Part shown: positions 1 through 52,728 of the stretch, piece by piece
Position numbering within the stretch: the first letter of the stretch is position 1
Layout of the letters: every line of letters begins with the position of its first letter
Virus record (IMG/VR): IMGVR_UViG_3300024520_000099
Coordinates: 1 to 52,728 of that record
Source of the DNA: a virus
DNA length: 52,728 nt
Direction: 5' to 3' (one strand)
The notes under the pieces: generated by a model
The model's input: the letters and a program-made list of their open reading frames with translations, nothing else
Told to the model about the DNA's origin: nothing
Database searches by the model: none
Translations under genes and position numbers: made by a program

Positions 1-105
1 TGCATTGACGCGACGCGATATTCAGACGGGCGGACTTGTTGCGGTGGCAGCAGAGAGCGTCTGGTTGCCATCATCGCTGAGCGTATCACCAACGGCATCT
101 ACTAA
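1..105 (+). CDS. 3' end of an upstream gene (partial)
   Basis: Frame 1 is open from the first base to TAA at 103-105 and encodes about 34 residues ending in RLVAIIAERITNGIY, which reads like an amphipathic helix. It is followed by a CA-rich leader and the Shine-Dalgarno sequence of the next gene, as expected at a gene junction. Too short to assign a function; the start lies outside the window. Confidence 0.45.
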   Translation, partial: CIDATRYSDGRTCCGGSRERLVAIIAERITNGIY

Positions 106-146
106 AACCACCACCACCACCACCACTCACCACAAGGACCAAGACA

Positions 147-1010
147 ATGATCAGCCAAGAACGACGAGACGAGTTGACCGCCCGCGACGCCGCACACGCC
201 ACGCGATACCTGAACGGGATCGAAGGGAAGAGCGAGCAGGGGCCATGGTACGGTGACACCCCGGCCGCGAGACTGATGCAGTGTGGAGACTGCTTTGGCA
301 TGGGGCCCAAACTGGTAGCCGGCCACGCTGACCTGCTCGCCCACTTTGGACTCGACGCCAACGTGGACGCGATCATGACACAGGCACAGCGCCTCGACCA
401 ACGGTGGTCGCAGGACATCGACGCTCGCGTTCGCAAAATGAACCGCGGACGCGACGGTGGTCAAGACGACGAGCGGGGTGAACCCACTACCACCAAGCCG
501 ACCACCAAGAAGGCAGAGAAGCCGGCTCCGAAACCCAAGAAGGCGAAGGACGTGTTCGGGTCGCGTGAAGGCAGTGGGTCGTACAACCTCAACGCCAGTG
601 TGCTCGGTGGAGCTACCACAGCGGCCGAGATGGTGACCGCGAGCGGGGTGACACTGAGCCGATGCAAGGCACACGTGAAATGGCTACTCGACCGCGAGTT
701 CATTGTTGGCGACGCTGACGGGTTCGAGATCGCCGAAGGGTTCACACCCGCCGCTGACCGCCCCCGCAAGTCGCGGGTCGTGTACGCGATCTGGGACATC
801 AACTGCTGCTCGATCATACGTTGGGCAGGAGCCAACGGCATGGACTTCGACGACACCGCCATTGCGATTGAGACGTTGGGTTGCCGTGGGATGAGCGACG
901 CCACCATGAAGCTCCACCACAGCGCCGGTCGCAAGGGTGACACCCGTTGGGGCGAGCCCGCCACGCTGACGAGCAGCCAAAAGAAACAACTGCGAAACGC
1001 AGCCAAGTAG
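147..1010 (+). CDS. Putative DNA-binding protein with winged-helix-like module
   Basis: 287 residues. An N-terminal region (about 1-100) is followed by a Thr/Lys/Pro-rich linker (111-135) and a helix-turn-helix-like module (about 136-195) containing VTLSRCKAHVKWLLDREFI. That module is paralogous to the one near the end of the gene at 8665-9765 (MTVSRVKAHMTYLVGKSFV): both begin with a FGS motif after a basic linker and share SR.KAH....L. The last about 85 residues are unassigned. The ATG was chosen because an AAGGACCAAGAC Shine-Dalgarno context precedes it, after a CA-rich leader (106-140). A role in transcription or nucleoid binding is inferred from the module only. Confidence 0.75.
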   Translation: MISQERRDELTARDAAHATRYLNGIEGKSEQGPWYGDTPAARLMQCGDCFGMGPKLVAGHADLLAHFGLDANVDAIMTQAQRLDQRWSQDIDARVRKMNRGRDGGQDDERGEPTTTKPTTKKAEKPAPKPKKAKDVFGSREGSGSYNLNASVLGGATTAAEMVTASGVTLSRCKAHVKWLLDREFIVGDADGFEIAEGFTPAADRPRKSRVVYAIWDINCCSIIRWAGANGMDFDDTAIAIETLGCRGMSDATMKLHHSAGRKGDTRWGEPATLTSSQKKQLRNAAK

Positions 1011-1028
1011 ACCCCACTAGACGAGCCA

Positions 1029-1046
1029 TGTTAGATCTGTTAGACT
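1029..1046 (+). repeat. Short direct repeat TGTTAGA(TC)TGTTAGA
   Basis: TGTTAGA occurs at 1029-1035 and again at 1038-1044, nine bases apart, in the short gap before the gene at 1067. Nine-base spacing is close to one helical turn, so a repressor site is possible. This is a weak signal and no protein partner is identified. Confidence 0.25.
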
Positions 1047-1066
1047 CGCGTCACAGGAGAAGAACT

Positions 1067-1252
1067 ATGTTCCCACAACCAGTGAACACCCCGAAACCAG
1101 CCGTGACCATCGAGTACGACTGTCGGGGTGAACGAACCACCAAGACGTTCAAGTGTGCTTACGCCGGGCGCCGCTTCTACACGTCAAAGTTCAAGTCCGG
1201 CCACAACCCTCACATCGTGGCGACACCGTCACAGGAGACCACCACAGGATGA
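1067..1252 (+). CDS. Small conserved-looking basic protein
   Basis: 61 residues beginning MFPQPVNTPK. ATG 1067 is preferred over the upstream in-frame 947 because CACAGGAGAAGAACT sits just before it and 947 lies inside the preceding gene. The core (IEYDCRGERTTKTFKCAYAG, then RRFYTSKFKSGHNP) is compact, rich in Arg, Lys and aromatic residues, and has two cysteines. The order of residues looks like a small family seen in phages and environmental bacteria, but I cannot name a function. Its stop overlaps the next start (ATGA at 1249-1252). Confidence 0.65.
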   Translation: MFPQPVNTPKPAVTIEYDCRGERTTKTFKCAYAGRRFYTSKFKSGHNPHIVATPSQETTTG

Positions 1253-1818
1253 CAACCGCAACACCACTTCAACGCGACGCAATGACCGAGACCTACCACG
1301 ACGTGCACGACCTGATCTGCCATACGGTGCATGGCTTCATTCGCAAGAACGGCAGGCAGTGGGGCACCTTCGATGAACTGTTCGCTCAGGCGAATTGGGA
1401 ATTCATGGTGGCCTTCCGAGACTACCAACGACCCGACGGGAACCGCGACGGCGACTCGAGCTTCTCAACGTGGTGCCGTTGGGTGGTGTCCAAGGGCCTG
1501 CTCGAACACCAACGGAACATCATCCGCCGCGATCGCATGTGCCGCATTACGGTGCGCGACACGACCGAGATGGAGATCCCCGCGGACGTGAGCGAGTTCA
1601 GGCTCATCGACCTACTGGACGAACTCACGGACGACGCCGCTCTGGTGGCTAAGCTGACCCTCAACCCGCCCAAGGTCCTCACACAGTGTATCGCAGAGGC
1701 GAAGGGCAGCGCCGCCCGTAATGTCCAAGCAGTTCTCCGACAATACCTCTACGGGCTCGACTGGGAACCCGACCGTGTCAACGCGGCGTTCGCGGAGATC
1801 GCCGACCACATTTCATAG
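1249..1818 (+). CDS. RNA polymerase sigma-factor-like protein
   Basis: 189 residues from ATG 1249, translationally coupled to the previous gene; MTETYHDV at 1282 is an alternative start. The middle section (FDELFAQANWEFMVAFRDY, then FSTWCRWVVSKGLLEHQR) follows the sigma-70 family region 2 pattern in which a structural helix leads into the aromatic FSTW/Y...V segment that melts the -10 element. A separate C-terminal region 4 is not obvious. It probably redirects host RNA polymerase to phage promoters; a degenerate regulator is possible. Placement beside replication genes suggests an early or middle switch. Confidence 0.6.
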   Translation: MTTATPLQRDAMTETYHDVHDLICHTVHGFIRKNGRQWGTFDELFAQANWEFMVAFRDYQRPDGNRDGDSSFSTWCRWVVSKGLLEHQRNIIRRDRMCRITVRDTTEMEIPADVSEFRLIDLLDELTDDAALVAKLTLNPPKVLTQCIAEAKGSAARNVQAVLRQYLYGLDWEPDRVNAAFAEIADHIS

Positions 1819-1830
1819 GAGACCGAGACC

Positions 1831-2307
1831 ATGAGACGCCATGCCCTACTCGTCGCAATCGTGTTCGGCACACTGTTCGCAATACTGACCGCCGTGATGG
1901 TTGTGGGTACTGCGAGCGGGGCACCACCAGCAGTGACCCGATCAGTGTGGTCGGGTTGCTTCTGTACGGTCTACATTCGGGACGCGAGAACGGGCGTCGT
2001 ACGCAAGTTCGAGCGACGCGAGGTACGAGCCACAACCACCGCCGATCGACCCGGAACGGGGCGTTGGGGGGCTTGGGTGGAGCAGAAACCACAGGACCCC
2101 AAAGCCCGGAGCTGGCAGCTGATTGAGATCCCTGTGACACAGGGGGAAGTCAGGGCAGCGATGGGTGCCTACGTGTTTGACCACTTGGCAACCAAGACGC
2201 GGGCACTGGTCTCCAAGACCTACGAACTGAGCGATTCGGGCTATTCGATCTCGGGAGTGCCCGGAGTCATACCACCACCCACACGCCGCCAACCGTTATT
2301 GGATTGA
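1831..2307 (+). CDS. Membrane-anchored or exported protein of unknown function
   Basis: 158 residues. Residues 4-30 are a strongly hydrophobic segment after MRRH and end in SGA, which fits either a signal peptide or an N-terminal membrane anchor. The rest is soluble, with WSGCFCTVYIRDARTGVVRKF and several Trp-containing strands, but no family is recognised. The start follows GGAGACCGAGACC, the extended Shine-Dalgarno context used repeatedly here. It sits between the sigma-like gene and a helicase, giving little functional clue. Confidence 0.6.
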   Translation: MRRHALLVAIVFGTLFAILTAVMVVGTASGAPPAVTRSVWSGCFCTVYIRDARTGVVRKFERREVRATTTADRPGTGRWGAWVEQKPQDPKARSWQLIEIPVTQGEVRAAMGAYVFDHLATKTRALVSKTYELSDSGYSISGVPGVIPPPTRRQPLLD

Positions 2308-2308
2308 T

Positions 2309-3691
2309 ATGAAGACACGATTGTATGGATACCAGAAGCAGGGCGTACGCCGCATGGAACGGTTCGACATCCGTGCCCTTCTCGCCGATGAGATGGGGCT
2401 CGGTAAGACCCTCGAGTTCCTGGCAACGTACCGACGCAACCACAAGACCTGCTCGCCGGCCGTGGTGGTGTGCCCTGCAAGCCTGAAATGGAATTGGGCC
2501 CGCGAAGCGATGATGCACATCGGGGTCAGGGCGGAGATCGCAGAGGGGAGAACACCACCACGACAGGGCCGGTTCAAGCCCGACCACAGGCTGGTGATTA
2601 TCAACTACGAGATACTCCCCTACTGGATGGACTGGCTCGAAGACCTCGACCCACAGCTCATTGGGATTGACGAGTGTCAGTACATCAAGAACCGAGACAC
2701 CCAACGAACCAAGGCCGTGAAGCACCTGTGTCGCGGGAGACCTCACATCGTTGGCATGTCGGGTACGCCGCTCACCAGTAGACCCGCGGAACTCTACCCG
2801 ATGTTGAACATCCTGATGCCGGACATGTTCAACTCGTTCATGACATACGCATGGGACTACTGCAAACCAAGACGCACGCCGTGGGGCTGGGAGTACAAAG
2901 GCGCGACGAACCTAGACGAGCTTCACGAACTGCTCACCGAGACGTGCATGATCCGCCGGCGAAAGGCTGATGTCCTGGACCAGTTGCCAGACAAGACGCG
3001 GATCGTGGTGCCATTCGAGCTCTCGAAGGACGGTCGCAAAGAATACGACTACGCTGAGAACAACTTCATGCGGTGGCTCGCCAAGTCGCAAGGCAAGGCG
3101 CGTGCTGCGTCCGCTCGCAAGGCAGCACAACTGGTGAAGATGGGATACTTGAAACGGCTCGCTGCTTCGTTGAAGTACGACCAGACAACGACATGGGTTG
3201 ATGACTTCTTTGACAACAGTGATGGCAAGCTCGTCCTGTTCGGTGTTCACAAGAAAATCATTCAACCGTTGGTCGAGAGGTACAAGAGTTCGTGCGTACT
3301 GGTTGATGGCTCGGTGAGCGGACGGAAGCGGCAGGTCGCGGTGGACAAGTTCCAAGGCAAGGACAAGATACGGTTGTTCGTTGGGAACCTGCAAGCGGCT
3401 GGCGTTGGTCTCACACTCACCGCCGCTCACAATGCCGCGTTCTGTGAACTAGGGTGGACGCCCGGCGAACACACTCAAGGCGAAGACCGCATCCACCGCA
3501 TCGGACAAGAGAATGCAGCGTCGTGCTACTACCTCGTGGCACGGAACACGATCGAAGAGGACCTGTGCCTAGTCTTGCAAGAGAAGCAAGCCGTACTCGA
3601 AGCCACTCTCGACGGGGCTGGTAGTGGTGACGACCTAGACATCTTTGACCAGCTCACCGAGCGGATCAAGCAACGGAGGGAAGCAGCATGA
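2309..3691 (+). CDS. SNF2-type superfamily 2 helicase/translocase
   Basis: 460 residues. Motif I is DEMGLGKT (27-34), motif II is DECQ (121-124), motif III is MSGTPL, and the C-terminal RecA-like lobe ends with QAAGVGLTLTAAHNAAFCEL followed by EDRIHRIGQ (motif VI with arginine finger). This is the full core of a compact SNF2/Swi2 ATPase that moves along double-stranded DNA; no extra nuclease or bromodomain is present. Phage copies are usually placed in replication, fork remodelling or clearing of DNA-bound proteins. The ATG starts one base after the preceding TGA; the stop overlaps the next start (ATGA 3688-3691). Confidence 0.93.
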   Translation: MKTRLYGYQKQGVRRMERFDIRALLADEMGLGKTLEFLATYRRNHKTCSPAVVVCPASLKWNWAREAMMHIGVRAEIAEGRTPPRQGRFKPDHRLVIINYEILPYWMDWLEDLDPQLIGIDECQYIKNRDTQRTKAVKHLCRGRPHIVGMSGTPLTSRPAELYPMLNILMPDMFNSFMTYAWDYCKPRRTPWGWEYKGATNLDELHELLTETCMIRRRKADVLDQLPDKTRIVVPFELSKDGRKEYDYAENNFMRWLAKSQGKARAASARKAAQLVKMGYLKRLAASLKYDQTTTWVDDFFDNSDGKLVLFGVHKKIIQPLVERYKSSCVLVDGSVSGRKRQVAVDKFQGKDKIRLFVGNLQAAGVGLTLTAAHNAAFCELGWTPGEHTQGEDRIHRIGQENAASCYYLVARNTIEEDLCLVLQEKQAVLEATLDGAGSGDDLDIFDQLTERIKQRREAA

Positions 3692-3918
3692 CCACCGAAG
3701 ACAACTACCTGACCAGGCCGGCTGGACACCCCGATGGTTCGATCAACGATCTACCGCCAGTGGACGACAGTCCCATCACGACATTGTTCTTACGGTCCGT
3801 CCCCAAGGAAGTGAAGAGACAATTCAAATCGTGGTGTGCAGACAACGACATCACCATGACGGACAAGCTCGTTCAAATGATGAAGGCGACCTATGCGGTT
3901 CGAGGAAATACTACGTGA
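3688..3918 (+). CDS. Ribbon-helix-helix (Arc/CopG-like) DNA-binding protein
   Basis: 76 residues. After a disordered acidic N-terminus, ITTLFLRSVPKEVKRQFKSW fits a ribbon-helix-helix fold: a short beta strand, then helix A, a turn (CADNDITM) and helix B (TDKLVQMMKATY). Such dimers bind short operators and often regulate their own operon. Translation is coupled to the helicase through ATGA. Its last 26 bases overlap the primase gene, so protein levels may be linked. Confidence 0.65.
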   Translation: MTTEDNYLTRPAGHPDGSINDLPPVDDSPITTLFLRSVPKEVKRQFKSWCADNDITMTDKLVQMMKATYAVRGNTT

Positions 3919-4756
3919 GCATCGAGTACCCATTGCACCTGAGGGGCACGAACATACGCGACCGGGCTGGTTGCAATTCGACTGCCCCTTCTGTGACCGA
4001 GCGGGTCACTACCGTATGGGATACAACCTGCAGCTCAAGTACGTCAATTGCTGGCAGTGTGGTCAACACAGTCTCGCGGAGACACTGGTCCATCGCTGCG
4101 ACATGGGCTGGTCTGAAGCTAAGAAGGCGATCGGGAAACTCGAACGCGGACCAGTGGTGGAGAAGGCGAAGCGGGGCACACTCAAACTCCCACATCCGCT
4201 CGACGACCTCGGACCCGCCCATCGCAAGTATCTGAAGCGACGTGGTTTCGATCCCGACGAACTGTCTCGGTTGTGGGGACTGAAGGCAACGGGACCACTG
4301 GCGGGGATACCCTGGCGCATCGTAGTGCCCATCGTGTACCACGGCGAGACGGTGAGCTGGACCTCACGCAAACTGAACGACAAGGGTCTTCGGTGGCGAT
4401 CTGCTGCAGCTGACCAAGAAGCTCTCAACCACAAGGAGTTGCTGTATGGGATCGACTACGTCAGGCACGCCGCCATTGTCAACGAAGGACCCTCCGACGT
4501 ATGGGCCGTCGGTCCTGGAGCGGTTGCTACCTGTGGTACGGGATTTAGCCAAGCTCAGGTCAATCGCCTCTCACGCCTTCCGGTCAGGATCGTGTGCTTC
4601 GATAGTTCTCACGAAGCCCAAGTGCGAGCCCAGCAGTTGTGCGACGCCCTCGAATGCTTCCCGGGACAGACGATGAACGTGATACTGGACGCAGAAGATC
4701 CGGGGTCGGCCGGTGCTACCGAACTCAAGGCGCTGAGACGCCTTCTAAAGGGCTGA
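3893..4756 (+). CDS. DNA primase with CHC2-type zinc finger and Toprim domain
   Basis: 287 residues. The N-terminus has a zinc finger with CPFC near residue 27 and CWQC near residue 53, the DnaG/gp4 type that reads template signals. A Toprim-like domain follows: IVNEGPSDVWAVGPGAVATC carries the conserved Glu and Gly. The second Toprim acidic motif, normally DxD, reads FDSSHEA, so one metal ligand seems replaced. It should make RNA primers for the DnaB-like helicase encoded two genes downstream. The start lies inside the previous gene with GAAGGCGACCT as ribosome-binding site. Confidence 0.8.
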   Translation: MRFEEILREHRVPIAPEGHEHTRPGWLQFDCPFCDRAGHYRMGYNLQLKYVNCWQCGQHSLAETLVHRCDMGWSEAKKAIGKLERGPVVEKAKRGTLKLPHPLDDLGPAHRKYLKRRGFDPDELSRLWGLKATGPLAGIPWRIVVPIVYHGETVSWTSRKLNDKGLRWRSAAADQEALNHKELLYGIDYVRHAAIVNEGPSDVWAVGPGAVATCGTGFSQAQVNRLSRLPVRIVCFDSSHEAQVRAQQLCDALECFPGQTMNVILDAEDPGSAGATELKALRRLLKG

Positions 4757-4824
4757 ACCACTATGGGACACACAACCACAACCCCACAACCCACAGGACA
4801 CGCTGAAGGGCGTTTCAGGGCTGT

Positions 4825-4840
4825 GGTCCCGACAATAGCT
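4825..4840 (+). repeat. Intergenic motif copy 1 (GGTCCCGACAATAGCT)
   Basis: First of eight copies related to GTCCCGACARTACCAC. This one lies 14 bases before ATG 4855, in a 98-base gap that otherwise holds a CA-rich stretch (4768-4800). The role is unknown; a regulator operator or an RNA-level signal are both possible. Confidence 0.45.
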
Positions 4841-4854
4841 GAACGGAGGTTCGT

Positions 4855-5976
4855 ATGGAAACAAACAAGAAACGGTTCAAAGGGACATGGCTCCCGGCCG
4901 TGGTTCACCAGTATTTTGAGGACGGCAAGATCACCGCAATCGAGATGGTCTTGTTGTCCACCGTTGATGCCCTGTCGGATGAGGACGAGGGCTGCTACGC
5001 CAGCAATGAATGGCTTGCGGAGAAGCTACGAATGAAACCGAACAGCGTAGGCGACATGGTCTCGCGGCTCGTCAAAGTGGGTATGCTCCACAGGGAAGTC
5101 AAACGGGGACAACGTGGATCACGTCGGTGGCTACGAGTATGGTATGACCCCACTCCGGTTGAAACAGGAGTGCGCACTCCGGTGGCAGCAGGAGTGCTAC
5201 CCCTTCCTACGGAAGGGGATAATAGAACACAGGATGAGATGGTTTTGATTGGAGATGACATGAAGGGTTTCTTCGAACAGTTCGATCACCAAGAAAGCGA
5301 CTACGACCATCTCGCTCAGGCACTACACGACCAACTCAAATCACATGGACTACTGCCCAAGAAGTGGTCACTCCAGCGATGGGCGAACGACATCGGTATC
5401 GCGTTTCGCAGACACGACAATGCCCAAGAAGTGTTCACCCACTTGCTCGGTCACATCACCCATGAACGAATGCCAACGGTCAGGTCGGGGAAGAGCTTCA
5501 AAGAGAAGTTCGAGAACATCGAGCGGAACATGACCATCCTGCAGGCGGGCAACTGGTTCGCCATCCCCATCTCAGAACAAACGACCTCGCGACTCGAACG
5601 CCTACGGATGAAGCGATGGGAACATGGTAGCGACGACCATCTCGCTGCCGCTGTGGAGTTGAGCGAACAGGCGTACGGCCGGCTCCGAGTATCCATTGTC
5701 ACCTTCCACCAACGTTCACCAGCCAAGCTGAAGCGGCACAAGTACCGCGAGACATTGATGAACCAGATGGAGAACCTGCTGCTGCGATTGCCGCAACTGC
5801 TGGTGTCAAACTACTTCGATGCACTGCACAGCCGGCTCCACAACTGGGACGACTGGAGTGGGGACCTCAAGCCGTGGATACTGACCGGGGACAAACTCAT
5901 TGACGAGCTGAGACGGGTTCTCCCCATCTCCGACCAGCTCTGGGACATACTCGAAGGAGAGCTTGATGCGGATTGA
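4855..5976 (+). CDS. Winged-helix replication protein (initiator or helicase-loader-like)
   Basis: 373 residues. Residues about 20-100 form a helix-turn-helix domain of the replication-initiator type: AIEMVLLSTVDALSDEDEG, SNEWLAEKLRMKPNSV and VSRLVKVGMLHREV, then a basic wing RGQRGSRRWLRVWY. A Pro/Thr-rich linker leads to a long helical C-terminal part (130-373) that I do not recognise. Position between primase and DnaB-like helicase suggests it marks the origin or loads the helicase. ATG 4855 follows CGGAGGTTCGT. Confidence 0.7.
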   Translation: METNKKRFKGTWLPAVVHQYFEDGKITAIEMVLLSTVDALSDEDEGCYASNEWLAEKLRMKPNSVGDMVSRLVKVGMLHREVKRGQRGSRRWLRVWYDPTPVETGVRTPVAAGVLPLPTEGDNRTQDEMVLIGDDMKGFFEQFDHQESDYDHLAQALHDQLKSHGLLPKKWSLQRWANDIGIAFRRHDNAQEVFTHLLGHITHERMPTVRSGKSFKEKFENIERNMTILQAGNWFAIPISEQTTSRLERLRMKRWEHGSDDHLAAAVELSEQAYGRLRVSIVTFHQRSPAKLKRHKYRETLMNQMENLLLRLPQLLVSNYFDALHSRLHNWDDWSGDLKPWILTGDKLIDELRRVLPISDQLWDILEGELDAD

Positions 5977-7357
5977 GAAACGTGACGGAGCACTAGCCCG
6001 TCGCATACTGACCGGCATGATCGTAGACAAGGTCGTGCTGGGTCACGTCGCGGCAGTGTGGGACAAGGAACTGTTCAAGTCCAAGTGGTGCAACCTCGTA
6101 GCCGGCTGGTGCGTGTCGTACTTTGAGAGGTACAACAAGCCACCCGGATCAGCCATCGAGAGCCGGTTCGAGAGCTGGGCCAGCAAGGGGCGTGACAAGG
6201 ACACGGTGAAACTGGTCGAGAAGTTCCTGGCTACGCTGAGCGAGGAGTACGAACACCACGCTGCCGAGATCAACGCTGCCTATCTGGTTGACCAAGCAGC
6301 AGAGCATTTCAACGAGGTCCGTGCCAAGCGGCTCGTTGATGAGATAACCGACGACCTCGAAACAGGGGAAGGCGTCAAGGCACTCGAACGCATTTCCAAG
6401 TTCGGTCACGTGGAAGTGGGTACGACCCACGGCGTCGACGTACTCAACGACCAAGGCGCGAGCCAAGAGGCCTTCGAGCAACAGAACGAAACGCTCATCA
6501 AGTACCCGCAAGCTCTCCAGCACTTCTTCGCCGACGCGTTCCAACGTGATTCGTTCGTGGCGTTCATGGGTCCCGAGAAGCGAGGCAAGACGTGGTGGTT
6601 GATCGACGTTGCATGGCGAGCGATGAAGCAGCGTCGCAAGGTCGCGTTCTTTTCAGTGGGTGACATGAGCCAGCACCAGATGATGCGACGCTTCCATGCG
6701 AGGGCTGCACGACGACCTCTGCGAGCGAAGACAGTGAAGGTGCCAACTGGTATCGAACACGACCCCGGCACACCGATTGCACTGGTCGATCGAGAAGACA
6801 AGGTATTCGACAAGCCGATGTCGTGGCGCATGGGATACAAGGCACTGCAACACCACGCGAAGAGCACCAAGACCAAGTCGACGTTGCTTCGCATGGCCTG
6901 CTACCCGAACAGTTCGATAAGTGTGACCGGTCTCGCCAGTGTGTTGACCGTCTGGGAGAACGCCGGGTGGATACCAGACATCATCGTTATCGACTACGCG
7001 GACATCCTCGCGAACCCGCCTGGCTTCAACGAGAGTCGCGACGCTACGAACGCCACGTGGAAGCACCTGCGACGGTTGTCTCAAGAGCGACACTGTTGCG
7101 TTGTCACCGCGACCCAAGCAGACGCCGCATCGTACCGAGCAGAGACCATCGACGCATCGAACTTCAGCGAGGACAAACGGAAGCTTGCCCACGTCACTGG
7201 CATGGTAGGCATCAACAGTACGCCCGACGAGAAAGAGGTCGGGTTGCAACGGTTGAATTGGGTGGTGCTCCGCGAGAGCGAGTTCAACGTCTCCAAGTGT
7301 GTTCACGTCGCTGGTTGCTTCGATATTGGCAACCCAGCAGTCAAATCCACGTTCTAG
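5966..7357 (+). CDS. DnaB-like replicative helicase (RecA fold)
   Basis: 463 residues. The N-terminal helical half (about 1-185) fits a DnaB-type collar. Walker A is GPEKRGKT (202-209); Walker B is the IIVIDYAD segment; a later VVTATQAD motif resembles the DnaB H3/Q motif. It should unwind DNA ahead of the fork as a hexamer. ATG 5966 is preferred over TTG 5963 and follows AAGGAGAGCTTG; it overlaps the previous gene by 11 bases. The gene ends just before a hairpin and candidate promoter, so it probably closes the first operon. Confidence 0.85.
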   Translation: MRIEKRDGALARRILTGMIVDKVVLGHVAAVWDKELFKSKWCNLVAGWCVSYFERYNKPPGSAIESRFESWASKGRDKDTVKLVEKFLATLSEEYEHHAAEINAAYLVDQAAEHFNEVRAKRLVDEITDDLETGEGVKALERISKFGHVEVGTTHGVDVLNDQGASQEAFEQQNETLIKYPQALQHFFADAFQRDSFVAFMGPEKRGKTWWLIDVAWRAMKQRRKVAFFSVGDMSQHQMMRRFHARAARRPLRAKTVKVPTGIEHDPGTPIALVDREDKVFDKPMSWRMGYKALQHHAKSTKTKSTLLRMACYPNSSISVTGLASVLTVWENAGWIPDIIVIDYADILANPPGFNESRDATNATWKHLRRLSQERHCCVVTATQADAASYRAETIDASNFSEDKRKLAHVTGMVGINSTPDEKEVGLQRLNWVVLRESEFNVSKCVHVAGCFDIGNPAVKSTF

Positions 7358-7380
7358 CCAAAAAGAATTTGCAGGTCTTT

Positions 7381-7401
7381 GACCCTGGATTTTCCGGGGT
7401 C
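7381..7401 (+). terminator. Hairpin without T-tract after the helicase gene
   Basis: GACCCTGG (7381-7388), loop ATTTT, CCGGGGTC (7394-7401): eight pairs with one G-T wobble. No run of T follows, so it may mark a weak or Rho-aided end of transcription or protect the 3' end of the message. Confidence 0.4.
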
Positions 7402-7447
7402 TCGTCGTCCCGGCCGTGGCAATTTGAATAAAATGGTTCAAGTGGTG

Positions 7448-7476
7448 TTGACCCCACAACCGATTCAAGCCATACT
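7448..7476 (+). promoter_or_regulatory. Candidate sigma-70-like promoter
   Basis: TTGACC (7448-7453), a 17-base spacer and CATACT (7471-7476) lie after the hairpin and 50 bases before ATG 7526. The -35 matches the consensus in five of six bases, the -10 in four. Position at an operon boundary supports it, but the sequence alone is not decisive. Confidence 0.4.
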
Positions 7477-7525
7477 CTGGATGTTGAGACAAACGAAACA
7501 CACACAACCCAACGGAGACCAAGCC

Positions 7526-8251
7526 ATGTTGAAACTTACCGCGACCACGACAGACACCACGATCGAAGCCCACAGCCGAGACGAACTACGCGACGCGATG
7601 CTCCAGTTCCTCAGCGAGAACAAGAGCGAGATCAACAAGATGAACAAAGCCCAACGGGTTGAGCGATGCAAGTTGATCCGCGATGACCTCAAGCGACAAG
7701 CCGGCGACCGCGAAGACCACTTGGAAACCCAACGCCAAGCCAAACTGGAAACCGAACGAAAGAACCCTGTGTACTGTGCCGCGATCAACGTGTTGCACGA
7801 AGGCGTTGAAAAGCGATACGAAGAACTGGTTGGCATGGTCAAAGAGTGGCAAGAGAAGGTAGCCAACAGCGACCCGTTGAGCGTAGTTTGGAACTGTGAG
7901 AGCGGGATCAAGAACATGATCTTTGCCAGCGAGTACGCCGGCAAAATTCAACACCTCGTACGGTACTTGGCCAAACAGTGTGACGAGCGAACCGACACCG
8001 TCCAACAGATCAAGAAGCACATCGCTGACAACGCCAACGAGCTTGCCAAGCAGTGCATGAACGACGAAGACTACAACCACAACAGCACCTGTGAAATGGA
8101 CAGCGTCAAGAGCCGTGAAAAGTTCCGAGCCCTACAACACGCAGCCCGCCTGTTGGGCCAAGTGGTTGACGCCTTCGACCGCGACACCGCCTGCGACAAC
8201 CCAGCCGACGCGATGCACGGCAAGTACATCCGAGACAGCCGCTGCTGGTAG
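7526..8251 (+). CDS. Coiled-coil-rich protein of unknown function
   Basis: 241 residues from ATG 7526, chosen because CGGAGACCAAGCC precedes it; the frame is open further upstream to 7379 without a good ribosome-binding site. The protein is highly charged with long helices, for example the stretch around KSEINKMNKAQRVERCKLIR and a Glu/Arg/Lys-rich region after it, and several cysteines in the C-terminal half. No family is recognised. It is the first gene of the short unit that ends at the strong terminator at 9808-9838. Confidence 0.7.
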   Translation: MLKLTATTTDTTIEAHSRDELRDAMLQFLSENKSEINKMNKAQRVERCKLIRDDLKRQAGDREDHLETQRQAKLETERKNPVYCAAINVLHEGVEKRYEELVGMVKEWQEKVANSDPLSVVWNCESGIKNMIFASEYAGKIQHLVRYLAKQCDERTDTVQQIKKHIADNANELAKQCMNDEDYNHNSTCEMDSVKSREKFRALQHAARLLGQVVDAFDRDTACDNPADAMHGKYIRDSRCW

Positions 8252-8297
8252 ACCCGACCACAACCACCACCACCCACTCACAACGGAGACCAAGACG

Positions 8298-8597
8298 ATG
8301 ACCACCACCAGAACCAACGAACAACTGACCGCCGTACTGGACACCGCCCGCGAGTTGTACGCGGACCCACAGTTCACCCAAGACACGCACCAGCAGATGG
8401 GCTTCGAGCACGCGATCATGGGTCGCCCCGAACCCCGCAACTGGCAAGCCTACCTGTGGGCGGCAGCTTACAGCCACGCTCGCTACGAGCACAGCGACGA
8501 AGGCGGGCGAGCGATCGCCCAAGCGGAAGCCGACTCCGCATGGTTCGGGCACGACGGCTCGACCCCACAGGGCTACCGATTTGGATACGCCAACTGA
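8298..8597 (+). CDS. Small protein of unknown function
   Basis: 99 residues from ATG 8298 after CGGAGACCAAGACG and a CA-rich leader (8255-8285). It is rich in aromatic residues (NWQAYLWAAAYSHARYEH) with an Ala/Glu helix near the end and no cysteines. The frame is open upstream into the preceding gene, so the start rests on the ribosome-binding site. No function can be suggested. Confidence 0.6.
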   Translation: MTTTRTNEQLTAVLDTARELYADPQFTQDTHQQMGFEHAIMGRPEPRNWQAYLWAAAYSHARYEHSDEGGRAIAQAEADSAWFGHDGSTPQGYRFGYAN

Positions 8598-8603
8598 CCA
8601 CCC

Positions 8604-8620
8604 GTTCCGACAGTACCACT
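8604..8620 (+). repeat. Intergenic motif copy 2 (GTTCCGACAGTACCACT)
   Basis: Located after the stop at 8597 and 45 bases before ATG 8665. It is nearly identical to copy 3 at 9076-9093, including the following ACTGAA. Confidence 0.5.
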
Positions 8621-8664
8621 GAACCTGAACCACCACTACCACCACAACCACAAGGACCGAGACC

Positions 8665-9765
8665 ATGAAGAACCTGTTCCCCAAGATCACCACCAAGAGC
8701 GGCGGGTACACGACACGAGTTCGATTCAACGATGAGGCTCGCGGCGAACGCTACTTTGACACCGAGTACGGCGTACACGCCTGGCAACAGCCTGGCTCGT
8801 TCGTGCTCACCTGTGTGATCACACACGACGGTCACCACACTGAGTGCACGGCGGGGTCAACCATTGGGAAGGACCTGCGGGTCGGAGACCAGATCACCCT
8901 GATGGTCCAGCGATGGTCCATGAGAGGGAGAGCGAAGCAGATGGGCGCCACCATCTACGTGACCGGCTTGGAGACTGTGGTGAACGCTGACGGGTTCGTG
9001 TTGATTCGATACTCATACGAGCCCCCTCGACAAACAGAAAAAGAACCAGTAAAGTCCAGCCACGACGCCGGCACTGGTTCCGACAGTACCACTGAAGACG
9101 ACGTACCTGACTGCTCCACAACGGAGCAACCACAACCCGCCACCACGAGTGGCACAACCACTGGAGACCACGAGATGAACGTCACACGAAGCGCACTGAT
9201 CGCTCTGTTCGAAGCCCTCGAATTCAAGACCGCGAGCAAGTGGAACAAGGCACGGTTGCTCGGCAAGATCAACGGGCTCCCGGACGTGGTGGACGAAGAC
9301 ACTGACGCCGGCGACAACCAGGAGCTGCTCGACAACCTGCTCGACGCGGTTGAGAACGAGACCGAGATCACCATCGAAGACGACGTGGCCAAGAAGGCCC
9401 CTGCGAAGGGCAAGGAGAAGGCCGCTGCGAAGGACAAGGCGAAGCCCGCTGCCAAGAAGGCGCCCGCGAAGCCGAGCGTTGAGCGGGACAAGTTCGGGTC
9501 GAAGATCGGAACGCAGTGCAACCTGATCAACGAGGTGATGACCGGCAAGCCACAGGAGACGAAGGCGATCGCCGAAGCGAGCGGCATGACGGTCTCGCGG
9601 GTCAAGGCCCACATGACCTACCTCGTGGGCAAGAGCTTCGTGGAGAAGACCGACAAGGGCTACAAGCTCGACAAGGACGCCCCCAAGAAGCCGGCCGCGA
9701 AGGCGAAGCCCAAGGCCAAGCCCGCTGCCAAGAAGAAGGAAGAGACCGCGGACGCTGAAGAGTAG
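8665..9765 (+). CDS. Two-part protein: unknown domain joined to Lys/Ala-rich DNA-binding protein
   Basis: 366 residues in one open frame. Residues 1-125 are a beta-rich unknown domain; 126-170 are low-complexity Ser/Thr/Pro and correspond to DNA that looks like an intergenic leader (motif copy 3, hairpins, CA-rich run). Met171 (ATG 9175) is preceded by ACTGGAGACCACGAG, a good ribosome-binding site, so a 196-residue product may also be made. That second half has a KING-type N-terminal domain, a histone-H1-like Lys/Ala linker (about 241-270), the winged-helix module paralogous to the gene at 147, and a basic Lys/Ala tail. A nucleoid-like or regulatory DNA-binding role is inferred. Confidence 0.75.
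   Translation: MKNLFPKITTKSGGYTTRVRFNDEARGERYFDTEYGVHAWQQPGSFVLTCVITHDGHHTECTAGSTIGKDLRVGDQITLMVQRWSMRGRAKQMGATIYVTGLETVVNADGFVLIRYSYEPPRQTEKEPVKSSHDAGTGSDSTTEDDVPDCSTTEQPQPATTSGTTTGDHEMNVTRSALIALFEALEFKTASKWNKARLLGKINGLPDVVDEDTDAGDNQELLDNLLDAVENETEITIEDDVAKKAPAKGKEKAAAKDKAKPAAKKAPAKPSVERDKFGSKIGTQCNLINEVMTGKPQETKAIAEASGMTVSRVKAHMTYLVGKSFVEKTDKGYKLDKDAPKKPAAKAKPKAKPAAKKKEETADAEE
9076..9093 (+). repeat. Motif copy 3, inside an open frame
   Basis: GGTTCCGACAGTACCACT lies within the open frame 8665-9765, followed by small hairpins (TGCTCC/GGAGCA at about 9112-9128; GCCAC/GTGGC) and a ribosome-binding site for ATG 9175. It looks like an intergenic leader that has become translated. Confidence 0.5.
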
Positions 9766-9807
9766 ACCGTGACACTGTTGACCAAGCCGACCCGCCCCGG
9801 TCGCAAG

Positions 9808-9838
9808 CGCCTCGGACGGAAACGTTCGGGGCGTTTTT
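9808..9838 (+). terminator. Strong intrinsic terminator
   Basis: CGCCTCGGACG (9808-9818), GAAA tetraloop, CGTTCGGGGCG (9823-9833), then TTTTT (9834-9838). The stem has 11 pairs with two G-T wobbles. It separates the DNA-binding protein gene from the 7-deazaguanine cassette and is the best rho-independent terminator in the window. Confidence 0.88.
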
Positions 9839-9866
9839 CAATTCACCCCTCACCACTGGAGAACCC

Positions 9867-10658
9867 ATGAAGGTATTCGCAATCGAATTGACAAACTGGT
9901 GCAACGCCAAGTGTGGGTTCTGCCCGTACACAAGCCCCGACCACAACCGTCCCAAGGGATGGATGACGGAAGATACCCTACGGCTACTCATCAACAAGAT
10001 GGAGCCACCACGCGAGATCAACTTGAGCGGCTTGGGGGAACCCACACTGCACCGCGAGCTGGTTCGGTTCGTCTCCATCTTACGCGCCAACGGTGTCGCG
10101 GTCCAAATGAACACCAACGGCCAGCAACTGGACCAAGACCTCTACGACCAGTTGTGGGAAGCAGGGTTGAACAAGATCATCCTCACTAGCGACTACTTCC
10201 CGTGGGACAAGGGGAAGCTGAAGGTGAAGGAGGGGCTACCAGTGACGTTCTTTACCATCTCCCGCGAGCCGGACCACCCAGAACTCGGCCAAACTCAAAA
10301 GCCCCTAGACGACTGGGCAGGACAGGTAGGCAGCGCCCCGCGAGACAAGGTCCGCTGCAGCTTCCTGCACGACGACTTTGTTCAAGTGTGCTGGGACGGA
10401 ACGGTGCAACGGTGCTGCTGTGACTTCAATGCGAACCACGCTCTCGGCAACATGCACGACGAGAGCTTTCACGACAATTACCAAGCCGGCGTTTACGTCG
10501 ATCGAGAGATCCCGTTGTGTGGGGGATGCGCCGGCTACGTGTTCGAGTCTGGTCTAGTCGCTGGTGACTACGCTGGAGCCGGCGACACTGCCCCCGACGC
10601 ATTCACAGACCTCGTACAACTGGAGAAACCAGATGCCGCAGATCACCCGGAAACTTGA
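9867..10658 (+). CDS. Radical SAM enzyme with extra C-terminal cysteines
   Basis: 263 residues. CNAKCGFC (Cys12, Cys16, Cys19) is the CX3CX2C motif that binds the 4Fe-4S cluster used to cleave S-adenosylmethionine; NLSGLGEPTLHREL supplies the GGE-like SAM contact. The C-terminal part holds CSFLHDDFVQVC, then RCCCDFN and CGGC, enough cysteines for a SPASM/twitch-type auxiliary cluster. It is first in the 7-deazaguanine cassette and its end overlaps queD by 26 bases, so it probably acts on the same pathway. It is distinct from QueE, encoded two genes later. Substrate unknown. Confidence 0.82.
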   Translation: MKVFAIELTNWCNAKCGFCPYTSPDHNRPKGWMTEDTLRLLINKMEPPREINLSGLGEPTLHRELVRFVSILRANGVAVQMNTNGQQLDQDLYDQLWEAGLNKIILTSDYFPWDKGKLKVKEGLPVTFFTISREPDHPELGQTQKPLDDWAGQVGSAPRDKVRCSFLHDDFVQVCWDGTVQRCCCDFNANHALGNMHDESFHDNYQAGVYVDREIPLCGGCAGYVFESGLVAGDYAGAGDTAPDAFTDLVQLEKPDAADHPET

Positions 10659-11154
10659 GTTCGATGCTGGCCACCGCGTCCTGGGCCACGAATCGAAATG
10701 TGCTCACCTGCACGGTCACAGGTATGTCGTGGAGATCACCGTGTCCAGCTTCGGGCTCGATGAGATCTCGCGGGTCGTTGACTTTGGCGTAGTGAAGGGG
10801 CTGGTCGGCCAGTGGCTCGATGAGAACTGGGACCACAACATGCTGCTTCACATGGACGACCCATTGCTCGAAGCGAACGTCCCGGTCAGGCTCGACGGAG
10901 ACACCGACAAGCTCATGTCGTGGAAGGAAGCCCTCGACCTTGTCCAGGCTGGTACGCACGTGAACTTCTCCAGCGAACCCATCTTCGGTGGCAAGGTTCC
11001 GTACATTGTGCCGAACCGCGAGAACCCAACGGCCGAGGTCATGTCGCGGTTGCTGTACGAGAAGGCTCGCGAGCTACTCGACAACAATGGGCTTCAGGTA
11101 CACGCCGTTCGCCTCTACGAGACACCGAACTGCTGGGCGGACCATGAAGGGTGA
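10633..11154 (+). CDS. queD: 6-carboxy-tetrahydropterin synthase
   Basis: 173 residues, T-fold family. It converts 7,8-dihydroneopterin triphosphate into 6-carboxy-5,6,7,8-tetrahydropterin, the second step to 7-deazaguanine bases. Zinc ligands His14, His27 and His29 (HLHGH) and the catalytic Cys23 are present, with VDFGVVKGLV and ENWDHNMLL (Asp-His) following the QueD pattern; a longer loop before NPTAEV is an insertion. ATG 10633 follows CTGGAGAAACCAG and lies inside the radical SAM gene, so the two are translationally coupled. Confidence 0.9.
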   Translation: MPQITRKLEFDAGHRVLGHESKCAHLHGHRYVVEITVSSFGLDEISRVVDFGVVKGLVGQWLDENWDHNMLLHMDDPLLEANVPVRLDGDTDKLMSWKEALDLVQAGTHVNFSSEPIFGGKVPYIVPNRENPTAEVMSRLLYEKARELLDNNGLQVHAVRLYETPNCWADHEG

Positions 11155-11155
11155 A

Positions 11156-11171
11156 CCGTCCCGACAATGCT
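11156..11171 (+). repeat. Motif copy 4 (CCGTCCCGACAATGCT)
   Basis: Immediately after the queD stop codon and upstream of a long hairpin; 94 bases before ATG 11266 of queE. Confidence 0.45.
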
Positions 11172-11175
11172 GTGG

Positions 11176-11227
11176 CGGGTGAAGGGGACACCTGGCTGGG
11201 CCACAGTCACCTCCGCCCCTTCACCCG
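11176..11227 (+). other. Long nested hairpin in the queD-queE gap
   Basis: CGGGTGAAGGGG (11176-11187) pairs perfectly with CCCCTTCACCCG (11216-11227). The 28-base loop holds a smaller hairpin, TGGC/GCCA at 11193-11203. No T-tract follows. It could end or pause transcription, stabilise the message or act as a regulatory RNA. It does not match the preQ1-I riboswitch pattern as I know it. Confidence 0.55.
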
Positions 11228-11265
11228 TCGTTCATTTCACCACTACCCACGGAAGGACCGAGACC

Positions 11266-11958
11266 ATGACGACACAGCTCAACACACAGACACCCGAGAA
11301 ACCAACGCAAGACCCTGACTCGATTGAAGTCCACCACATCTGGGACACCATTCAAGGTGAAGGGCCCCACGCCGGACGGCCGGCTGTGTTCGTTCGACTC
11401 ACTGGTTGCAACATCCAGTGCCCTGCTTGCGATACCGAGTACACTAGCGAACGTCGTCTGCTGTCTCCGGATGGAGTGGTAGAAGTGGTGAGGGGGATCC
11501 GCCCGTCAGGATTGGTTGTCCTGACGGGTGGAGAACCCATGCGCCAGAACATCAGCAAACTGGTCGAGACGCTACTCGACGCACGGTACGAAGTGCAGAT
11601 CGAAACCAACGGCACCATCTTTCGAGCCCTTCCGTTTGACAACATGAACTTGGTCATCGTGTGCTCACCCAAGACAGCGAACGTGAACGCCAAGTTCGCG
11701 ATTCATGTTGACGCTTGGAAGTACGTGCTCGATGCCTGTCACGTGGACCCGAAGGACGGTCTACCCACTACCACAATGAACCACGATGGTCCTGTGTCGC
11801 GGCCGCTCCGTGGTGGTGGTGCGGAGATCTACGTGCAGCCCCTCGACGAGGGTCACCCGGGACCCAACGGTAGAAACCTGGCGGCAGCCGTGAAGAGCGT
11901 GAGAACCTACGGCTACCGGCTGTGCCTACAGACACACAAGATCATAGGGCTTGAATAG
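11266..11958 (+). CDS. queE: 7-carboxy-7-deazaguanine synthase (radical SAM)
   Basis: 230 residues from ATG 11266 after GGAAGGACCGAGACC. QueE contracts 6-carboxy-tetrahydropterin to 7-carboxy-7-deazaguanine (CDG), the base precursor. The signature DTIQGEGPHAGRPAVFVRLT leads into GCNIQCPACD, in which Cys48, Cys52 and Cys55 form CX3CX2C. VVLTGGEPM is the SAM-binding GGE motif and QIETNGT the next conserved strand. Length is normal for the family. Hairpins lie on both sides of the gene (11176-11227 and 11958-12051), suggesting its own expression control. Confidence 0.93.
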   Translation: MTTQLNTQTPEKPTQDPDSIEVHHIWDTIQGEGPHAGRPAVFVRLTGCNIQCPACDTEYTSERRLLSPDGVVEVVRGIRPSGLVVLTGGEPMRQNISKLVETLLDARYEVQIETNGTIFRALPFDNMNLVIVCSPKTANVNAKFAIHVDAWKYVLDACHVDPKDGLPTTTMNHDGPVSRPLRGGGAEIYVQPLDEGHPGPNGRNLAAAVKSVRTYGYRLCLQTHKIIGLE

Positions 11959-12051
11959 GGGCACCACACGACGCACAGGGCGTCGTTCGCCCCAGAAGAC
12001 GTAATACCAGACCCCGCCCCTGTGGAGACGCTTAGAACGCCCCACAGGGGC
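11958..12051 (+). other. Tandem hairpins after queE
   Basis: The first hairpin has outer arms GGGGC (11958-11962) and GCCCC (11989-11993) and inner arms ACGACGC (11968-11974) and GCGTCGT (11980-11986). The second pairs GCCCCTGTGG (12016-12025) with CCACAGGGGC (12042-12051), perfect over 10 bp with a 16-base loop. Neither is followed by a T-run beyond TTACCTGTTT. They may attenuate transcription or protect RNA ends upstream of the FolE fusion gene. Confidence 0.55.
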
Positions 12052-12076
12052 TTACCTGTTTAGAGGAGAAAGACCC

Positions 12077-13009
12077 TTGACAGTGAACGAGAAACCTGCT
12101 TGCGAGAAGTACGAACTGAGCTGGGAAGACATTCACATGCGGGCGGCACTCCTGGCCAAGCATCTCCGCGACACGTTCCCGACGCGGGTCGAGATGAACG
12201 CCTACCCTGTGCCACGCGGCGGCATCTACGCGGCACAAGCCCTGCTCACAATGATGGCCGGTAGCACGCGGCCCCTCTCGTTGAACATTGTCGAGGAAGT
12301 GAACGACGCTGACTTCATCATCGACGACATCGTAGACAGTGGAGCAACCCGCAAGCACTACGAACCATTCGCGTTGCCGTTCTTCGCACTCGTCGACAAG
12401 CAGATGGAGAAAGAGATCACGCAGAAGTGGGTGGTCATGCCGTGGGAACGAATGACCAATGAGAAGGGACCCGAGGAGAACATCACACGACTGTTGCAGT
12501 TCATTGGTGAGAAGGTCGGTCGCGAAGGTCTCAAGGAAACCCCGCAGCGTGTCATCAAGTCGTACGCACAGATCTTCGCCGGCTACAAACAAGACCCCGC
12601 GGACGTGATGAAGGTATTCGAAGACGGAGCCTGTGACGAGATGGTCCTGCTCCGCGACATCGAATTCTATTCAGTGTGTGAGCATCACATGCAACCGTTC
12701 TTCGGTCGAGCCCACATCGCGTACATCCCCAACGACAAGGTCCTGGGCGTGAGCAAGCTCGCTCGGGTGCTCGACATCTACGCTCGCCGGCTCCAGATAC
12801 AAGAGCGGTTGACCAGCCAAGTGACGACGGCACTGATGGAACATCTCAAGCCCAAAGGCGCGGCGTGTGTACTCGAAGCGAAGCACTTCTGCATGGTCTG
12901 TCGCGGGGTCGAGAAACAGAACAGTCGCATGGTCACCAGTTCCCTTCAGGGAGCATTCAAAGAAGACGCAGCCACTCGGGCTGAGTTCTACTCGATGATC
13001 CGCGACTAG
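12077..13009 (+). CDS. folE: Phosphoribosyltransferase - GTP cyclohydrolase I fusion
   Basis: 310 residues. Residues 1-125 resemble a type I phosphoribosyltransferase: DADFIIDDIVDSGATRKHY (78-95) is the PRPP-binding loop and PVPRGGIYAA the PPi-contact segment. Residues 126-310 are GTP cyclohydrolase I, which turns GTP into dihydroneopterin triphosphate, the first step of deazaguanine synthesis: SVCEHHMQPF gives Cys201, His203 and His204, and HFCMVCRG gives the second zinc cysteine. TTG 12077 fits AGAGGAGAAAGACCC best; GTG 12083 is an alternative. The fusion may link base salvage or transfer to pathway entry; that is inference. Confidence 0.87.
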   Translation: MTVNEKPACEKYELSWEDIHMRAALLAKHLRDTFPTRVEMNAYPVPRGGIYAAQALLTMMAGSTRPLSLNIVEEVNDADFIIDDIVDSGATRKHYEPFALPFFALVDKQMEKEITQKWVVMPWERMTNEKGPEENITRLLQFIGEKVGREGLKETPQRVIKSYAQIFAGYKQDPADVMKVFEDGACDEMVLLRDIEFYSVCEHHMQPFFGRAHIAYIPNDKVLGVSKLARVLDIYARRLQIQERLTSQVTTALMEHLKPKGAACVLEAKHFCMVCRGVEKQNSRMVTSSLQGAFKEDAATRAEFYSMIRD

Positions 13010-13024
13010 TCCCGACAGTACCAC
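13008..13024 (+). repeat. Motif copy 5 (AGTCCCGACAGTACCAC)
   Basis: Overlaps the last base pair of the folE-fusion stop codon and ends 17 bases before ATG 13042, leaving only the ribosome-binding site between them. Confidence 0.5.
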
Positions 13025-13041
13025 CACAGGAGAAACCCATT

Positions 13042-13470
13042 ATGCAAACCAAAGCACACGTCTACGTTCGGACGACCTTCGAAGGCTACCATCGTTGGGC
13101 TGATGCCCCCGAAGCCGTGGCGTTCCTACGTCACTGGCACCGTCACTTGTTTCACGTTCAACTGGATGTCCACGTAGAGCACAACGACCGCGACGTTGAG
13201 TTCTTTATCTTGCAGCGAGAGTTGAACCGTTTCATCGACGATACGTTTCAACCACAGGGCCCCATGCGGTTCGAGTTCAGCTGCGAGATGATCGCGGAGC
13301 AAATCATCGCACACTTCCACGAGAAGCTTGAATACAAAGTTCATTCGTGTGAGGTCAGTGAGGACGGTGAAAATGGTGCAGTCGTTACGGTGGCCGGTCT
13401 CGCGGAGCAGATCCAAGAGACACTTGATGCTCGCGAGAGCTGGGAACGTGAACAACGGGAGTTTGAATGA
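13042..13470 (+). CDS. QueD-like T-fold paralog
   Basis: 142 residues. The layout parallels QueD: WHRHLFHVQLDVHV corresponds to the HGH-containing strand, DRDVEFFILQRELNRFIDD to the VDF...LK helix, SCEMIAEQII to PT.E..A, and the last strand ends in Glu/Val-rich sequence. The QueD catalytic Cys and the Asp-His after the long helix are not apparent. It could bind a pterin or deazaguanine and catalyse a different step, or be structural. Location between the FolE fusion and a glycosyltransferase ties it to the cassette. ATG follows CACAGGAGAAACCCATT. Confidence 0.6.
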   Translation: MQTKAHVYVRTTFEGYHRWADAPEAVAFLRHWHRHLFHVQLDVHVEHNDRDVEFFILQRELNRFIDDTFQPQGPMRFEFSCEMIAEQIIAHFHEKLEYKVHSCEVSEDGENGAVVTVAGLAEQIQETLDARESWEREQREFE

Positions 13471-13471
13471 C

Positions 13472-14644
13472 ATGGCGAAATCACAGAACAGAGCGATCTT
13501 CTATTGTCCGCTTGAAGCGTACAAAGAACGATACACGATGCAGCTCTCTGCTCCGGAGGTGGGCTGGCTCGAACGCAACTGGAGACAGGCGGGCATCACA
13601 TACGTCCGGGTTGAGGGTGACCGCCCACACGAACCGCAGAACATCACAACGGGTGTTGCCCTAGATGCCATCGGGCGATCGAAGATGTGCTTTGCTCAGG
13701 TGTCTAAGTTGCTCGACATGATGCCGGGCATGGGTGAAGACGACGTCATCTACTTCGATGACTTCTGGCACCCCGGCATTGAGGCGATCGCCTACGCTGC
13801 ACACATGATGAACCGTCCGCTGCCCAAGATGTACGCGAACCTCTGGGCACAGTCAGTGGACGAGTTCGATTTCACGTATGGGATGCGTGACTGGATGCGG
13901 TACTTCGAGAAGGGCTTTGGAACTCTGTTGAGTGGCATCTTTGTAGCGTGCCCTTCGCTCAAGGACCTCGTGGTCCATGGCGGTATCGCCCATCACGAGA
14001 AGGTCCATGCTGTGGGTCACCCGTTCTCCAGCGAAGAAGTCAAGTCGCGGATGCCTGAGCTTCCCGCTGACCGCGAAGACAAGGTCGTGTATTGCAGCCG
14101 GTGGGACCGCGAGAAGAACCCCGACTTCTTCCTGCGTGTGGTTGACACGGTACTAGCCGAACGACCCCACACTCAGTTCGTCGTGTGCTCCAGTCATGAG
14201 AAGCTCCGCTCGAACCACAGCCCTCTGCTCGGACTGCTCACCAAAGCCCGCAAGAAGCATGGTGACAAGCTCGTACTCATGGAAGGGTTGACGAAGGAAG
14301 AATACTACGCTGAACTCGCATCGGCGAAGGTCCACATCAATACCGCGGACCAAGACTGGATCAGCTTCGTACTGCTCGAAGCGAGCTGTGCGGGGGCGTA
14401 CCCTGTCTACCCATACTTCAGGTCGTTCCCAGAAGTGTTCGAGTACAAGCCCGACTTCATGTACCAACGGTTGCACGTCCCAAGTGCAGCTGCCGTGGTG
14501 AAGGGCGTGCTCGATGCGACCGACCTGTGGACCGAAGAGGCGATCCAATCCCGAGCGTGGGTACACGAGCGTTTCGACAACTCATGGGAACGTATGGCAA
14601 CAATCATGGGCGTGTATCAGGGAGACCAAAGTGGCCCGTTCTAA
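13472..14644 (+). CDS. GT-B-type glycosyltransferase
   Basis: 390 residues from ATG 13472; the frame is open upstream to 13328 inside the previous gene. The C-terminal half has the GT4-like pattern: VVYCSRWDREKNPDFFLRVV (start of the donor-binding lobe), an LVLMEGLTKEEYYAELASA segment and INTADQDWISFVLLEASCAG, which corresponds to the E-x7-E nucleotide-sugar motif. It should move a sugar from a nucleotide-sugar to an acceptor. Because it overlaps dpdA by 14 bases, DNA or a deazaguanine intermediate is the suspected acceptor, but that is inference. Confidence 0.75.
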   Translation: MAKSQNRAIFYCPLEAYKERYTMQLSAPEVGWLERNWRQAGITYVRVEGDRPHEPQNITTGVALDAIGRSKMCFAQVSKLLDMMPGMGEDDVIYFDDFWHPGIEAIAYAAHMMNRPLPKMYANLWAQSVDEFDFTYGMRDWMRYFEKGFGTLLSGIFVACPSLKDLVVHGGIAHHEKVHAVGHPFSSEEVKSRMPELPADREDKVVYCSRWDREKNPDFFLRVVDTVLAERPHTQFVVCSSHEKLRSNHSPLLGLLTKARKKHGDKLVLMEGLTKEEYYAELASAKVHINTADQDWISFVLLEASCAGAYPVYPYFRSFPEVFEYKPDFMYQRLHVPSAAAVVKGVLDATDLWTEEAIQSRAWVHERFDNSWERMATIMGVYQGDQSGPF

Positions 14645-15617
14645 ACCAGTAAAGAAACAACGACGCAACCCGAAGCGGAAGCGTCGAGACGAAGGTGAAC
14701 GACCACCCGAGACCATCGGGTCGTTCTTCTTGGACAGTGGGGCTCACTCCCTGTTCAACATCTACGCTCACAACGTAGGTCAGCACGAGCGGTACGCCTT
14801 CTACGAGACCGATGACTTCTGGCAGTACGTCGACGACTACTGTGAGTTCGTCAAGGCGAACATCCACGCGATCGACTACTACGCCAACGTGGATGTGATC
14901 CACAACCCGAAGCTCAGTTGGAAGGTCCTCAAGTACATCGAGAAGGACCACGGTCTCAACCCTGTGCCAGTCGTTCACATGGGCACGGAAGTGAAGTGGC
15001 TCCGCCGACACTTGGACGCGGGCTATGACTACATCGGGCTGGGTGGTGTCGCATTGGAAGGCACGCGGACCAGCTACCTGCATTGGGCGGATCAGATGTT
15101 CGAGTGCATCTGCGATACCCCGGACCGAACACCGAAGGTCAAGGTTCATGGGTTCGCGATGACAGCCTATGCGAGTCTTGTCCGGTATCCGTGGTACTCC
15201 GTTGACTCGACATCGTGGGCTAAGGCCGGCGGGTTCGGGATGGTCTACTTCCCCAAGAAGATCAACGGTGAGTTCGTGTTCGTACCACCAGACCCGAACG
15301 ACTGGTCCCGGGTGAAGGCATACGAGCCATACAACCTGAGCTGCTCCGCCAACGCCCCCGCCGCTAAGAAGAAGGGGCAGTCGTACTTGTCGGTCTCCAG
15401 TGGAGCACAGAAGGTCCTCGCTGAGTGGCTCGAAAGTATAGACGTCCCCATCGGGACAGTTGACGAAGATTGTGAGATGCTTGAGTGGGGAGTGGTGAGC
15501 CATCACGCTGCCCGTAAGATTGCGAACCTCCGCTTCTTCGAACACCTCACCGCCGCACTACCTGATTGGCCGTGGCGATTCAAAGCAACTTCAGTGAAAG
15601 GGTTCGGGTTGATCTAA
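14631..15617 (+). CDS. dpdA: DpdA-like DNA 7-deazaguanine transglycosylase
   Basis: 328 residues from GTG 14631, which follows AGGGAGACCAAA inside the glycosyltransferase gene. DpdA is related to tRNA-guanine transglycosylase and replaces guanine in DNA with a 7-deazaguanine base. Visible motifs: FLDSGAHS (Asp35, the position of the general base loop), NVDVI (86-90), YIGLGGVA (134-141), VKVHGFAMT and YSVDSTSW (Asp192, candidate nucleophile). The tRNA-type CxCxxC zinc site is absent, as in phage DpdA. A basic N-terminal tail (RRNPKRKRR) may bind DNA. It is the key enzyme of the modification cassette. Confidence 0.85.
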   Translation: MARSKPVKKQRRNPKRKRRDEGERPPETIGSFFLDSGAHSLFNIYAHNVGQHERYAFYETDDFWQYVDDYCEFVKANIHAIDYYANVDVIHNPKLSWKVLKYIEKDHGLNPVPVVHMGTEVKWLRRHLDAGYDYIGLGGVALEGTRTSYLHWADQMFECICDTPDRTPKVKVHGFAMTAYASLVRYPWYSVDSTSWAKAGGFGMVYFPKKINGEFVFVPPDPNDWSRVKAYEPYNLSCSANAPAAKKKGQSYLSVSSGAQKVLAEWLESIDVPIGTVDEDCEMLEWGVVSHHAARKIANLRFFEHLTAALPDWPWRFKATSVKGFGLI

Positions 15618-15823
15618 TGCCACAGCCAAACAAGATGATCCTGTTCTACTCGGGCTCGACCTCGGGCGAGTCACTACCCGAACGGGTTCTGGAGCACAAC
15701 CAGCCTGGCGTCATGTTGACGTTCTGGGAGATGCACGAGAAACGAGGTGACACAATCCGTCGCTTCGAACGCCATGCCGCCAAACGAAAAGGAGTTGAAT
15801 CTGATGACGCAAGTCAACCGTGA
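15617..15823 (+). CDS. Small DpdA-linked protein
   Basis: 68 residues starting at TAATG with the dpdA stop. The sequence has MILFYSGSTSGESLPE and a GVMLTFWEMHEKRGDTIRRF segment that looks well structured, then a charged tail. No family is recognised. Tight coupling to dpdA and termination inside the sliding-clamp leader suggest a helper of base exchange, perhaps linking DpdA to replication; this is a guess from position. Confidence 0.55.
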   Translation: MPQPNKMILFYSGSTSGESLPERVLEHNQPGVMLTFWEMHEKRGDTIRRFERHAAKRKGVESDDASQP

Positions 15824-16820
15824 GGAACTACTCAATCAGCTTGAGAGCATCAAGCCGGGACTGTCACCCCGCGAGATCATTGAGCAATCGTCTTGCTTCG
15901 TGTTCGAAGACGGGAAGGTGATGACGTACAACGACGAGATCGCCTGCACGCAAGACAGTTGCCTGAAGATCACTGGAGCCGTGCAAGCGGAACCTCTGAT
16001 CGCAGTGCTCGCCAAGCTCCCCAACGACCAAGTCGAGATCGTCGAGGAAGGCAGCGAACTGAAGATCAAAGCCGGTAGGCGGGAGTCGGGTATTCGCCGA
16101 GAGGCGGAGGTCCTGTTGCCCATCGAGTCGGTGGAGAAACCCAAGAAGTGGCACAAGCTGCCTGAGGACTTCGGCGATGCGGTCTACATCGTGATGCAGT
16201 GTGCAGGACGAGACGAGTCGCAGTTCGTTATCACCTGTGTCCACATCACCAAGAACCACATCGAGGCGTGCGACAACTTCCAGCTCAGTCGCTACCCGAT
16301 GGAACTACCCATCCGCGGGAACTGCCTTGTGCGAGCCGACAGTCTCAAGCACGTCTGCGACCTCGACATGACCGAGTTCGCCGAGACCCAGACATGGGTT
16401 CACTTCCGCAACCCCACAGGGCTCGTTCTATCGTGTCGCAAAAGCATGGACGACTACCCAGACATTTCTCCGCTGCTCGACGTTGAGGGGGCGGCTACGA
16501 CGCTGCCAAAGGGACTGGCCGAGGCTACCCAGATGGCACAGATCTTCTCCAGCGAGAACGCGGACAACGACAGCGTCCTAATCAACCTGTCACCCAAGAA
16601 GGGCGGCATGCTCCGCGTCGCAGGGGAAGGCGCTTCCGGGTGGTATCGCGAGACCAAGAAGCTCAAGTACGTCGGCGAACCAATGAAGTTCCGCATCGCC
16701 CCGAAGTTGCTGATTGAGTTGACTAAGCGACACAACGAATGCGAGATCAGCAACGACCGCCTACTGGTGAACGGTGGCAAGTTCCGTTACGTCACATGCC
16801 TTGGAGCAGCCGATGAATAA
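15804..16820 (+). CDS. DNA polymerase sliding clamp (DnaN-like)
   Basis: 338 residues from ATG 15804 after AAAAGGAGTTGAATCTG. The protein fits a beta-clamp in size (bacterial DnaN is about 366) and in pattern: repeated strand-rich segments such as CFVFEDGKVMTYNDE, ITCVHITKNHIEACDNFQLS and LLVNGGKFRYVT. Sequence is diverged and individual clamp residues cannot be listed with certainty. A clamp is expected because a DnaX/RFC-like loader is encoded at 21336 and a polymerase at 18637. Confidence 0.6.
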   Translation: MTQVNREELLNQLESIKPGLSPREIIEQSSCFVFEDGKVMTYNDEIACTQDSCLKITGAVQAEPLIAVLAKLPNDQVEIVEEGSELKIKAGRRESGIRREAEVLLPIESVEKPKKWHKLPEDFGDAVYIVMQCAGRDESQFVITCVHITKNHIEACDNFQLSRYPMELPIRGNCLVRADSLKHVCDLDMTEFAETQTWVHFRNPTGLVLSCRKSMDDYPDISPLLDVEGAATTLPKGLAEATQMAQIFSSENADNDSVLINLSPKKGGMLRVAGEGASGWYRETKKLKYVGEPMKFRIAPKLLIELTKRHNECEISNDRLLVNGGKFRYVTCLGAADE

Positions 16821-18033
16821 ACGCGGGTTCTTTGCAGGCTCGCAACTGGTGACCAAGGCCCCGATCGGGCTTCATCCCAAGTGTGGTGCCTGTGGTCTAC
16901 ACAAGAAATGCAACTCACCGAAACTACCTGTCGAGGGGAAGGGCGAACGCGGCATCATGGTAGTGGGTGAAGGTCCGTCCGCGGTGGAGGACGATGACGG
17001 GACACTGTGGGGTGACGCTGCTGGGAAGAAGCTACGAACACAACTGCAAATTCGTGGCATCGATCTCGATGAAGACTGCTGGTCAACCAAAGCCACAATC
17101 TGTCACACCACTGGAAAGCCCGGCGACGACATCACTGACTATTGCCGGCCGAACCTTACGAAGGCTATCAAGGAACGGAACCCGTCCGCGTTCTTGGTGC
17201 TTGGTGACTCAGCAGTACGCTCCCTGATTGGCGCCCTCTGGCGAGAGGCGCCAGGTTCAATCCACAAGTGGCAGGGCTGGACCATACCCTGCCAGAAGCT
17301 CAACGCCTGGATCCTACCAACGTTCAGGCCCGAGTTCGTTCTCAAGGAAGACAACCCTGTCCTGGACCAGATGTTCGAGGACACGTTGGAACGGTTGAGC
17401 GACATCGATGCTCGGCCGTTCGAGACACTACCAGATGAGAAGCGTGAGGTCGAACTGATACTGGACCCCGCCAAGGCAGCTCACATCATTCGCAAGATGA
17501 TCGAGAGGGGTGGCACAGTCGCATTCGACTACGAGACCAACATGCTGAAACCTGACAGTCCCGAAGCTACCATAGTGAGTTGCTCGGTCTGTTGGAACGG
17601 TAAGAAGACAATTGCATTCCCATGGCTCGGTGAAGCTATCACCGCCACCCGCGAATTGCTCCGCTCACCATTGGCCAAGATCGCAAGCAACTTGAAGTTC
17701 GAGGAACGGTGGACCCGTAGACTACTCAAGACGCGGGTTCGGAATTGGTGGTGGGACACAATGGTTGCCGCTCATGTGATCGACAACCGTCCTGGTATCA
17801 CCAGCATCAAGTTCCAGTCGTTCGTGCTACTTGGCTCGGACATCTGGGATGACCATGTTAGTCAGTTTTTGCATACGAAGGAGGGTTCGGGAGACGTCAA
17901 CCAGATACTCGAACAGGTCGATCTAAATGACCTGCTACTCTACAACGGGCTCGACAGTTTGCTCGAGTACCGTGTCGCGGAGAAGCAGATGAAGCACCTC
18001 AAGTACCCACTGCCCAAAGGGATGAAGAAATGA
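16813..18033 (+). CDS. Uracil-DNA-glycosylase-like domain fused to 3'-5' exonuclease
   Basis: 406 residues from ATG 16813 (ATGAATAA overlap with the clamp gene). Residues 20-200 resemble a family 4/5 uracil-DNA glycosylase: CGACGLHKKC (Cys24, Cys27, Cys33) for an iron-sulphur cluster and VVGEGPSAVEDDDGTLWG (50-67) for the active loop. Residues 215-406 are a DnaQ/PolA-type proofreading exonuclease with FDYETN (Asp239, Glu241), WWDTMVAAHVID and YNGLDSLLEYRV. A UDG-like domain ahead of exonuclease and polymerase is known from some phage family A polymerases such as that of SPO1; here the polymerase domain is in a separate gene at 18637. Confidence 0.82.
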   Translation: MNKRGFFAGSQLVTKAPIGLHPKCGACGLHKKCNSPKLPVEGKGERGIMVVGEGPSAVEDDDGTLWGDAAGKKLRTQLQIRGIDLDEDCWSTKATICHTTGKPGDDITDYCRPNLTKAIKERNPSAFLVLGDSAVRSLIGALWREAPGSIHKWQGWTIPCQKLNAWILPTFRPEFVLKEDNPVLDQMFEDTLERLSDIDARPFETLPDEKREVELILDPAKAAHIIRKMIERGGTVAFDYETNMLKPDSPEATIVSCSVCWNGKKTIAFPWLGEAITATRELLRSPLAKIASNLKFEERWTRRLLKTRVRNWWWDTMVAAHVIDNRPGITSIKFQSFVLLGSDIWDDHVSQFLHTKEGSGDVNQILEQVDLNDLLLYNGLDSLLEYRVAEKQMKHLKYPLPKGMKK

Positions 18034-18647
18034 AACAGTACGACGCACTTCAACGCGAAGTAGGACCGTGGAGCGTAGCCAACTTCGGCGACCAGGAATC
18101 GCCGTTCTTCTTGCTCAAGATGGAGCCGTTCCCGCCCGACTGGAAAGTCAACCACCCTATGCCACCGACGATGGTTTGCATGGGGAGCTTGGCTCCGCTC
18201 ATGGGTATCGTGGAAGAACTCGGAGAGCTGGCAGAGACCAAGGTGACCGCTGACCTCGAGGACGCTCTCGGAGACGTGTTCGTTTACCTGTGTGACTACT
18301 GCCACCGTGAAGGGTTCACACTACCCATCGGGCGACATCTCAAGTTCCAACTCGAGCCGCCGAACCTGGACGCGTTCGCGGGGATGATCGCCTACATCGG
18401 GAAGCTCTACCACGGCTGTCTGAAACGACATCAAGGCATTCGCGGGTTCGACAACGACGAGACATGGGAAGCTCACCGCAACTACTGTGTTGCCATGCTA
18501 CTCGTGTACATGCAGAAGTTCGCGGACGAGACACTCAACGAACGACTACTGGTCATCGCCAACAAGACGTGGACCAACGTGGTCCAGAAGCGAGACTGGA
18601 AGAAGTCGCCAACAGATGGTGGAGGTTTTGACCACTATGCGAATTGA
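18030..18647 (+). CDS. MazG-like nucleotide pyrophosphohydrolase
   Basis: 205 residues. MGIVEELGELAET followed by DLEDALGDVFVYLCDYC gives the EExxE...ExxD metal-binding pattern of all-alpha NTP pyrophosphohydrolases, which clear non-canonical or signalling nucleotides. The C-terminal half adds a second helical region. It starts in an ATGA overlap with the exonuclease gene and overlaps the polymerase gene by 11 bases, so it sits exactly between two halves of one polymerase. It may purify the dNTP pool, or spare it when DNA carries modified bases. Confidence 0.75.
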   Translation: MKQYDALQREVGPWSVANFGDQESPFFLLKMEPFPPDWKVNHPMPPTMVCMGSLAPLMGIVEELGELAETKVTADLEDALGDVFVYLCDYCHREGFTLPIGRHLKFQLEPPNLDAFAGMIAYIGKLYHGCLKRHQGIRGFDNDETWEAHRNYCVAMLLVYMQKFADETLNERLLVIANKTWTNVVQKRDWKKSPTDGGGFDHYAN

Positions 18648-20004
18648 AGCAGCCACGCCCGAAGCGTACCGACTGTTCCACGATGGCGTCATAGCGTTCG
18701 CCGGCGTTGAGGAGAACGGTATTCGCATTGACACTGATTACCTTGACAATGAGATCACCCGCACCAAACGCCGCATCAAGAAGGGCGAAGATCATCTCAA
18801 GAAGTCAGATGTCTGGAAGGCGTGGAAGAAACGATTCGGTGGCAAAGCGAAGCTCGGTTCGAAGCCACAACTGGCGACCATGTTCTTTGATGAGATGGGC
18901 TATGTCCGTAGCGAAACTGGCAAACAACAAGATGAGGCAGCTTTCTCCAACGTCGACCACCCGTTCATCAAGAACTACTTCAAAGTCGAGAAGCTGAAGA
19001 AGGTCGTTGGGACATACCTCACTGGCATACGTCGTGAGGTGGTAGGTGACCGAGCCCACGTCTTTTTCAACCTGCACACTGTGAAGACCTACCGCGGAAG
19101 TGCCGACCGGTTCTCGTACCAGAACCTGCCAATACGAAACCCTGAAATGGGTGGCATCGTACGCAAGGCGTTCATCCCAAGCGACGGTCACGTCCTGGTT
19201 GAGATCGACTACTCGGGCCTCGAGTTCACCATGGCTGGGGCAATCACCAAGTGCCCACAGGTCAACCGATACATCGTGGAAGGCGGAGACCCGCACCGCG
19301 ACATGGCGGCACTCGTGTTCAAGTGCGAGCAAGACGAAGTCTCCAAGCAGATGAGGTACTGTGGGAAGAACCAGTTTGTCTTCCCCCTGCTGTACGGTTC
19401 TTACTACCGTTCTGTCGCTCCGGTACTTTGGTCGTCCATGGCTACGATGGACCTGAAGATAGGCGATGCGGGGCTGCTCGATCGCTTCGCGGGGATGGGC
19501 ATAGATGAGCTTGGAGACTTGGACCCACGCACCACCCATCCCGGGACATTCGAGCACCACATGAAGGAGTGCGAGAAGGAGTACACACAGAAACGGTTCA
19601 AGCAGTGTTTCGCGAATCAACGGAAGGCGTACGAGACCTATCGCAAGACCGGCCGTGTCGAGTTCGTCACAGGGTTCCAGGCTAGTGGGATGATGAGTCG
19701 TAACGACGTCTACAACTGGCGCATTCAAGGGCCGGCGTTTCACTGCCTACTGTGGTCAATGATCAAGCTTCACAACTGGCTGGTGAAGTCCAAGTTCAAG
19801 TCAATGATCGTGGGCCAGATCCACGACAGTATCATCGCAGACGTTCACGTAGACGAACTCGAAGACTACCTGTCTTATGCCAGGTATGTCATGACGCAAG
19901 AGATCCGCGAGCATTGGAAATGGCTATGCGTGCCCCTCGATGTTGAAGCGGAAGTCACACCCGAAGGCGGCACGTGGAATGACAAGAAGGTCCACCAGAT
20001 ATGA
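18637..20004 (+). CDS. Family A DNA polymerase, polymerase domain
   Basis: 455 residues from ATG 18637 (TGGAGGTTTTGACCACT before it); ATG 18616 is an alternative. Motif A is EIDYSGLEF (189-197), motif B spans the Arg240-Lys244-YG254 region of MRYCGKNQFVFPLLYGSYY, and motif C is GQIHDS (393-398). The exonuclease is missing and lies two genes upstream, so the polymerase is split. Thumb-to-finger spacing is normal. It should replicate the phage genome with the clamp, helicase and exonuclease subunits. Confidence 0.92.
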   Translation: MRIEAATPEAYRLFHDGVIAFAGVEENGIRIDTDYLDNEITRTKRRIKKGEDHLKKSDVWKAWKKRFGGKAKLGSKPQLATMFFDEMGYVRSETGKQQDEAAFSNVDHPFIKNYFKVEKLKKVVGTYLTGIRREVVGDRAHVFFNLHTVKTYRGSADRFSYQNLPIRNPEMGGIVRKAFIPSDGHVLVEIDYSGLEFTMAGAITKCPQVNRYIVEGGDPHRDMAALVFKCEQDEVSKQMRYCGKNQFVFPLLYGSYYRSVAPVLWSSMATMDLKIGDAGLLDRFAGMGIDELGDLDPRTTHPGTFEHHMKECEKEYTQKRFKQCFANQRKAYETYRKTGRVEFVTGFQASGMMSRNDVYNWRIQGPAFHCLLWSMIKLHNWLVKSKFKSMIVGQIHDSIIADVHVDELEDYLSYARYVMTQEIREHWKWLCVPLDVEAEVTPEGGTWNDKKVHQI

Positions 20005-20756
20005 GACTTGACACAGTACAAACTGAACGCGGCACGTTCGTAGTCCCCACTGAACGCTCAACACCATCGTTCAACACGAAGGTGAGGGCGGGTGGCTTTG
20101 AGTTGGAGAAACTGGACTGGTTCATGCACTACGCGACCAAGCACTACGGACCACGGGCCGGTCCGTTCATCGACGTAGGAGCCCACATCGGCACCACGGC
20201 AATTCCAGTAGCCATGATGGGGCACGAGGTCATAGCCATTGAGCCTGACCCACTATTGGTCGCGTGTCTCGCTGCGGGTGCATGGCTGTCGGGTGTCGAG
20301 CACAAGGTCCACATCAACCAAGCGGCAGCCCATAGCGATACCGAGAACGTCACCCTCCAACTGAACCCGCACCACGCCGGTGACAACCGTATCAAGGGAC
20401 CAGCGAACCCCGACGCAGAGAAGTGGGAATCGATTGAGGTCAGGACCGTTGTGTTGAACGACTGCATTGATCTACCTGGCTGGATGTGGATCGACGCACA
20501 GGGCCACGAAGCCCACGTCCTCGACGGTGGCAGTGTGTACGTCGGACGGGTGCCACTGTTCATGGAGTTCTTCCCACCACACATGAGCGAACCCTCGCAT
20601 CTGTTTGAAACACTGCAAGCCGCGTACCGCCACTTCATCGAATACGGAACTGACCTCGTACGACCAACGTCCCACTTGCCCACGCTCTACGCTGAGATGG
20701 TAGCGAAGGTGAAGAAGACCCCGAACATTCACACTGACCTGTTCTTCATAGGGTGA
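20001..20756 (+). CDS. FkbM-type SAM-dependent methyltransferase
   Basis: 251 residues. VGAHIGTTAIPVAMMGHEVI is motif I of the Rossmann methyltransferase fold, IEPDPLLVACLAAGAW follows as motif II, and the FkbM-like acidic helix WIDAQGHEAHVLDGG comes later. FkbM enzymes methylate small hydroxyl groups, often on sugars, but phage copies have unknown targets. ATG overlaps the polymerase stop by four bases, placing it in the replication operon and making a DNA- or nucleotide-related target possible. Confidence 0.75.
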   Translation: MRLDTVQTERGTFVVPTERSTPSFNTKVRAGGFELEKLDWFMHYATKHYGPRAGPFIDVGAHIGTTAIPVAMMGHEVIAIEPDPLLVACLAAGAWLSGVEHKVHINQAAAHSDTENVTLQLNPHHAGDNRIKGPANPDAEKWESIEVRTVVLNDCIDLPGWMWIDAQGHEAHVLDGGSVYVGRVPLFMEFFPPHMSEPSHLFETLQAAYRHFIEYGTDLVRPTSHLPTLYAEMVAKVKKTPNIHTDLFFIG

Positions 20757-20759
20757 CCC

Positions 20760-21002
20760 ATGACACAAGACGACAAAGACAAACAACGGAAACAGACCAA
20801 GCAGATGCACGACCTCGAGCAGGCGACCGCGACGATGGGCGAGATGTACCCGCCCCTCTGGCGCAACATCTACGTTCGCCTGAAGGAGGAAGGGTTCACA
20901 GAGCAGCAAGCGATGTCGATTCTCAAGGTCTACATCATGGCGAACTGCTCCGCGAATGGCATCTGGGTCAATGGCACTGAAACCCCGGACAAAGAACCAT
21001 GA
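20760..21002 (+). CDS. Small helical protein of unknown function
   Basis: 80 residues. A charged N-terminus (DDKDKQRKQTKQMHDLEQAT) is followed by a helical core with WRNIYVRLKEEGFTEQQAMS and a hydrophobic end. There are no recognisable motifs. The start follows the FkbM stop after three bases and its stop overlaps the next start (ATGA), so it belongs to the same operon. Confidence 0.6.
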   Translation: MTQDDKDKQRKQTKQMHDLEQATATMGEMYPPLWRNIYVRLKEEGFTEQQAMSILKVYIMANCSANGIWVNGTETPDKEP

Positions 21003-21343
21003 GCGAAAAGACACTGCCACTACGGGCGATCACGTACCAGCCCGTCGCAATGGGAACGTGCCCCGCATGCGAACTACCAGACGTGCCCATACGATTTGTC
21101 TTCAACCCATACGGTCCCGACGATCTGCTGTGTGTCCCCTGTGGAGACGCGAGGGATGCAGAGTTCGCGGAGCACCAACATCCCGACCAACCACACACGC
21201 CACATCCAGCCAGTGAAGCGGCTCGCGAATTGGGTGACGTGTTCTCGACGTTCCGAGATAACCTTGTCAAGAAGTATGGAGCCGACTCGGACAAGGTGAA
21301 ACGATATGACGGCACCCTCAAAGGAGACCAAGACGATGGATGA
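20999..21343 (+). CDS. Small zinc-ribbon protein
   Basis: 114 residues. CPAC near residue 21 and CVPC near residue 45 form a four-cysteine zinc ribbon around an aromatic stretch; the C-terminal half is an acidic helix (SEAARELGDVFSTFRDNLVK). It overlaps both neighbours. A role as an adaptor for the replication machinery is possible but not shown. Confidence 0.6.
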   Translation: MSEKTLPLRAITYQPVAMGTCPACELPDVPIRFVFNPYGPDDLLCVPCGDARDAEFAEHQHPDQPHTPHPASEAARELGDVFSTFRDNLVKKYGADSDKVKRYDGTLKGDQDDG

Positions 21344-22259
21344 TGTACTTTATCTGAAGCACCGACCCACTACGTTCAAGGCGGTGGTGGGACAACCCGA
21401 CGCAGTGAAGACCCTGGCTGCGATGGCGAAGAAACGGGTCTTCCCACACGCACTCGCGTTCTTCGGTGACAGTGGTTGTGGGAAGACCACGATGGCTCGC
21501 ATCACTGCGACGAAGCTCAAGTGTGGGAAGGCAGACTTCACAGAGGTCAACGCGGCGGAGTCACGCGGGATCGACATGGTTCGCCAGATCCAGAAACGTA
21601 TGGGCTTGTCACCCATCGCAGGGCCGGTTCGTGTGTGGCTCATTGACGAGTGCCACCAACTCACCGCGGAAGCTCAGGGTGCGTTTCTCAAGCTCCTGGA
21701 AGACACCCCCAAGCATGTCTACTTCATGCTGTGTACCACCGACCCACAGAAGTTGAAGACCACCATCAAGACGCGGTGCACCAAGATCGTTGTCAAACCA
21801 GTGAAGTCGCGAGACATGACCATACTGGTTGAGCGGGTTGCCAAGGTTGAGGGTATCACTCTCAATGAAGAGGTCACCGAGAAGATCGTTGAGTGTGCAG
21901 AAGGCTCGTGCCGGCAAGCACTGGTTTCGTTGAACGCGATCATGGGTATGGACGACCCTGAAGAGATGCTCGACGCGGTCTCTAGTGCTGACGTTGAAGC
22001 TGATGCGTTCGACCTAGCCAAGATGCTGATGAACGCCAAGTGTCAGTGGAATACGGTTGCCAAGAAGCTCAAGGAACTCGACGAACACGACCCCGAAGGC
22101 ATTCGTCGAATGGTGATGGGGTTCGCACGCGGATGTCTACTTGGGAAGGGCAACCACGAACGCGCATACAATGTCCTCGCATCGTTCGAGAACAACTTCT
22201 TCGACAGCGGCAAGGCTGGGCTGGCGAGGGCATGTTACGAAGTGGTGAAAGGGCTGTAG
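21336..22259 (+). CDS. Sliding-clamp loader AAA+ ATPase (DnaX/RFC-like)
   Basis: 307 residues from ATG 21336 after AAAGGAGACCAAGACG. Walker A is GDSGCGKTT, Walker B is VWLIDECHQ, sensor 1 is LCTTDP and the TIKTRC segment matches the SRC box that gives the arginine finger. The C-terminal third is the helical collar. One gene could form the whole loader, as for the T4 large subunit or archaeal small subunit. It should open the clamp encoded at 15804. Confidence 0.88.
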   Translation: MDDVLYLKHRPTTFKAVVGQPDAVKTLAAMAKKRVFPHALAFFGDSGCGKTTMARITATKLKCGKADFTEVNAAESRGIDMVRQIQKRMGLSPIAGPVRVWLIDECHQLTAEAQGAFLKLLEDTPKHVYFMLCTTDPQKLKTTIKTRCTKIVVKPVKSRDMTILVERVAKVEGITLNEEVTEKIVECAEGSCRQALVSLNAIMGMDDPEEMLDAVSSADVEADAFDLAKMLMNAKCQWNTVAKKLKELDEHDPEGIRRMVMGFARGCLLGKGNHERAYNVLASFENNFFDSGKAGLARACYEVVKGL

Positions 22260-22260
22260 C

Positions 22261-22277
22261 CCGTCCCGATAATACCA
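22261..22277 (+). repeat. Motif copy 6 (CCGTCCCGATAATACCA)
   Basis: Immediately after the clamp-loader stop and 16 bases before ATG 22294. One base differs from the consensus in the ACA step (ATA). Confidence 0.45.
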
Positions 22278-22293
22278 GCCAGGAGGACCAGCA

Positions 22294-22812
22294 ATGGCCA
22301 AAAGCAGAGCAGACCGAACGACGGAGAAGCAGGACGACTTCAGCTTCTTCGACATCGACGAACACAACCTGGACCGTGAGTGGGTCGAGCAACCTTCCCT
22401 CTACTTCAAGTGGGCCCGAAAGGTCGCCGATGCTCGCATGGTATTGGACGAAGCGAAAGCCGAGGTCGATGTGACCAAGGCAGAAGTCAGTCGCCTCATA
22501 CGCGACGACCCTGAAGACTTCGGATTGGAGAAGGTGACCGAGGCCGCTGTGACTGCCGCCATACCCGAGCACCCCGATATGATGCGGGCTGTGAAGGCAC
22601 TCAGCAAAGCGAAGCACGACGTCGATATCTACCAAGCCGCAGTGAATGCGTTGGACCACAGGAAGCGAGCACTCGAGAAGCTTGTGGACCTGCACGGCCA
22701 GAACTACTTCTCATCACCCAAAGCACCAGACCAAGACTCAGCCGCTTCGCTCGAGGAGAGTGGCAAACAACAGACGAGGCGAAAAGGTCGCCGCAACAGA
22801 GACGCTGAGTAG
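22294..22812 (+). CDS. Helical protein, possible recombination mediator
   Basis: 172 residues, almost entirely helical and charged. The order WVEQPSLYFKWARKVADAR, KAEVSRLIRDDPEDFGLEK and ALDHRKRALEKLVDLHGQNY fits a family often encoded beside phage ssDNA-binding and RecA-like proteins and sometimes annotated as UvsY-like. The basic tail (RRKGRRNR) could touch DNA. I am not certain of the family. Its place before the ssDNA-binding protein supports a loading role for the recombinase at 24240. Confidence 0.55.
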   Translation: MAKSRADRTTEKQDDFSFFDIDEHNLDREWVEQPSLYFKWARKVADARMVLDEAKAEVDVTKAEVSRLIRDDPEDFGLEKVTEAAVTAAIPEHPDMMRAVKALSKAKHDVDIYQAAVNALDHRKRALEKLVDLHGQNYFSSPKAPDQDSAASLEESGKQQTRRKGRRNRDAE

Positions 22813-22817
22813 TTGAT

Positions 22818-22834
22818 GGTCCCGACAGTACCGC
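22818..22834 (+). repeat. Motif copy 7 (GGTCCCGACAGTACCGC)
   Basis: In the gap between the helical protein and the ssDNA-binding protein gene, 36 bases before ATG 22871. Confidence 0.5.
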
Positions 22835-22870
22835 AGGACCACTTCACAACCCCTAAAGAGGATTGAACTG

Positions 22871-24139
22871 ATGGCGAAAAGAACATCTGGCAAGCGGAAG
22901 CGTGTCAGCGGTAAGAAGCGAGCACAGGAGCACAAGAGCGGGTTCGATCGAACAGCGATCAACGTGCCCGATGGCTGTGACCTGTTCTCGCTCGGCAAGG
23001 AAGGCACGAAGCGGATTGAGATTGTCCCCTTCACTGCTGGAGCGGACAACCCATACGCCGACAAGGGCGAACTCCACTACGAGCGAACGTTCTTCACGCA
23101 TCGTGGTATCGGAGCCAGCGAGGACACCTACATCTGCCCGAAGAAGACGTGGGGCAAGAAGTGTCCGATCTGCGAGGCGAAGGCGAAGCTCTCCCAAGAC
23201 CCGGACGCCGACGAGGATGCGGTGAAGGCGCTCAAGTGGAGCGAGCGTCAGTTGTTCAACGTGTTCGATCATGGCGATCCCGACAAGGGTCTCCAGTTGT
23301 GGGACTTCACCTTCCACTGGTTCGGCAAGTTGCTCGACGCTCGTATCAAGAACCAGGAAGAGGACGACGAGTACGAATTCTTCGCCGACCCCGAAGACGG
23401 TTTCACCTTGAGACTGACCATCGAGGAATCGGATTTTGCGAAGGGCAAGTTCGAGGTCTCCGCGATCGACTTCAAGGCTCGCAAGAAACCGTTGGACGAG
23501 GAGCTGCTCGAGGCCGCTCTGATTCTCGACGACCTGCTGATCGAAGTTCCGTACGACAAGCTCAGCGACATCTTTCTCCAAGTCGACGGCCCCGATGAGA
23601 AGACGGGTGACGATGACGACGACGACGACGAGCCCGCAAAGAAGCCGCGGACCCGGAAGCCGAAGCCCTCATCCACCACCACCAAGAAGGGCGGTGGCAA
23701 GAAGCCCCCAAAGAAGGAGCCCGAACCGGAGGAGGACGAGGACGATGAAAGCTTCGACGCCGACGCAGACGGCGACTTCGAGGAGGATGAACCGGACGCC
23801 GACGAAGACGCCGGGGATGACTCTGACGGGGATGATGACGGCGACGATGATTGGGATGATGACGAAGGCGATGGCGACGGAGACGATTCGGATTCGGATG
23901 ATGACGGAGACGATGACGACCCCGATGGGGACGCCGCTGACGATACGGACGACGACGATGACGACGATTGGGACGACGACGACGACGTCCCTTTTGAAGA
24001 AGATGACGACGAAGAGCCCGACGAGGAACCGGCACCCAAGAAGAGCCGGTCGAGATCCTCGAAGTCGTCATCGAAGAAGGGCAAAGCATCAGGTTCGACA
24101 AAGAAACCGAGCCGGAGCCGGTCCCGCTCAAGCAAGTAA
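22871..24139 (+). CDS. ssDNA-binding protein with very long acidic tail
   Basis: 422 residues. The first about 240 look like a gp32-type single-stranded DNA-binding protein: basic N-terminus, an aromatic and basic core, and a zinc site in YICPKKTWGKKCPICEAK. From about residue 245 the protein is dominated by Asp/Glu runs, broken by basic patches (TRKPKPSSTTTKKGGGKK), and ends in a Ser/Arg/Lys tail. T4 gp32 has a short acidic tail that competes with DNA and recruits partners; here the tail is far longer. It coats ssDNA at forks and during recombination. Confidence 0.75.
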   Translation: MAKRTSGKRKRVSGKKRAQEHKSGFDRTAINVPDGCDLFSLGKEGTKRIEIVPFTAGADNPYADKGELHYERTFFTHRGIGASEDTYICPKKTWGKKCPICEAKAKLSQDPDADEDAVKALKWSERQLFNVFDHGDPDKGLQLWDFTFHWFGKLLDARIKNQEEDDEYEFFADPEDGFTLRLTIEESDFAKGKFEVSAIDFKARKKPLDEELLEAALILDDLLIEVPYDKLSDIFLQVDGPDEKTGDDDDDDDEPAKKPRTRKPKPSSTTTKKGGGKKPPKKEPEPEEDEDDESFDADADGDFEEDEPDADEDAGDDSDGDDDGDDDWDDDEGDGDGDDSDSDDDGDDDDPDGDAADDTDDDDDDDWDDDDDVPFEEDDDEEPDEEPAPKKSRSRSSKSSSKKGKASGSTKKPSRSRSRSSK

Positions 24140-24175
24140 GAAGGGTGACCGGAGTTGACGACGTGACCCGAGATG

Positions 24176-24200
24176 ACGCCGCCCTTTTCCGGGGCGGCGT
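24176..24200 (+). terminator. Strong hairpin after the ssDNA-binding gene
   Basis: ACGCCGCCC (24176-24184), loop TTTTCCG, GGGCGGCGT (24192-24200): nine perfect GC-rich pairs. The T-tract is poor (TGTCG), so termination may be partial or it may limit readthrough into the recombinase gene. Confidence 0.55.
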
Positions 24201-24239
24201 TGTCGTAGGGGACAACCACACAACCACAGGAGAGAGAAC

Positions 24240-25343
24240 GTGACAGACGACGACACAGGAGACGTGAAAGCGAAGCTACGGACCAAAGCCAAACGTCCCA
24301 AGCCGGTGGCTGGTGCAAAGCTCTTGTCCAGTGGCTCCACACTGCTCGACCTAGGCTGCTCAGGTTCACCACGAGGGGCGTATGCGAAGGGTCAGTACAT
24401 CTTCTTTGTCGGCGACAGTGATAGCGGCAAGACGTGGTACTCGATGACCCTGTTCGCCGAAGCAGCACGCAACAAGAAGTTCGACGACTACGACTTCATC
24501 TACGACCCAGCCGAGGGCGGGGCACAGATGGACATTGAATACTACTTCGGCGAAGACGTAGCAGACCGGCTCCAAGCACCACAGGAGAACGAAGACGGTG
24601 ATGGGGTCGCATCCGCGTTCGTGGAGGACTTCTACATCAACCTTGACCGTCGCTTGGACAGTGGGGTTCCCTGCATCTACGTGCTCGATTCCATGGATGC
24701 TCTCAACCCCCGCATAGCCGATGAGAAGTTCGAGGACGACCGCGATGCTATCGAGGCGGGGAAGGAAACGGGTGGCACGTATGGGACCGACAAAGCGAAG
24801 CTGAACTCGAACAACCTACGTCGGGTCATTCCCAAGCTCCGCGAGACTGGTTCTATCCTGGTCATCATCTCACAGACCCGGGACAACATCGGGTTCGGTG
24901 CACAGTACAACCCCAAGACGCGGGGCGGTGGTAGGGCACTCAAGTTCTACGCTGACATTGAGATCTGGACGAGCGTCAAGGGCGGTATCGCTAAGACTGT
25001 TCGCAAGAAGAAACGACACGTTGGCAACCTGTCGCTATGCAAGGTGAAGCGTAGTCGCCTGACCGGTCGCAAGGCCGAGGTCATTGTCCCGTTCTACCAT
25101 GAGCACGGCATAGACGATGTGGGGTCGTGTATCGAATACCTGATCGACGAAGGCCACTGGACCAAGCCCAAAGGCAAGAAGGTATTCGAGGCACCCGAGT
25201 TCGAGTTCACAGGGCAGGAAGAGAAGCTCATCCAGCTCATCGAGGAAGAAGGTCGCGAGAGGGAACTCAAGATTCTCGTGGGCACCGTATGGAAGGAAGT
25301 CCTTGAAGCATCCCGCGTGAAAAGGAAGCGTCGTTATGAGTGA
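24240..25343 (+). CDS. RecA/UvsX-like recombinase
   Basis: 367 residues from GTG 24240 after CAGGAGAGAGAAC and a CA-rich leader. Walker A is VGDSDSGKT (57-65), the Walker B strand is IYVLDSMDAL, and LRRVIPKLRETGSILVIISQ is the following strand-helix with the conserved Gln. Loop 2 appears in FGAQYNPKTRGGG. The C-terminal part has a helical basic segment. It should form strand-exchange filaments with the neighbouring ssDNA-binding protein. Confidence 0.85.
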   Translation: MTDDDTGDVKAKLRTKAKRPKPVAGAKLLSSGSTLLDLGCSGSPRGAYAKGQYIFFVGDSDSGKTWYSMTLFAEAARNKKFDDYDFIYDPAEGGAQMDIEYYFGEDVADRLQAPQENEDGDGVASAFVEDFYINLDRRLDSGVPCIYVLDSMDALNPRIADEKFEDDRDAIEAGKETGGTYGTDKAKLNSNNLRRVIPKLRETGSILVIISQTRDNIGFGAQYNPKTRGGGRALKFYADIEIWTSVKGGIAKTVRKKKRHVGNLSLCKVKRSRLTGRKAEVIVPFYHEHGIDDVGSCIEYLIDEGHWTKPKGKKVFEAPEFEFTGQEEKLIQLIEEEGRERELKILVGTVWKEVLEASRVKRKRRYE

Positions 25344-25770
25344 GTGGAACCAAGCCCAAGACGAGGTCATGCTGCTCATGGTCTTACAAGCCCAGACCAA
25401 GAACCAGTATCAACGAGCCCTTGCGAAAGTCGCCGACAAGCTTCGCAAGGGTGAAGAAGAACACCACGGAGGGTCCAGGACAAAGCGACGTGATGGAGAC
25501 CCATGTCGTAGACGTCTGTGGGGCCTGGCGGTACGCGCCGTCGAGTACCCTGGACCCTCCGTGGCACGTACAAGCCGTGAAGGCTTTGACTGGTCGTGGG
25601 CTGAGTTGCTGGTTCTCAAGTGGGCGTTCACCGAGCAACCCAAGCAAGCAGACGGCAAGCCTGCACCCGACAATGAGTACATCGCCTCGCTCTTGTACCG
25701 GACAGTTGACGAGGTCCGGGAGAAGCGGGGACTCGACAGACCCGAGACCAAAGGATTCGGAATATTATGA
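25336..25770 (+). CDS. Unknown protein carrying an internal inverted repeat
   Basis: 144 residues. The N-terminal helix (QAQDEVMLLMVLQAQTKNQY) and the C-terminal part (SREGFDWSWAELLVLKWAF, then DEVREKRGLDR) look like normal protein. The middle, about residues 43-77, is very basic (RTKRRDGDPCRRRLWG) and is encoded by a 101-base segment bounded by 16-bp perfect inverted repeats. A smooth homologous core would be interrupted there if the segment were an insertion. The start overlaps the recombinase stop; the stop overlaps the flap endonuclease start. Confidence 0.6.
   Translation: MSEWNQAQDEVMLLMVLQAQTKNQYQRALAKVADKLRKGEEEHHGGSRTKRRDGDPCRRRLWGLAVRAVEYPGPSVARTSREGFDWSWAELLVLKWAFTEQPKQADGKPAPDNEYIASLLYRTVDEVREKRGLDRPETKGFGIL
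25464..25564 (+). repeat. 101-base element bounded by 16-bp perfect inverted repeats
   Basis: CCACGGAGGGTCCAGG (25464-25479) is the exact reverse complement of CCTGGACCCTCCGTGG (25549-25564). The 69-base interior folds further: CGACGTG/CATGTCG (25486-25492 with 25502-25508, extended by GG/CC across a two-base bulge, loop AGA) and GGCG/CGCC (25527-25530 with 25536-25539). The result is a three-way-junction shape. CA flanks both sides (25462-25463 and 25565-25566). It lies inside an open frame and could be a small mobile palindrome, an embedded RNA or an mRNA control structure. Confidence 0.8.
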
Positions 25771-26669
25771 ACAAGTGGCTCATCCTCGACTGCTCATACC
25801 TGTGCCACCGTGCAATGCACACCACAGGCCAGCTGACGTTCGGCGACGTGAAGACGGGCATCATCTTTGGGTTCCTACGAGACATCGGGACCCTGTGTTC
25901 GTACCACGACACCCAACGGATCGCATTCTGCTTTGACTCGACCAAGAGCAAGCGACGAGAACTCTACGAACCGTACAAGCAAGCCCGTCGTGAGAAGTAC
26001 GAACAGATGGACGAGGAAGAGGCAAAGATCTGGACTGAGTTCAGGGCACAAGTACAGAAGCTCCGACGCGAGTATCTACCCGCCATAGGCTTCAACAACA
26101 TCTTCGTTCAACGCGGCCACGAAGCTGACGACATCATAGGTAGCCTGTGCTTGGAGACGCTGCCACAAGACGGCTCAGAGGGTGTGATTATCGCCAGTGA
26201 CCACGACCTATTCCAGTTGCTCGGTCCACTGGTGACAATGTGGAACCCGAACAAGAAGCAGTTCTACACAGCAGCTGACTTCAGGCGTGAATGGGGCATT
26301 GGGCCTGAGCGGTGGCACGAGGTCAAAGCCTTCGCTGGTTGCAGTGGTGATGGTGTCGAGGGCATCCCCGGCGTTGGTGAGAAGACAGCAGCCCGTTGGC
26401 TCAAGGGTGAAGTGAACCCAAAGCACAAAGTGCATGACAAGATACTCGGTGGGATGAAGACGTACACACGCAACGTGCCATTGGTCAGGTTGCCGTTCGA
26501 GGGGACAAAGGTCTTCGAACTGGTAGACGACGATGTCACCAAAGACAAGTGGAACGCCGTGTGCCAAGAGTTGGGCATGACCAGCCTAGAGGGAGTGGAC
26601 CTAGGACCCGACGTCAGGAGACGCGGGGTGAAGCCCAAGAACAAGCGAAAAGGATTTGGCCTGACATGA
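25767..26669 (+). CDS. 5'-3' exonuclease / flap endonuclease
   Basis: 300 residues of the PIN-fold FEN family. LILDCSYLCHRAMH and FCFDST carry metal-binding aspartates, GHEADDIIGSL and ASDHDLFQLL are the central acid clusters, and SGDGVEGIPGVGEKTAARWL is the helix-3-turn-helix that holds duplex DNA. It would remove RNA primers and flaps, the activity missing from the split polymerase. Confidence 0.88.
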   Translation: MNKWLILDCSYLCHRAMHTTGQLTFGDVKTGIIFGFLRDIGTLCSYHDTQRIAFCFDSTKSKRRELYEPYKQARREKYEQMDEEEAKIWTEFRAQVQKLRREYLPAIGFNNIFVQRGHEADDIIGSLCLETLPQDGSEGVIIASDHDLFQLLGPLVTMWNPNKKQFYTAADFRREWGIGPERWHEVKAFAGCSGDGVEGIPGVGEKTAARWLKGEVNPKHKVHDKILGGMKTYTRNVPLVRLPFEGTKVFELVDDDVTKDKWNAVCQELGMTSLEGVDLGPDVRRRGVKPKNKRKGFGLT

Positions 26670-27127
26670 GAATACTTGCACTAGACATCGCCACGAAGAC
26701 CGGGTTCGCAGTCACTGACGGTGAGAGCGGAACATGGAACTTCACGGCAAAGAAGGACGAGTCGAAAGGGCTACGACTGGTTCTACTCAAACGTAACATA
26801 GCCCGCATCCACAAGGAGGAACCGATAGACATCGTGGTGTTCGAGGCAGTCCGCTGCACTCGCAACGTCCAAGCCGTGGTAGCCCAGAGCGAACTGCAGG
26901 GCATCGTGAAGGCTTGGTGCGAGATCAAAGGGATTGTCTACAAGGGCTACACGTCCTCGACCATCAAGAAGCACGCAACCGGGAAGGGCAATGCAGACAA
27001 GAAGGCTATGGTCAACTCTGCTGCTGAGTTCTTCGAAACTACCATCGTCGATGACAACCACGCGGACGCACTGTGGTTGCTCGACCTCGCAACTATCGAA
27101 CTTGATTCAGAAGGTGAATTCGAATGA
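26666..27127 (+). CDS. RuvC-like Holliday junction resolvase
   Basis: 153 residues. ILALDIATKTGFAV holds the first Asp of the RNase H-like fold, IVVFEAVR the first Glu, and the end NHADALWLLDLA the last two acids, in the RuvC order. It would cut four-way junctions made by the recombinase or by packaging. ATGA overlaps at both ends keep it in the recombination operon. Confidence 0.82.
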   Translation: MRILALDIATKTGFAVTDGESGTWNFTAKKDESKGLRLVLLKRNIARIHKEEPIDIVVFEAVRCTRNVQAVVAQSELQGIVKAWCEIKGIVYKGYTSSTIKKHATGKGNADKKAMVNSAAEFFETTIVDDNHADALWLLDLATIELDSEGEFE

Positions 27128-28158
27128 AGACGCTACTCATGTTGCTGGTGCTGTGTAGCACCGCACACGCCGTGCAACCAGTTTACCACGGCACCGAAAC
27201 TGAGGTCTGCACGCAGATGCTCAAGAACGTTGAGTTCCACCCATGGCTGAAGGGCGCTCGTAATGAATGGAGACTGTGGGACAAGACCCGCGTCGACTTC
27301 TACACGCCCACTCACGCGGTGGAAGTTGACTGGGCCCGCAAGTGGGCAGAGGGTATCGGGCAGTCGCTCTACTACGCTGACGTGACCGGTCGTAAGCCCG
27401 GCTTGTGTCTGTTGGTGGAGCAGGACGGCTCCGACAGTCGCTACGTCTACCGAGCACAGACGGTCTGTGTGAAACGTGACATCAAAATCTGGTTGGTCCT
27501 GGTGAACAAGAAAGGACCGACGCCAGCCCCGAGGTTGCATAATGTCCCAGAAGAACTCCCACCGCCAGCTAGACCTGCCGGCGTGCCACCAGGACGTGCA
27601 GCTGACGGCTTCACTCCTCGAGGACAGCAAAATGAACTCAAGTTCAACGACACCGACATGGCCCTACTTCCACCTCACTTGGCAAATGGAACGTTCGAGC
27701 AAGTGGCATACGTTGTTCATGCCAAAGGACAGGGCGAGAGCGAAGGCGGAGGAGTTGAGCAAGGCGGGAGCGTACGAGGTCCGTGTGATGGAAGCCAAGA
27801 TGGTTTCACGTTGGGGCCCAATGGCGGACATGCCGGATGTGAAAACGGCAGTTGCCGACTACCACGAAGAACGACCGGTCCACAAGCCGGGCGACAGGGG
27901 AGCACTATCGTAGCCCCTCCTGAGTGCAACGCAACAGGATGTCATTTCCAGCCATGGATGGTCCCACAGACCCGAGCTGGAGTACCAAGCAGTGAACAAG
28001 TTCAGATTCACATTCGTTGGGGCAACTGCCCTCAACCAGGACGAAGCAACTGCCCGTCTTGGCGAACTACTGAGGGCCAGTTTCAAGCAGTGCCCTGTCC
28101 TTGTCCCCGAGGGCGTCGTGGCAGAACCTTGCGACGAGGATGGCGAACTGCTCGCTGA
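27124..28158 (+). CDS. Exported PD-(D/E)XK-like protein; 3' part doubtful
   Basis: The open frame is 344 residues. Residues 1-16 (MKTLLMLLVLCSTAHA) form a signal peptide with an AHA cleavage site. Residues 45-100 match a PD-(D/E)XK-like layout: Asp58, then EVDWARKW (Glu67, Asp69, Lys73) and GQSLYYA (Gln80). After about residue 139 the sequence is Pro/Gly-rich and overlaps two better genes in other frames. Reading one base back near 27540 would give TAA at 27540-27542, fused to ATG 27542 as TAATG, so a frameshift or sequencing error just upstream may hide a real length of about 139 residues. Confidence 0.55.
   Translation: MKTLLMLLVLCSTAHAVQPVYHGTETEVCTQMLKNVEFHPWLKGARNEWRLWDKTRVDFYTPTHAVEVDWARKWAEGIGQSLYYADVTGRKPGLCLLVEQDGSDSRYVYRAQTVCVKRDIKIWLVLVNKKGPTPAPRLHNVPEELPPPARPAGVPPGRAADGFTPRGQQNELKFNDTDMALLPPHLANGTFEQVAYVVHAKGQGESEGGGVEQGGSVRGPCDGSQDGFTLGPNGGHAGCENGSCRLPRRTTGPQAGRQGSTIVAPPECNATGCHFQPWMVPQTRAGVPSSEQVQIHIRWGNCPQPGRSNCPSWRTTEGQFQAVPCPCPRGRRGRTLRRGWRTAR
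27542..27913 (+). CDS. Small protein of unknown function
   Basis: 123 residues from ATG 27542, which follows CCGAGGTTGCATA; ATG 27632 (after CGAGGACAGCAAA) would give 93 residues. The C-terminal part (AKAEELSKAGAYEVRVMEAK, then SRWGPMADMP) has normal protein character, while the overlapping frame of the upstream gene does not. No family is recognised. Confidence 0.5.
   Translation: MSQKNSHRQLDLPACHQDVQLTASLLEDSKMNSSSTTPTWPYFHLTWQMERSSKWHTLFMPKDRARAKAEELSKAGAYEVRVMEAKMVSRWGPMADMPDVKTAVADYHEERPVHKPGDRGALS
27924..27995 (+). CDS. Possible 23-residue peptide
   Basis: GTG 27924 (or ATG 27939, or ATG 27954 in the same frame) runs to TGA 27993-27995, which overlaps GTG 27992 of the next gene as GTGA. 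The stop/start overlap is the only support; the peptide (ending DGPTDPSWSTKQ) has no recognised features. It also fills the otherwise empty gap after 27913. Confidence 0.2.
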   Translation: MQRNRMSFPAMDGPTDPSWSTKQ

Positions 28159-28252
28159 CCCCGATGAAGCTGGCAACTGCGGGGCCTGTGGTTCCGCGGT
28201 AGCACCTGATGCGGTCACGTGTCACCACTGTGGAGAAATGATCGAGCAATGA
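27992..28252 (+). CDS. Small zinc-ribbon protein
   Basis: 86 residues from GTG 27992. The N-terminal strand-helix (MNKFRFTFVGATALNQDEAT) precedes a Glu/Asp-rich middle and a C-terminal zinc ribbon with CGACG and CHHCG pairs. It is joined by ATGA to the SbcC-like gene, so it may be an accessory of that complex; no function is known. Confidence 0.65.
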   Translation: MNKFRFTFVGATALNQDEATARLGELLRASFKQCPVLVPEGVVAEPCDEDGELLADPDEAGNCGACGSAVAPDAVTCHHCGEMIEQ

Positions 28253-29274
28253 TCACTGAGATACGACTAGCGAACTTTCAAGGATGGCGACGGCTCAAGG
28301 TGAAGCTGGACGAACGGGTGACCACACTCGTTGGACCTAGCGACCGAGGGAAGTCCGCTGTCATCCGAGCCCTGAAGTGGATCGCGTTCAACCGCCCGCG
28401 AGGCGATGCGATGATCCGCGACGGGGCAAAGTTCGTTGGCGTATCGGTGTTCGTAGACGATCATCAAATCACACGTAAGAAGGGAAGCGTCAACCACTAC
28501 TCGATGCGACCCGTTGGAGAAGAAGAAGGCGTGACGTACAACGCCTTCGGGACACAGGTCCCGGACGACATCGCAGAACTACTCAACGTCGGAGAGGTCA
28601 ACTTCCAAGACCAACATGATCCGCCGTACTGGTTCACGTTGTCCCCGGGACAGGTGTCCAAACAACTGAACGCGATTGTTGACCTAGGCATCATCGACGA
28701 CACGTTGAAGAACCTGGCATCGCAAGTACGCACCCACAAAGAAGCCGTCGCCATCCATACCGAGCACGTGGTCACTGCCAAAGCGACTGTCGCTGAATTC
28801 GCTCGAATACCCGAAGCAAGTGGTAGCCTGGCCTACGTGGAGACGAAACTCTCCGAATATGAGACGATAGCTTCACAGCGACGTTCCTTGGGGCGTTGTA
28901 TGGAACAGGTCTCAACGGTCGCGTCCCTCTCTAAAAGCCTGAAGGAACGTGCCACAGGGGCTCGAAATTGTGTTCAAACAGGCGGTATCGTTGTAGAACG
29001 GGCTGAACAGGTAGATCAACTGGAAAGACTGGTCTCCAAGTACGAAACCGCTCACCGTGGCTCTACCGCACCTGACTTCAGTGGTGTCGAGCACAACAAG
29101 ACACAGCACGACCAGTGTGAGACCAGGACCCATGACCTCGCACGTCTGGTTCACAAGCTCACACAAGCCCAAGCTCGGTTCGACCAAGCAACTACATCTC
29201 ACCAAGCAACCCATCAAATCATCGAAAGAGAATGCGAAGGAGTGTGTCCACTATGTCACAACCAGTTGTCTTGA
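28249..29274 (+). CDS. SbcC/Rad50-like ATPase, N-terminal half to the zinc hook
   Basis: 341 residues from ATG 28249. Walker A is VGPSDRGKS (28-36), the Q-loop region is NFQDQHDPPYWF, and a coiled coil follows to a C-terminal CPLC (333-336). CPLC is the Rad50 zinc hook, normally at the middle of the protein, so this gene stops right after the hook. The signature, Walker B and returning coiled coil are encoded separately at 30551 and 30732. With the nuclease at 29253 it should hold and trim DNA ends. Confidence 0.85.
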   Translation: MITEIRLANFQGWRRLKVKLDERVTTLVGPSDRGKSAVIRALKWIAFNRPRGDAMIRDGAKFVGVSVFVDDHQITRKKGSVNHYSMRPVGEEEGVTYNAFGTQVPDDIAELLNVGEVNFQDQHDPPYWFTLSPGQVSKQLNAIVDLGIIDDTLKNLASQVRTHKEAVAIHTEHVVTAKATVAEFARIPEASGSLAYVETKLSEYETIASQRRSLGRCMEQVSTVASLSKSLKERATGARNCVQTGGIVVERAEQVDQLERLVSKYETAHRGSTAPDFSGVEHNKTQHDQCETRTHDLARLVHKLTQAQARFDQATTSHQATHQIIERECEGVCPLCHNQLS

Positions 29275-30188
29275 CCGTGAGCGACCTCCACTTGTCGCAC
29301 AGACCACCACTGGCCCGCATGGCTGAGCCTGACTGGTATGACGTGATGAAGCGTCACCTGCTTGAGATCGAATCGGTGGCAGAGAAGCACAAGATCCCAG
29401 TCGTCTACGCTGGTGACATCTTCCACAAGTACAACCCGCCACCACGGCTCATCGCGTTCGCCCTCAAATACCTGCCCAGCGGATGGGCCATACCAGGACA
29501 ACACGACCTGCCGCATCACGTCTATGAGAACATGGACCGCACGGCATACGGTTGCTTGGTCGAGGCTGGTGTGATCAAGAACATCCACCCCGACCGCTAT
29601 GCGTATCTTGAGGTCCCAAACAAGGACGTTCTCTCGCCCGACAGCTTAGTCAGGCTTGTGGGGTTTCCATGGGGCACCGAGTTCATACCACTGGACCGAG
29701 AAGACCGCGATGGGTACACGAGCATCGCCATCGTGCACAAGTACATCTGGACGAAGGGCAAAGGGTACAAAGGCGCAAGCGAAGACGCCCTCATTGGCAA
29801 GTACCGCAAGACATGCAAGACCTACAATGCGGTCGTATTCGGTGACAACCACAAGGGCTTCCTAGTGGGCAAGCACGTGGTGAACAACGGCACCATGATG
29901 CGACGGAACTCTGACGAGATTGGGTACGACCCATGCTACTCGCTGATACACGACAACGGCGAGATCGCCCGAGCTGAGTTCAAGTGCTGTGACGAAGATG
30001 TGTTCACAGATGTAAACGAGGGTGTCGCTCTTGTGGAGCGTGCACTAGACATGACGGAGTTCATTGGTGAGCTGGGCCAACTAGGCACAGACGCACTGGA
30101 CTTCTTCGAAGCCCTGAAGAGATTCTGCGATGCCGAAGGTATCAGTGATGAAGTACGGTCCCGCGTCATGGATGCGGCCGGTAGATGA
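29253..30188 (+). CDS. SbcD/Mre11-like nuclease
   Basis: 311 residues from ATG 29253 (GAAGGAGTGTGTCCACT before it). Metallophosphoesterase motifs appear in order: SDLHLSH, YAGDIFHK, PGQHDLPHH (a GNHD variant with Gln), a His in SIAIVHKYIW, and GDNHKGF in place of GHxH. The C-terminal part is helical. Together with the SbcC halves on both sides it forms an Mre11-Rad50-type end-processing complex. Confidence 0.85.
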   Translation: MSQPVVLTVSDLHLSHRPPLARMAEPDWYDVMKRHLLEIESVAEKHKIPVVYAGDIFHKYNPPPRLIAFALKYLPSGWAIPGQHDLPHHVYENMDRTAYGCLVEAGVIKNIHPDRYAYLEVPNKDVLSPDSLVRLVGFPWGTEFIPLDREDRDGYTSIAIVHKYIWTKGKGYKGASEDALIGKYRKTCKTYNAVVFGDNHKGFLVGKHVVNNGTMMRRNSDEIGYDPCYSLIHDNGEIARAEFKCCDEDVFTDVNEGVALVERALDMTEFIGELGQLGTDALDFFEALKRFCDAEGISDEVRSRVMDAAGR

Positions 30189-30197
30189 TGGAGCGAC

Positions 30198-30560
30198 ATG
30201 GAACTACCCGAAGAAGAAACCTTCATACCGGCAGCGATGTCGTATGAAGAGAACGCATGGGAGGGCTACCACGCCACTCTAAGGGAACACGCTGACCCGC
30301 ATGGGTCACGCGAGGACCACGGTGCGTTCCTACCAGACCCCGATGAAGTCCGAGCACGAATAGGACAGATGCGGTGGCTGGCAGAACTAGGTTTCGATGA
30401 CAGGTTCATGTGCAGTGTAATGCAATACGAATGTCCGACAATACACTTAGTCAGACGCATGGTGAAGAGGTACGGTGTCACCGAGACCATTCGCCGGCTC
30501 GAACCTATGCTTGAGAAAACAGAATACGACCGAGAACTCAGAGGACCATCATGGGAATAG
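30198..30560 (+). CDS. Unknown protein between the SbcC halves
   Basis: 120 residues, acidic with clear helices (DPDEVRARIGQMRWLAELGF, then IHLVRRMVKRYGVTETIRRL). No catalytic motif is visible. It overlaps the coiled-coil gene by ten bases. Its place inside the split SbcC operon suggests a part in the same machine. Confidence 0.6.
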   Translation: MELPEEETFIPAAMSYEENAWEGYHATLREHADPHGSREDHGAFLPDPDEVRARIGQMRWLAELGFDDRFMCSVMQYECPTIHLVRRMVKRYGVTETIRRLEPMLEKTEYDRELRGPSWE

Positions 30561-30805
30561 ACCTCGAACGATACAACGAGTTGAAGGACCACGCTGACAA
30601 AGCCCAACGTGAAGCTGACAAGCAGAAGGGCGTACTCGAAGAGCTGAAGGCACAGCTCAAACGGGACTTCGGGGTTTCAACGCTCAAGGCTGCGAAAGCC
30701 AAACTGAAACAGTTCCAGGAGGAGCAAGACGATGCCGAACGAACCTACGAACAAGCCCTCGCTCAGTTCCTCGAAGACTATCCAGAGTTTGAGGAAGAAG
30801 CTTGA
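30551..30805 (+). CDS. Short coiled-coil protein, probable returning arm of split SbcC
   Basis: 84 residues, nearly one long heptad-like helix: YNELKDHADKAQREADKQKG, LEELKAQLKRDF, AKAKLKQFQEEQDDAERTYE. It has no ATPase motif. It lies between the SbcC N-half with its hook and the C-half, and its last 74 bases overlap the C-half. The simplest reading is that it supplies part of the second coiled-coil strand. Confidence 0.65.
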   Translation: MGIDLERYNELKDHADKAQREADKQKGVLEELKAQLKRDFGVSTLKAAKAKLKQFQEEQDDAERTYEQALAQFLEDYPEFEEEA

Positions 30806-31343
30806 TGGGTTGCTGGAGTCAAGGCGAACGGCTAAGGCACTACACAAGACCCACGTCGCAGCCCTCACCACAGCAGAAGACGAACTCACATTCGCCGATG
30901 AAGCTCACCAGTTAGCACAGGACGTAGCCCGAGCGATCCAAGAACACTGCCACGCTCAGATCGCTGCCGTGGTATCACGTTGTCTAGAGGCCGTGTTCCC
31001 AGACAACCCATACGAGTTCGTGCTCCACTTCGAGAGACGCGCCAATCGCACCGAATGCCGCCTTTCATTCGTTCGCAACGGGCTAGAGGTAGACCCAACG
31101 TCGGCCAGTGGTGGTGGAGTGGTAGACGTCGCGTGCTTCGCTCTCAGGTTAGCCGCTCTAATGCTCAGCAGACCACCGAAACGCCGGCTGGTGGTACTCG
31201 ACGAACCATTCAAATTCGTGTCCCGGGAATACCTTGAGAACGTCCGGTTGATGCTGGAGACATTGGCAGAAGAGATGCAGGTCCAGTTCATTATGGTCAC
31301 CCACATCGAGGAACTTCAAACAGGAAAGGTCATCACGTTATGA
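30732..31343 (+). CDS. SbcC/Rad50-like ATPase, C-terminal half
   Basis: 203 residues from ATG 30732, with AGGAGGAGCAAGACG before it. A helical N-terminus is followed by the ABC ATPase signature SASGGGVVDVACFALRLAAL (124 onward), Walker B LVVLDEPF (153-160) and the H-loop MVTH near residue 190. It lacks Walker A and hook, which are encoded in the gene at 28249. Two chains must join to form one ATPase head. Confidence 0.85.
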   Translation: MPNEPTNKPSLSSSKTIQSLRKKLDGLLESRRTAKALHKTHVAALTTAEDELTFADEAHQLAQDVARAIQEHCHAQIAAVVSRCLEAVFPDNPYEFVLHFERRANRTECRLSFVRNGLEVDPTSASGGGVVDVACFALRLAALMLSRPPKRRLVVLDEPFKFVSREYLENVRLMLETLAEEMQVQFIMVTHIEELQTGKVITL

Positions 31344-31429
31344 ACAGCTCCCGTCCATCAGCAGCCTGTGGTTCGAGAACAGTGAGTGGGGCGGTCCGCC
31401 TTTCAAGTGTGGGACATTTCTCCCTCTAG
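31340..31429 (+). CDS. Possible 29-residue peptide
   Basis: ATG 31340 overlaps the stop of the SbcC C-half (ATGA) and runs to TAG 31427-31429. The Ser/Arg-rich sequence has no known features; only the overlap suggests translation. Otherwise 31344-31445 is non-coding, with a short hairpin (GGCG/CGCC around 31390). Confidence 0.2.
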   Translation: MNSSRPSAACGSRTVSGAVRLSSVGHFSL

Positions 31430-31445
31430 GCTGAGCCAATTGACG

Positions 31446-31474
31446 TTGCTACACTGATGTCACACTTGTAACAT
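31446..31474 (+). promoter_or_regulatory. Candidate promoter for the packaging and structural genes
   Basis: TTGCTA (31446-31451), 17-base spacer and TAACAT (31469-31474) lie in the 156-base gap before the gene at 31500. TTGCTACACTG here resembles TTGCTACAGTG at 42406, also in a gap before a new gene group. A phage-encoded sigma-like factor (1249) could read such sites. Confidence 0.45.
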
Positions 31475-31499
31475 CAACACTCAAGCAACGAGCATATTC

Positions 31500-31736
31500 A
31501 TGGTGACTGCAGCCCAAGAAATCGAACGTCTCCAACGCAAGATCGAAGATGGCTCTCTCAACCCTGAGGAGCCTCTATTCATCTTGAGGGCGCAGGATTG
31601 TATTGCAGGTGATACGGTTCGTGAATGGGCTACTCGGGCGTACGAAATTGGCACCCCGGAAGAGAAGGTAAATGAAGCGATGATGCTCGCAAAGGAAATG
31701 GATCAATGGAAACCCAGACGCATCCCAGGAAGGTAG
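31500..31736 (+). CDS. Small protein upstream of the terminase genes
   Basis: 78 residues. AQEIERLQRKIEDG, FILRAQDCIAGDTVREWATR and KVNEAMMLAKEMDQWK form three helices of a type often seen in small phage proteins near terminases; the function is unknown. The ribosome-binding site is poor and the message may start close to the candidate promoter at 31446-31474. Confidence 0.65.
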   Translation: MVTAAQEIERLQRKIEDGSLNPEEPLFILRAQDCIAGDTVREWATRAYEIGTPEEKVNEAMMLAKEMDQWKPRRIPGR

Positions 31737-31742
31737 CAGGAG

Positions 31743-31829
31743 ATGGCGCACGCAAGCATGCGGATAGGGGCCATCGTGGTCCTCATAGCCATACTGCTCA
31801 TTGTGTGTCCCGTACCACGAGGAAAATGA
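31743..31829 (+). CDS. 28-residue membrane peptide
   Basis: ATG 31743 to TGA 31827-31829, one base before the small-terminase start. The sequence has one hydrophobic span, GAIVVLIAILLIVCPVP (about residues 9-25), between short polar ends. CCAGGAAGGTAGCAGGAG precedes it, and ATG 31758 is an alternative start. Its tight fit between two genes supports translation. A holin- or spanin-related role cannot be shown. Confidence 0.5.
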   Translation: MAHASMRIGAIVVLIAILLIVCPVPRGK

Positions 31830-31830
31830 C

Positions 31831-32589
31831 ATGAGCGAATCTAATGGCAATGGCAATGGGACCTTCCATCCCACGTACTATCTACGGGCATACGAGCTTG
31901 CACGGTCGGGTCAAGAAGATGGCGAAATTGCGGGAGGGCTGGGCGTACGGCTCCACGTTCTCCGCCGCTGGATGCGTAACGATGATGCATTTGAAGAGTG
32001 CATAACGAGAGGTCGTAGCGAACAGGACGGTGATGTACGACGTGACATTTCGGGACAACTAAGAAATACGCAACTTCGGTTTCTTGCCGCGTATGCTGAG
32101 TCAGGCAATATATCAGCAGCGTCAAGGACCACAGGTATCAGTCGAGAGTCCCACTACCGATGGCTCGAAGAGGACGACTACCCACTCGCGTTCCAGTATG
32201 CGAATGACATCGCGGTAGATGCCCTCGAAGAAGAAGCACGTCGCCGAGCACACAAGGGCTTGCAGCGACAGAAGTTCCATCAGGGTATGCCCATCATGAC
32301 GGAGTGCGAGCCCAACGATCCACAGGGGCACGAAGTAGAATGGCGGGGTGAGATGACATGGGTGAAACCGTACATCGAGCACGAGTACTCTGACACCCTA
32401 CTCATATTCCTGCTCAAGGCTAAGCGACCGGACGTGTTCCGTGATAAGCCCATCGAAGTGAATCAGAACCAGACCAACATCGGCGTAGACATGAACCAAC
32501 TCCTGCAACTAGCCGAGCGGCAGAACGTGATCGAAGGTGACTTCGTTGCGATCGAGGCACAGCGAGCAATCGAGGCACACAATGGCTAA
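31831..32589 (+). CDS. Terminase small subunit (probable)
   Basis: 252 residues from ATG 31831 (ACGAGGAAAATGAC before it). Two helix-turn-helix segments are visible: GEIAGGLGVRLHVLRRWMRN and NISAASRTTGISRESHYRWL, the second typical of small terminases. A helical middle with a Glu/Arg-rich stretch and PYIEHEYSDTLLIFLLKAKR follow, as in many TerS. It would bind the packaging site and recruit the large subunit encoded next. Confidence 0.8.
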   Translation: MSESNGNGNGTFHPTYYLRAYELARSGQEDGEIAGGLGVRLHVLRRWMRNDDAFEECITRGRSEQDGDVRRDISGQLRNTQLRFLAAYAESGNISAASRTTGISRESHYRWLEEDDYPLAFQYANDIAVDALEEEARRRAHKGLQRQKFHQGMPIMTECEPNDPQGHEVEWRGEMTWVKPYIEHEYSDTLLIFLLKAKRPDVFRDKPIEVNQNQTNIGVDMNQLLQLAERQNVIEGDFVAIEAQRAIEAHNG

Positions 32590-34195
32590 GCGTCGCACCA
32601 AGAAGGAACAGCAGACACCACTAGGACCCGAGCATCTGGAGATCCTCGAAGACCCCATCAAGTTCTGTGCTGTGTGCTGGCCGGACATCAAGCTCTGCGA
32701 CTACCAACGTGACATCCTGATCAGCCTTCGGGACAACGTAGAGACGTTCGTACATGCCGCGAACGAAGTGGGTAAAGACTTCACGACCGCGATTGGCGTA
32801 CTGTGGTTCTTCTGCTCGCGGAGACCCGCTCGTGTTATCACGTCCTCCAGTGGTGAGACACAACTCAAGAACATCCTGTGGTCGGAGATCAAGGAACGCA
32901 TCGCAACGAGCAAGATCAAGTTCCCCATCAAGGTCGGTACGCTCAGCATCAAGTGGATCAACGAAGACGGCGAAGAGGACCCGCTCTCGTACATCATTGG
33001 CCATGTGACCAAGTCCGTCGAGAACTTCCAGGGGCACCACTTGGACCACGACAAGCCCCGAGTGCTATGCGTGTTTGATGAAGCGTCCGGTGTCGCAGAC
33101 GAATACGATGAAGCGGCCGATTCGTGGGCACACAGGAAACTCGTAATCGGGAACCCGCTCAACTGCCTGAACTTCTTCTACCGAGCATGCAAGAAGGGCA
33201 ACGTGGAACACGATGCGGACACAGGGGAGACCGGTCTGCTACGGAACATCATTCACATAGACGCTCATGGTTCGCCGAACGTGCAGTACGGAGAGCTGAT
33301 GAACAATGCTGGGGTCCCGGGTCCCTACAAGACCATCGTCCCTGGCGTACTGTCGTATCCCGAGTACAGACGTCGCCTCAAGATCTGGGACAAGATCAAG
33401 ATTCACATGCGGCTACATGGGCTGTTCTACGAAGGCGACGAAACGCTCTTGTATCCACCGGACTGGCTCGACCTCGCGGAGCAAACCTATGAGCGGCGTT
33501 GTCCGACGGGCTACGACCTCTGCCAAGATCACAACAGCAGGAACCCTGCGACCGCTATCGGGGTTGACTGTGGCGCAGGACGAGACCTCTCAGTGTGGAC
33601 GATGGTGAACGCAAAGCAACTCATACATCAGTTCGCGATACAGACCCCGGACACGATGGCGATCGTGCGACGTACAATCAAGTTCATGGCCCACTACAAG
33701 ATCCCGCCCGAGAAGGTCGCTATGGACGCGGGCGGTGGTGGTAAGCAAATCGCGGATCGCCTCAGGGAGATGGGCTACCACATCAGAACCGTTTTCTTTG
33801 GCGAGTCCCCAACGCCCGACAAGGGTACACGACAGAAGCGGACCAAGGAAAAAGAAGCACAAGCGGAACGGCGACAGGCCTACAAGAACCGACGGGCTGA
33901 GATGTACGGCATGCTACGAGAGCTGATGGACCCAAGCATAAACGACGAGGTCTTTGGGATACCAGTTGAGCTGCATGAGCTACGCAAGGAACTAGCGATC
34001 ATGCCGCTGATGTACGACCCAGAGGGCAAGCTATTCCTACCACCCAAAGACCGACCGGCTACCAGTGCAGCGAACAGTGAAATCATTACGATCAAGAAAC
34101 TCCTAGGGCACAGCCCAGACAGAGCTGACAGCATCGTGCTCGCCACGTTCGCTCAGTTTGGGAAACCCGCAAGACGAAAGGTCGGTGCCCTATGA
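32582..34195 (+). CDS. terL: Terminase large subunit
   Basis: 537 residues from ATG 32582, overlapping the small subunit by eight bases. Walker A is AANEVGKDFTT (59-69, Asp in place of the usual Ser/Thr after GK), Walker B is VLCVFDEAS (161-169). The RNase H-like nuclease has GVDCGAGRD (327-335) and VAMDAGGGGKQIADRL (379-394). It drives genome packaging and cuts concatemers. Confidence 0.93.
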   Translation: MAKRRTKKEQQTPLGPEHLEILEDPIKFCAVCWPDIKLCDYQRDILISLRDNVETFVHAANEVGKDFTTAIGVLWFFCSRRPARVITSSSGETQLKNILWSEIKERIATSKIKFPIKVGTLSIKWINEDGEEDPLSYIIGHVTKSVENFQGHHLDHDKPRVLCVFDEASGVADEYDEAADSWAHRKLVIGNPLNCLNFFYRACKKGNVEHDADTGETGLLRNIIHIDAHGSPNVQYGELMNNAGVPGPYKTIVPGVLSYPEYRRRLKIWDKIKIHMRLHGLFYEGDETLLYPPDWLDLAEQTYERRCPTGYDLCQDHNSRNPATAIGVDCGAGRDLSVWTMVNAKQLIHQFAIQTPDTMAIVRRTIKFMAHYKIPPEKVAMDAGGGGKQIADRLREMGYHIRTVFFGESPTPDKGTRQKRTKEKEAQAERRQAYKNRRAEMYGMLRELMDPSINDEVFGIPVELHELRKELAIMPLMYDPEGKLFLPPKDRPATSAANSEIITIKKLLGHSPDRADSIVLATFAQFGKPARRKVGAL

Positions 34196-34731
34196 GCGAC
34201 CCGATGTTCACCTACGTCCAGAACTTCTTCAACCGTGGCCAATGCTGCGAACTCACCGCGAGAGCGTTCAGCGAATTGCATACCGACTTCCGTACCACAG
34301 AGGTCAAGCACCGCGAAGGCTACAAGCTCATGGAGGACGTCGAGCCCGCGACCAAACTGCGAGAGCATCTAGCGATCAGAACGAACAGGCCCATTGACCA
34401 CATTGAGCCCGTTGAGATCGTTCGCTACAGCCCCGGAGCTGAATACCCACTGCACTATGACGGCTGGTGGAGAACCCACACAGCACTCGTGTATCTGAAC
34501 CACGACTACACAGGAGGTCACACAGTCTTCCCGAACATACCTGCGGGAGAAGTACAGCCCCGCGAGGGTGCAATCCTACTGTGGGAGAACGCTCGAGACC
34601 GGACCAACATTCAACAGCACAGCTATCGCGTTGACAAGCTTCTGAAACGTACGAAGTGGATCGCGGTGACATGGGCATGGGAGACGAAGTGTGACACATC
34701 CATTCTTTCAGGAACAACCCCACGGACCTGA
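34192..34731 (+). CDS. 2-oxoglutarate/Fe(II) dioxygenase, prolyl-4-hydroxylase-like
   Basis: 179 residues. The iron site is HYD (His88, Asp90) and His143 (QQHSYRV); Lys155 (KRTKW) is the usual 2-oxoglutarate ligand. GGHTVFPN and GAILLWEN fit the double-stranded beta-helix. It should hydroxylate a protein side chain, perhaps proline on a virion or host protein. It lies between terminase and portal, overlapping both neighbours. Confidence 0.88.
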   Translation: MSDPMFTYVQNFFNRGQCCELTARAFSELHTDFRTTEVKHREGYKLMEDVEPATKLREHLAIRTNRPIDHIEPVEIVRYSPGAEYPLHYDGWWRTHTALVYLNHDYTGGHTVFPNIPAGEVQPREGAILLWENARDRTNIQQHSYRVDKLLKRTKWIAVTWAWETKCDTSILSGTTPRT

Positions 34732-35152
34732 TCCGAAGTTCCAAGACGACCCGTTCTGGGGTGACCCCGAATACCCTGCGATGATTCGTATGCGCCACGA
34801 TGAGACGGGCGAGATACAGCATGCGGTTCTCATCTCCAACATCGGACCCGTTCACTTCGTGTGGATCATCGAGCAAAAGAAGTTCGACATCTTCGATATG
34901 GCATGGCCCGATCAGACACCCGTAGACCCACAACTGCCAGCCTTCGGGTCACCGTTCCCCGAGCACTTTGTGGAGGACGGTATGCCCCACGACGGCGATG
35001 CTCCGATGCCACCCAATCTCGGTCACAGCGAAGGCTACCGCCCGTCTTATAGCCCGATGTTCTGTGCCCAGTGTGAAGAGCGTCTCACCAAAGAAGAAGT
35101 CATGTCAGGCTTGGAGATGTGCTTCAGCTGCTACTGTCAGGAGCAAGGCTGA
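34691..35152 (+). CDS. Unknown protein with C-terminal zinc ribbon
   Basis: 153 residues from GTG 34691, overlapping the dioxygenase by 41 bases. A beta-rich middle (HAVLISNIGPVHFVWIIEQK) and Pro/His-rich stretch lead to a four-cysteine site, CAQC and CFSC. No family is recognised. Confidence 0.6.
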   Translation: MTHPFFQEQPHGPDPKFQDDPFWGDPEYPAMIRMRHDETGEIQHAVLISNIGPVHFVWIIEQKKFDIFDMAWPDQTPVDPQLPAFGSPFPEHFVEDGMPHDGDAPMPPNLGHSEGYRPSYSPMFCAQCEERLTKEEVMSGLEMCFSCYCQEQG

Positions 35153-35580
35153 TGCTCGCTAAGAAGAAACCGAAACCGATCACAACGTACAAAGACTTCT
35201 TCAGGGCGTGTCACACCATCAGGAGCAAGTACGGCTTCCAGTTCCACTTCCACTCAACCTGTGCCAAAGTGTACGACGAGCATGGTAGGGCCGATGCGAA
35301 CGCCATCTGGTGGAGTGCGACACGCGGAGGTTCGTTGTGGAACCCCATAGAGGTCATCAACTATGTCTTTTATGAGACCTCGACGGGCTTGTGGAGAATG
35401 GCTAACATGGCGCGGCCGCAGGTAGGACTCCCACTAGACAAGTTCGATGAACTGGTGATGGCTTACCGCGAAAGCGAAGGACACCTGACCAGTCTCCGAG
35501 AGCGCATGTGCAAGGCACTAGGGCTCGACGAGGTCCCCATACATGAACGCCCATCATACAAGCGACGAAGGAGAAAGTAG
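35152..35580 (+). CDS. Unknown basic protein upstream of the portal gene
   Basis: 142 residues from ATG 35152 (TGATG junction). It has a basic N-terminus (AKKKPKP), an aromatic-rich centre (FHFHSTCAKVYDEHGRADAN) and a basic C-terminus (YKRRRRK). The gene lies in the usual place of small head genes, but no function can be given. Confidence 0.6.
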   Translation: MLAKKKPKPITTYKDFFRACHTIRSKYGFQFHFHSTCAKVYDEHGRADANAIWWSATRGGSLWNPIEVINYVFYETSTGLWRMANMARPQVGLPLDKFDELVMAYRESEGHLTSLRERMCKALGLDEVPIHERPSYKRRRRK

Positions 35581-37464
35581 ATGCCCACTCGCATCCCCAA
35601 CGGACTGAAGGGCCGAGTCGCTACTGGCAAAGCCGATCGCAACGGTAGCAACGGCAACGGTAAGCACGACAGCGGCGTAGACCTGATCCGGAATATGTTT
35701 CAGGGGCTGCTCGATGGGAACGGGTCTGCGAGTAGCATGGCGATGAACGCTATGACGTCCCGCAGCGACCTACTCACCAAGATGTTCGACAGCCGTAGGG
35801 ACCTCGACGTAGAGTGTGGCTACCCAAAGACCATCACCGCGACACAGTACCGTTATCTGTACGACCGCGAAGGCATTGCGACCCGCGTCGTATCGGTCTA
35901 CCCGGAAGAGTGCTGGAAGATGGACCCCAAGATCTTCGAGACTGAAGACGCGGGCAAGACGCCGTGGGAAGCGACGTTCGATCAGGTGAATGATGAGCAC
36001 AATCTCATCCACTACATGCAGCGAGTTGACGAGATGTCGGGCATTGGGAGCTTCGGGCTACTACTGCTGGGCATCGACGACGGTAAGACCCTAGAGGAAC
36101 CCGTCGAGGGCATCATCCTGGAAGGCACACACGCAGGCCGTAAGAAGGGCTTTCAGGAGACCGCAGCGACAGGGGAGGACAACGAGACGTCCCCTGTGGA
36201 TTCAGACGCGGAGAACGTCGATACGGGGCTTGAGGATAGCGATGCGGACGATGAGACAGACGTAGAGCCAGAGCTGGACGAAGAGGGTAATGAAATCGAG
36301 GCTGAGATCATCAACGCTGACCCTGTGGAGACCAGCCGGTCACTGCTCTACCTCCGGGTCTTTGACGAGTCGCTGGTTGACATCGCCGAGTACGAGACAG
36401 ACGAAACGAACCGTCGCTATGGGCAACCGAAGTTCTACAACGTGAAGTTCAACGACCCGCTGATGCAAGGCAATGCAACAGCAGCAGCACCGGACATCAC
36501 CACCAAGAAAGTGCACTGGACCCGTTGCCTGCATGTCGCGGACAACCGCAAGTCGAGCGAGGTGTTCGGGACACCACGTATGCAAGAGTCGTACAACCGG
36601 CTGTATGACCTTCGCAAGTTGCTGGGCTCGTCCGCGGAGATGTTCTACAAGGGAGCGTTCCCCGGTTTCAGCTTCGAGGTGAATCCAGACCTCGGCGATG
36701 TCACACTGGACGAAGACAAGATGCGGGCAGAGTTCGCAGCATACGCGAATGGGCTACAACGATACCTCGCGTTGAACGGCGTGTCGGCCAAGAGCCTCGC
36801 GGTCCAAGTAGCAAGCCCCGAAGACCACGTGATGGTCCAGATCAAAGCGATCGCCATCACAGTGAAGACCCCACTACGGATCTTCATGGGAAGCGAAGCG
36901 GCACACCTCGCGAGCACACAAGACCAAGAGACATGGAACGGCCGGCTCGAACACAGGCAGACCAAGTACCTCAGCCCTCGGCTCGTGCGACCCTTGCTCG
37001 AACACCTCATAGCGATGGACGTACTACCCGAACCGGGACCCGATGGGTTCAGCGTTGAATGGCCCGACCTCAACACGCCATCGGACGAGAGCAAGGCAAC
37101 AGTTGCTGAGATTGTGGTGAAAGCGATCGCCGCTTACATCCAGAGCGGAGCCGATGCGTTGATTCCGCCGTTCGAGTTCCTTACGATGATCATGGGCATG
37201 GACCCAGACCAAGCCGAAGCGATCCTCGAAGCGGCAAGCACACACTTGGAAGACAAAGAAGACGAGGAGCTGGAGAACCGAGCACGCCGCGAAGAGAAGG
37301 GCCTGCCCGTACCACCAAGCCCCGAAGAGATTGAGATGGCTAAGCTGAAGGGTCCCGACGGAGAAGACGAAGAAGAAGACGAAGAAGAAGACGAAGAAGA
37401 CGATGGCCCGTTCGACGAGGAAGCGGAAGAAGACGAGGACCCCAAGCCCCCGAAGAAGAAGTAG
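35581..37464 (+). CDS. Portal protein (DUF1073-type)
   Basis: 627 residues. The N-terminal part (RDLDVECGYPKTITATQYRY, then LYDREGIATRVVSVYPEECW) and the NRLYDLRKLLGSSAEMFYKG segment follow phage portal proteins of the DUF1073/anti-CBASS-like family; a helical wing and crown follow. An acidic insertion lies at about 200-245, and the last 35 residues are an Asp/Glu run ending PKPPKKK. It should form the 12-fold ring through which DNA enters the head. Confidence 0.85.
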   Translation: MPTRIPNGLKGRVATGKADRNGSNGNGKHDSGVDLIRNMFQGLLDGNGSASSMAMNAMTSRSDLLTKMFDSRRDLDVECGYPKTITATQYRYLYDREGIATRVVSVYPEECWKMDPKIFETEDAGKTPWEATFDQVNDEHNLIHYMQRVDEMSGIGSFGLLLLGIDDGKTLEEPVEGIILEGTHAGRKKGFQETAATGEDNETSPVDSDAENVDTGLEDSDADDETDVEPELDEEGNEIEAEIINADPVETSRSLLYLRVFDESLVDIAEYETDETNRRYGQPKFYNVKFNDPLMQGNATAAAPDITTKKVHWTRCLHVADNRKSSEVFGTPRMQESYNRLYDLRKLLGSSAEMFYKGAFPGFSFEVNPDLGDVTLDEDKMRAEFAAYANGLQRYLALNGVSAKSLAVQVASPEDHVMVQIKAIAITVKTPLRIFMGSEAAHLASTQDQETWNGRLEHRQTKYLSPRLVRPLLEHLIAMDVLPEPGPDGFSVEWPDLNTPSDESKATVAEIVVKAIAAYIQSGADALIPPFEFLTMIMGMDPDQAEAILEAASTHLEDKEDEELENRARREEKGLPVPPSPEEIEMAKLKGPDGEDEEEDEEEDEEDDGPFDEEAEEDEDPKPPKKK

Positions 37465-37521
37465 GAGACCAGCACAATGTGGACCATGCTCGCCGCAGTG
37501 GCGTACGCGGAGGTGAACGCA

Positions 37522-37818
37522 ATGTCTGAGATCCTAATGACCACCGAATTCGATGGTGGCACGAAGCTGATATTCTGGTGTCCTGGTTGCCGATGCTGTC
37601 ATGGTGTTGACATCAGGACCGATGGGAAGCGTCCATCGTGGACGTGGAATGGAGACAAGAACAATCCGACGATTGCCCCGTCAGTGCTTGTGTTCAATGT
37701 TATCAAGGGCAAGAGGAGAACTGTGTGCCATCTGTTCGTACGGGAAGGGCAGATACAGTACCTGACTGACTGTCAGCATAAGTACAACGGCAAAACCATC
37801 CCGATGGAGCCGGTATAG
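37522..37818 (+). CDS. DUF6527-like small protein
   Basis: 98 residues from ATG 37522, which follows GGAGGTGAACGCA; ATG 37477 would add 15 residues. The core FWCPGCRCCHGVDI, WTWNGDKNNPTIAPSVLV, CHLFVREGQIQYLTDCQH and GKTIPM fits the DUF6527 family, small cysteine/histidine-rich phage proteins of unknown role. It lies between the portal and head genes. Confidence 0.65.
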   Translation: MSEILMTTEFDGGTKLIFWCPGCRCCHGVDIRTDGKRPSWTWNGDKNNPTIAPSVLVFNVIKGKRRTVCHLFVREGQIQYLTDCQHKYNGKTIPMEPV

Positions 37819-37991
37819 TGGCCAAGAAGAAACCAGGAACACCCCCGCCAACACCACCCGAGGAGGAAGCCCGCAAGGTGCCTTCGGGTCATTGTAAGAT
37901 CGAGCACCCGCATGCGAACGCGGCAGGTGCCGGCGAATGGCCGATGATCACACTCGATTGCTGGTGCGGCGAATGGAAGAAGGCGAAGTAG
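37818..37991 (+). CDS. 57-residue Cys/His protein
   Basis: GTG 37818 overlaps the previous stop (TAGTG) and TAG 37989-37991 lies one base before ATG 37993. The peptide has a Pro/Glu-rich start (KKPGTPPPTPPEEEA) and a cysteine pattern GHCKIEHPHAN... DCWCGEW that fits a small metal site. The exact fit between two real genes makes translation likely. Confidence 0.6.
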   Translation: MAKKKPGTPPPTPPEEEARKVPSGHCKIEHPHANAAGAGEWPMITLDCWCGEWKKAK

Positions 37992-37992
37992 C

Positions 37993-39003
37993 ATGGCTGT
38001 CAACCCACTACGACTAGATCCCACCCGCACGACGCTCCTACGTCGCAAGTTCGAGAACGATCTGAAACGTCGCTTTCGTAAACTCAAGAAGCTGGTCTGG
38101 GACCTCATCGTAGTAGAAGACGCCTTCGGGCTACGTCAAGACAACAGTCTCAACATCACAGTCAATACGCGATGGCAGTTCGCTACAGACCCACAGAAGC
38201 AGAAGGCGTTCCAGAAGTGGTTCAAAGAGCAAGTAGACCTCGGCATCCTTGAGGTCCCTCCGGGCACCGATCCGCTGAAACCGTGGACCGCGACCTACAC
38301 GAACAGTGCATACAAGTCAGGCGTCACGCGAGCCTACATCGCATCCAAAGCAGCCCTCTCTGAATCCGCCGCGTTCAGTGCTGGGTCCAAGGCACAGTTC
38401 CTTGAGAGCGCCTTCGGTGGCCCCATTGGAACCAAGCAACTCGAGATGCTCGCCACGAGGTCGTTTGAACAACTGCGGGGCATCACTGCGGCGATGGGCC
38501 AGAAGATCAACATCAGTCTCACCAACGGTCTAGCCCATGGACACTCCCCGCGGAAGATCGCTCGTGAGATGGCGAAGACCATTGACGGTATGACCAAGCA
38601 GCGGGCGGTCGTAATGGCCCGCACCGAGATCGTCCACTCATACGCCGAGGGCCAGCTCGATTCGCTGGAGCAACTAGGCGTCGAAGAGGTCACAGCATTC
38701 GTAGAGTGGAGCACGGCAGGAGACGACCGCGTCTGTCCCACGTGCCAGCCCCTCGAAGGCGTTGTGATGAAGCTCAAAGAAGCTCGGGGCATACTACCAA
38801 GACACCCACAGTGCAGATGCGCCTGGATACCAGTCATAGACAAGCCTGGCAAGGGACGTCGCAACGACCTACAGAAGAGCATCAACGCGAGCGTGAAAGC
38901 AGAGCGTCGTAAGAAGCGAACCACGAAAGAGGCACGCGACCAATCACCATGGCCGGGCTCGGACGTAGCAAAGCCGAGGAGACGTTCTAAGGTGAAGGCG
39001 TAG
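37993..39003 (+). CDS. Mu-F/SPP1-gp7-like minor head protein
   Basis: 336 residues. The C-terminal part has the family signature: RAVVMARTEIVHSYAEG, VEWSTAGDDRVCPTCQPLEG and ILPRHPQCRCAWIPV. A helical N-terminus and basic tail (RRRSKVKA) complete it. Such proteins help head assembly or DNA ejection and follow the portal gene, as here. Confidence 0.85.
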   Translation: MAVNPLRLDPTRTTLLRRKFENDLKRRFRKLKKLVWDLIVVEDAFGLRQDNSLNITVNTRWQFATDPQKQKAFQKWFKEQVDLGILEVPPGTDPLKPWTATYTNSAYKSGVTRAYIASKAALSESAAFSAGSKAQFLESAFGGPIGTKQLEMLATRSFEQLRGITAAMGQKINISLTNGLAHGHSPRKIAREMAKTIDGMTKQRAVVMARTEIVHSYAEGQLDSLEQLGVEEVTAFVEWSTAGDDRVCPTCQPLEGVVMKLKEARGILPRHPQCRCAWIPVIDKPGKGRRNDLQKSINASVKAERRKKRTTKEARDQSPWPGSDVAKPRRRSKVKA

Positions 39004-39004
39004 A

Positions 39005-39020
39005 CCTCCGACAATTACCA
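39005..39020 (+). repeat. Motif copy 8, degenerate (CCTCCGACAATTACCA)
   Basis: After the Mu-F-like gene stop, 85 bases before ATG 39106. The only copy found in the virion gene half, with one C missing and one T added. Confidence 0.35.
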
Positions 39021-39105
39021 TGTCCCCTCCCACGAAGTCGCTGCAGTGGGGCGCATAGGGGCTCGAAACCAGCGACACAACCGGAAGTCTTTAGGAGACC
39101 GACAG

Positions 39106-39477
39106 ATGCAGACCAAGTTCGACACGTTGACCACGTATCCCGGGTCATTCGTTGCGGTGCTGGGAGCCCAGACACAAACTGTGCCCCAGCCACAGGACGC
39201 GACAGCACCACCGAAGGAACAAGCCCCGCTCGGTGCTCGGAACATTGAGGTCTTCGGGCTTCAAACGAATGGGCGTCGCCGCCAGTACAACGGAGACAGT
39301 CTGGACCAGTGTCTGGACGCCGCGTTGAAGGACCTCGAGACGTTTGAGGCCGCGAACGCAGAGGAGACGACGGCCCCCAAAGAAGACCCTCCTACATCGG
39401 GCGGGCCAACTGGTGGCAGTTCGGAGAGTAGCAGCTCCGGTGGTCGCGGTGGGAAAGGCAAAGGCAAGAAGTCCTGA
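39106..39477 (+). CDS. Low-complexity protein of unknown function
   Basis: 123 residues from ATG 39106 after TTAGGAGACCGACAG. The N-terminal half has a beta-rich stretch (TYPGSFVAVLGAQTQTV, then GLQTNGRRRQYNGDSLDQCL), the C-terminal half is Pro/Ser/Gly-rich and ends in GGRGGKGKGKK. No family is recognised. The C-terminal Gly/Lys tail might touch nucleic acid. Confidence 0.55.
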   Translation: MQTKFDTLTTYPGSFVAVLGAQTQTVPQPQDATAPPKEQAPLGARNIEVFGLQTNGRRRQYNGDSLDQCLDAALKDLETFEAANAEETTAPKEDPPTSGGPTGGSSESSSSGGRGGKGKGKKS

Positions 39478-39599
39478 TGCCGCAGTACATCGAGCACACA
39501 CATCACTTCAGGTTCTGGCGAGTCTTGGGATATGCCATCGCAGCTAGGATTGGCTGGGACCTGATACCCTTCGTTGTTCAAGTCTGGAATGCTTTATGA
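39477..39599 (+). CDS. 40-residue membrane or amphipathic peptide
   Basis: ATG 39477 overlaps the previous stop (TGATG) and TGA 39597-39599 overlaps the next start (ATGA). The sequence FRFWRVLGYAIAARIGWDL and IPFVVQVWNAL is hydrophobic and Trp-rich, suggesting a membrane-associated helix pair. Exact coupling to both neighbours supports a real gene. Confidence 0.55.
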   Translation: MPQYIEHTHHFRFWRVLGYAIAARIGWDLIPFVVQVWNAL

Positions 39600-40297
39600 C
39601 GTCCGAGACCCGGTTCATTTATGCGTACTCTGAGGGCAAGCGATACGAGCTTCTCCCCAACGCACAAGCCTCGATGGAAGCCGCCGCTGAAAGATGGGGC
39701 GCAACGTTCCAGCCCATCGAGAGACCGGGTCGCGGGAACTTCTGGTGTCAAAAGATGCGACACTTTCTCGATGTCTGTGAAGGCGACAGGGCACTCTACC
39801 TGGACGGCGACATGCTCATCAGAGCTGACTGTCCAAACGTCTTCGATCTGGTCCCGTCATACAAGGCAGGGTTCGTCCCTGTGCAACAGGACCATCGCAA
39901 TCTACTGGTCCACTCCGCCATGGGTGGCGTGCCCTGCGTCCAAGGCGGTTTCCAGTTGTACTCGAAGCACCAAGCCCAGCACGTGTTCAACGTGATGCTC
40001 TACAAGCAGTTCGAGCGACTACACTGGACCGGAATGGACCAAGACCAAATCCAGTTCATGATCTCCGCACTCTCCGCGGATGTGTGCTGGCTACCTGCCA
40101 TGTTCGACTTCATCTTTCCGCCCTCGTACTCGAAGGACTGGATTCACAAAGCCCTGGCCCGCGACTGCTGGATGTACAAGCCCATGCTACCCCGATACAT
40201 CGTTCACTTCGCAGGCAACCGAGAGGGCTGGGAGCGGAAGGCGGGCCGCGTGAAGATGTTCGATTGGAAACTGATACCGGAGCTACCAGCACAATGA
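39596..40297 (+). CDS. GT-A (GT8-like) glycosyltransferase
   Basis: 233 residues. RALYLDGDMLIRAD carries the DxD metal/nucleotide-sugar motif (Asp70, Asp72). WCQKMRHFLDVCEG and GGFQLYSKHQAQHVFN are consistent with a GT-A fold, and MDQDQIQFMISAL with its acceptor lobe. It should transfer a sugar; the acceptor is unknown. It opens the sugar-related gene set inserted among head genes. Confidence 0.7.
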   Translation: MTSETRFIYAYSEGKRYELLPNAQASMEAAAERWGATFQPIERPGRGNFWCQKMRHFLDVCEGDRALYLDGDMLIRADCPNVFDLVPSYKAGFVPVQQDHRNLLVHSAMGGVPCVQGGFQLYSKHQAQHVFNVMLYKQFERLHWTGMDQDQIQFMISALSADVCWLPAMFDFIFPPSYSKDWIHKALARDCWMYKPMLPRYIVHFAGNREGWERKAGRVKMFDWKLIPELPAQ

Positions 40298-40839
40298 AAC
40301 CTGTCGGAGACCAGCCCTGGATGCCGAGCGACGCCGTCAACTTCTTCGGTGACATCGTTCGCAACATGCAGGATGAGAAGAGCGAAGGCGACTTGGTCAA
40401 GGTTCTCGAGTTCGGTTCTGGTGGCAGTACCGTATGGCTCGACAAAGCCGGGTGTCGTGTAGTCACCATTGAACACAACTTCAAGTGGCACGGCAGGGTT
40501 CGCAAACAAACGACATGGCACACGTTTCACATCTACCACCAACGACCCTATGCAGGCGTCTGTGACCTGTTCCCTGACGAGCTGTTTGACATCGTACTCG
40601 TGGACGGACGTGATAGGCTCGAGTGTGGTCAAGCCGCCATGAGACTGGTAGCCCGCGACGGGTGGATGATACTCGATGACGCGAACCGTCACCGCTACGC
40701 ACAACTGCACAGAGACCTCAACCTAGAGGGCTGGGAAAAGACCAAGAAGGTCTCCACGGACGCAACTCTCGACATGGTGCAAAACGCACCGAACAAGACC
40801 CGTACCACCGCCTTCTTCAGGAGACCTCCCCATGTCTAA
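40294..40839 (+). CDS. Class I SAM-dependent methyltransferase
   Basis: 181 residues. KVLEFGSGGSTVWLDKAG is motif I (SAM-binding glycine loop), VVTIEHN motif II with the acidic end, and FDIVLVDGRDRLECG the motif IV region. It is short, with no target-recognition domain, so a small molecule or sugar target is more likely than DNA. It overlaps both neighbours. Confidence 0.75.
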   Translation: MKPVGDQPWMPSDAVNFFGDIVRNMQDEKSEGDLVKVLEFGSGGSTVWLDKAGCRVVTIEHNFKWHGRVRKQTTWHTFHIYHQRPYAGVCDLFPDELFDIVLVDGRDRLECGQAAMRLVARDGWMILDDANRHRYAQLHRDLNLEGWEKTKKVSTDATLDMVQNAPNKTRTTAFFRRPPHV

Positions 40840-41806
40840 ATTCCAGAAGCGTCGCGTCCTCGTCATTGGTGGAGCCGGCTACATCGGGTCCGCCATTGTC
40901 CGTTGGCTACACGACCACGACTACGACCCGCTCGCGTACGACAACGGCGGGAACCGTTCCCACGTTCCGTCGGACCGATACCTGCATGGGAACCTGTTCG
41001 ATCGTACGAAGCTGAAGGCGGCCCTCAAAGAGTGTGACATGGTCGTGCACTGTGCGGCACATGCGAAGGTCGGTGAGAGCGCAAGTGCCCCGCGGAAGTA
41101 TTGGCAGCTCAACGTCGAGGGGACACAGGTCATACTCAAGTGCATGGCGACAGTGGGTGTCAAGAAGATGGTGTTCTGCTCCACCGCCGCGACCTACGGA
41201 CAAGACCTCCCATCACCCATCAAAGAGAGCGACGGCACATACCCATGCAACGTCTACGGTATGACCAAGGTTGCAGCAGAGATGGAGCTGAAACGGTACT
41301 GCGAACAATACGACTTTGATGTCACCGCACTACGGTTCTTCAACGCTGCTGGTGCGAGCGCCTGTGGCAAGTACGGTGAGCATCGCATGGACGAGACGCA
41401 TCTGATACCGCTCGCTCTCCGTGAGTGTGTTCAGGGTCGCAGAAGGCACGGCCTGTTTCTCAACGGTGAAGACTTCCCTACGTTCGACGGAACCTGTGTA
41501 CGCGACTACGTTCACGTTGACGACATCGCATTCGCAGCAGAGCTTGCGTTAGACGCCCTTTCCGGGTGGGAAACGTACAACGTGGGAACAGGAGAGGGAA
41601 CGAGCAATCTAGACGTACTGAGGGCGTGCAAACACGTCACACGCCACAACCTGTCGTGGGAGACACGCGAGCGCCGGGAAGGGGACCCGCCTGTGCTCGT
41701 AGCTGACTCGAACAAGCTTCGAGACACACTGGACTGGGACCCGGAGTATCGCACCATCGAAGACATCGTCGAGAGTGCGTGGAAGTACCACAAGGATGAA
41801 CGATGA
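40832..41806 (+). CDS. galE: UDP-glucose 4-epimerase family enzyme
   Basis: 324 residues, extended SDR fold. VIGGAGYIGSAIV (11-23) binds NAD, DMVVHCAAHAKVGES matches the NAG-like motif, and VYGMTKVAAEM carries the catalytic Tyr-x3-Lys. RFFNAAGASACG and GTCVRDYVHVDD fit the GalE substrate region. It would interconvert UDP-glucose and UDP-galactose or related sugars, feeding the glycosyltransferase encoded just upstream. Confidence 0.85.
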   Translation: MSKFQKRRVLVIGGAGYIGSAIVRWLHDHDYDPLAYDNGGNRSHVPSDRYLHGNLFDRTKLKAALKECDMVVHCAAHAKVGESASAPRKYWQLNVEGTQVILKCMATVGVKKMVFCSTAATYGQDLPSPIKESDGTYPCNVYGMTKVAAEMELKRYCEQYDFDVTALRFFNAAGASACGKYGEHRMDETHLIPLALRECVQGRRRHGLFLNGEDFPTFDGTCVRDYVHVDDIAFAAELALDALSGWETYNVGTGEGTSNLDVLRACKHVTRHNLSWETRERREGDPPVLVADSNKLRDTLDWDPEYRTIEDIVESAWKYHKDER

Positions 41807-41982
41807 GCGTGAAGATGAGACCTTGCCTTTGCCCGAAGTGCAATGGCAAGCTACGACTTAGTCAATCAGCAGGAGACAGGCTATGCAAAGACGGGAAGAA
41901 GAACGCCGCAGGGAAGCACGGCGGCCGCCGGAGTGGCAGTTCAACGGGTCGTCGAGAGGGAGGTCCCAAGACAGGCGACTAG
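41803..41982 (+). CDS. 59-residue Cys-rich basic peptide
   Basis: ATG 41803 overlaps the galE stop (ATGA) and runs to TAG 41980-41982. CLCPKCNGKL gives a small zinc-knuckle-like pattern and the rest is Gly/Ser/Arg/Lys-rich. It overlaps the next gene by 100 bases, which lowers confidence. Confidence 0.35.
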   Translation: MSVKMRPCLCPKCNGKLRLSQSAGDRLCKDGKKNAAGKHGGRRSGSSTGRREGGPKTGD

Positions 41983-42389
41983 GGTTCATCGCGAGCTGCT
42001 TCGATCCCTTCGTTCACCCTGGCGTACTGCTCGCGATGGAGCAAGCGACCACAGCCTGCAATCTCGATGCGATCATAATCGGTTTGCACATCGACCCGAC
42101 AGTCGAGCGTCCCGCCAAACGGAAGCCGACCCTGACCGTCGAGGAACGCATGACGTGCCTGTCGTGTCTCAAGTTCAGCGACCGCCCTGCCATCCCATAC
42201 CAGTACGAAGCAGACCTGCTCGCCATCCTGGTCGGCTACGAAGACCAACTCGTGTGCCGCATCTTGGGTGAAGACTACCGCGACCAGCCCTTCACAGGGG
42301 ATGAACTAGACATCCCGATCTTCTACACGAAGCGCCGGCCAGACTGGTCCGGGACCTCGTTTCACCGAAGGCTCCAAGAGTCGCTCTAG
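41883..42389 (+). CDS. Nucleotidyltransferase-like protein (cytidylyltransferase fold)
   Basis: 168 residues from ATG 41883 after GCAGGAGACAGGCT. FIASCFDPFVHPGVLLAMEQ (35-54) matches the GxFDxxHxGH motif of the nucleotidyltransferase HIGH superfamily, with Val in place of the second His region. LDAIIIGLHIDPTVE and the LTVEERM segment match the fold's central strand and Glu/Arg helix. It could activate a sugar or alcohol phosphate for the neighbouring transferases. The basic, Arg-rich N-terminus is unusual. Confidence 0.65.
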   Translation: MQRREEERRREARRPPEWQFNGSSRGRSQDRRLGFIASCFDPFVHPGVLLAMEQATTACNLDAIIIGLHIDPTVERPAKRKPTLTVEERMTCLSCLKFSDRPAIPYQYEADLLAILVGYEDQLVCRILGEDYRDQPFTGDELDIPIFYTKRRPDWSGTSFHRRLQESL

Positions 42390-42405
42390 GCTCGTCAACA
42401 GACCC

Positions 42406-42434
42406 TTGCTACAGTGGGGACAGTTCGTAGGAAT
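42406..42434 (+). promoter_or_regulatory. Candidate promoter or TTGCTACA-type site
   Basis: TTGCTACAGTG begins at 42406, in an 86-base gap; AGGAAT follows 17 bases after TTGCTA. It resembles the site at 31446 and precedes the membrane protein, hydrolase and protease genes. The -10 match is poor. Confidence 0.3.
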
Positions 42435-42475
42435 ATCTTACACACTGAAACCAACGATGATGCAAGGAATACCGC

Positions 42476-42970
42476 ATGTTGATACTCGCTCAGGCAGGGG
42501 AGGCCGGAAACGGAATCCTCGATCTGTTCGATCGTTATGGCATTGCGTGGGGTATGTTAGCACTGTTCGTCGTCGCAACAATCTACATCTTGAGGAGGTT
42601 GTTGAACGACAACAATGGGATACTGACTGGCTACGTGAGGTCCACCATCGATCAACAGAAGCAACTGGCAGACACGGTGCGGGACCAAGCAGCGACAGAT
42701 GCCAAAGTGGCACAGTGCTTGGAAGCGAGCGAACAAAGACTCGCAGAGATTCAAAAGACAGTAGAGCGTGTCGAGACGATGCACTACAACCCGCACTCGC
42801 AGTTCGCGACGGCGACACTCGGGCGGTGCTTCAGACACGGATGCGAGGTCCTAGAACACATCTCCACGAAACTCGAGATCGACGACAAATGCAAACCACT
42901 ACTCGACGTGATGCGTCGGGAATTGGATTCTCATAACCAGCACGTTGAAGGGGATGCGCCGCCACAATGA
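42476..42970 (+). CDS. Membrane-anchored coiled-coil protein (holin-like topology)
   Basis: 164 residues. One transmembrane helix (GIAWGMLALFVVATIYILRR, about 22-41) follows a short N-terminus; a long coiled coil (QQKQLADTVRDQAATDAKVA, then LEASEQRLAEIQKTVERVET) comes next, then a Cys-containing C-terminal region. The layout is compatible with a holin or a membrane scaffold. It directly precedes a hydrolase and a secreted protease, so an envelope role is plausible. Confidence 0.65.
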   Translation: MLILAQAGEAGNGILDLFDRYGIAWGMLALFVVATIYILRRLLNDNNGILTGYVRSTIDQQKQLADTVRDQAATDAKVAQCLEASEQRLAEIQKTVERVETMHYNPHSQFATATLGRCFRHGCEVLEHISTKLEIDDKCKPLLDVMRRELDSHNQHVEGDAPPQ

Positions 42971-43572
42971 ACGCGAACTTCATAATCTGTGTCAGTGGGT
43001 TCACCCAGAACCGAGGGTACTTCCACGGCATCATGAAGCTACGTGAAGCCCTCATCTCCAACGGGCACAGCGAGGGCAAAGCGAACCGCGTCTGGTACGT
43101 CACGTGGAAGGACTCGATGAGCCGGGTCGCTTGTGAGCTGAGCATCCTGTGCAACCAGCATGGGTTCAAGCCCCGCGTGATGATCTGTGGCTACTCCTAC
43201 GGTGGCTGGGGAAGCCTGCAGCTTGCGAAGGAACTGGAGAAGGTCGGCATTGATGTTGAGATTATGATACTCTGCGACCCCGTCGGTCGACCGTGGTGGT
43301 GGCCGCGTCCACTACCCGCACTGACATCTATGCTCGGACGTGATTGGGCACCGAAGCTCCGAGTCCCAGCGAACGTGAAAGTCTGCCATTCGTTCTATCA
43401 ACAGGAGAACCGACCACAAGGACATCAACTGGTCGCTACCAACGGGACCACGATGGAGCAGCCTATCAAACTAAGACACAAACATGAGCGCATGGACGAC
43501 GCCCCTGAGTTCCACGGCAGAGTTCTCAAGGAAGCCGCCATGCTGGTTCAACCCGAAGGAGATGTGCCATGA
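42967..43572 (+). CDS. Alpha/beta hydrolase (esterase/lipase-like)
   Basis: 201 residues. ICGYSYGGWGS carries the nucleophile elbow G-x-S-x-G (Ser77); IMILCDPVGRP supplies the candidate Asp and the PEFHGRVLKE region the His. No signal peptide is seen, so a holin or host export would be needed to reach the envelope. Overlap with both neighbours suggests co-expression with the membrane protein and protease. Confidence 0.75.
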   Translation: MNANFIICVSGFTQNRGYFHGIMKLREALISNGHSEGKANRVWYVTWKDSMSRVACELSILCNQHGFKPRVMICGYSYGGWGSLQLAKELEKVGIDVEIMILCDPVGRPWWWPRPLPALTSMLGRDWAPKLRVPANVKVCHSFYQQENRPQGHQLVATNGTTMEQPIKLRHKHERMDDAPEFHGRVLKEAAMLVQPEGDVP

Positions 43573-45221
43573 AGTACATCCTAACATCCCTGCTACTCCT
43601 TGTGAGCTGGACGCCTCTCGCGGCGGACCAGCTACCTCAGCGAATAGCACAGTGGCAGCCCAACGTATGTCGAGTACGAGCAGACGAGGGCGGTGGCATC
43701 AGCTACGGCAGCGGAGTGTACGTTGGTCGCGGTCTTGTTGTGACAGCCTTTCACGTTGTACGCGAATGGAAGACCAGTCGAGCGACCCGAGGGCTCAGTG
43801 TCACGTTCCACAACGGCGGCACGTACCAAGCAACCATCAGTGGATGGGCGAGCGGAACCGATATTGCGTTTCTCAAGATCGATGCGCCCAAGGAAGCGAA
43901 CATCAAGGGCGTACTGCTTGCATCAGCTGACCCCGCTCGAGGTTCGGTTGTGTGGAAGTGTGGCTACGGTGGAGACGGTCAACTCATATGGCACAAGGGC
44001 ACCGTCCAAGGGTACTCAAGCAACGGGCTCATCGGAGGGGCCTGCTGGTTCCGCGTGACACCCTACGCCCGGAGCGGTGACAGCGGAGGTCCCACGTTCA
44101 ACGATCAAGGTGAATTCCTTGGTGACCTGTGGGGAAGCGACCCACAGAGCGGAACCACTACGGCGGTTCTCCCGAGTGCGATCAAGCTCGCGATGGGTGA
44201 TACCGTTTGGAACAACCTGCGAACCGCTCACGTTCAATGCTACGGTGGCCAATGCTACCCACAGCAACGGGGCGGCGGTCCGTTCTTTTGGCTGCGACCT
44301 CGACAGGATTCCCCGGGACTGCGACCTCAACAACCAGGACCGAACCTACGTGACCCAGCACCGGGCGGCATCCCAGGAGGACAGAACCCGCAGATCGGTG
44401 GCCTACCACAGACCATCCCGGGTGACGGTAGACCAGCCGCGCCCACAGCCCCCCTCGTCCCCGTTCAGCCCCCTGTGGATCTCAAGCCACTACAAGACCA
44501 GATAGCCGCCCTCCAAGCGCAGATAAAGGCGCTCAACGAGAAGCCAGCCCCTGTGGCTCCAGTGGTAGATCTCAGTGGGCTACAAGCTCAACTGGATGCG
44601 TTGAAGAACCGACCACAGGGTGACCCCGAGGTCACAGCGGCACTCGCGGAACTGAACCGTAAGATGATCGAGTACGGGAATCAGATTGGTCCCCGAGAGC
44701 CCATCGTAACGAACCCACAGACGGGGAACGATTCGAGTACGAACAACCAGACACAGGTCGGAGCCGCACCCGAGGAGGATGCTGGCTTTGATTGGGGCAG
44801 TGCTCTTGGCATGGCGATCATGCTTGGTGCGGGTGCAACCGGAGTGGGGATACCTGCGTGGGGCGTGATGGCTTGGAGAGGGGCGAGGGCTGCGAAACGA
44901 CTACGCGACGCCCGACTAGCCAACCAGCCAGCAGCTCAACCAGCACAACCACCACCAAGACCCGCACCACAGGAAGACCCGTTGTATATGCCACAACCTG
45001 ATCCGCCTGTTCAACATACACAGACGACCCACGTAGTCGATGCTCCGGCACCGCCGGTTTCGCACCGAATCGATACGCAGTTCGTCAATGTGGAGAGCGA
45101 CAACTATAAGCGAGCCCACGAGATGGCACGTCAACAGATCGCTCGTCGTTACCCTGGCAGCCAAGACATCTTGGAAGCCGAACTAAGCCTGACCCGCCAA
45201 TTCGCGGCAGGTGCTGTCTAA
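43569..45221 (+). CDS. Secreted trypsin-like serine protease with Pro-rich and coiled-coil tail
   Basis: 550 residues. A signal peptide (1-19, ending PLAAD) precedes a chymotrypsin-like domain with TAFHVV (His62), GTDIAFL (Asp98) and SGDSGGP (Ser172). Residues about 230-300 are Pro/Gly/Gln-rich; a coiled coil (LKPLQDQIAALQAQIKALNE) and a transmembrane-like span (LGMAIMLGAGATGVGIPAWG, about 411-430) follow, then a Pro-rich linker and helical end. Exported proteases are unusual in phages; this could cleave envelope or surface proteins, or a phage structural protein. Confidence 0.85.
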   Translation: MKYILTSLLLLVSWTPLAADQLPQRIAQWQPNVCRVRADEGGGISYGSGVYVGRGLVVTAFHVVREWKTSRATRGLSVTFHNGGTYQATISGWASGTDIAFLKIDAPKEANIKGVLLASADPARGSVVWKCGYGGDGQLIWHKGTVQGYSSNGLIGGACWFRVTPYARSGDSGGPTFNDQGEFLGDLWGSDPQSGTTTAVLPSAIKLAMGDTVWNNLRTAHVQCYGGQCYPQQRGGGPFFWLRPRQDSPGLRPQQPGPNLRDPAPGGIPGGQNPQIGGLPQTIPGDGRPAAPTAPLVPVQPPVDLKPLQDQIAALQAQIKALNEKPAPVAPVVDLSGLQAQLDALKNRPQGDPEVTAALAELNRKMIEYGNQIGPREPIVTNPQTGNDSSTNNQTQVGAAPEEDAGFDWGSALGMAIMLGAGATGVGIPAWGVMAWRGARAAKRLRDARLANQPAAQPAQPPPRPAPQEDPLYMPQPDPPVQHTQTTHVVDAPAPPVSHRIDTQFVNVESDNYKRAHEMARQQIARRYPGSQDILEAELSLTRQFAAGAV

Positions 45222-45237
45222 CCTGAAGGAGATCGAG

Positions 45238-46098
45238 ATGCCAGTTATCAACACCGACGCCGTCTTGTGGTACAACGTGGGCCAGTTTGGTCAGTTGGGC
45301 TACGGCGTTCCCAATCCCAGCGACGACCCCGGCTCGCTGAACCCGATGATTGTGGACTTTGTCAACCTGTCGGGACGCAACCTGTTCCACATCATGCACC
45401 ATGAGGACGTGGACCTCAGGACCCCGCCAAGTATCAACACGATCCGCCGCGTGCACAAGCTCTACGTCAGGCTCGCACAGATCCTGGCCAGCAGAGCGGT
45501 GCCACCACACGAGCTGAACATCGAGACGCAGCACGTGCAACCCGCCGGCGAAGTGTTCCGCGTGTTCCCTGTGCCGTACTTCAAGGTTCGCTCGCCGTTC
45601 CTGAAGCGATGGGCCGAACTGATCATGATCATGATGGCCGAAGCGATGCAGCACACTGAGAACCGGAAGTCGATGGAGATCTCCACGAACTTCGCAGGTC
45701 AGGTCGGCCAGTACATGACGCGGGTCTACCGTAACATGGCAACCGAGCTGTTCGGTAAGACGCGAGACGAAGTCCACGTGGACGGGTTCATTCTCACCGA
45801 AGAAGAGCTGGGCGTTTACAACCCCGCTGAGTACTTCACCAGCACCGAGATGATTGACACGGTTCCCCACTTGGGACACGTGTTCACTGAAGACCGGTTG
45901 AGCGTGATCAGTGATGGCATCCCCATCACGAGCCTTCCGGAACTCACCCCATGGCCGACGAACCTCACGTCGTATTACAACTCGACCAAGAGCTTCCGAG
46001 ATGCGAACGCGGACGACGCGAACATCAACGATCCGACCTCGGGTGCACATCCCAGTCCTGGCGGCGGCCCGGTCATTCCTCCGCCACCCGGACCGTAG
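45238..46098 (+). CDS. Putative structural protein, function unknown
   Basis: 286 residues from ATG 45238, preceded by AAGGAGATCGAG; the frame is open upstream. The sequence has mixed strands and helices (INTIRRVHKLYVRLAQILAS, RWAELIMIMMAEAMQHTENR) and a Pro/Gly-rich tail (GGGPVIPPPPG) typical of virion proteins. It lies directly before the prohead protease. No family is recognised. Confidence 0.6.
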   Translation: MPVINTDAVLWYNVGQFGQLGYGVPNPSDDPGSLNPMIVDFVNLSGRNLFHIMHHEDVDLRTPPSINTIRRVHKLYVRLAQILASRAVPPHELNIETQHVQPAGEVFRVFPVPYFKVRSPFLKRWAELIMIMMAEAMQHTENRKSMEISTNFAGQVGQYMTRVYRNMATELFGKTRDEVHVDGFILTEEELGVYNPAEYFTSTEMIDTVPHLGHVFTEDRLSVISDGIPITSLPELTPWPTNLTSYYNSTKSFRDANADDANINDPTSGAHPSPGGGPVIPPPPGP

Positions 46099-46122
46099 TC
46101 AGAAAGTTTTCTAAGAGAGGGC

Positions 46123-46151
46123 TCGACAAGAGTTTTAGACGCCAATACCCT
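46123..46151 (+). promoter_or_regulatory. Weak candidate promoter before the prohead protease
   Basis: TCGACA (46123-46128), 17 bases, TACCCT (46146-46151) in the 80-base gap after 46098. AGAAAGTTTTCT at 46101-46112 is a short inverted repeat. Low support. Confidence 0.25.
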
Positions 46152-46178
46152 AGCTAGCCATCACAGGAGTACAAGACG

Positions 46179-47627
46179 GTGAAGTTCCAAAGCATAACGA
46201 TAAACCTTGCGCCTGCCAACATCCGGCACGACCGGATGGAAGGTCGGGACTACATCGTCGCACCGATGGTCATGCTTACTGAAGGCGTGCACAACGGAAC
46301 GAACGGTCCCCTCTATTACCCTGAAGCGGAACTCGCTAAGACACCCGTCGTGTGGAACCACAAGCCGGTCGTCGTGTACCACCCACAGATCAACGGACAG
46401 GGCGTTAGCGCCTGCGACCCGGAGATCGTGGACAAGTACAAGATTGGCATTGTGATGAACACGAAGTGGGATCAGCCGGCGAAGAAGCTGAGGGCTGAAG
46501 CCTGGATCGAAGTTGAGCGGGCGAACGTGGTGGATGAGCGTATCATGGTTGCCGTTGAGAACGGTGAACCCATGGAACTCTCGACTGGCGTGTTCACCGA
46601 CAACGAAGAAACCGAAGGCACGTGGAACGAAGAAGCCTACACTGCTGTCGCTCGAAACTACAGACCCGACCATCTGGCACTGTTGCCGGATATCAAGGGC
46701 GCGTGCTCGATGGCAGACGGTGCAGGGTTCCTGGTGGCCAATGCTTTGGCACACGAGGACATCCGTCAGAGCTTGTCCACCAGCATCCGCGACCGATTTG
46801 GAAGCGATACTTGGATCATGGACGTGTTCGAGGCCTCGGTCGTGTACGAGCACGGCAACAAACTCTGGAAGCTGATGTACTCCAAGACCAACGATGTTGC
46901 GACGTTGGCCGCGGACGCCCCTGTTCAGGTACGTCGCAACGTTCAGTATCGTACGGTCGAAGGAGCCCTCATAGGCAATACCGACTACCCACTGTCACCG
47001 AGATCAGGAGAAGCTGACATGAAGAAGAAAGAACTCGTCGATGGTTTGATCGCCAACGACGCCACAAACTGGAAAGAGGAGGACCGCGATGGCTTGATGG
47101 CCATGAACGAGGCCCAACTCGAGAAGATGGCGCCGGTCGCAATCGAAGAGCCCACGGACAACGCAGCCGCCGTTGCGGCAGCTGCAGCGAAAGGGGCCGA
47201 AGGCGTTGTGGTTCCAACGGAGAACGCCGCTGACACGGGCGCTCAGCCCGCACAGAACGCGACTCCGCCCCAGATCACCTTGGACCAACTGCCACCCGAG
47301 ATGCAGGCGGTCTACAACCACGGCTTGACCAAGCTCCAGGAAGAGCGAACGGGTCTGATCACCAAGATCACTGCCAACGCCGCGAACAAGTTCACCGCCG
47401 AACAACTCGGCGCCATGAGCCTCGAAGCACTTCAGGGGATGGCAGCCCTCGCGGGTTCCCCGACAGCCAACGCCGCACCCGCAGCGGGCGATCAGCAACA
47501 GGCGGTTGCCCTGTTCAGCGGAGCCGCCGGTGGCGGAACCGCAACGCCGGTAGCCAACGAAGGACACGTCGAGAAGCCGCTCGGCCTGCCCACGATGAAC
47601 TTCGGCGAGGAGAAGGCGACGGCGTAG
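46179..47627 (+). CDS. Prohead protease (DUF2213-like) with scaffold-like tail
   Basis: 482 residues from GTG 46179 after CAGGAGTACAAGACG. The N-terminal half follows the DUF2213 prohead protease pattern: VWNHKPVVVYH with the first His, MELSTGVF with the Ser nucleophile, and PDHLALLP with the second His. The C-terminal half is Ala/Glu/Gln-rich and helical, as in scaffolding proteins, so protease and scaffold may be one chain that self-cleaves during maturation. It precedes the decoration and major capsid genes as expected. Confidence 0.78.
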   Translation: MKFQSITINLAPANIRHDRMEGRDYIVAPMVMLTEGVHNGTNGPLYYPEAELAKTPVVWNHKPVVVYHPQINGQGVSACDPEIVDKYKIGIVMNTKWDQPAKKLRAEAWIEVERANVVDERIMVAVENGEPMELSTGVFTDNEETEGTWNEEAYTAVARNYRPDHLALLPDIKGACSMADGAGFLVANALAHEDIRQSLSTSIRDRFGSDTWIMDVFEASVVYEHGNKLWKLMYSKTNDVATLAADAPVQVRRNVQYRTVEGALIGNTDYPLSPRSGEADMKKKELVDGLIANDATNWKEEDRDGLMAMNEAQLEKMAPVAIEEPTDNAAAVAAAAAKGAEGVVVPTENAADTGAQPAQNATPPQITLDQLPPEMQAVYNHGLTKLQEERTGLITKITANAANKFTAEQLGAMSLEALQGMAALAGSPTANAAPAAGDQQQAVALFSGAAGGGTATPVANEGHVEKPLGLPTMNFGEEKATA

Positions 47628-47702
47628 TCACCTTCCCTGTTCCCAGCAACCGCAACCGCAAACCTGTTGAAACGAAACCCACTCACTAAGGAGTTCTAAA
47701 CG

Positions 47703-48140
47703 ATGACCGCTAACACGATTGCCCTGAAGTGCAACGGCCCACACGATGAAGGCGTGTGCGGTGTTGCCATCAGCCCCGGCGAGGCAGTTGAACTGCAAGC
47801 CGACGAGAAGTACGACCCGATGGTCTCGGCCCAGGCCGCTGCCCTCAAACGGAACCTTCAGATTGCGAAGGAAGACGGTCTCCAAGGCAAGACCGTTGAC
47901 GATGCCTACGCACTCGACGACATCCTGTTCTTTGTCTCCCCGAAGAGCGGCGACCACATCAACGCCTTGGTGAAGAGTGGGGAGGACATCGACATCGGCG
48001 ACAAGCTCGTCGTGGAAGGCGGGACCTCGGGACTGTTCGTGGAAGCGGCCGGCACCGAGACCAAGTTCCAACTGGAAGCACTGGAAGACAGTGGTGGTGC
48101 CCTCGCCGCCAATACGCTGCTCGCCTGCCGCGTGATCTAA
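47703..48140 (+). CDS. Capsid decoration or DUF2190-like protein
   Basis: 145 residues. ISPGEAVELQADEKYDPMVS and SGDHINALVKSGEDIDIGDK followed by LVVEGGTSG fit small head decoration proteins with a beta-tulip-like fold. It is encoded between the protease and the major capsid protein, the usual place. AAGGAGTTCTAAACG precedes its ATG. Confidence 0.7.
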   Translation: MTANTIALKCNGPHDEGVCGVAISPGEAVELQADEKYDPMVSAQAAALKRNLQIAKEDGLQGKTVDDAYALDDILFFVSPKSGDHINALVKSGEDIDIGDKLVVEGGTSGLFVEAAGTETKFQLEALEDSGGALAANTLLACRVI

Positions 48141-48181
48141 CCCCGAACCTCAACCAACTTCACAAGGACATCCGAACCCGC

Positions 48182-48196
48182 AGGTCACAGTGACCT
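48182..48196 (+). promoter_or_regulatory. 15-base palindrome before the major capsid gene
   Basis: AGGTCACAGTGACCT is a perfect palindrome with one central base, 31 bases before ATG 48228. Its size fits an operator for a dimeric regulator, but an RNA hairpin is unlikely because the loop is one base. Confidence 0.4.
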
Positions 48197-48227
48197 CAAC
48201 GTTCTCCAAACAAGGAACCCGATTACT

Positions 48228-49283
48228 ATGTTGAACTTTATTCTCAATGGCCAGGCATCCGGAGACGTTGCTTCGGTACTGATGGCCAACAACATGAACC
48301 CGAGCTGCCTGAGGCCATACATCGGCCTCGACGGGCAGACGTACATGGACGTTCTGACGGCCAACGGTGAGTGGAAAGCCCAGCTCATTCAGAACGCCAA
48401 CGCCACCCTCCGTAAAGATGATTGGCAGCATCTGGACACGGCGATCCTCAAAGCTGCCAAGCCTCGCTTGATGGCGGTGGCCGACCTCCGTGGTGCCGGG
48501 CTTCAGTACACAATGCCAAACGGCATGGCCCACACTGTTCTGCAACACGAGACGCAGAGCGACATCACACCGGCCACGATCAGCATGGACGGACTTCGAC
48601 AGAGTGACGGGGATCGACCCGAGTTCGCTCTGGAGAACTTGCCCCTGCCGATCATCCACAAGGACTTCAACTTCAGCGCCCGCCAGGTGATGGCGAGCCG
48701 CAACGGTGGAAGCCCGCTGGACACAACGACTGCCGAACTGGCCGGTCGACGTGTGGCAGAAGAAGCCGAGAACCTGCTGTTGGGTGTCACCTCGAGCTAC
48801 GGCTACGGCGGTGGTAACATCTACGGCTACACGAACTTCCCCAGCCGTCTCACCAAGACGATGACGGCCCCGACCTCCTCAAACCACGCGACAACCGTGG
48901 CTGAGATCCTCCAGATGAAGACGCAGTCGCAAGACGCGAACCATTACGGTCCGTGGTTCTGCTACTGCTCGACGTCGTGGGACGCGTTCATGGACGAGGA
49001 CTACAGCACCGCGAAGGGTGACAACACTCTCCGCGACCGCATCGGAATGATCGAAGGGATCGACCGACCGCGGACGCTGGACTACCTGCCCACGAACACC
49101 CTCATGCTGGTGCAGAAGACACCGGAAGTCGCCCGCGAAGTGGTCGGCATGGACATCACGACCGTGCAGTGGGAAAGCCACGGCGGGATGCAGTTGAACT
49201 TCAAGGTCATGGCGATCTTGGTTCCTCAACTGCGAGCAGACCAGAACGGGAACACCGGAATCGTCCACGGCTCGCACGTCTAA
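48228..49283 (+). CDS. Major capsid protein (probable)
   Basis: 351 residues. FNFSARQVMASRNGGSPLDT, LLLGVTSSYGYGGGNIYGYT and WESHGGMQLNFKVMAILVPQ fit the HK97-like coat protein family known from phage genomes where the MCP follows a decoration gene. The order protease, decoration, MCP, strong downstream hairpin supports this. The N-terminal arm (ILNGQASGDVASVLMANNMN) and the P-domain region are not individually assigned. Confidence 0.8.
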   Translation: MLNFILNGQASGDVASVLMANNMNPSCLRPYIGLDGQTYMDVLTANGEWKAQLIQNANATLRKDDWQHLDTAILKAAKPRLMAVADLRGAGLQYTMPNGMAHTVLQHETQSDITPATISMDGLRQSDGDRPEFALENLPLPIIHKDFNFSARQVMASRNGGSPLDTTTAELAGRRVAEEAENLLLGVTSSYGYGGGNIYGYTNFPSRLTKTMTAPTSSNHATTVAEILQMKTQSQDANHYGPWFCYCSTSWDAFMDEDYSTAKGDNTLRDRIGMIEGIDRPRTLDYLPTNTLMLVQKTPEVAREVVGMDITTVQWESHGGMQLNFKVMAILVPQLRADQNGNTGIVHGSHV

Positions 49284-49305
49284 GACTAGCCGCCGCGCCC
49301 CGTTA

Positions 49306-49336
49306 GCCCCTCCTGGGAAGAACGCCCGGGAGGGGC
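49306..49336 (+). terminator. Strong hairpin after the major capsid gene
   Basis: GCCCCTCCTGGG (49306-49317), loop AAGAACG, CCCGGGAGGGGC (49325-49336): 12 pairs with one G-T. No T-run follows, so it may act as a partial terminator or stabilise the abundant capsid message. Confidence 0.55.
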
Positions 49337-49388
49337 GATGACAGAGCCCCATTCAACCCTCTAACCAGAAGCTCCAGGAGACCGGACA

Positions 49389-49793
49389 ATGGCAAAGCGA
49401 AAGAAGTTCAAGTTGCTGGTAGGCACCCACGCCGGCCAGGACAAAAAGATTTTCAAGGCGGGTGATACCGTCGAGTCGGACATGGACCTTGCGAAGGTTT
49501 TCGGAACCGACAAGTTCATCCCCGAGAGTCAGTTCCAAGCTGACGCAGAAGAAGCTGCCGCGACTGCCCTTGTGGCCGAACGTGGTGAGAACGTGACGGA
49601 CGACTTCGAGTCCGCGGTGGAAGCCGAAGTCGAAGTGTTCAAGAAGAAAGGCAAGTGGGCGATCTACGAGTCGGATGGCATGGTGGTCGCTGGTCGACTC
49701 GCCAAGAAGGATGTCGAAGCCGTGATTGGTGAATACCTCGGCGAAGTCGACGACGATGGCTATGGTGACGACGACGACGACGACGACGAGTAG
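49389..49793 (+). CDS. Unknown protein with acidic tail
   Basis: 134 residues from ATG 49389 after CAGGAGACCGGACA. A basic start (MAKRKKFKLL), a beta-rich first half (HAGQDKKIFKAGDTVESDMD) and a helix rich in Glu/Ala, then strand (KWAIYESDGMVVAG) and an Asp run at the end. Its place after the capsid gene suggests a head accessory protein. Confidence 0.6.
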   Translation: MAKRKKFKLLVGTHAGQDKKIFKAGDTVESDMDLAKVFGTDKFIPESQFQADAEEAAATALVAERGENVTDDFESAVEAEVEVFKKKGKWAIYESDGMVVAGRLAKKDVEAVIGEYLGEVDDDGYGDDDDDDDE

Positions 49794-49803
49794 AACCTAA
49801 GCC

Positions 49804-49833
49804 GGCCCCGCCAGTTCACCAGCCGGCGGGGTC
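49804..49833 (+). other. Hairpin between head genes
   Basis: GGCCCCGCC (49804-49812) pairs with GGCGGGGTC (49825-49833), nine pairs with one wobble, 12-base loop. It lacks a T-tract and probably tunes message stability. Confidence 0.5.
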
Positions 49834-49857
49834 GCTTCGAATAACTGAGGAAAGACC

Positions 49858-50259
49858 ATGACCAGAACAAACGCAGTGAACGTAGCACTGGTGATCGAAG
49901 TCGATACCAACATCGCTCTCGACGTGTTCATCGACACGGCAAATGAACTGGTCACGGAGATGTGCACAGGGGACAACGGTCCCGCAGTGGATTACACAGC
50001 CACCCGACTCGAACTGATCGAACGTTGGCTCGCCGCCCACTTCTACGCGATACGAGACACCCGCCCGTCCAGCGAAAAGGCCGGACCCGTTGGCGTCGCG
50101 TACCAGCACAAAGTGGACCTCAACTTGGCGAACACGATGTACGGTCAGCAGGCCATGACGCTCGACACCAACGGCGGGCTTGCCACCCTCAACAAGCAGA
50201 CTGAGGAAGGCACCCAACGGACGGTCGGGTTCACTTGGCTTGGAACGGAGGCGACATGA
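49858..50259 (+). CDS. Head-tail connector-like protein
   Basis: 133 residues. ANELVTEMCTGDNGPAVDYT and LELIERWLAAHFYAIRDTRP followed by LANTMYGQQAMTLDTNGGLA fit the small helical adaptor proteins encoded after the capsid in many siphoviruses (gp6-like). It should attach to the portal or form a ring below it. Confidence 0.7.
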   Translation: MTRTNAVNVALVIEVDTNIALDVFIDTANELVTEMCTGDNGPAVDYTATRLELIERWLAAHFYAIRDTRPSSEKAGPVGVAYQHKVDLNLANTMYGQQAMTLDTNGGLATLNKQTEEGTQRTVGFTWLGTEAT

Positions 50260-50609
50260 GTCTAATCACCAGGATGCGGAAGCAGGACGCGGTCTACTGG
50301 CCCAAGACTGACCCGGACAAGTTCGGGAAGCCTGGCGTTGGTGTCGCGGTCGCTGTGAAGGTCCGGTGGGAAGACAAGCATGAGAAGTTTATGAACGCCG
50401 AAGGGGATGAGCAGATCAGCAACTCAGTCGTGTACGTGCCTGAGGTCTCTGCCGGCGTTGAGATGGAGCAGGGTGACTACCTGTGGCTCGGTGTCATAGG
50501 CTCAGCTCCAGCGGACCCCGTCGCAGACAACGCCGCCCACGAGATACAGAAGTTCGAGAAGCTGCCAGACCTCAAAGCGAAAGAGTTCTTACGGACGGCA
50601 ATGTTATGA
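50256..50609 (+). CDS. Head-tail joining protein (stopper-like)
   Basis: 117 residues from ATG 50256 (ATGA with the previous stop). Beta-rich: KQDAVYWPKTDPDKFGKPGV, AVAVKVRWEDKHEKF and SVVYVPEVSAGVEMEQGDYL are typical of head-closure proteins with an SH3-like barrel. Position between connector and gp10-like gene supports this. Confidence 0.65.
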   Translation: MSLITRMRKQDAVYWPKTDPDKFGKPGVGVAVAVKVRWEDKHEKFMNAEGDEQISNSVVYVPEVSAGVEMEQGDYLWLGVIGSAPADPVADNAAHEIQKFEKLPDLKAKEFLRTAML

Positions 50610-50980
50610 CCCAGAGCATCGGTGGAAACGTGAATCGCCTGAACGCAGTGCTAAGTGCACTGCGGAAGGAGAACAAACGCCGAGGCAAAGCGATGGAACG
50701 CGGGCTGGTGAAAGGCGGTCTCCGCATCCAACGAGAAAGTCAGAAGATCGTACCGATCGACACCAGTGCTTTGAAGAACAGTGCACGCACCACCAAGAAG
50801 GGAAGCGGACACAAGACCGAGGTCACTGTGAGCTACGGAACTGAGTACGCCGTGTTCGTACATGAGGATCTCAACGCGAGACACGCCAGCGGCAAGTCAG
50901 CGAAGTTCCTCGAGATACCTGTTCGGCGTCTTCAACGTGAGATCGCAGCGGACATCAAAGCGGAGGTGAAGAAGGCATGA
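50606..50980 (+). CDS. HK97 gp10-like head-tail protein
   Basis: 124 residues from ATG 50606. IVPIDTSALKNSARTTKKGS and VSYGTEYAVFVHEDLNARHA are the conserved blocks of the gp10/minor-tail family, followed by SAKFLEIPVRRL. These proteins help join head and tail. Confidence 0.8.
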   Translation: MTQSIGGNVNRLNAVLSALRKENKRRGKAMERGLVKGGLRIQRESQKIVPIDTSALKNSARTTKKGSGHKTEVTVSYGTEYAVFVHEDLNARHASGKSAKFLEIPVRRLQREIAADIKAEVKKA

Positions 50981-51420
50981 GCACTTTGTCTGACAGCCCC
51001 GCGAGCCTGTTGCAGTTTGTACTCATTGGAGAAGGGGCAGGCGTCCAACCACCCGCAGCGCCATGGCCGATCTACGTCGGTCGCCTACCCGATGGGAGCA
51101 ACATCGAAGACCAAGCCATCGCCGTCTACGACACTGAGCCGCGTCAAGACGGTAGGCTTATGGCGGGTGAGAAGATTGAACATCCCGGTATGCAATTCCG
51201 CGTCCGGGCAGACGACTACCAGACTGGCTTCCAGAAACTGTCAGCCATTGCGGCGATACTCGACAGCGTCAAGAACCAAGCCGTGCTCGGCGATAGTCTG
51301 AACGCCTACACAGTGAACGCAATCACGCGGATCGGTGGCGTGATACCCATTGGCACCGATGACCAAGGTCGAGAGGGATTCACCCTCAACGTGACCTCAA
51401 CCATAACAGAGTCCCCGTAA
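50977..51420 (+). CDS. Tail terminator-like protein
   Basis: 147 residues. PIYVGRLPDGSNIEDQAIAV, YDTEPRQDGRLMAGE and FRVRADDYQTGFQKLSAIAA fit the tail terminator (gpU-like) proteins that cap the tail tube. Gene order, after gp10-like and before the tail tube, matches. Confidence 0.7.
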   Translation: MSTLSDSPASLLQFVLIGEGAGVQPPAAPWPIYVGRLPDGSNIEDQAIAVYDTEPRQDGRLMAGEKIEHPGMQFRVRADDYQTGFQKLSAIAAILDSVKNQAVLGDSLNAYTVNAITRIGGVIPIGTDDQGREGFTLNVTSTITESP

Positions 51421-51435
51421 TCAGGAGAAACAATC

Positions 51436-51873
51436 ATGGCCCGTATGGACGATGGCTTTTCAACCACAATCGGATTCGCCGACCTCCCGGCGGTGGAATT
51501 CTACGAGAAGACCGTGACGCCGCCTGGCGTGAGCGGTGGCGGTGAGAACGACACCACCACGATGCTCAACACCGCATGGCGGACCAAGTCACCCAAGCAG
51601 CTCAAGACGCTGTCGGAGAGTTCGCTCACCGTCGCGTACGACCCCGCATGCTACGACGACATCGTTGGTGCGAACGGCGTGAACAACAATCAGTTGATCA
51701 CCATCACGTTCCCCGACGGTTCGACGCTGGCCTTCTGGGGCTGGATCGATGAGTTCACTCCTGGCGAGATCGTTGAAGGTGAACAGCCCACAGCGGAGTG
51801 CACGATCATCTGTTCAAACCAGAACGCGGTCGGAGCCGAGACGGCACCAGTGTACACAGCGGCTGGACCGTAA
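51436..51873 (+). CDS. Major tail (tube) protein, probable
   Basis: 145 residues. Beta-rich with GLY/THR-rich loops: WRTKSPKQLKTLSESSLTVA, ITITFPDGSTLAFWGWIDEF and EGEQPTAECTIICSNQ match the repeated strands of tail-tube monomers. It is directly before the chaperone genes and is followed by a strong hairpin, as expected of a very abundant protein. Confidence 0.75.
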   Translation: MARMDDGFSTTIGFADLPAVEFYEKTVTPPGVSGGGENDTTTMLNTAWRTKSPKQLKTLSESSLTVAYDPACYDDIVGANGVNNNQLITITFPDGSTLAFWGWIDEFTPGEIVEGEQPTAECTIICSNQNAVGAETAPVYTAAGP

Positions 51874-51893
51874 GCCGTTGAAACAAGGCGTTT

Positions 51894-51930
51894 GACGCCT
51901 CTCTGGCACGGGCTCGGCCAGAGGAGCGTC
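51894..51930 (+). terminator. Long hairpin after the tail-tube gene
   Basis: GACGCCTCTCTGGC (51894-51907), loop ACGGGCTCG, GCCAGAGGAGCGTC (51917-51930): 12 of 14 positions pair around a two-base internal mismatch. Followed by TCAGTTT. It may partially stop transcription so that tube protein is made in excess over the chaperones. Confidence 0.6.
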
Positions 51931-51985
51931 TCAGTTTACCCACAACGAGCCGAGACCGTTAGAACGTACCACAGGAGACCGAACC

Positions 51986-52453
51986 GTGAAGACAAACAAA
52001 GAAGACCCCAAGCCGGCCGAGGACGAAGTCAACACAGGGCCACCGGACATCGATGCCCCCGAGGACAAAGTCAAGCCGGACATCGTTGGCGAAGACGGCG
52101 TGATCCGTCTGAGCCTTGACCGCGAAGAGTTCCCCGTAGACCTCGGAGACGGAAAGAAGTACGTCCTGCGAGAGCTGAGCGGTACTCAACGTGACAAGTA
52201 CCTCAACAACCTCGGAGGTCGTGTCCGTACCAACGCCGATGGCAAGGTGACGGGCATGAAGAACTTCGACGGGTTGCAAGCCAACCTGTTGATCCGATGT
52301 CTCTTTGAGGTTCAAGCTGAAGGGAAGGAGGTCGCACTCAAAGAAGCCGAAATCCAGAAGTTCCCCGCGAAGGTCCAAACAGCCCTGTTCAACAAGGCCA
52401 AGACCATGAGCGGTATGGACGACGATGCTGAGGACACAGCGGGAAACGACTAG
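51986..52453 (+). CDS. Tail assembly chaperone, short form (gpG-like)
   Basis: 155 residues from GTG 51986 after CAGGAGACCGAACC. An acidic N-terminus leads into LDREEFPVDLGDGKKYVLRE and a helical domain (LSGTQRDKYLNNLGGRVRTN). Position after the tail tube and before the expected tape measure, plus the slippery site at its end, fits the G protein of the G/GT pair that guides tail-tube polymerisation. Confidence 0.75.
   Translation: MKTNKEDPKPAEDEVNTGPPDIDAPEDKVKPDIVGEDGVIRLSLDREEFPVDLGDGKKYVLRELSGTQRDKYLNNLGGRVRTNADGKVTGMKNFDGLQANLLIRCLFEVQAEGKEVALKEAEIQKFPAKVQTALFNKAKTMSGMDDDAEDTAGND
52441..52447 (+). promoter_or_regulatory. -1 ribosomal frameshift site G GGA AAC
   Basis: The heptamer is in the zero frame of the chaperone gene as X XXY YYZ: G, then codons GGA (52442-52444) and AAC (52445-52447), two codons before TAG 52451-52453. 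Lambda uses GGGAAAG in the same place. A one-base slip back opens the next frame to the end of the window. Confidence 0.85.
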
Positions 52454-52728
52454 AGGCAGGGGAGACCCTGCTCTGGATGCAGATTGCCGACCGGAACAAC
52501 TGGTCGCTGTCCGAAGCGAAGGCCAAGGTGACAAGTTCAGAAGTGATGTTGTGGAGAGCGTTCATCGAACGAGATGCGAACGCCTTCCACCGTGAGGACT
52601 ATTACTTCGCCCAGATCGCCCAAGAGATCAGGCGGGTACTGTCCAAGCGGCCCAAGAGCGTCAAGCTCGAGCACTTCCTGCTCAAGTTTGAAACGAAGGG
52701 CATGAAGAAGGAACGAGCCTCGGCTGAA
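52448..52728 (+). CDS. Tail assembly chaperone frameshift extension (gpT-like), partial
   Basis: In the -1 frame, reading continues from AAC as RLEAGETLLWM and QIADRNNWSLSEAKAK to the end of the window without a stop. The product would be a fusion with the short chaperone, not a separate protein; ATG 52477 has a weak upstream context. The sequence is helical and charged (HREDYYFAQIAQEIRRVLSK). The 3' end lies outside the window. Confidence 0.7.

Follow-up and report, generated by a model that had tools for sequence, protein, structure and literature searches.

A viral gene cassette predicted to make a glycosylated 7-deazaguanine base in DNA

To our knowledge, the deazaguanine DNA bases described so far have at most a small group at C7 and derive mostly from preQ0. 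Phages of the phiST type reportedly contain dDG or dCDG and, in work of 2023 ascribed to Cui, are said to have a predicted decarboxylase, DpdL, together with DpdA3. The dG+/dPreQ0 cassettes of E. coli phages 9g, CAjan and BRET have been described by Hutinet 2019 (PMC6884629), and a PA5oct-type deazaguanine system is noted in PMC7824862, in passages that do not mention the glycosyltransferase of PA5oct in connection with the base. A glycosyltransferase has been proposed to glycosylate a 7-deazapurine in the huimycin cluster of Kutzneria, where the base is made by FolE/QueD/QueE-like enzymes (PMC7439116).

The window, which is the whole stretch of 52,728 nt of viral DNA that was analysed, carries at nt 9867–15823 what the initial annotation described as an eight-gene 7-deazaguanine cassette. 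All eight consecutive ORFs were confirmed, tightly packed on the + strand and, in several cases, preceded by GGAGAA-like ribosome sites, and family matches support the enzyme set. The members of the original gene list stand but its order does not, as the radical SAM gene comes first and the FolE fusion fourth (5' to 3': radical SAM, QueD, QueE, phosphoribosyltransferase-FolE, T-fold, glycosyltransferase, DpdA, small ORF). A clamp gene, then a polymerase gene, lie downstream of the small ORF. The features are:

nt 9867–10658, + strand: radical SAM enzyme with a SPASM/twitch-like C-terminus, BtrN-like (PF04055, 8e-13)
nt 10633–11154, + strand: QueD, 6-carboxytetrahydropterin synthase (PF01242, 1.3e-31; PHROG_2389, 7e-35)
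nt 11266–11958, + strand: QueE, 7-carboxy-7-deazaguanine synthase, a radical SAM enzyme (PHROG_2076, 1.5e-45)
nt 12077–13009, + strand: fusion of a purine (xanthine/guanine) phosphoribosyltransferase with FolE, GTP cyclohydrolase I (PF01227, 7e-73)
nt 13042–13470, + strand: QueD-fold (T-fold) paralog, PHROG_17812 (profile, structure, alignment)
nt 13472–14644, + strand: GT4-type retaining glycosyltransferase (PF13692, 3e-5; profile, structure, linkage to the T-fold gene)
nt 14631–15617, + strand: DpdA-type DNA guanine transglycosylase, GTG start (PHROG_887, 1.5e-36)
nt 15617–15823, + strand: small DpdA-partner ORF, 68 aa (recurrence beside DpdA; fusion in locus L087)
nt 15804–16820, + strand: sliding clamp, a context gene (PHROG_947, 7e-29)

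The same gene set was found again in many distant viral contigs, so the cassette is no chance array. No near nucleotide relative of the first 24 kb of the window was found in the phage collection, and the SGGxDS motif of QueC was not found in any frame of the window.

The cassette holds a complete FolE, QueD and QueE set for the synthesis of 7-carboxy-7-deazaguanine (CDG). QueD keeps its Cys, HxH, Asp-His and Glu residues, and the N-terminal phosphoribosyltransferase part of the FolE fusion has an intact PRPP loop (IIDDIVDSGAT); the best solved match of its profile is a purine phosphoribosyltransferase (2e-25), with E. coli XGPRT at about 5e-18. The catalytic residues of DpdA, Asp35 and Asp192, are invariant in an alignment of its relatives, which occur in dG+/preQ0-type phages, while its profile matched no solved structure by sequence. 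Synthesis of tRNA queuosine was ruled out, as the transglycosylase matches DpdA families and not tRNA TGT. Judged by this gene content, the virus should replace guanines of its own DNA with a 7-deazaguanine. The small ORF, for which no family match was found, is present in 26/80 DpdA loci and is fused to the C-terminus of DpdA in L087; it is suggested to be a detached N-terminal strand of DpdA, a comparison that was not significant at the profile level.

FolE, QueD, QueE and a homologous DpdA are shared with the dG+/dPreQ0 cassettes, and phage BRET has the same FolE-DpdA-clamp-polymerase block. Those cassettes use QueC, however (fused to an amidotransferase in BRET), and lack the T-fold, glycosyltransferase and extra radical SAM genes, whereas the window has all three and, in place of QueC, the T-fold and glycosyltransferase. 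QueC in the cassette, the mark of the dPreQ0, dG+ and dPreQ1 subtypes, is thus absent here. The phiST-type cassettes resemble the window in having FolE, QueD, QueE and a T-fold protein of the same family with the same invariant residues, and in lacking QueC, but their DpdA belongs to a different, short family. PA5oct is also similar, its T-fold, glycosyltransferase, phosphoribosyltransferase and QueE genes adjoining a TGT-like DpdA, but that DpdA is of a different, longer family and is accompanied by an epimerase-family gene; no SPASM radical SAM gene was found beside the cassette. The huimycin cluster likewise combines a glycosyltransferase with FolE/QueD/QueE-like enzymes making a 7-deazapurine base, but it yields a secreted small molecule via preQ0 and involves neither DNA nor DpdA. 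The glucosylated hydroxymethylcytosine of T4 parallels the proposed system in that a base is modified and then glycosylated and restriction is blocked, but it concerns cytosine, is built at the nucleotide level and uses unrelated synthesis enzymes.

The strongest evidence comes from gene linkage. Eighty viral loci of the window-type DpdA family were retrieved with DpdA alone, a sample unbiased for T-fold, glycosyltransferase and QueC; 37 carry T-fold and glycosyltransferase together and none (0/80) carries either alone, although loci within one DpdA family are kin and such counts are not independent events. QueC occurs in 19/80 and never with T-fold or glycosyltransferase, and the extra radical SAM gene in 16/80, all 16 of which carry the pair. 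Among the complete neighbourhoods (n = 53), 30 have the pair, 13 have QueC and 10 have neither. In the window's DpdA family, T-fold and glycosyltransferase are obligately linked, QueC and the pair are mutually exclusive, and the radical SAM gene is confined to loci with the pair. On the DpdA tree the paired state requires at least four changes on well supported branches, showing that the two genes were repeatedly moved or lost as a unit. Complete neighbourhoods in two additional DpdA families repeat this linkage (28/28 and 40/42). In a fourth family, of which Cellulophaga phage phiST is the type, the T-fold is present but the glycosyltransferase is always missing (0/80). Loci retrieved with the glycosyltransferase contain the T-fold gene in 15/15 and 26/27 cases, the single exception being a contig that ends at the glycosyltransferase. 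The linkage and the exclusion of QueC argue that the pair is an alternative branch from CDG that replaces the QueC/preQ0 branch.

The T-fold paralog has a predicted QueD fold (pLDDT 91.7), as first annotated, and keeps the Zn ligands and the substrate-binding Glu, but the catalytic Cys and the Asp-His dyad of QueD are absent. It is not a spare QueD; locus linkage makes it, with the glycosyltransferase, the defining partner that replaces QueC. It has 345 viral relatives, and a single-protein search of 84,980 cellular genomes, with a reach of close relatives only, returned none, identifying neither a cellular precursor nor a natural-product cluster. The protein, which may be DpdL, a predicted CDG decarboxylase, is proposed to act on CDG, with loss of the carboxyl group and formation of 7-deazaguanine as its most likely reaction. 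If it is not a decarboxylase, CDG itself could be the inserted base.

For the glycosyltransferase, the PF13692 match is below the curated cut-off, and identity was settled by profile and structure. The predicted structure has a GT-B/GT4 fold (pLDDT 93.5), Foldseek returned BshA/MshA/PimA at E about 1e-13, of which BshA and MshA are retaining sugar-nucleotide glycosyltransferases, and the conserved donor-site residues R210, K215 and E303 are invariant. In relatives the gene is adjoined by nucleotide-sugar genes (epimerase/GDP-mannose dehydratase family; mannose-phosphate-isomerase cupin), whereas in the window no nucleotide-sugar gene lies next to it. The enzyme is proposed to glycosylate the deazaguanine, and its acceptor could be the free base rather than DNA. 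Because a 7-deazaguanine that lacks a C7 group presents no evident acceptor, attachment of the sugar would have to be at C7 itself or at the 2-amino group; 2-amino glycosylation is known in huimycin and dapiramicin (PMC7439116). A distant glycosyltransferase adjoins aminosugar genes in Xanthomonas phage PhiXhv-12, whose neighbourhood has no T-fold or DpdA match and which was taken to be another system.

The extra radical SAM protein has a CxxxCxxC motif at residues 12–19, and C12, C16, C19 and a C-terminal Cys are invariant in relatives, fitting the BtrN-like dehydrogenase pattern of this motif plus C-terminal auxiliary cluster cysteines. The best solved match of its profile is the aminocyclitol dehydrogenase BtrN (1.4e-18), followed by a match to cytosylglucuronate decarboxylase (1e-8); no relative was found in the phage collection at 1e-5. 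It is proposed to tailor the sugar or the base. The gene is present in 14/30 complete loci with the pair and absent from the window's nearest DpdA relatives, and is an optional add-on.

Taken together, the gene complement suggests that the DNA most likely ends up with a glycosylated 7-deazaguanine, radical SAM tailoring being optional. We infer the T-fold reaction, the sugar, its attachment point, the step order, guanine recycling and protection as follows. FolE, QueD and QueE would convert GTP to CDG, which the T-fold paralog rather than QueC would process, most likely by decarboxylation, to 7-deazaguanine. DpdA would exchange this for guanine in phage DNA, and the GT4-type enzyme would then use a nucleotide sugar to glycosylate the deazaguanine. 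The BtrN-like protein may oxidise or otherwise tailor the sugar so attached. The phosphoribosyltransferase fused to FolE may recycle the guanine released by DpdA, and the bulky base would shield the DNA from restriction enzymes. We are moderately confident of this scheme as a whole. The earlier proposal of an elaborate, possibly glycosylated base thus gains support from gene linkage, while the sugar and its linkage are predictions.

Three other readings were weighed. The DNA might contain plain 7-deazaguanine (dDG) or carboxy-deazaguanine, as is said of phiST-type phages, with the glycosyltransferase acting on host surface glycans, protein or other targets. GT4 enzymes are versatile, and phiST-type loci share this T-fold, invariant residues included, yet lack the glycosyltransferase; however, a glycosyltransferase of surface glycans would neither track DpdA type nor exclude QueC. 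In complete loci this one is hardly ever seen apart from the T-fold, and it shows linkage to three separate DpdA families but is missing from 80/80 phiST-type loci. We regard this reading as quite unlikely. Ordinary preQ0-type DNA made through a host QueC, with T-fold, glycosyltransferase and radical SAM genes as passengers, is barely credible: host QueC is common and 10/53 complete DpdA neighbourhoods lack both QueC and the pair, but the pairing is strict, phage QueC is strictly absent beside it, and passengers would not stay together over such distances.

The T-fold protein might instead activate or hold CDG so that the glycosyltransferase can attach a sugar straight to the carboxylate or to the ring, and DpdA would then insert a glycosylated CDG. 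The two proteins do behave as one unit in loci of this type, the T-fold protein retains the Zn site and the Glu that binds substrate but lacks the chemistry of QueD, and huimycin provides a precedent for glycosylation of a deazaguanine base (PMC7439116). Phages that lack the glycosyltransferase also make use of the T-fold, however, which therefore has an activity of its own, and we hold this route to be rather unlikely. The preferred reading remains decarboxylation followed by glycosylation.

The new system seen in the initial annotation is not peculiar to the window. Loci with the pair form a widespread class that includes the cultured phages PA5oct/Paride, Callisto, Xanthomonas X1, BUCT-ZZ01, Acidovorax ACP17 and Phosso, and we lean towards the view that it is an undescribed class of phage hypermodification in which T-fold and GT4 proteins turn CDG into a C- or N-glycosylated 7-deazaguanine, in some cases tailored by a radical SAM enzyme. 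No sugar-decorated deazaguanine DNA base was found in the accessible literature, and as far as checked it is undescribed. The linkage of T-fold and glycosyltransferase provides a specific and cheap prediction for cultured phages, and the cassette enzymes are candidates for sugar-labelling guanine positions in DNA. If true, a deazaguanine bearing a sugar would unite purine replacement with glycosylation, which are two ways of protecting DNA, and would account for the numerous phage cassettes in which FolE, QueD and QueE are present but QueC is not.

The window, a virus record of 52,728 bases, comes from a tailed phage with recognisable genes for terminase, portal, DnaB-like helicase, DNA polymerase and UvsX-like recombinase; no cultured phage proved to be a near nucleotide relative of its first 24 kb. 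A 460-residue protein (2309-3691) aligns with the central part of PHROG_62, a family of very long phage helicases, and looks as though it had been excised from a larger protein; a methyltransferase-like protein (PHROG_8156, 20001-20756) is specified downstream of the DNA polymerase gene. The complete-looking, eight-gene 7-deazaguanine cassette proposed in the initial annotation was upheld: eight consecutive genes lie on the + strand (9867-15823), and family searches placed the four core assignments beyond doubt. GGAGAA-like ribosome sites precede several of the genes, and clamp and polymerase genes lie downstream. The gene order is:

9867-10658, +, BtrN-like radical SAM enzyme
+, QueD
+, QueE
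+, phosphoribosyltransferase-FolE fusion (phosphoribosyltransferase domain, 12077-12460)
13042-13470, +, QueD-fold paralog (T-fold)
13472-14644, +, GT4-type glycosyltransferase (GT)
14631-15617, +, DpdA
15617-15823, +, 68-residue ORF

QueC was not found in the window, its SGGxDS motif being absent from every frame.

The predicted T-fold structure is of high confidence (pLDDT 91.7), and among solved structures it most resembles E. coli QueD and archaeal relatives. In QueD, histidines bind zinc, a glutamate binds substrate, and a cysteine and an Asp-His dyad are catalytic. Alignment shows that the T-fold protein retains the zinc histidines (H17, H33, H35) and the glutamate (E107) and has lost both the catalytic cysteine and the dyad, and because of this loss it is unlikely to be a second QueD. 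The alignment is most naturally read as pointing to an altered reaction with a related pterin or purine as substrate.

So as not to bias the sample towards the expected linkage, the DpdA profile alone was used to retrieve loci, which were then scanned for the other families. T-fold and GT occurred together in 37 of 80 loci and never one without the other (0/80); related contigs contribute to these and the following linkage counts, which do not represent independent events. QueC was present in 19/80, none of which carried T-fold or GT (0/19). Restricting the set to complete neighbourhoods (n = 53) gave 30 with T-fold and GT, 13 with QueC and 10 with neither. On the DpdA tree the T-fold+GT state requires six changes, at least four of them on starred, well-supported branches, and the two genes have therefore been acquired or lost as a unit on several occasions. 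Nor is gene order constant, with T-fold preceding GT, following it, or following DpdA, and the linkage is therefore not simply a single inherited arrangement. Three further transglycosylase-like families served as independent queries. T-fold and GT without QueC were found in 28/28 complete neighbourhoods of the marine T4-like type (u0) and 40/42 of the PA5oct-like type (u12), while the short phiST-like type (u19) had T-fold in 37/46 and GT in none (0/46; 0/80 of all loci). Conversely, GT queries recovered T-fold in 15/15 and 26/27 loci, the sole exception being a contig cut at GT.

The GT model is a confident GT-B fold (pLDDT 93.5) whose nearest structural neighbours are retaining GT4 enzymes, BshA, MshA and PimA among them; its donor-site residues are invariant. 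In relatives, GT is adjoined by sugar-nucleotide genes, namely an epimerase/GDP-mannose-dehydratase family protein and a mannose-phosphate-isomerase cupin. Beside GT or a related GT, Xanthomonas phages X1 and PhiXhv-12 (L101, 10744-11526; L452, 7144-8858) encode proteins that contain a PHxDDE motif or have a deacetylase annotation. This resembles the MshA/MshB pairing and hints at an amino sugar; a Pfam search with the X1 protein gave no match.

The best match to the radical SAM profile is BtrN, an enzyme that oxidises the alcohol of an aminocyclitol; cytosylglucuronate decarboxylase also matched. Another radical SAM family, unrelated to this one (u25, ~440 aa; L084 9149-10468, L139, L158, L163, L167), occurs only in T-fold+GT cassettes and seemingly fills the same role. 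One or other type was present in 16/80 DpdA-retrieved loci, every one T-fold+GT. With all locus sets pooled, radical SAM matches lay near 22/162 T-fold+GT cassettes versus 1/152 others, several PA5oct-like matches being weak.

DpdA has both catalytic aspartates, and BRET, VspDsh_1 and other phages of the dG+/preQ0 type carry homologues. The small ORF (motif FYSG..PE..L..MLTF) follows DpdA in QueC-type and GT-type phages alike, and in L087 its sequence is fused to the DpdA C-terminus. It is possibly a detached piece of DpdA; profile comparison with the DpdA N-terminus gave no significance. Edwardsiella phage ZHS carries an annotated nucleoside 2-deoxyribosyltransferase near DpdA (L418, 7721-8131). 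The FolE-fused domain is a purine phosphoribosyltransferase nearest to guanine/xanthine enzymes; its PRPP loop is intact, and it carries a W-x-x-x-P-W-E signature at the C-terminus. In many relatives it adjoins FolE, and it is also present in DpdA-retrieved QueC loci, as expected of a general recycling role.

FolE, QueD and QueE produce 7-carboxy-7-deazaguanine, where the pathway would fork: QueC phages continue to preQ0, whereas in the T-fold+GT class the T-fold enzyme would take over, most likely as a decarboxylase yielding 7-deazaguanine. Cui in 2023 reportedly found 7-deazaguanine in phiST DNA and predicted a decarboxylase, named DpdL. DpdA would swap the base into DNA, GT would then add a sugar, and the BtrN-like enzyme, since such enzymes occur where GT is, would probably oxidise or reshape that sugar. 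The phosphoribosyltransferase may return DpdA-released guanine towards GTP, the substrate of FolE. We infer the step order, sugar and acceptor position, as well as the T-fold reaction and any biological benefit of the modified base. Huimycin and dapiramicin provide a precedent for attaching a sugar to a deazapurine through its 2-amino group (PMC7439116); C7 is also a possible site.

Our literature search, with incomplete coverage of newer derivatives, returned known deazaguanine derivatives but no glycosylated deazaguanine in DNA; a passage of PMC7824862 notes a deazaguanine system in PA5oct. The cassette is real, complete-looking and of the known DpdA-type deazaguanine DNA modification kind. 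T-fold+GT is a distinct, widespread branch standing in for QueC, to which the window phage adds a radical SAM step, and it is highly testable, as members are found among phages already cultured.

Follow-up and report, generated by a model that had tools for sequence, protein, structure and literature searches.

Rad50 and SMC proteins are normally made as a single chain that folds back on itself, with a head built from its two ends, and in ordinary Rad50 the two arms of the coil are equal in length. Mre11-Rad50/SbcCD complexes are known from cells, and the phage pairs T4 gp46/47 and T5 D13/D12 belong to the same class. A different arrangement is found in the virus record IMGVR_UViG_3300024520_000099 (positions 1 to 52,728, referred to below as the window), where five plus-strand genes follow one another at 28249-31343. 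This locus very probably encodes a phage Mre11-Rad50 complex in which Rad50 is made as two polypeptides, accompanied by a small third protein. The genes, with the names used for them here, are as follows.

28249..29274, plus strand: N, Rad50 N-half, 341 aa; lobe I with Walker A, helical stalk, CPLC at residues 333-336
29253..30188 (alternative ATG 29232), plus strand: M, Mre11/SbcD-like phosphoesterase; motifs DxH, GD, GQHD, H, GDxH
30198..30560, plus strand: S1, small accessory protein with no assigned function; match in 10 of 222 group representatives
30551..30805, plus strand: S2, 84-aa helical hairpin; conserved core component
30732..31343, plus strand: C, Rad50 C-half, 203 aa; helix of about 55 residues, lobe II with signature, Walker B and H-loop

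Two halves of Rad50 and an Mre11-like partner

In the window, the N-half has a Walker A motif that reads GPSDRGKS and a C-terminus that ends in GVCPLCHNQLS, directly followed by the stop. It scores 28 bits with Pfam AAA_23, above the cut-off of 27, and matches phrog_16465, annotated as 'exonuclease', at 4.9e-24. When a profile of 22 N sequences was compared with solved structures, Rad50 3aux_A was the best match (3e-19), and chain A of 1f2t was also matched. The residues G29, G34, K35 and Q122, which belong to the Walker A and Q-loop of lobe I, are invariant among 58 N sequences, and Walker A is present in 136 of 137 N ORFs. Among the 197 N ORFs with a stop inside the locus, 195 have a CxxC (the exceptions being those of Magritte and L048), at a median of seven residues from the end; it lies within 20 residues of the end in 189 and within 40 in 195, so that its placement there is not due to chance. 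Upstream of N, an 86-aa zinc-ribbon-like ORF (27992-28252) overlaps the N start with its stop (ATGA), and relatives do not keep it; a conserved zinc-ribbon gene at this place was considered and rejected, as a small two-CxxC ORF precedes 17 of 198 N genes and several of these look spurious.

The C-half has an SGGG signature, a Walker B that reads LVVLDEP and a VTH H-loop, and its ATG at 30732 follows a good ribosome-binding site, AGGAGG, located about 9 bases upstream. It matches phrog_15167, annotated as 'ATPase' (9.1e-20; PHROG profile length 211), and a profile of 26 C sequences again has Rad50 3aux_A as its best match among solved structures (5.2e-14), with chain B of 1f2t also matched. D157 and Q185 are invariant among 60 C sequences, in which E158, G128 and G129 are kept in at least 90%, and H191 of the H-loop is kept in at least 90% of 26 C sequences. 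The first residue of the signature is variable (SGGG, AGGG, VGGG, TGGG, DSGG), and the D-loop reads FKF, which we take to depart from the usual form; together these suggest that ATP use may differ. Neither half by itself has all the motifs of an ATP site, so the head has to be completed in trans, and an ATPase head assembled from two chains would follow from the positions of the motifs.

The third gene product, M, belongs to no Pfam family and has weak PHROG matches, and its profile matches Mre11 1ii7 at 3.7e-10, over a region limited to the first 85-153 positions (about the first third). D11, H13, G54, D55, H84, D85, H162 and H200 are invariant among 24 M sequences, and the phosphoesterase motifs of Mre11/SbcD are found with two substitutions: in 129 M ORFs, GNHD reads GQHD in 115 and GHxH reads GDxH in 122. 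M is considered here a putative nuclease.

An earlier note on this DNA had described Rad50 as being split at its zinc hook, with Mre11 between the halves, and this is borne out by the motifs, the profile matches and 160 groups of loci that have both halves unfused. It had the N-half stopping four to eight residues past the hook, which agrees with the five residues that follow CPLC in the window, and it had placed the signature, Walker B and H-loop on a separate gene 1.5 kb later; C starts about 1.46 kb after the N stop, with M, S1 and S2 in between. The Mre11-like gene and the two small genes that it had named in this interval are present, but a coiled coil merely lying between the halves does not describe S2, which is part of the conserved core.

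Conservation of the split among relatives

Relatives were gathered as 315 loci from scans of viral contigs (with C of the window, alignments of C and of N, M, and a divergent N alignment), one genome scan and cultured records; the N and M scans gave 354, 314 and at least 511 relatives, and the best 80 of each were taken. Loci that share a gene were merged into 222 groups, which are not equivalent to independent events and among which the scattered pieces of one cultured phage are counted separately. N and C occur together in 160 of the 222 groups, in the order N-M-S2-C in 148. Of 147 groups in an earlier set, 108 were complete, and each of these had its four genes on the same strand. A search for other split Rad50 in phages, which the earlier note had proposed, thus finds them in these groups and in cultured phages. 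The gene order could, speculatively, have arisen when a rad50-mre11 pair was duplicated and the two copies then lost opposite parts. In the scan of bacterial genomes a single relative of C was found, on an Anaerolineae MAG contig, and since the query was one short conserved word, rarity in bacterial genomes is a weak statement.

The cultured phages with a split Rad50 infect hosts that we take to represent four bacterial phyla. In Bacillus phage vB_BboS-125, N is followed by an AP2-domain gene, a 78-aa gene and C, and an unannotated Mre11-like gene lies further on (L029 5902-6882, about 22.4-23.4 kb of NC_048735.1). Microcystis phage Mvi-JY20 has N, M, a 94-aa gene and C. In Microbacterium phage Magritte, N, M, S2 and C are found at 93.8, 119.7, 127.3 and 0.3 kb, and in Tunturiibacter phage Tunturi_5 (circular, 308.7 kb) N and M are near 125 kb on the minus strand and C is at 19 kb on the plus strand. 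With the pieces so far apart in Magritte and Tunturi_5, the halves must work in trans. The N-half of Tunturi_5 has CGKC nine residues before its end; that of Magritte (L030 4001-5053) is without CxxC, yet this phage keeps all four components. Joining of the halves by a split intein or intron was rejected by inference, since a median of seven residues after CxxC leaves no room for half an intein, other genes intervene and the halves are on opposite strands in Tunturi_5.

The Rad50 split is natural and conserved, and is not decay. A single contig could be wrong, and a normal rad50 gene that has decayed in one genome, carries a frameshift or was misassembled is an alternative that the earlier note had raised. 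It had pointed to a continuous rad50 with the same neighbours in related genomes as the sign of this; such a gene is absent from all 160 groups holding both halves. In these, the two lobes, which in Rad50/SbcC are joined in a single chain by a long antiparallel coil, are on separate ORFs without exception, and 148 groups have the same four-gene order with separate open frames. Throughout the 222 groups, every ORF matches at most one family, and the N and C ORFs are never longer than 500 and 280 aa, respectively, although all scans were queried with members of the split family and distant fused relatives may fall outside. The split also recurs in cultured phages, including vB_BboS-125, whose paper has a section on PacBio sequencing (PMC6375668), and we consider the probability of decay or error to be negligible. 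A second contig, IMGVR_UViG_3300024518_001671, has all five genes at 100% protein identity.

Another reading is that the halves are not partners, N alone being a RecF/SMC-like DNA-binding protein and C a separate regulator. The genes are indeed separate, and structure comparison gives this reading some substance: in the AlphaFold model of N (58 sequences, mean pLDDT 88.5, pTM 0.48), the head comprises residues 1-146, and its best Foldseek match is Rad50 9a9j_A (1.9e-6), with Rad50 and SMC heads at the top and RecF heads also placed high, and in a second look with VIA, RecF, SMC and Rad50 rank close together. However, each half keeps only those motifs that are missing from the other, and both are kept in 160 groups. 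Among loci longer than 11 kb, six have N without C, and C was found elsewhere in the record for four of these; it was not found on the other two, which are short contigs with N-M-S2 (32.7 and 27.6 kb) and may be fragments. Unpartnered halves are therefore very unlikely.

Stalk length and the hairpin protein

The stalk of N changes in length in steps of about 43 residues. The distance from D150 to the hook, determined for 195 N-halves, is 139-147 residues in 33, 167-178 in nine, 180-200 in 123, 213-240 in 22 and 259-273 in six, with 297 and 317 found once each, and no member of this set has a length of 148-166, 201-212 or 241-258. In self-comparison, several N proteins have internal repeats of 38 to 47 residues, with offsets of 42 and 85 in L292, 45 and 90 in L271, 47 and 94 in L040 and 38 and 76 in Tunturi_5; the repeat signal is weak in L090, and averages over whole length classes are modest (up to z 2.3). 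In 191 non-redundant stalks the prolines sit at set places: a distance of 54-65 residues before the hook accounts for 159 of 304 prolines in the 165-201 class, 21 of 41 in the shortest class and 17 of 61 in the 213-245 class, and there are more peaks near 100 and 144 residues.

In 151 complete groups, stalk length is correlated neither with the length of the helix that leads the C-half (about 56 residues; rho -0.13, p 0.11) nor with that of S2 (about 83 residues; rho -0.11, p 0.18). As the stalk varies and the C helix and S2 are constant in length, the distal stalk cannot simply be a coil of N with C. The split does lie at the zinc hook, as first described, but it does not amount to the nicking of an ordinary antiparallel coil at its tip.

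An alternative reading is a two-chain Rad50 with a stalk that folds back, in which the last helix of N is packed on its own stalk, CPLC is placed midway along the rod and next to where the C-half begins, and S2 acts elsewhere as a regulatory subunit. The AlphaFold model has the N stalk in three helices (147-184, 187-269 and 278-329) with a weak turn at 272-275, and for the window taken by itself the lengths of the up-arm and down-arm would then roughly balance. With a pTM of 0.48, however, helix packing in this model is not determined, and in each of the three main length classes the last proline turn keeps its distance of 54-65 residues to the hook, so that a longer stalk would unbalance the arms. 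We regard a folded-back stalk as doubtful.

Of the 160 groups that have both halves, 152 also have a detected S2 protein, and in 148 of these the order is the standard one; S1 lies outside this core module. In a model of S2 from 60 sequences (pLDDT 96.0), helices 5-40 and 45-76 form a hairpin. The S2 alignment has a nearly invariant Gly27 and an FGC turn, and coupling analysis inside S2 pairs the start of helix 1 with the end of helix 2, which is consistent with a hairpin. The S2 profile did not detect a member in Tunturi_5, vB_BboS-125 or Mvi-JY20; in divergent members under the profile threshold, an ORF that resembles S2 in size and make-up, and by that resemblance alone, precedes C. S2 as a detectable relative of the Rad50 coil was rejected, as a profile search of the PDB gave a coiled-coil background in which Rad50 fragment 6zff (E 0.029) stood beside keratin and syndapin. 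The S2 model had no Foldseek match with E below 0.001, and a second look at three chains with VIA gave a best Z of 2.6.

S2 would most likely pack on the stalk and stand in for helical length that the short C-half cannot provide. An extension of this proposal, which is more speculative and on balance improbable, is a self-assembling rod in which several S2 hairpins splint the N helix, one for each module of about 43 residues, with three-helix bundles replacing the returning half of the coil. We know of no Rad50 or SMC protein with a rod of this kind, and if it were true, the number of modules in one gene would set the length of a machine built from a repeated loose part. In a coupling analysis of 151 loci with seven residue classes, the top pairs of S2-C, S2-M and N-C were no better than shuffled pairings, and S2-N, M-C and N-M couplings were above the two or three shuffles made, but many top pairs are at gappy chain ends, and none of these couplings is taken as a trustworthy signal between chains.

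Proposed complex, genomic setting and known systems

In the complex that we propose, N would supply lobe I (Walker A and Q-loop), the modular helical stalk and, at its very end, the hook cysteines, and C would supply the helix at the base of the stalk and lobe II (signature, Walker B and H-loop), with the two joining in trans to form one head. ATP may be bound between two such heads, which would gate the Mre11-like nuclease at DNA ends, and closure of the dimer is predicted to come from a zinc ion shared by the hook cysteines of two N-halves. The window has the following genes upstream of the locus.

22871-24139: SSB (phrog_1192) with a very long Asp-rich acidic tail
24240-25343: UvsX-like recombinase
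25767-26669: 5'-3' exonuclease
from 26666: RuvC-like resolvase

These neighbours make recombination-dependent replication the likely setting, in which the complex would process DNA ends together with the UvsX-like recombinase, SSB, 5'-3' exonuclease and RuvC-like resolvase. Scattering of the pieces in two cultured phages and variation in the Mre11-like active site might instead point to a nuclease for host takeover or counter-defence, outside repair and replication, but the company of these four genes in the window makes such a role quite unlikely.

Other features of the window were also observed. DNA polymerase I is in pieces as well (16774-18033, 18487-20004 and 25767-26669), of which the first combines a uracil-DNA-glycosylase domain with a 3'-5' exonuclease domain, the second is a family A polymerase domain on its own and the third is a separate 5'-3' exonuclease; a 205-aa ORF lies between the first and second pieces. 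At 9867-13009 there are two radical SAM proteins, a 6-pyruvoyl tetrahydropterin synthase homologue and a GTP cyclohydrolase I, a set that presumably recalls the 7-deazaguanine DNA modification genes (QueE, QueD, FolE). A predicted tRNA-Ala (CGC) on the minus strand (45947-46043) is unusually long at 97 bases.

A natural, widespread and long-kept split means that the loop which passes through the hook can be non-covalent, and the small pieces allow head engagement, zinc closure and rod length to be studied separately in the tethering of DNA ends. Two PHROG families and a conserved small protein, which pipelines treat as unrelated or hypothetical, gain a joint meaning. The most novel question that the split raises concerns how N, C and a hairpin of fixed size form a rod whose length is modular. 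A literature search of open-licence PMC papers returned no account of split Rad50/SbcC in phages and no paper on a two-fragment Rad50 construct.

The system resembles Mre11-Rad50/SbcCD in its lobe I and lobe II profiles, Walker A, Walker B, H-loop, CxxC hook and Mre11-like partner, and differs from it in the two-chain Rad50, the conserved third hairpin protein, the modular stalk and the GDxH nuclease. The same halves are already clustered apart as phrog_16465 and phrog_15167 and are present in a cultured phage as gp32 and gp35 of vB_BboS-125; these records label them exonuclease and ATPase and do not link them as one Rad50. Vibrio phage D386 also has a phage Mre11-Rad50 pair, and its SbcD is matched by a nuclease of the split family, but its SbcC is one continuous gene of 1,878 nt that follows SbcD, unlike the split halves. 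A head of two chains is likewise seen in the P. furiosus Rad50 crystals 1F2T/1F2U, with an N fragment of 149 aa and a C fragment of 148 aa that were reportedly expressed separately. This is an artificial construct without hook or S2, whereas the phage split is natural and keeps the stalk and the hook on the N chain.
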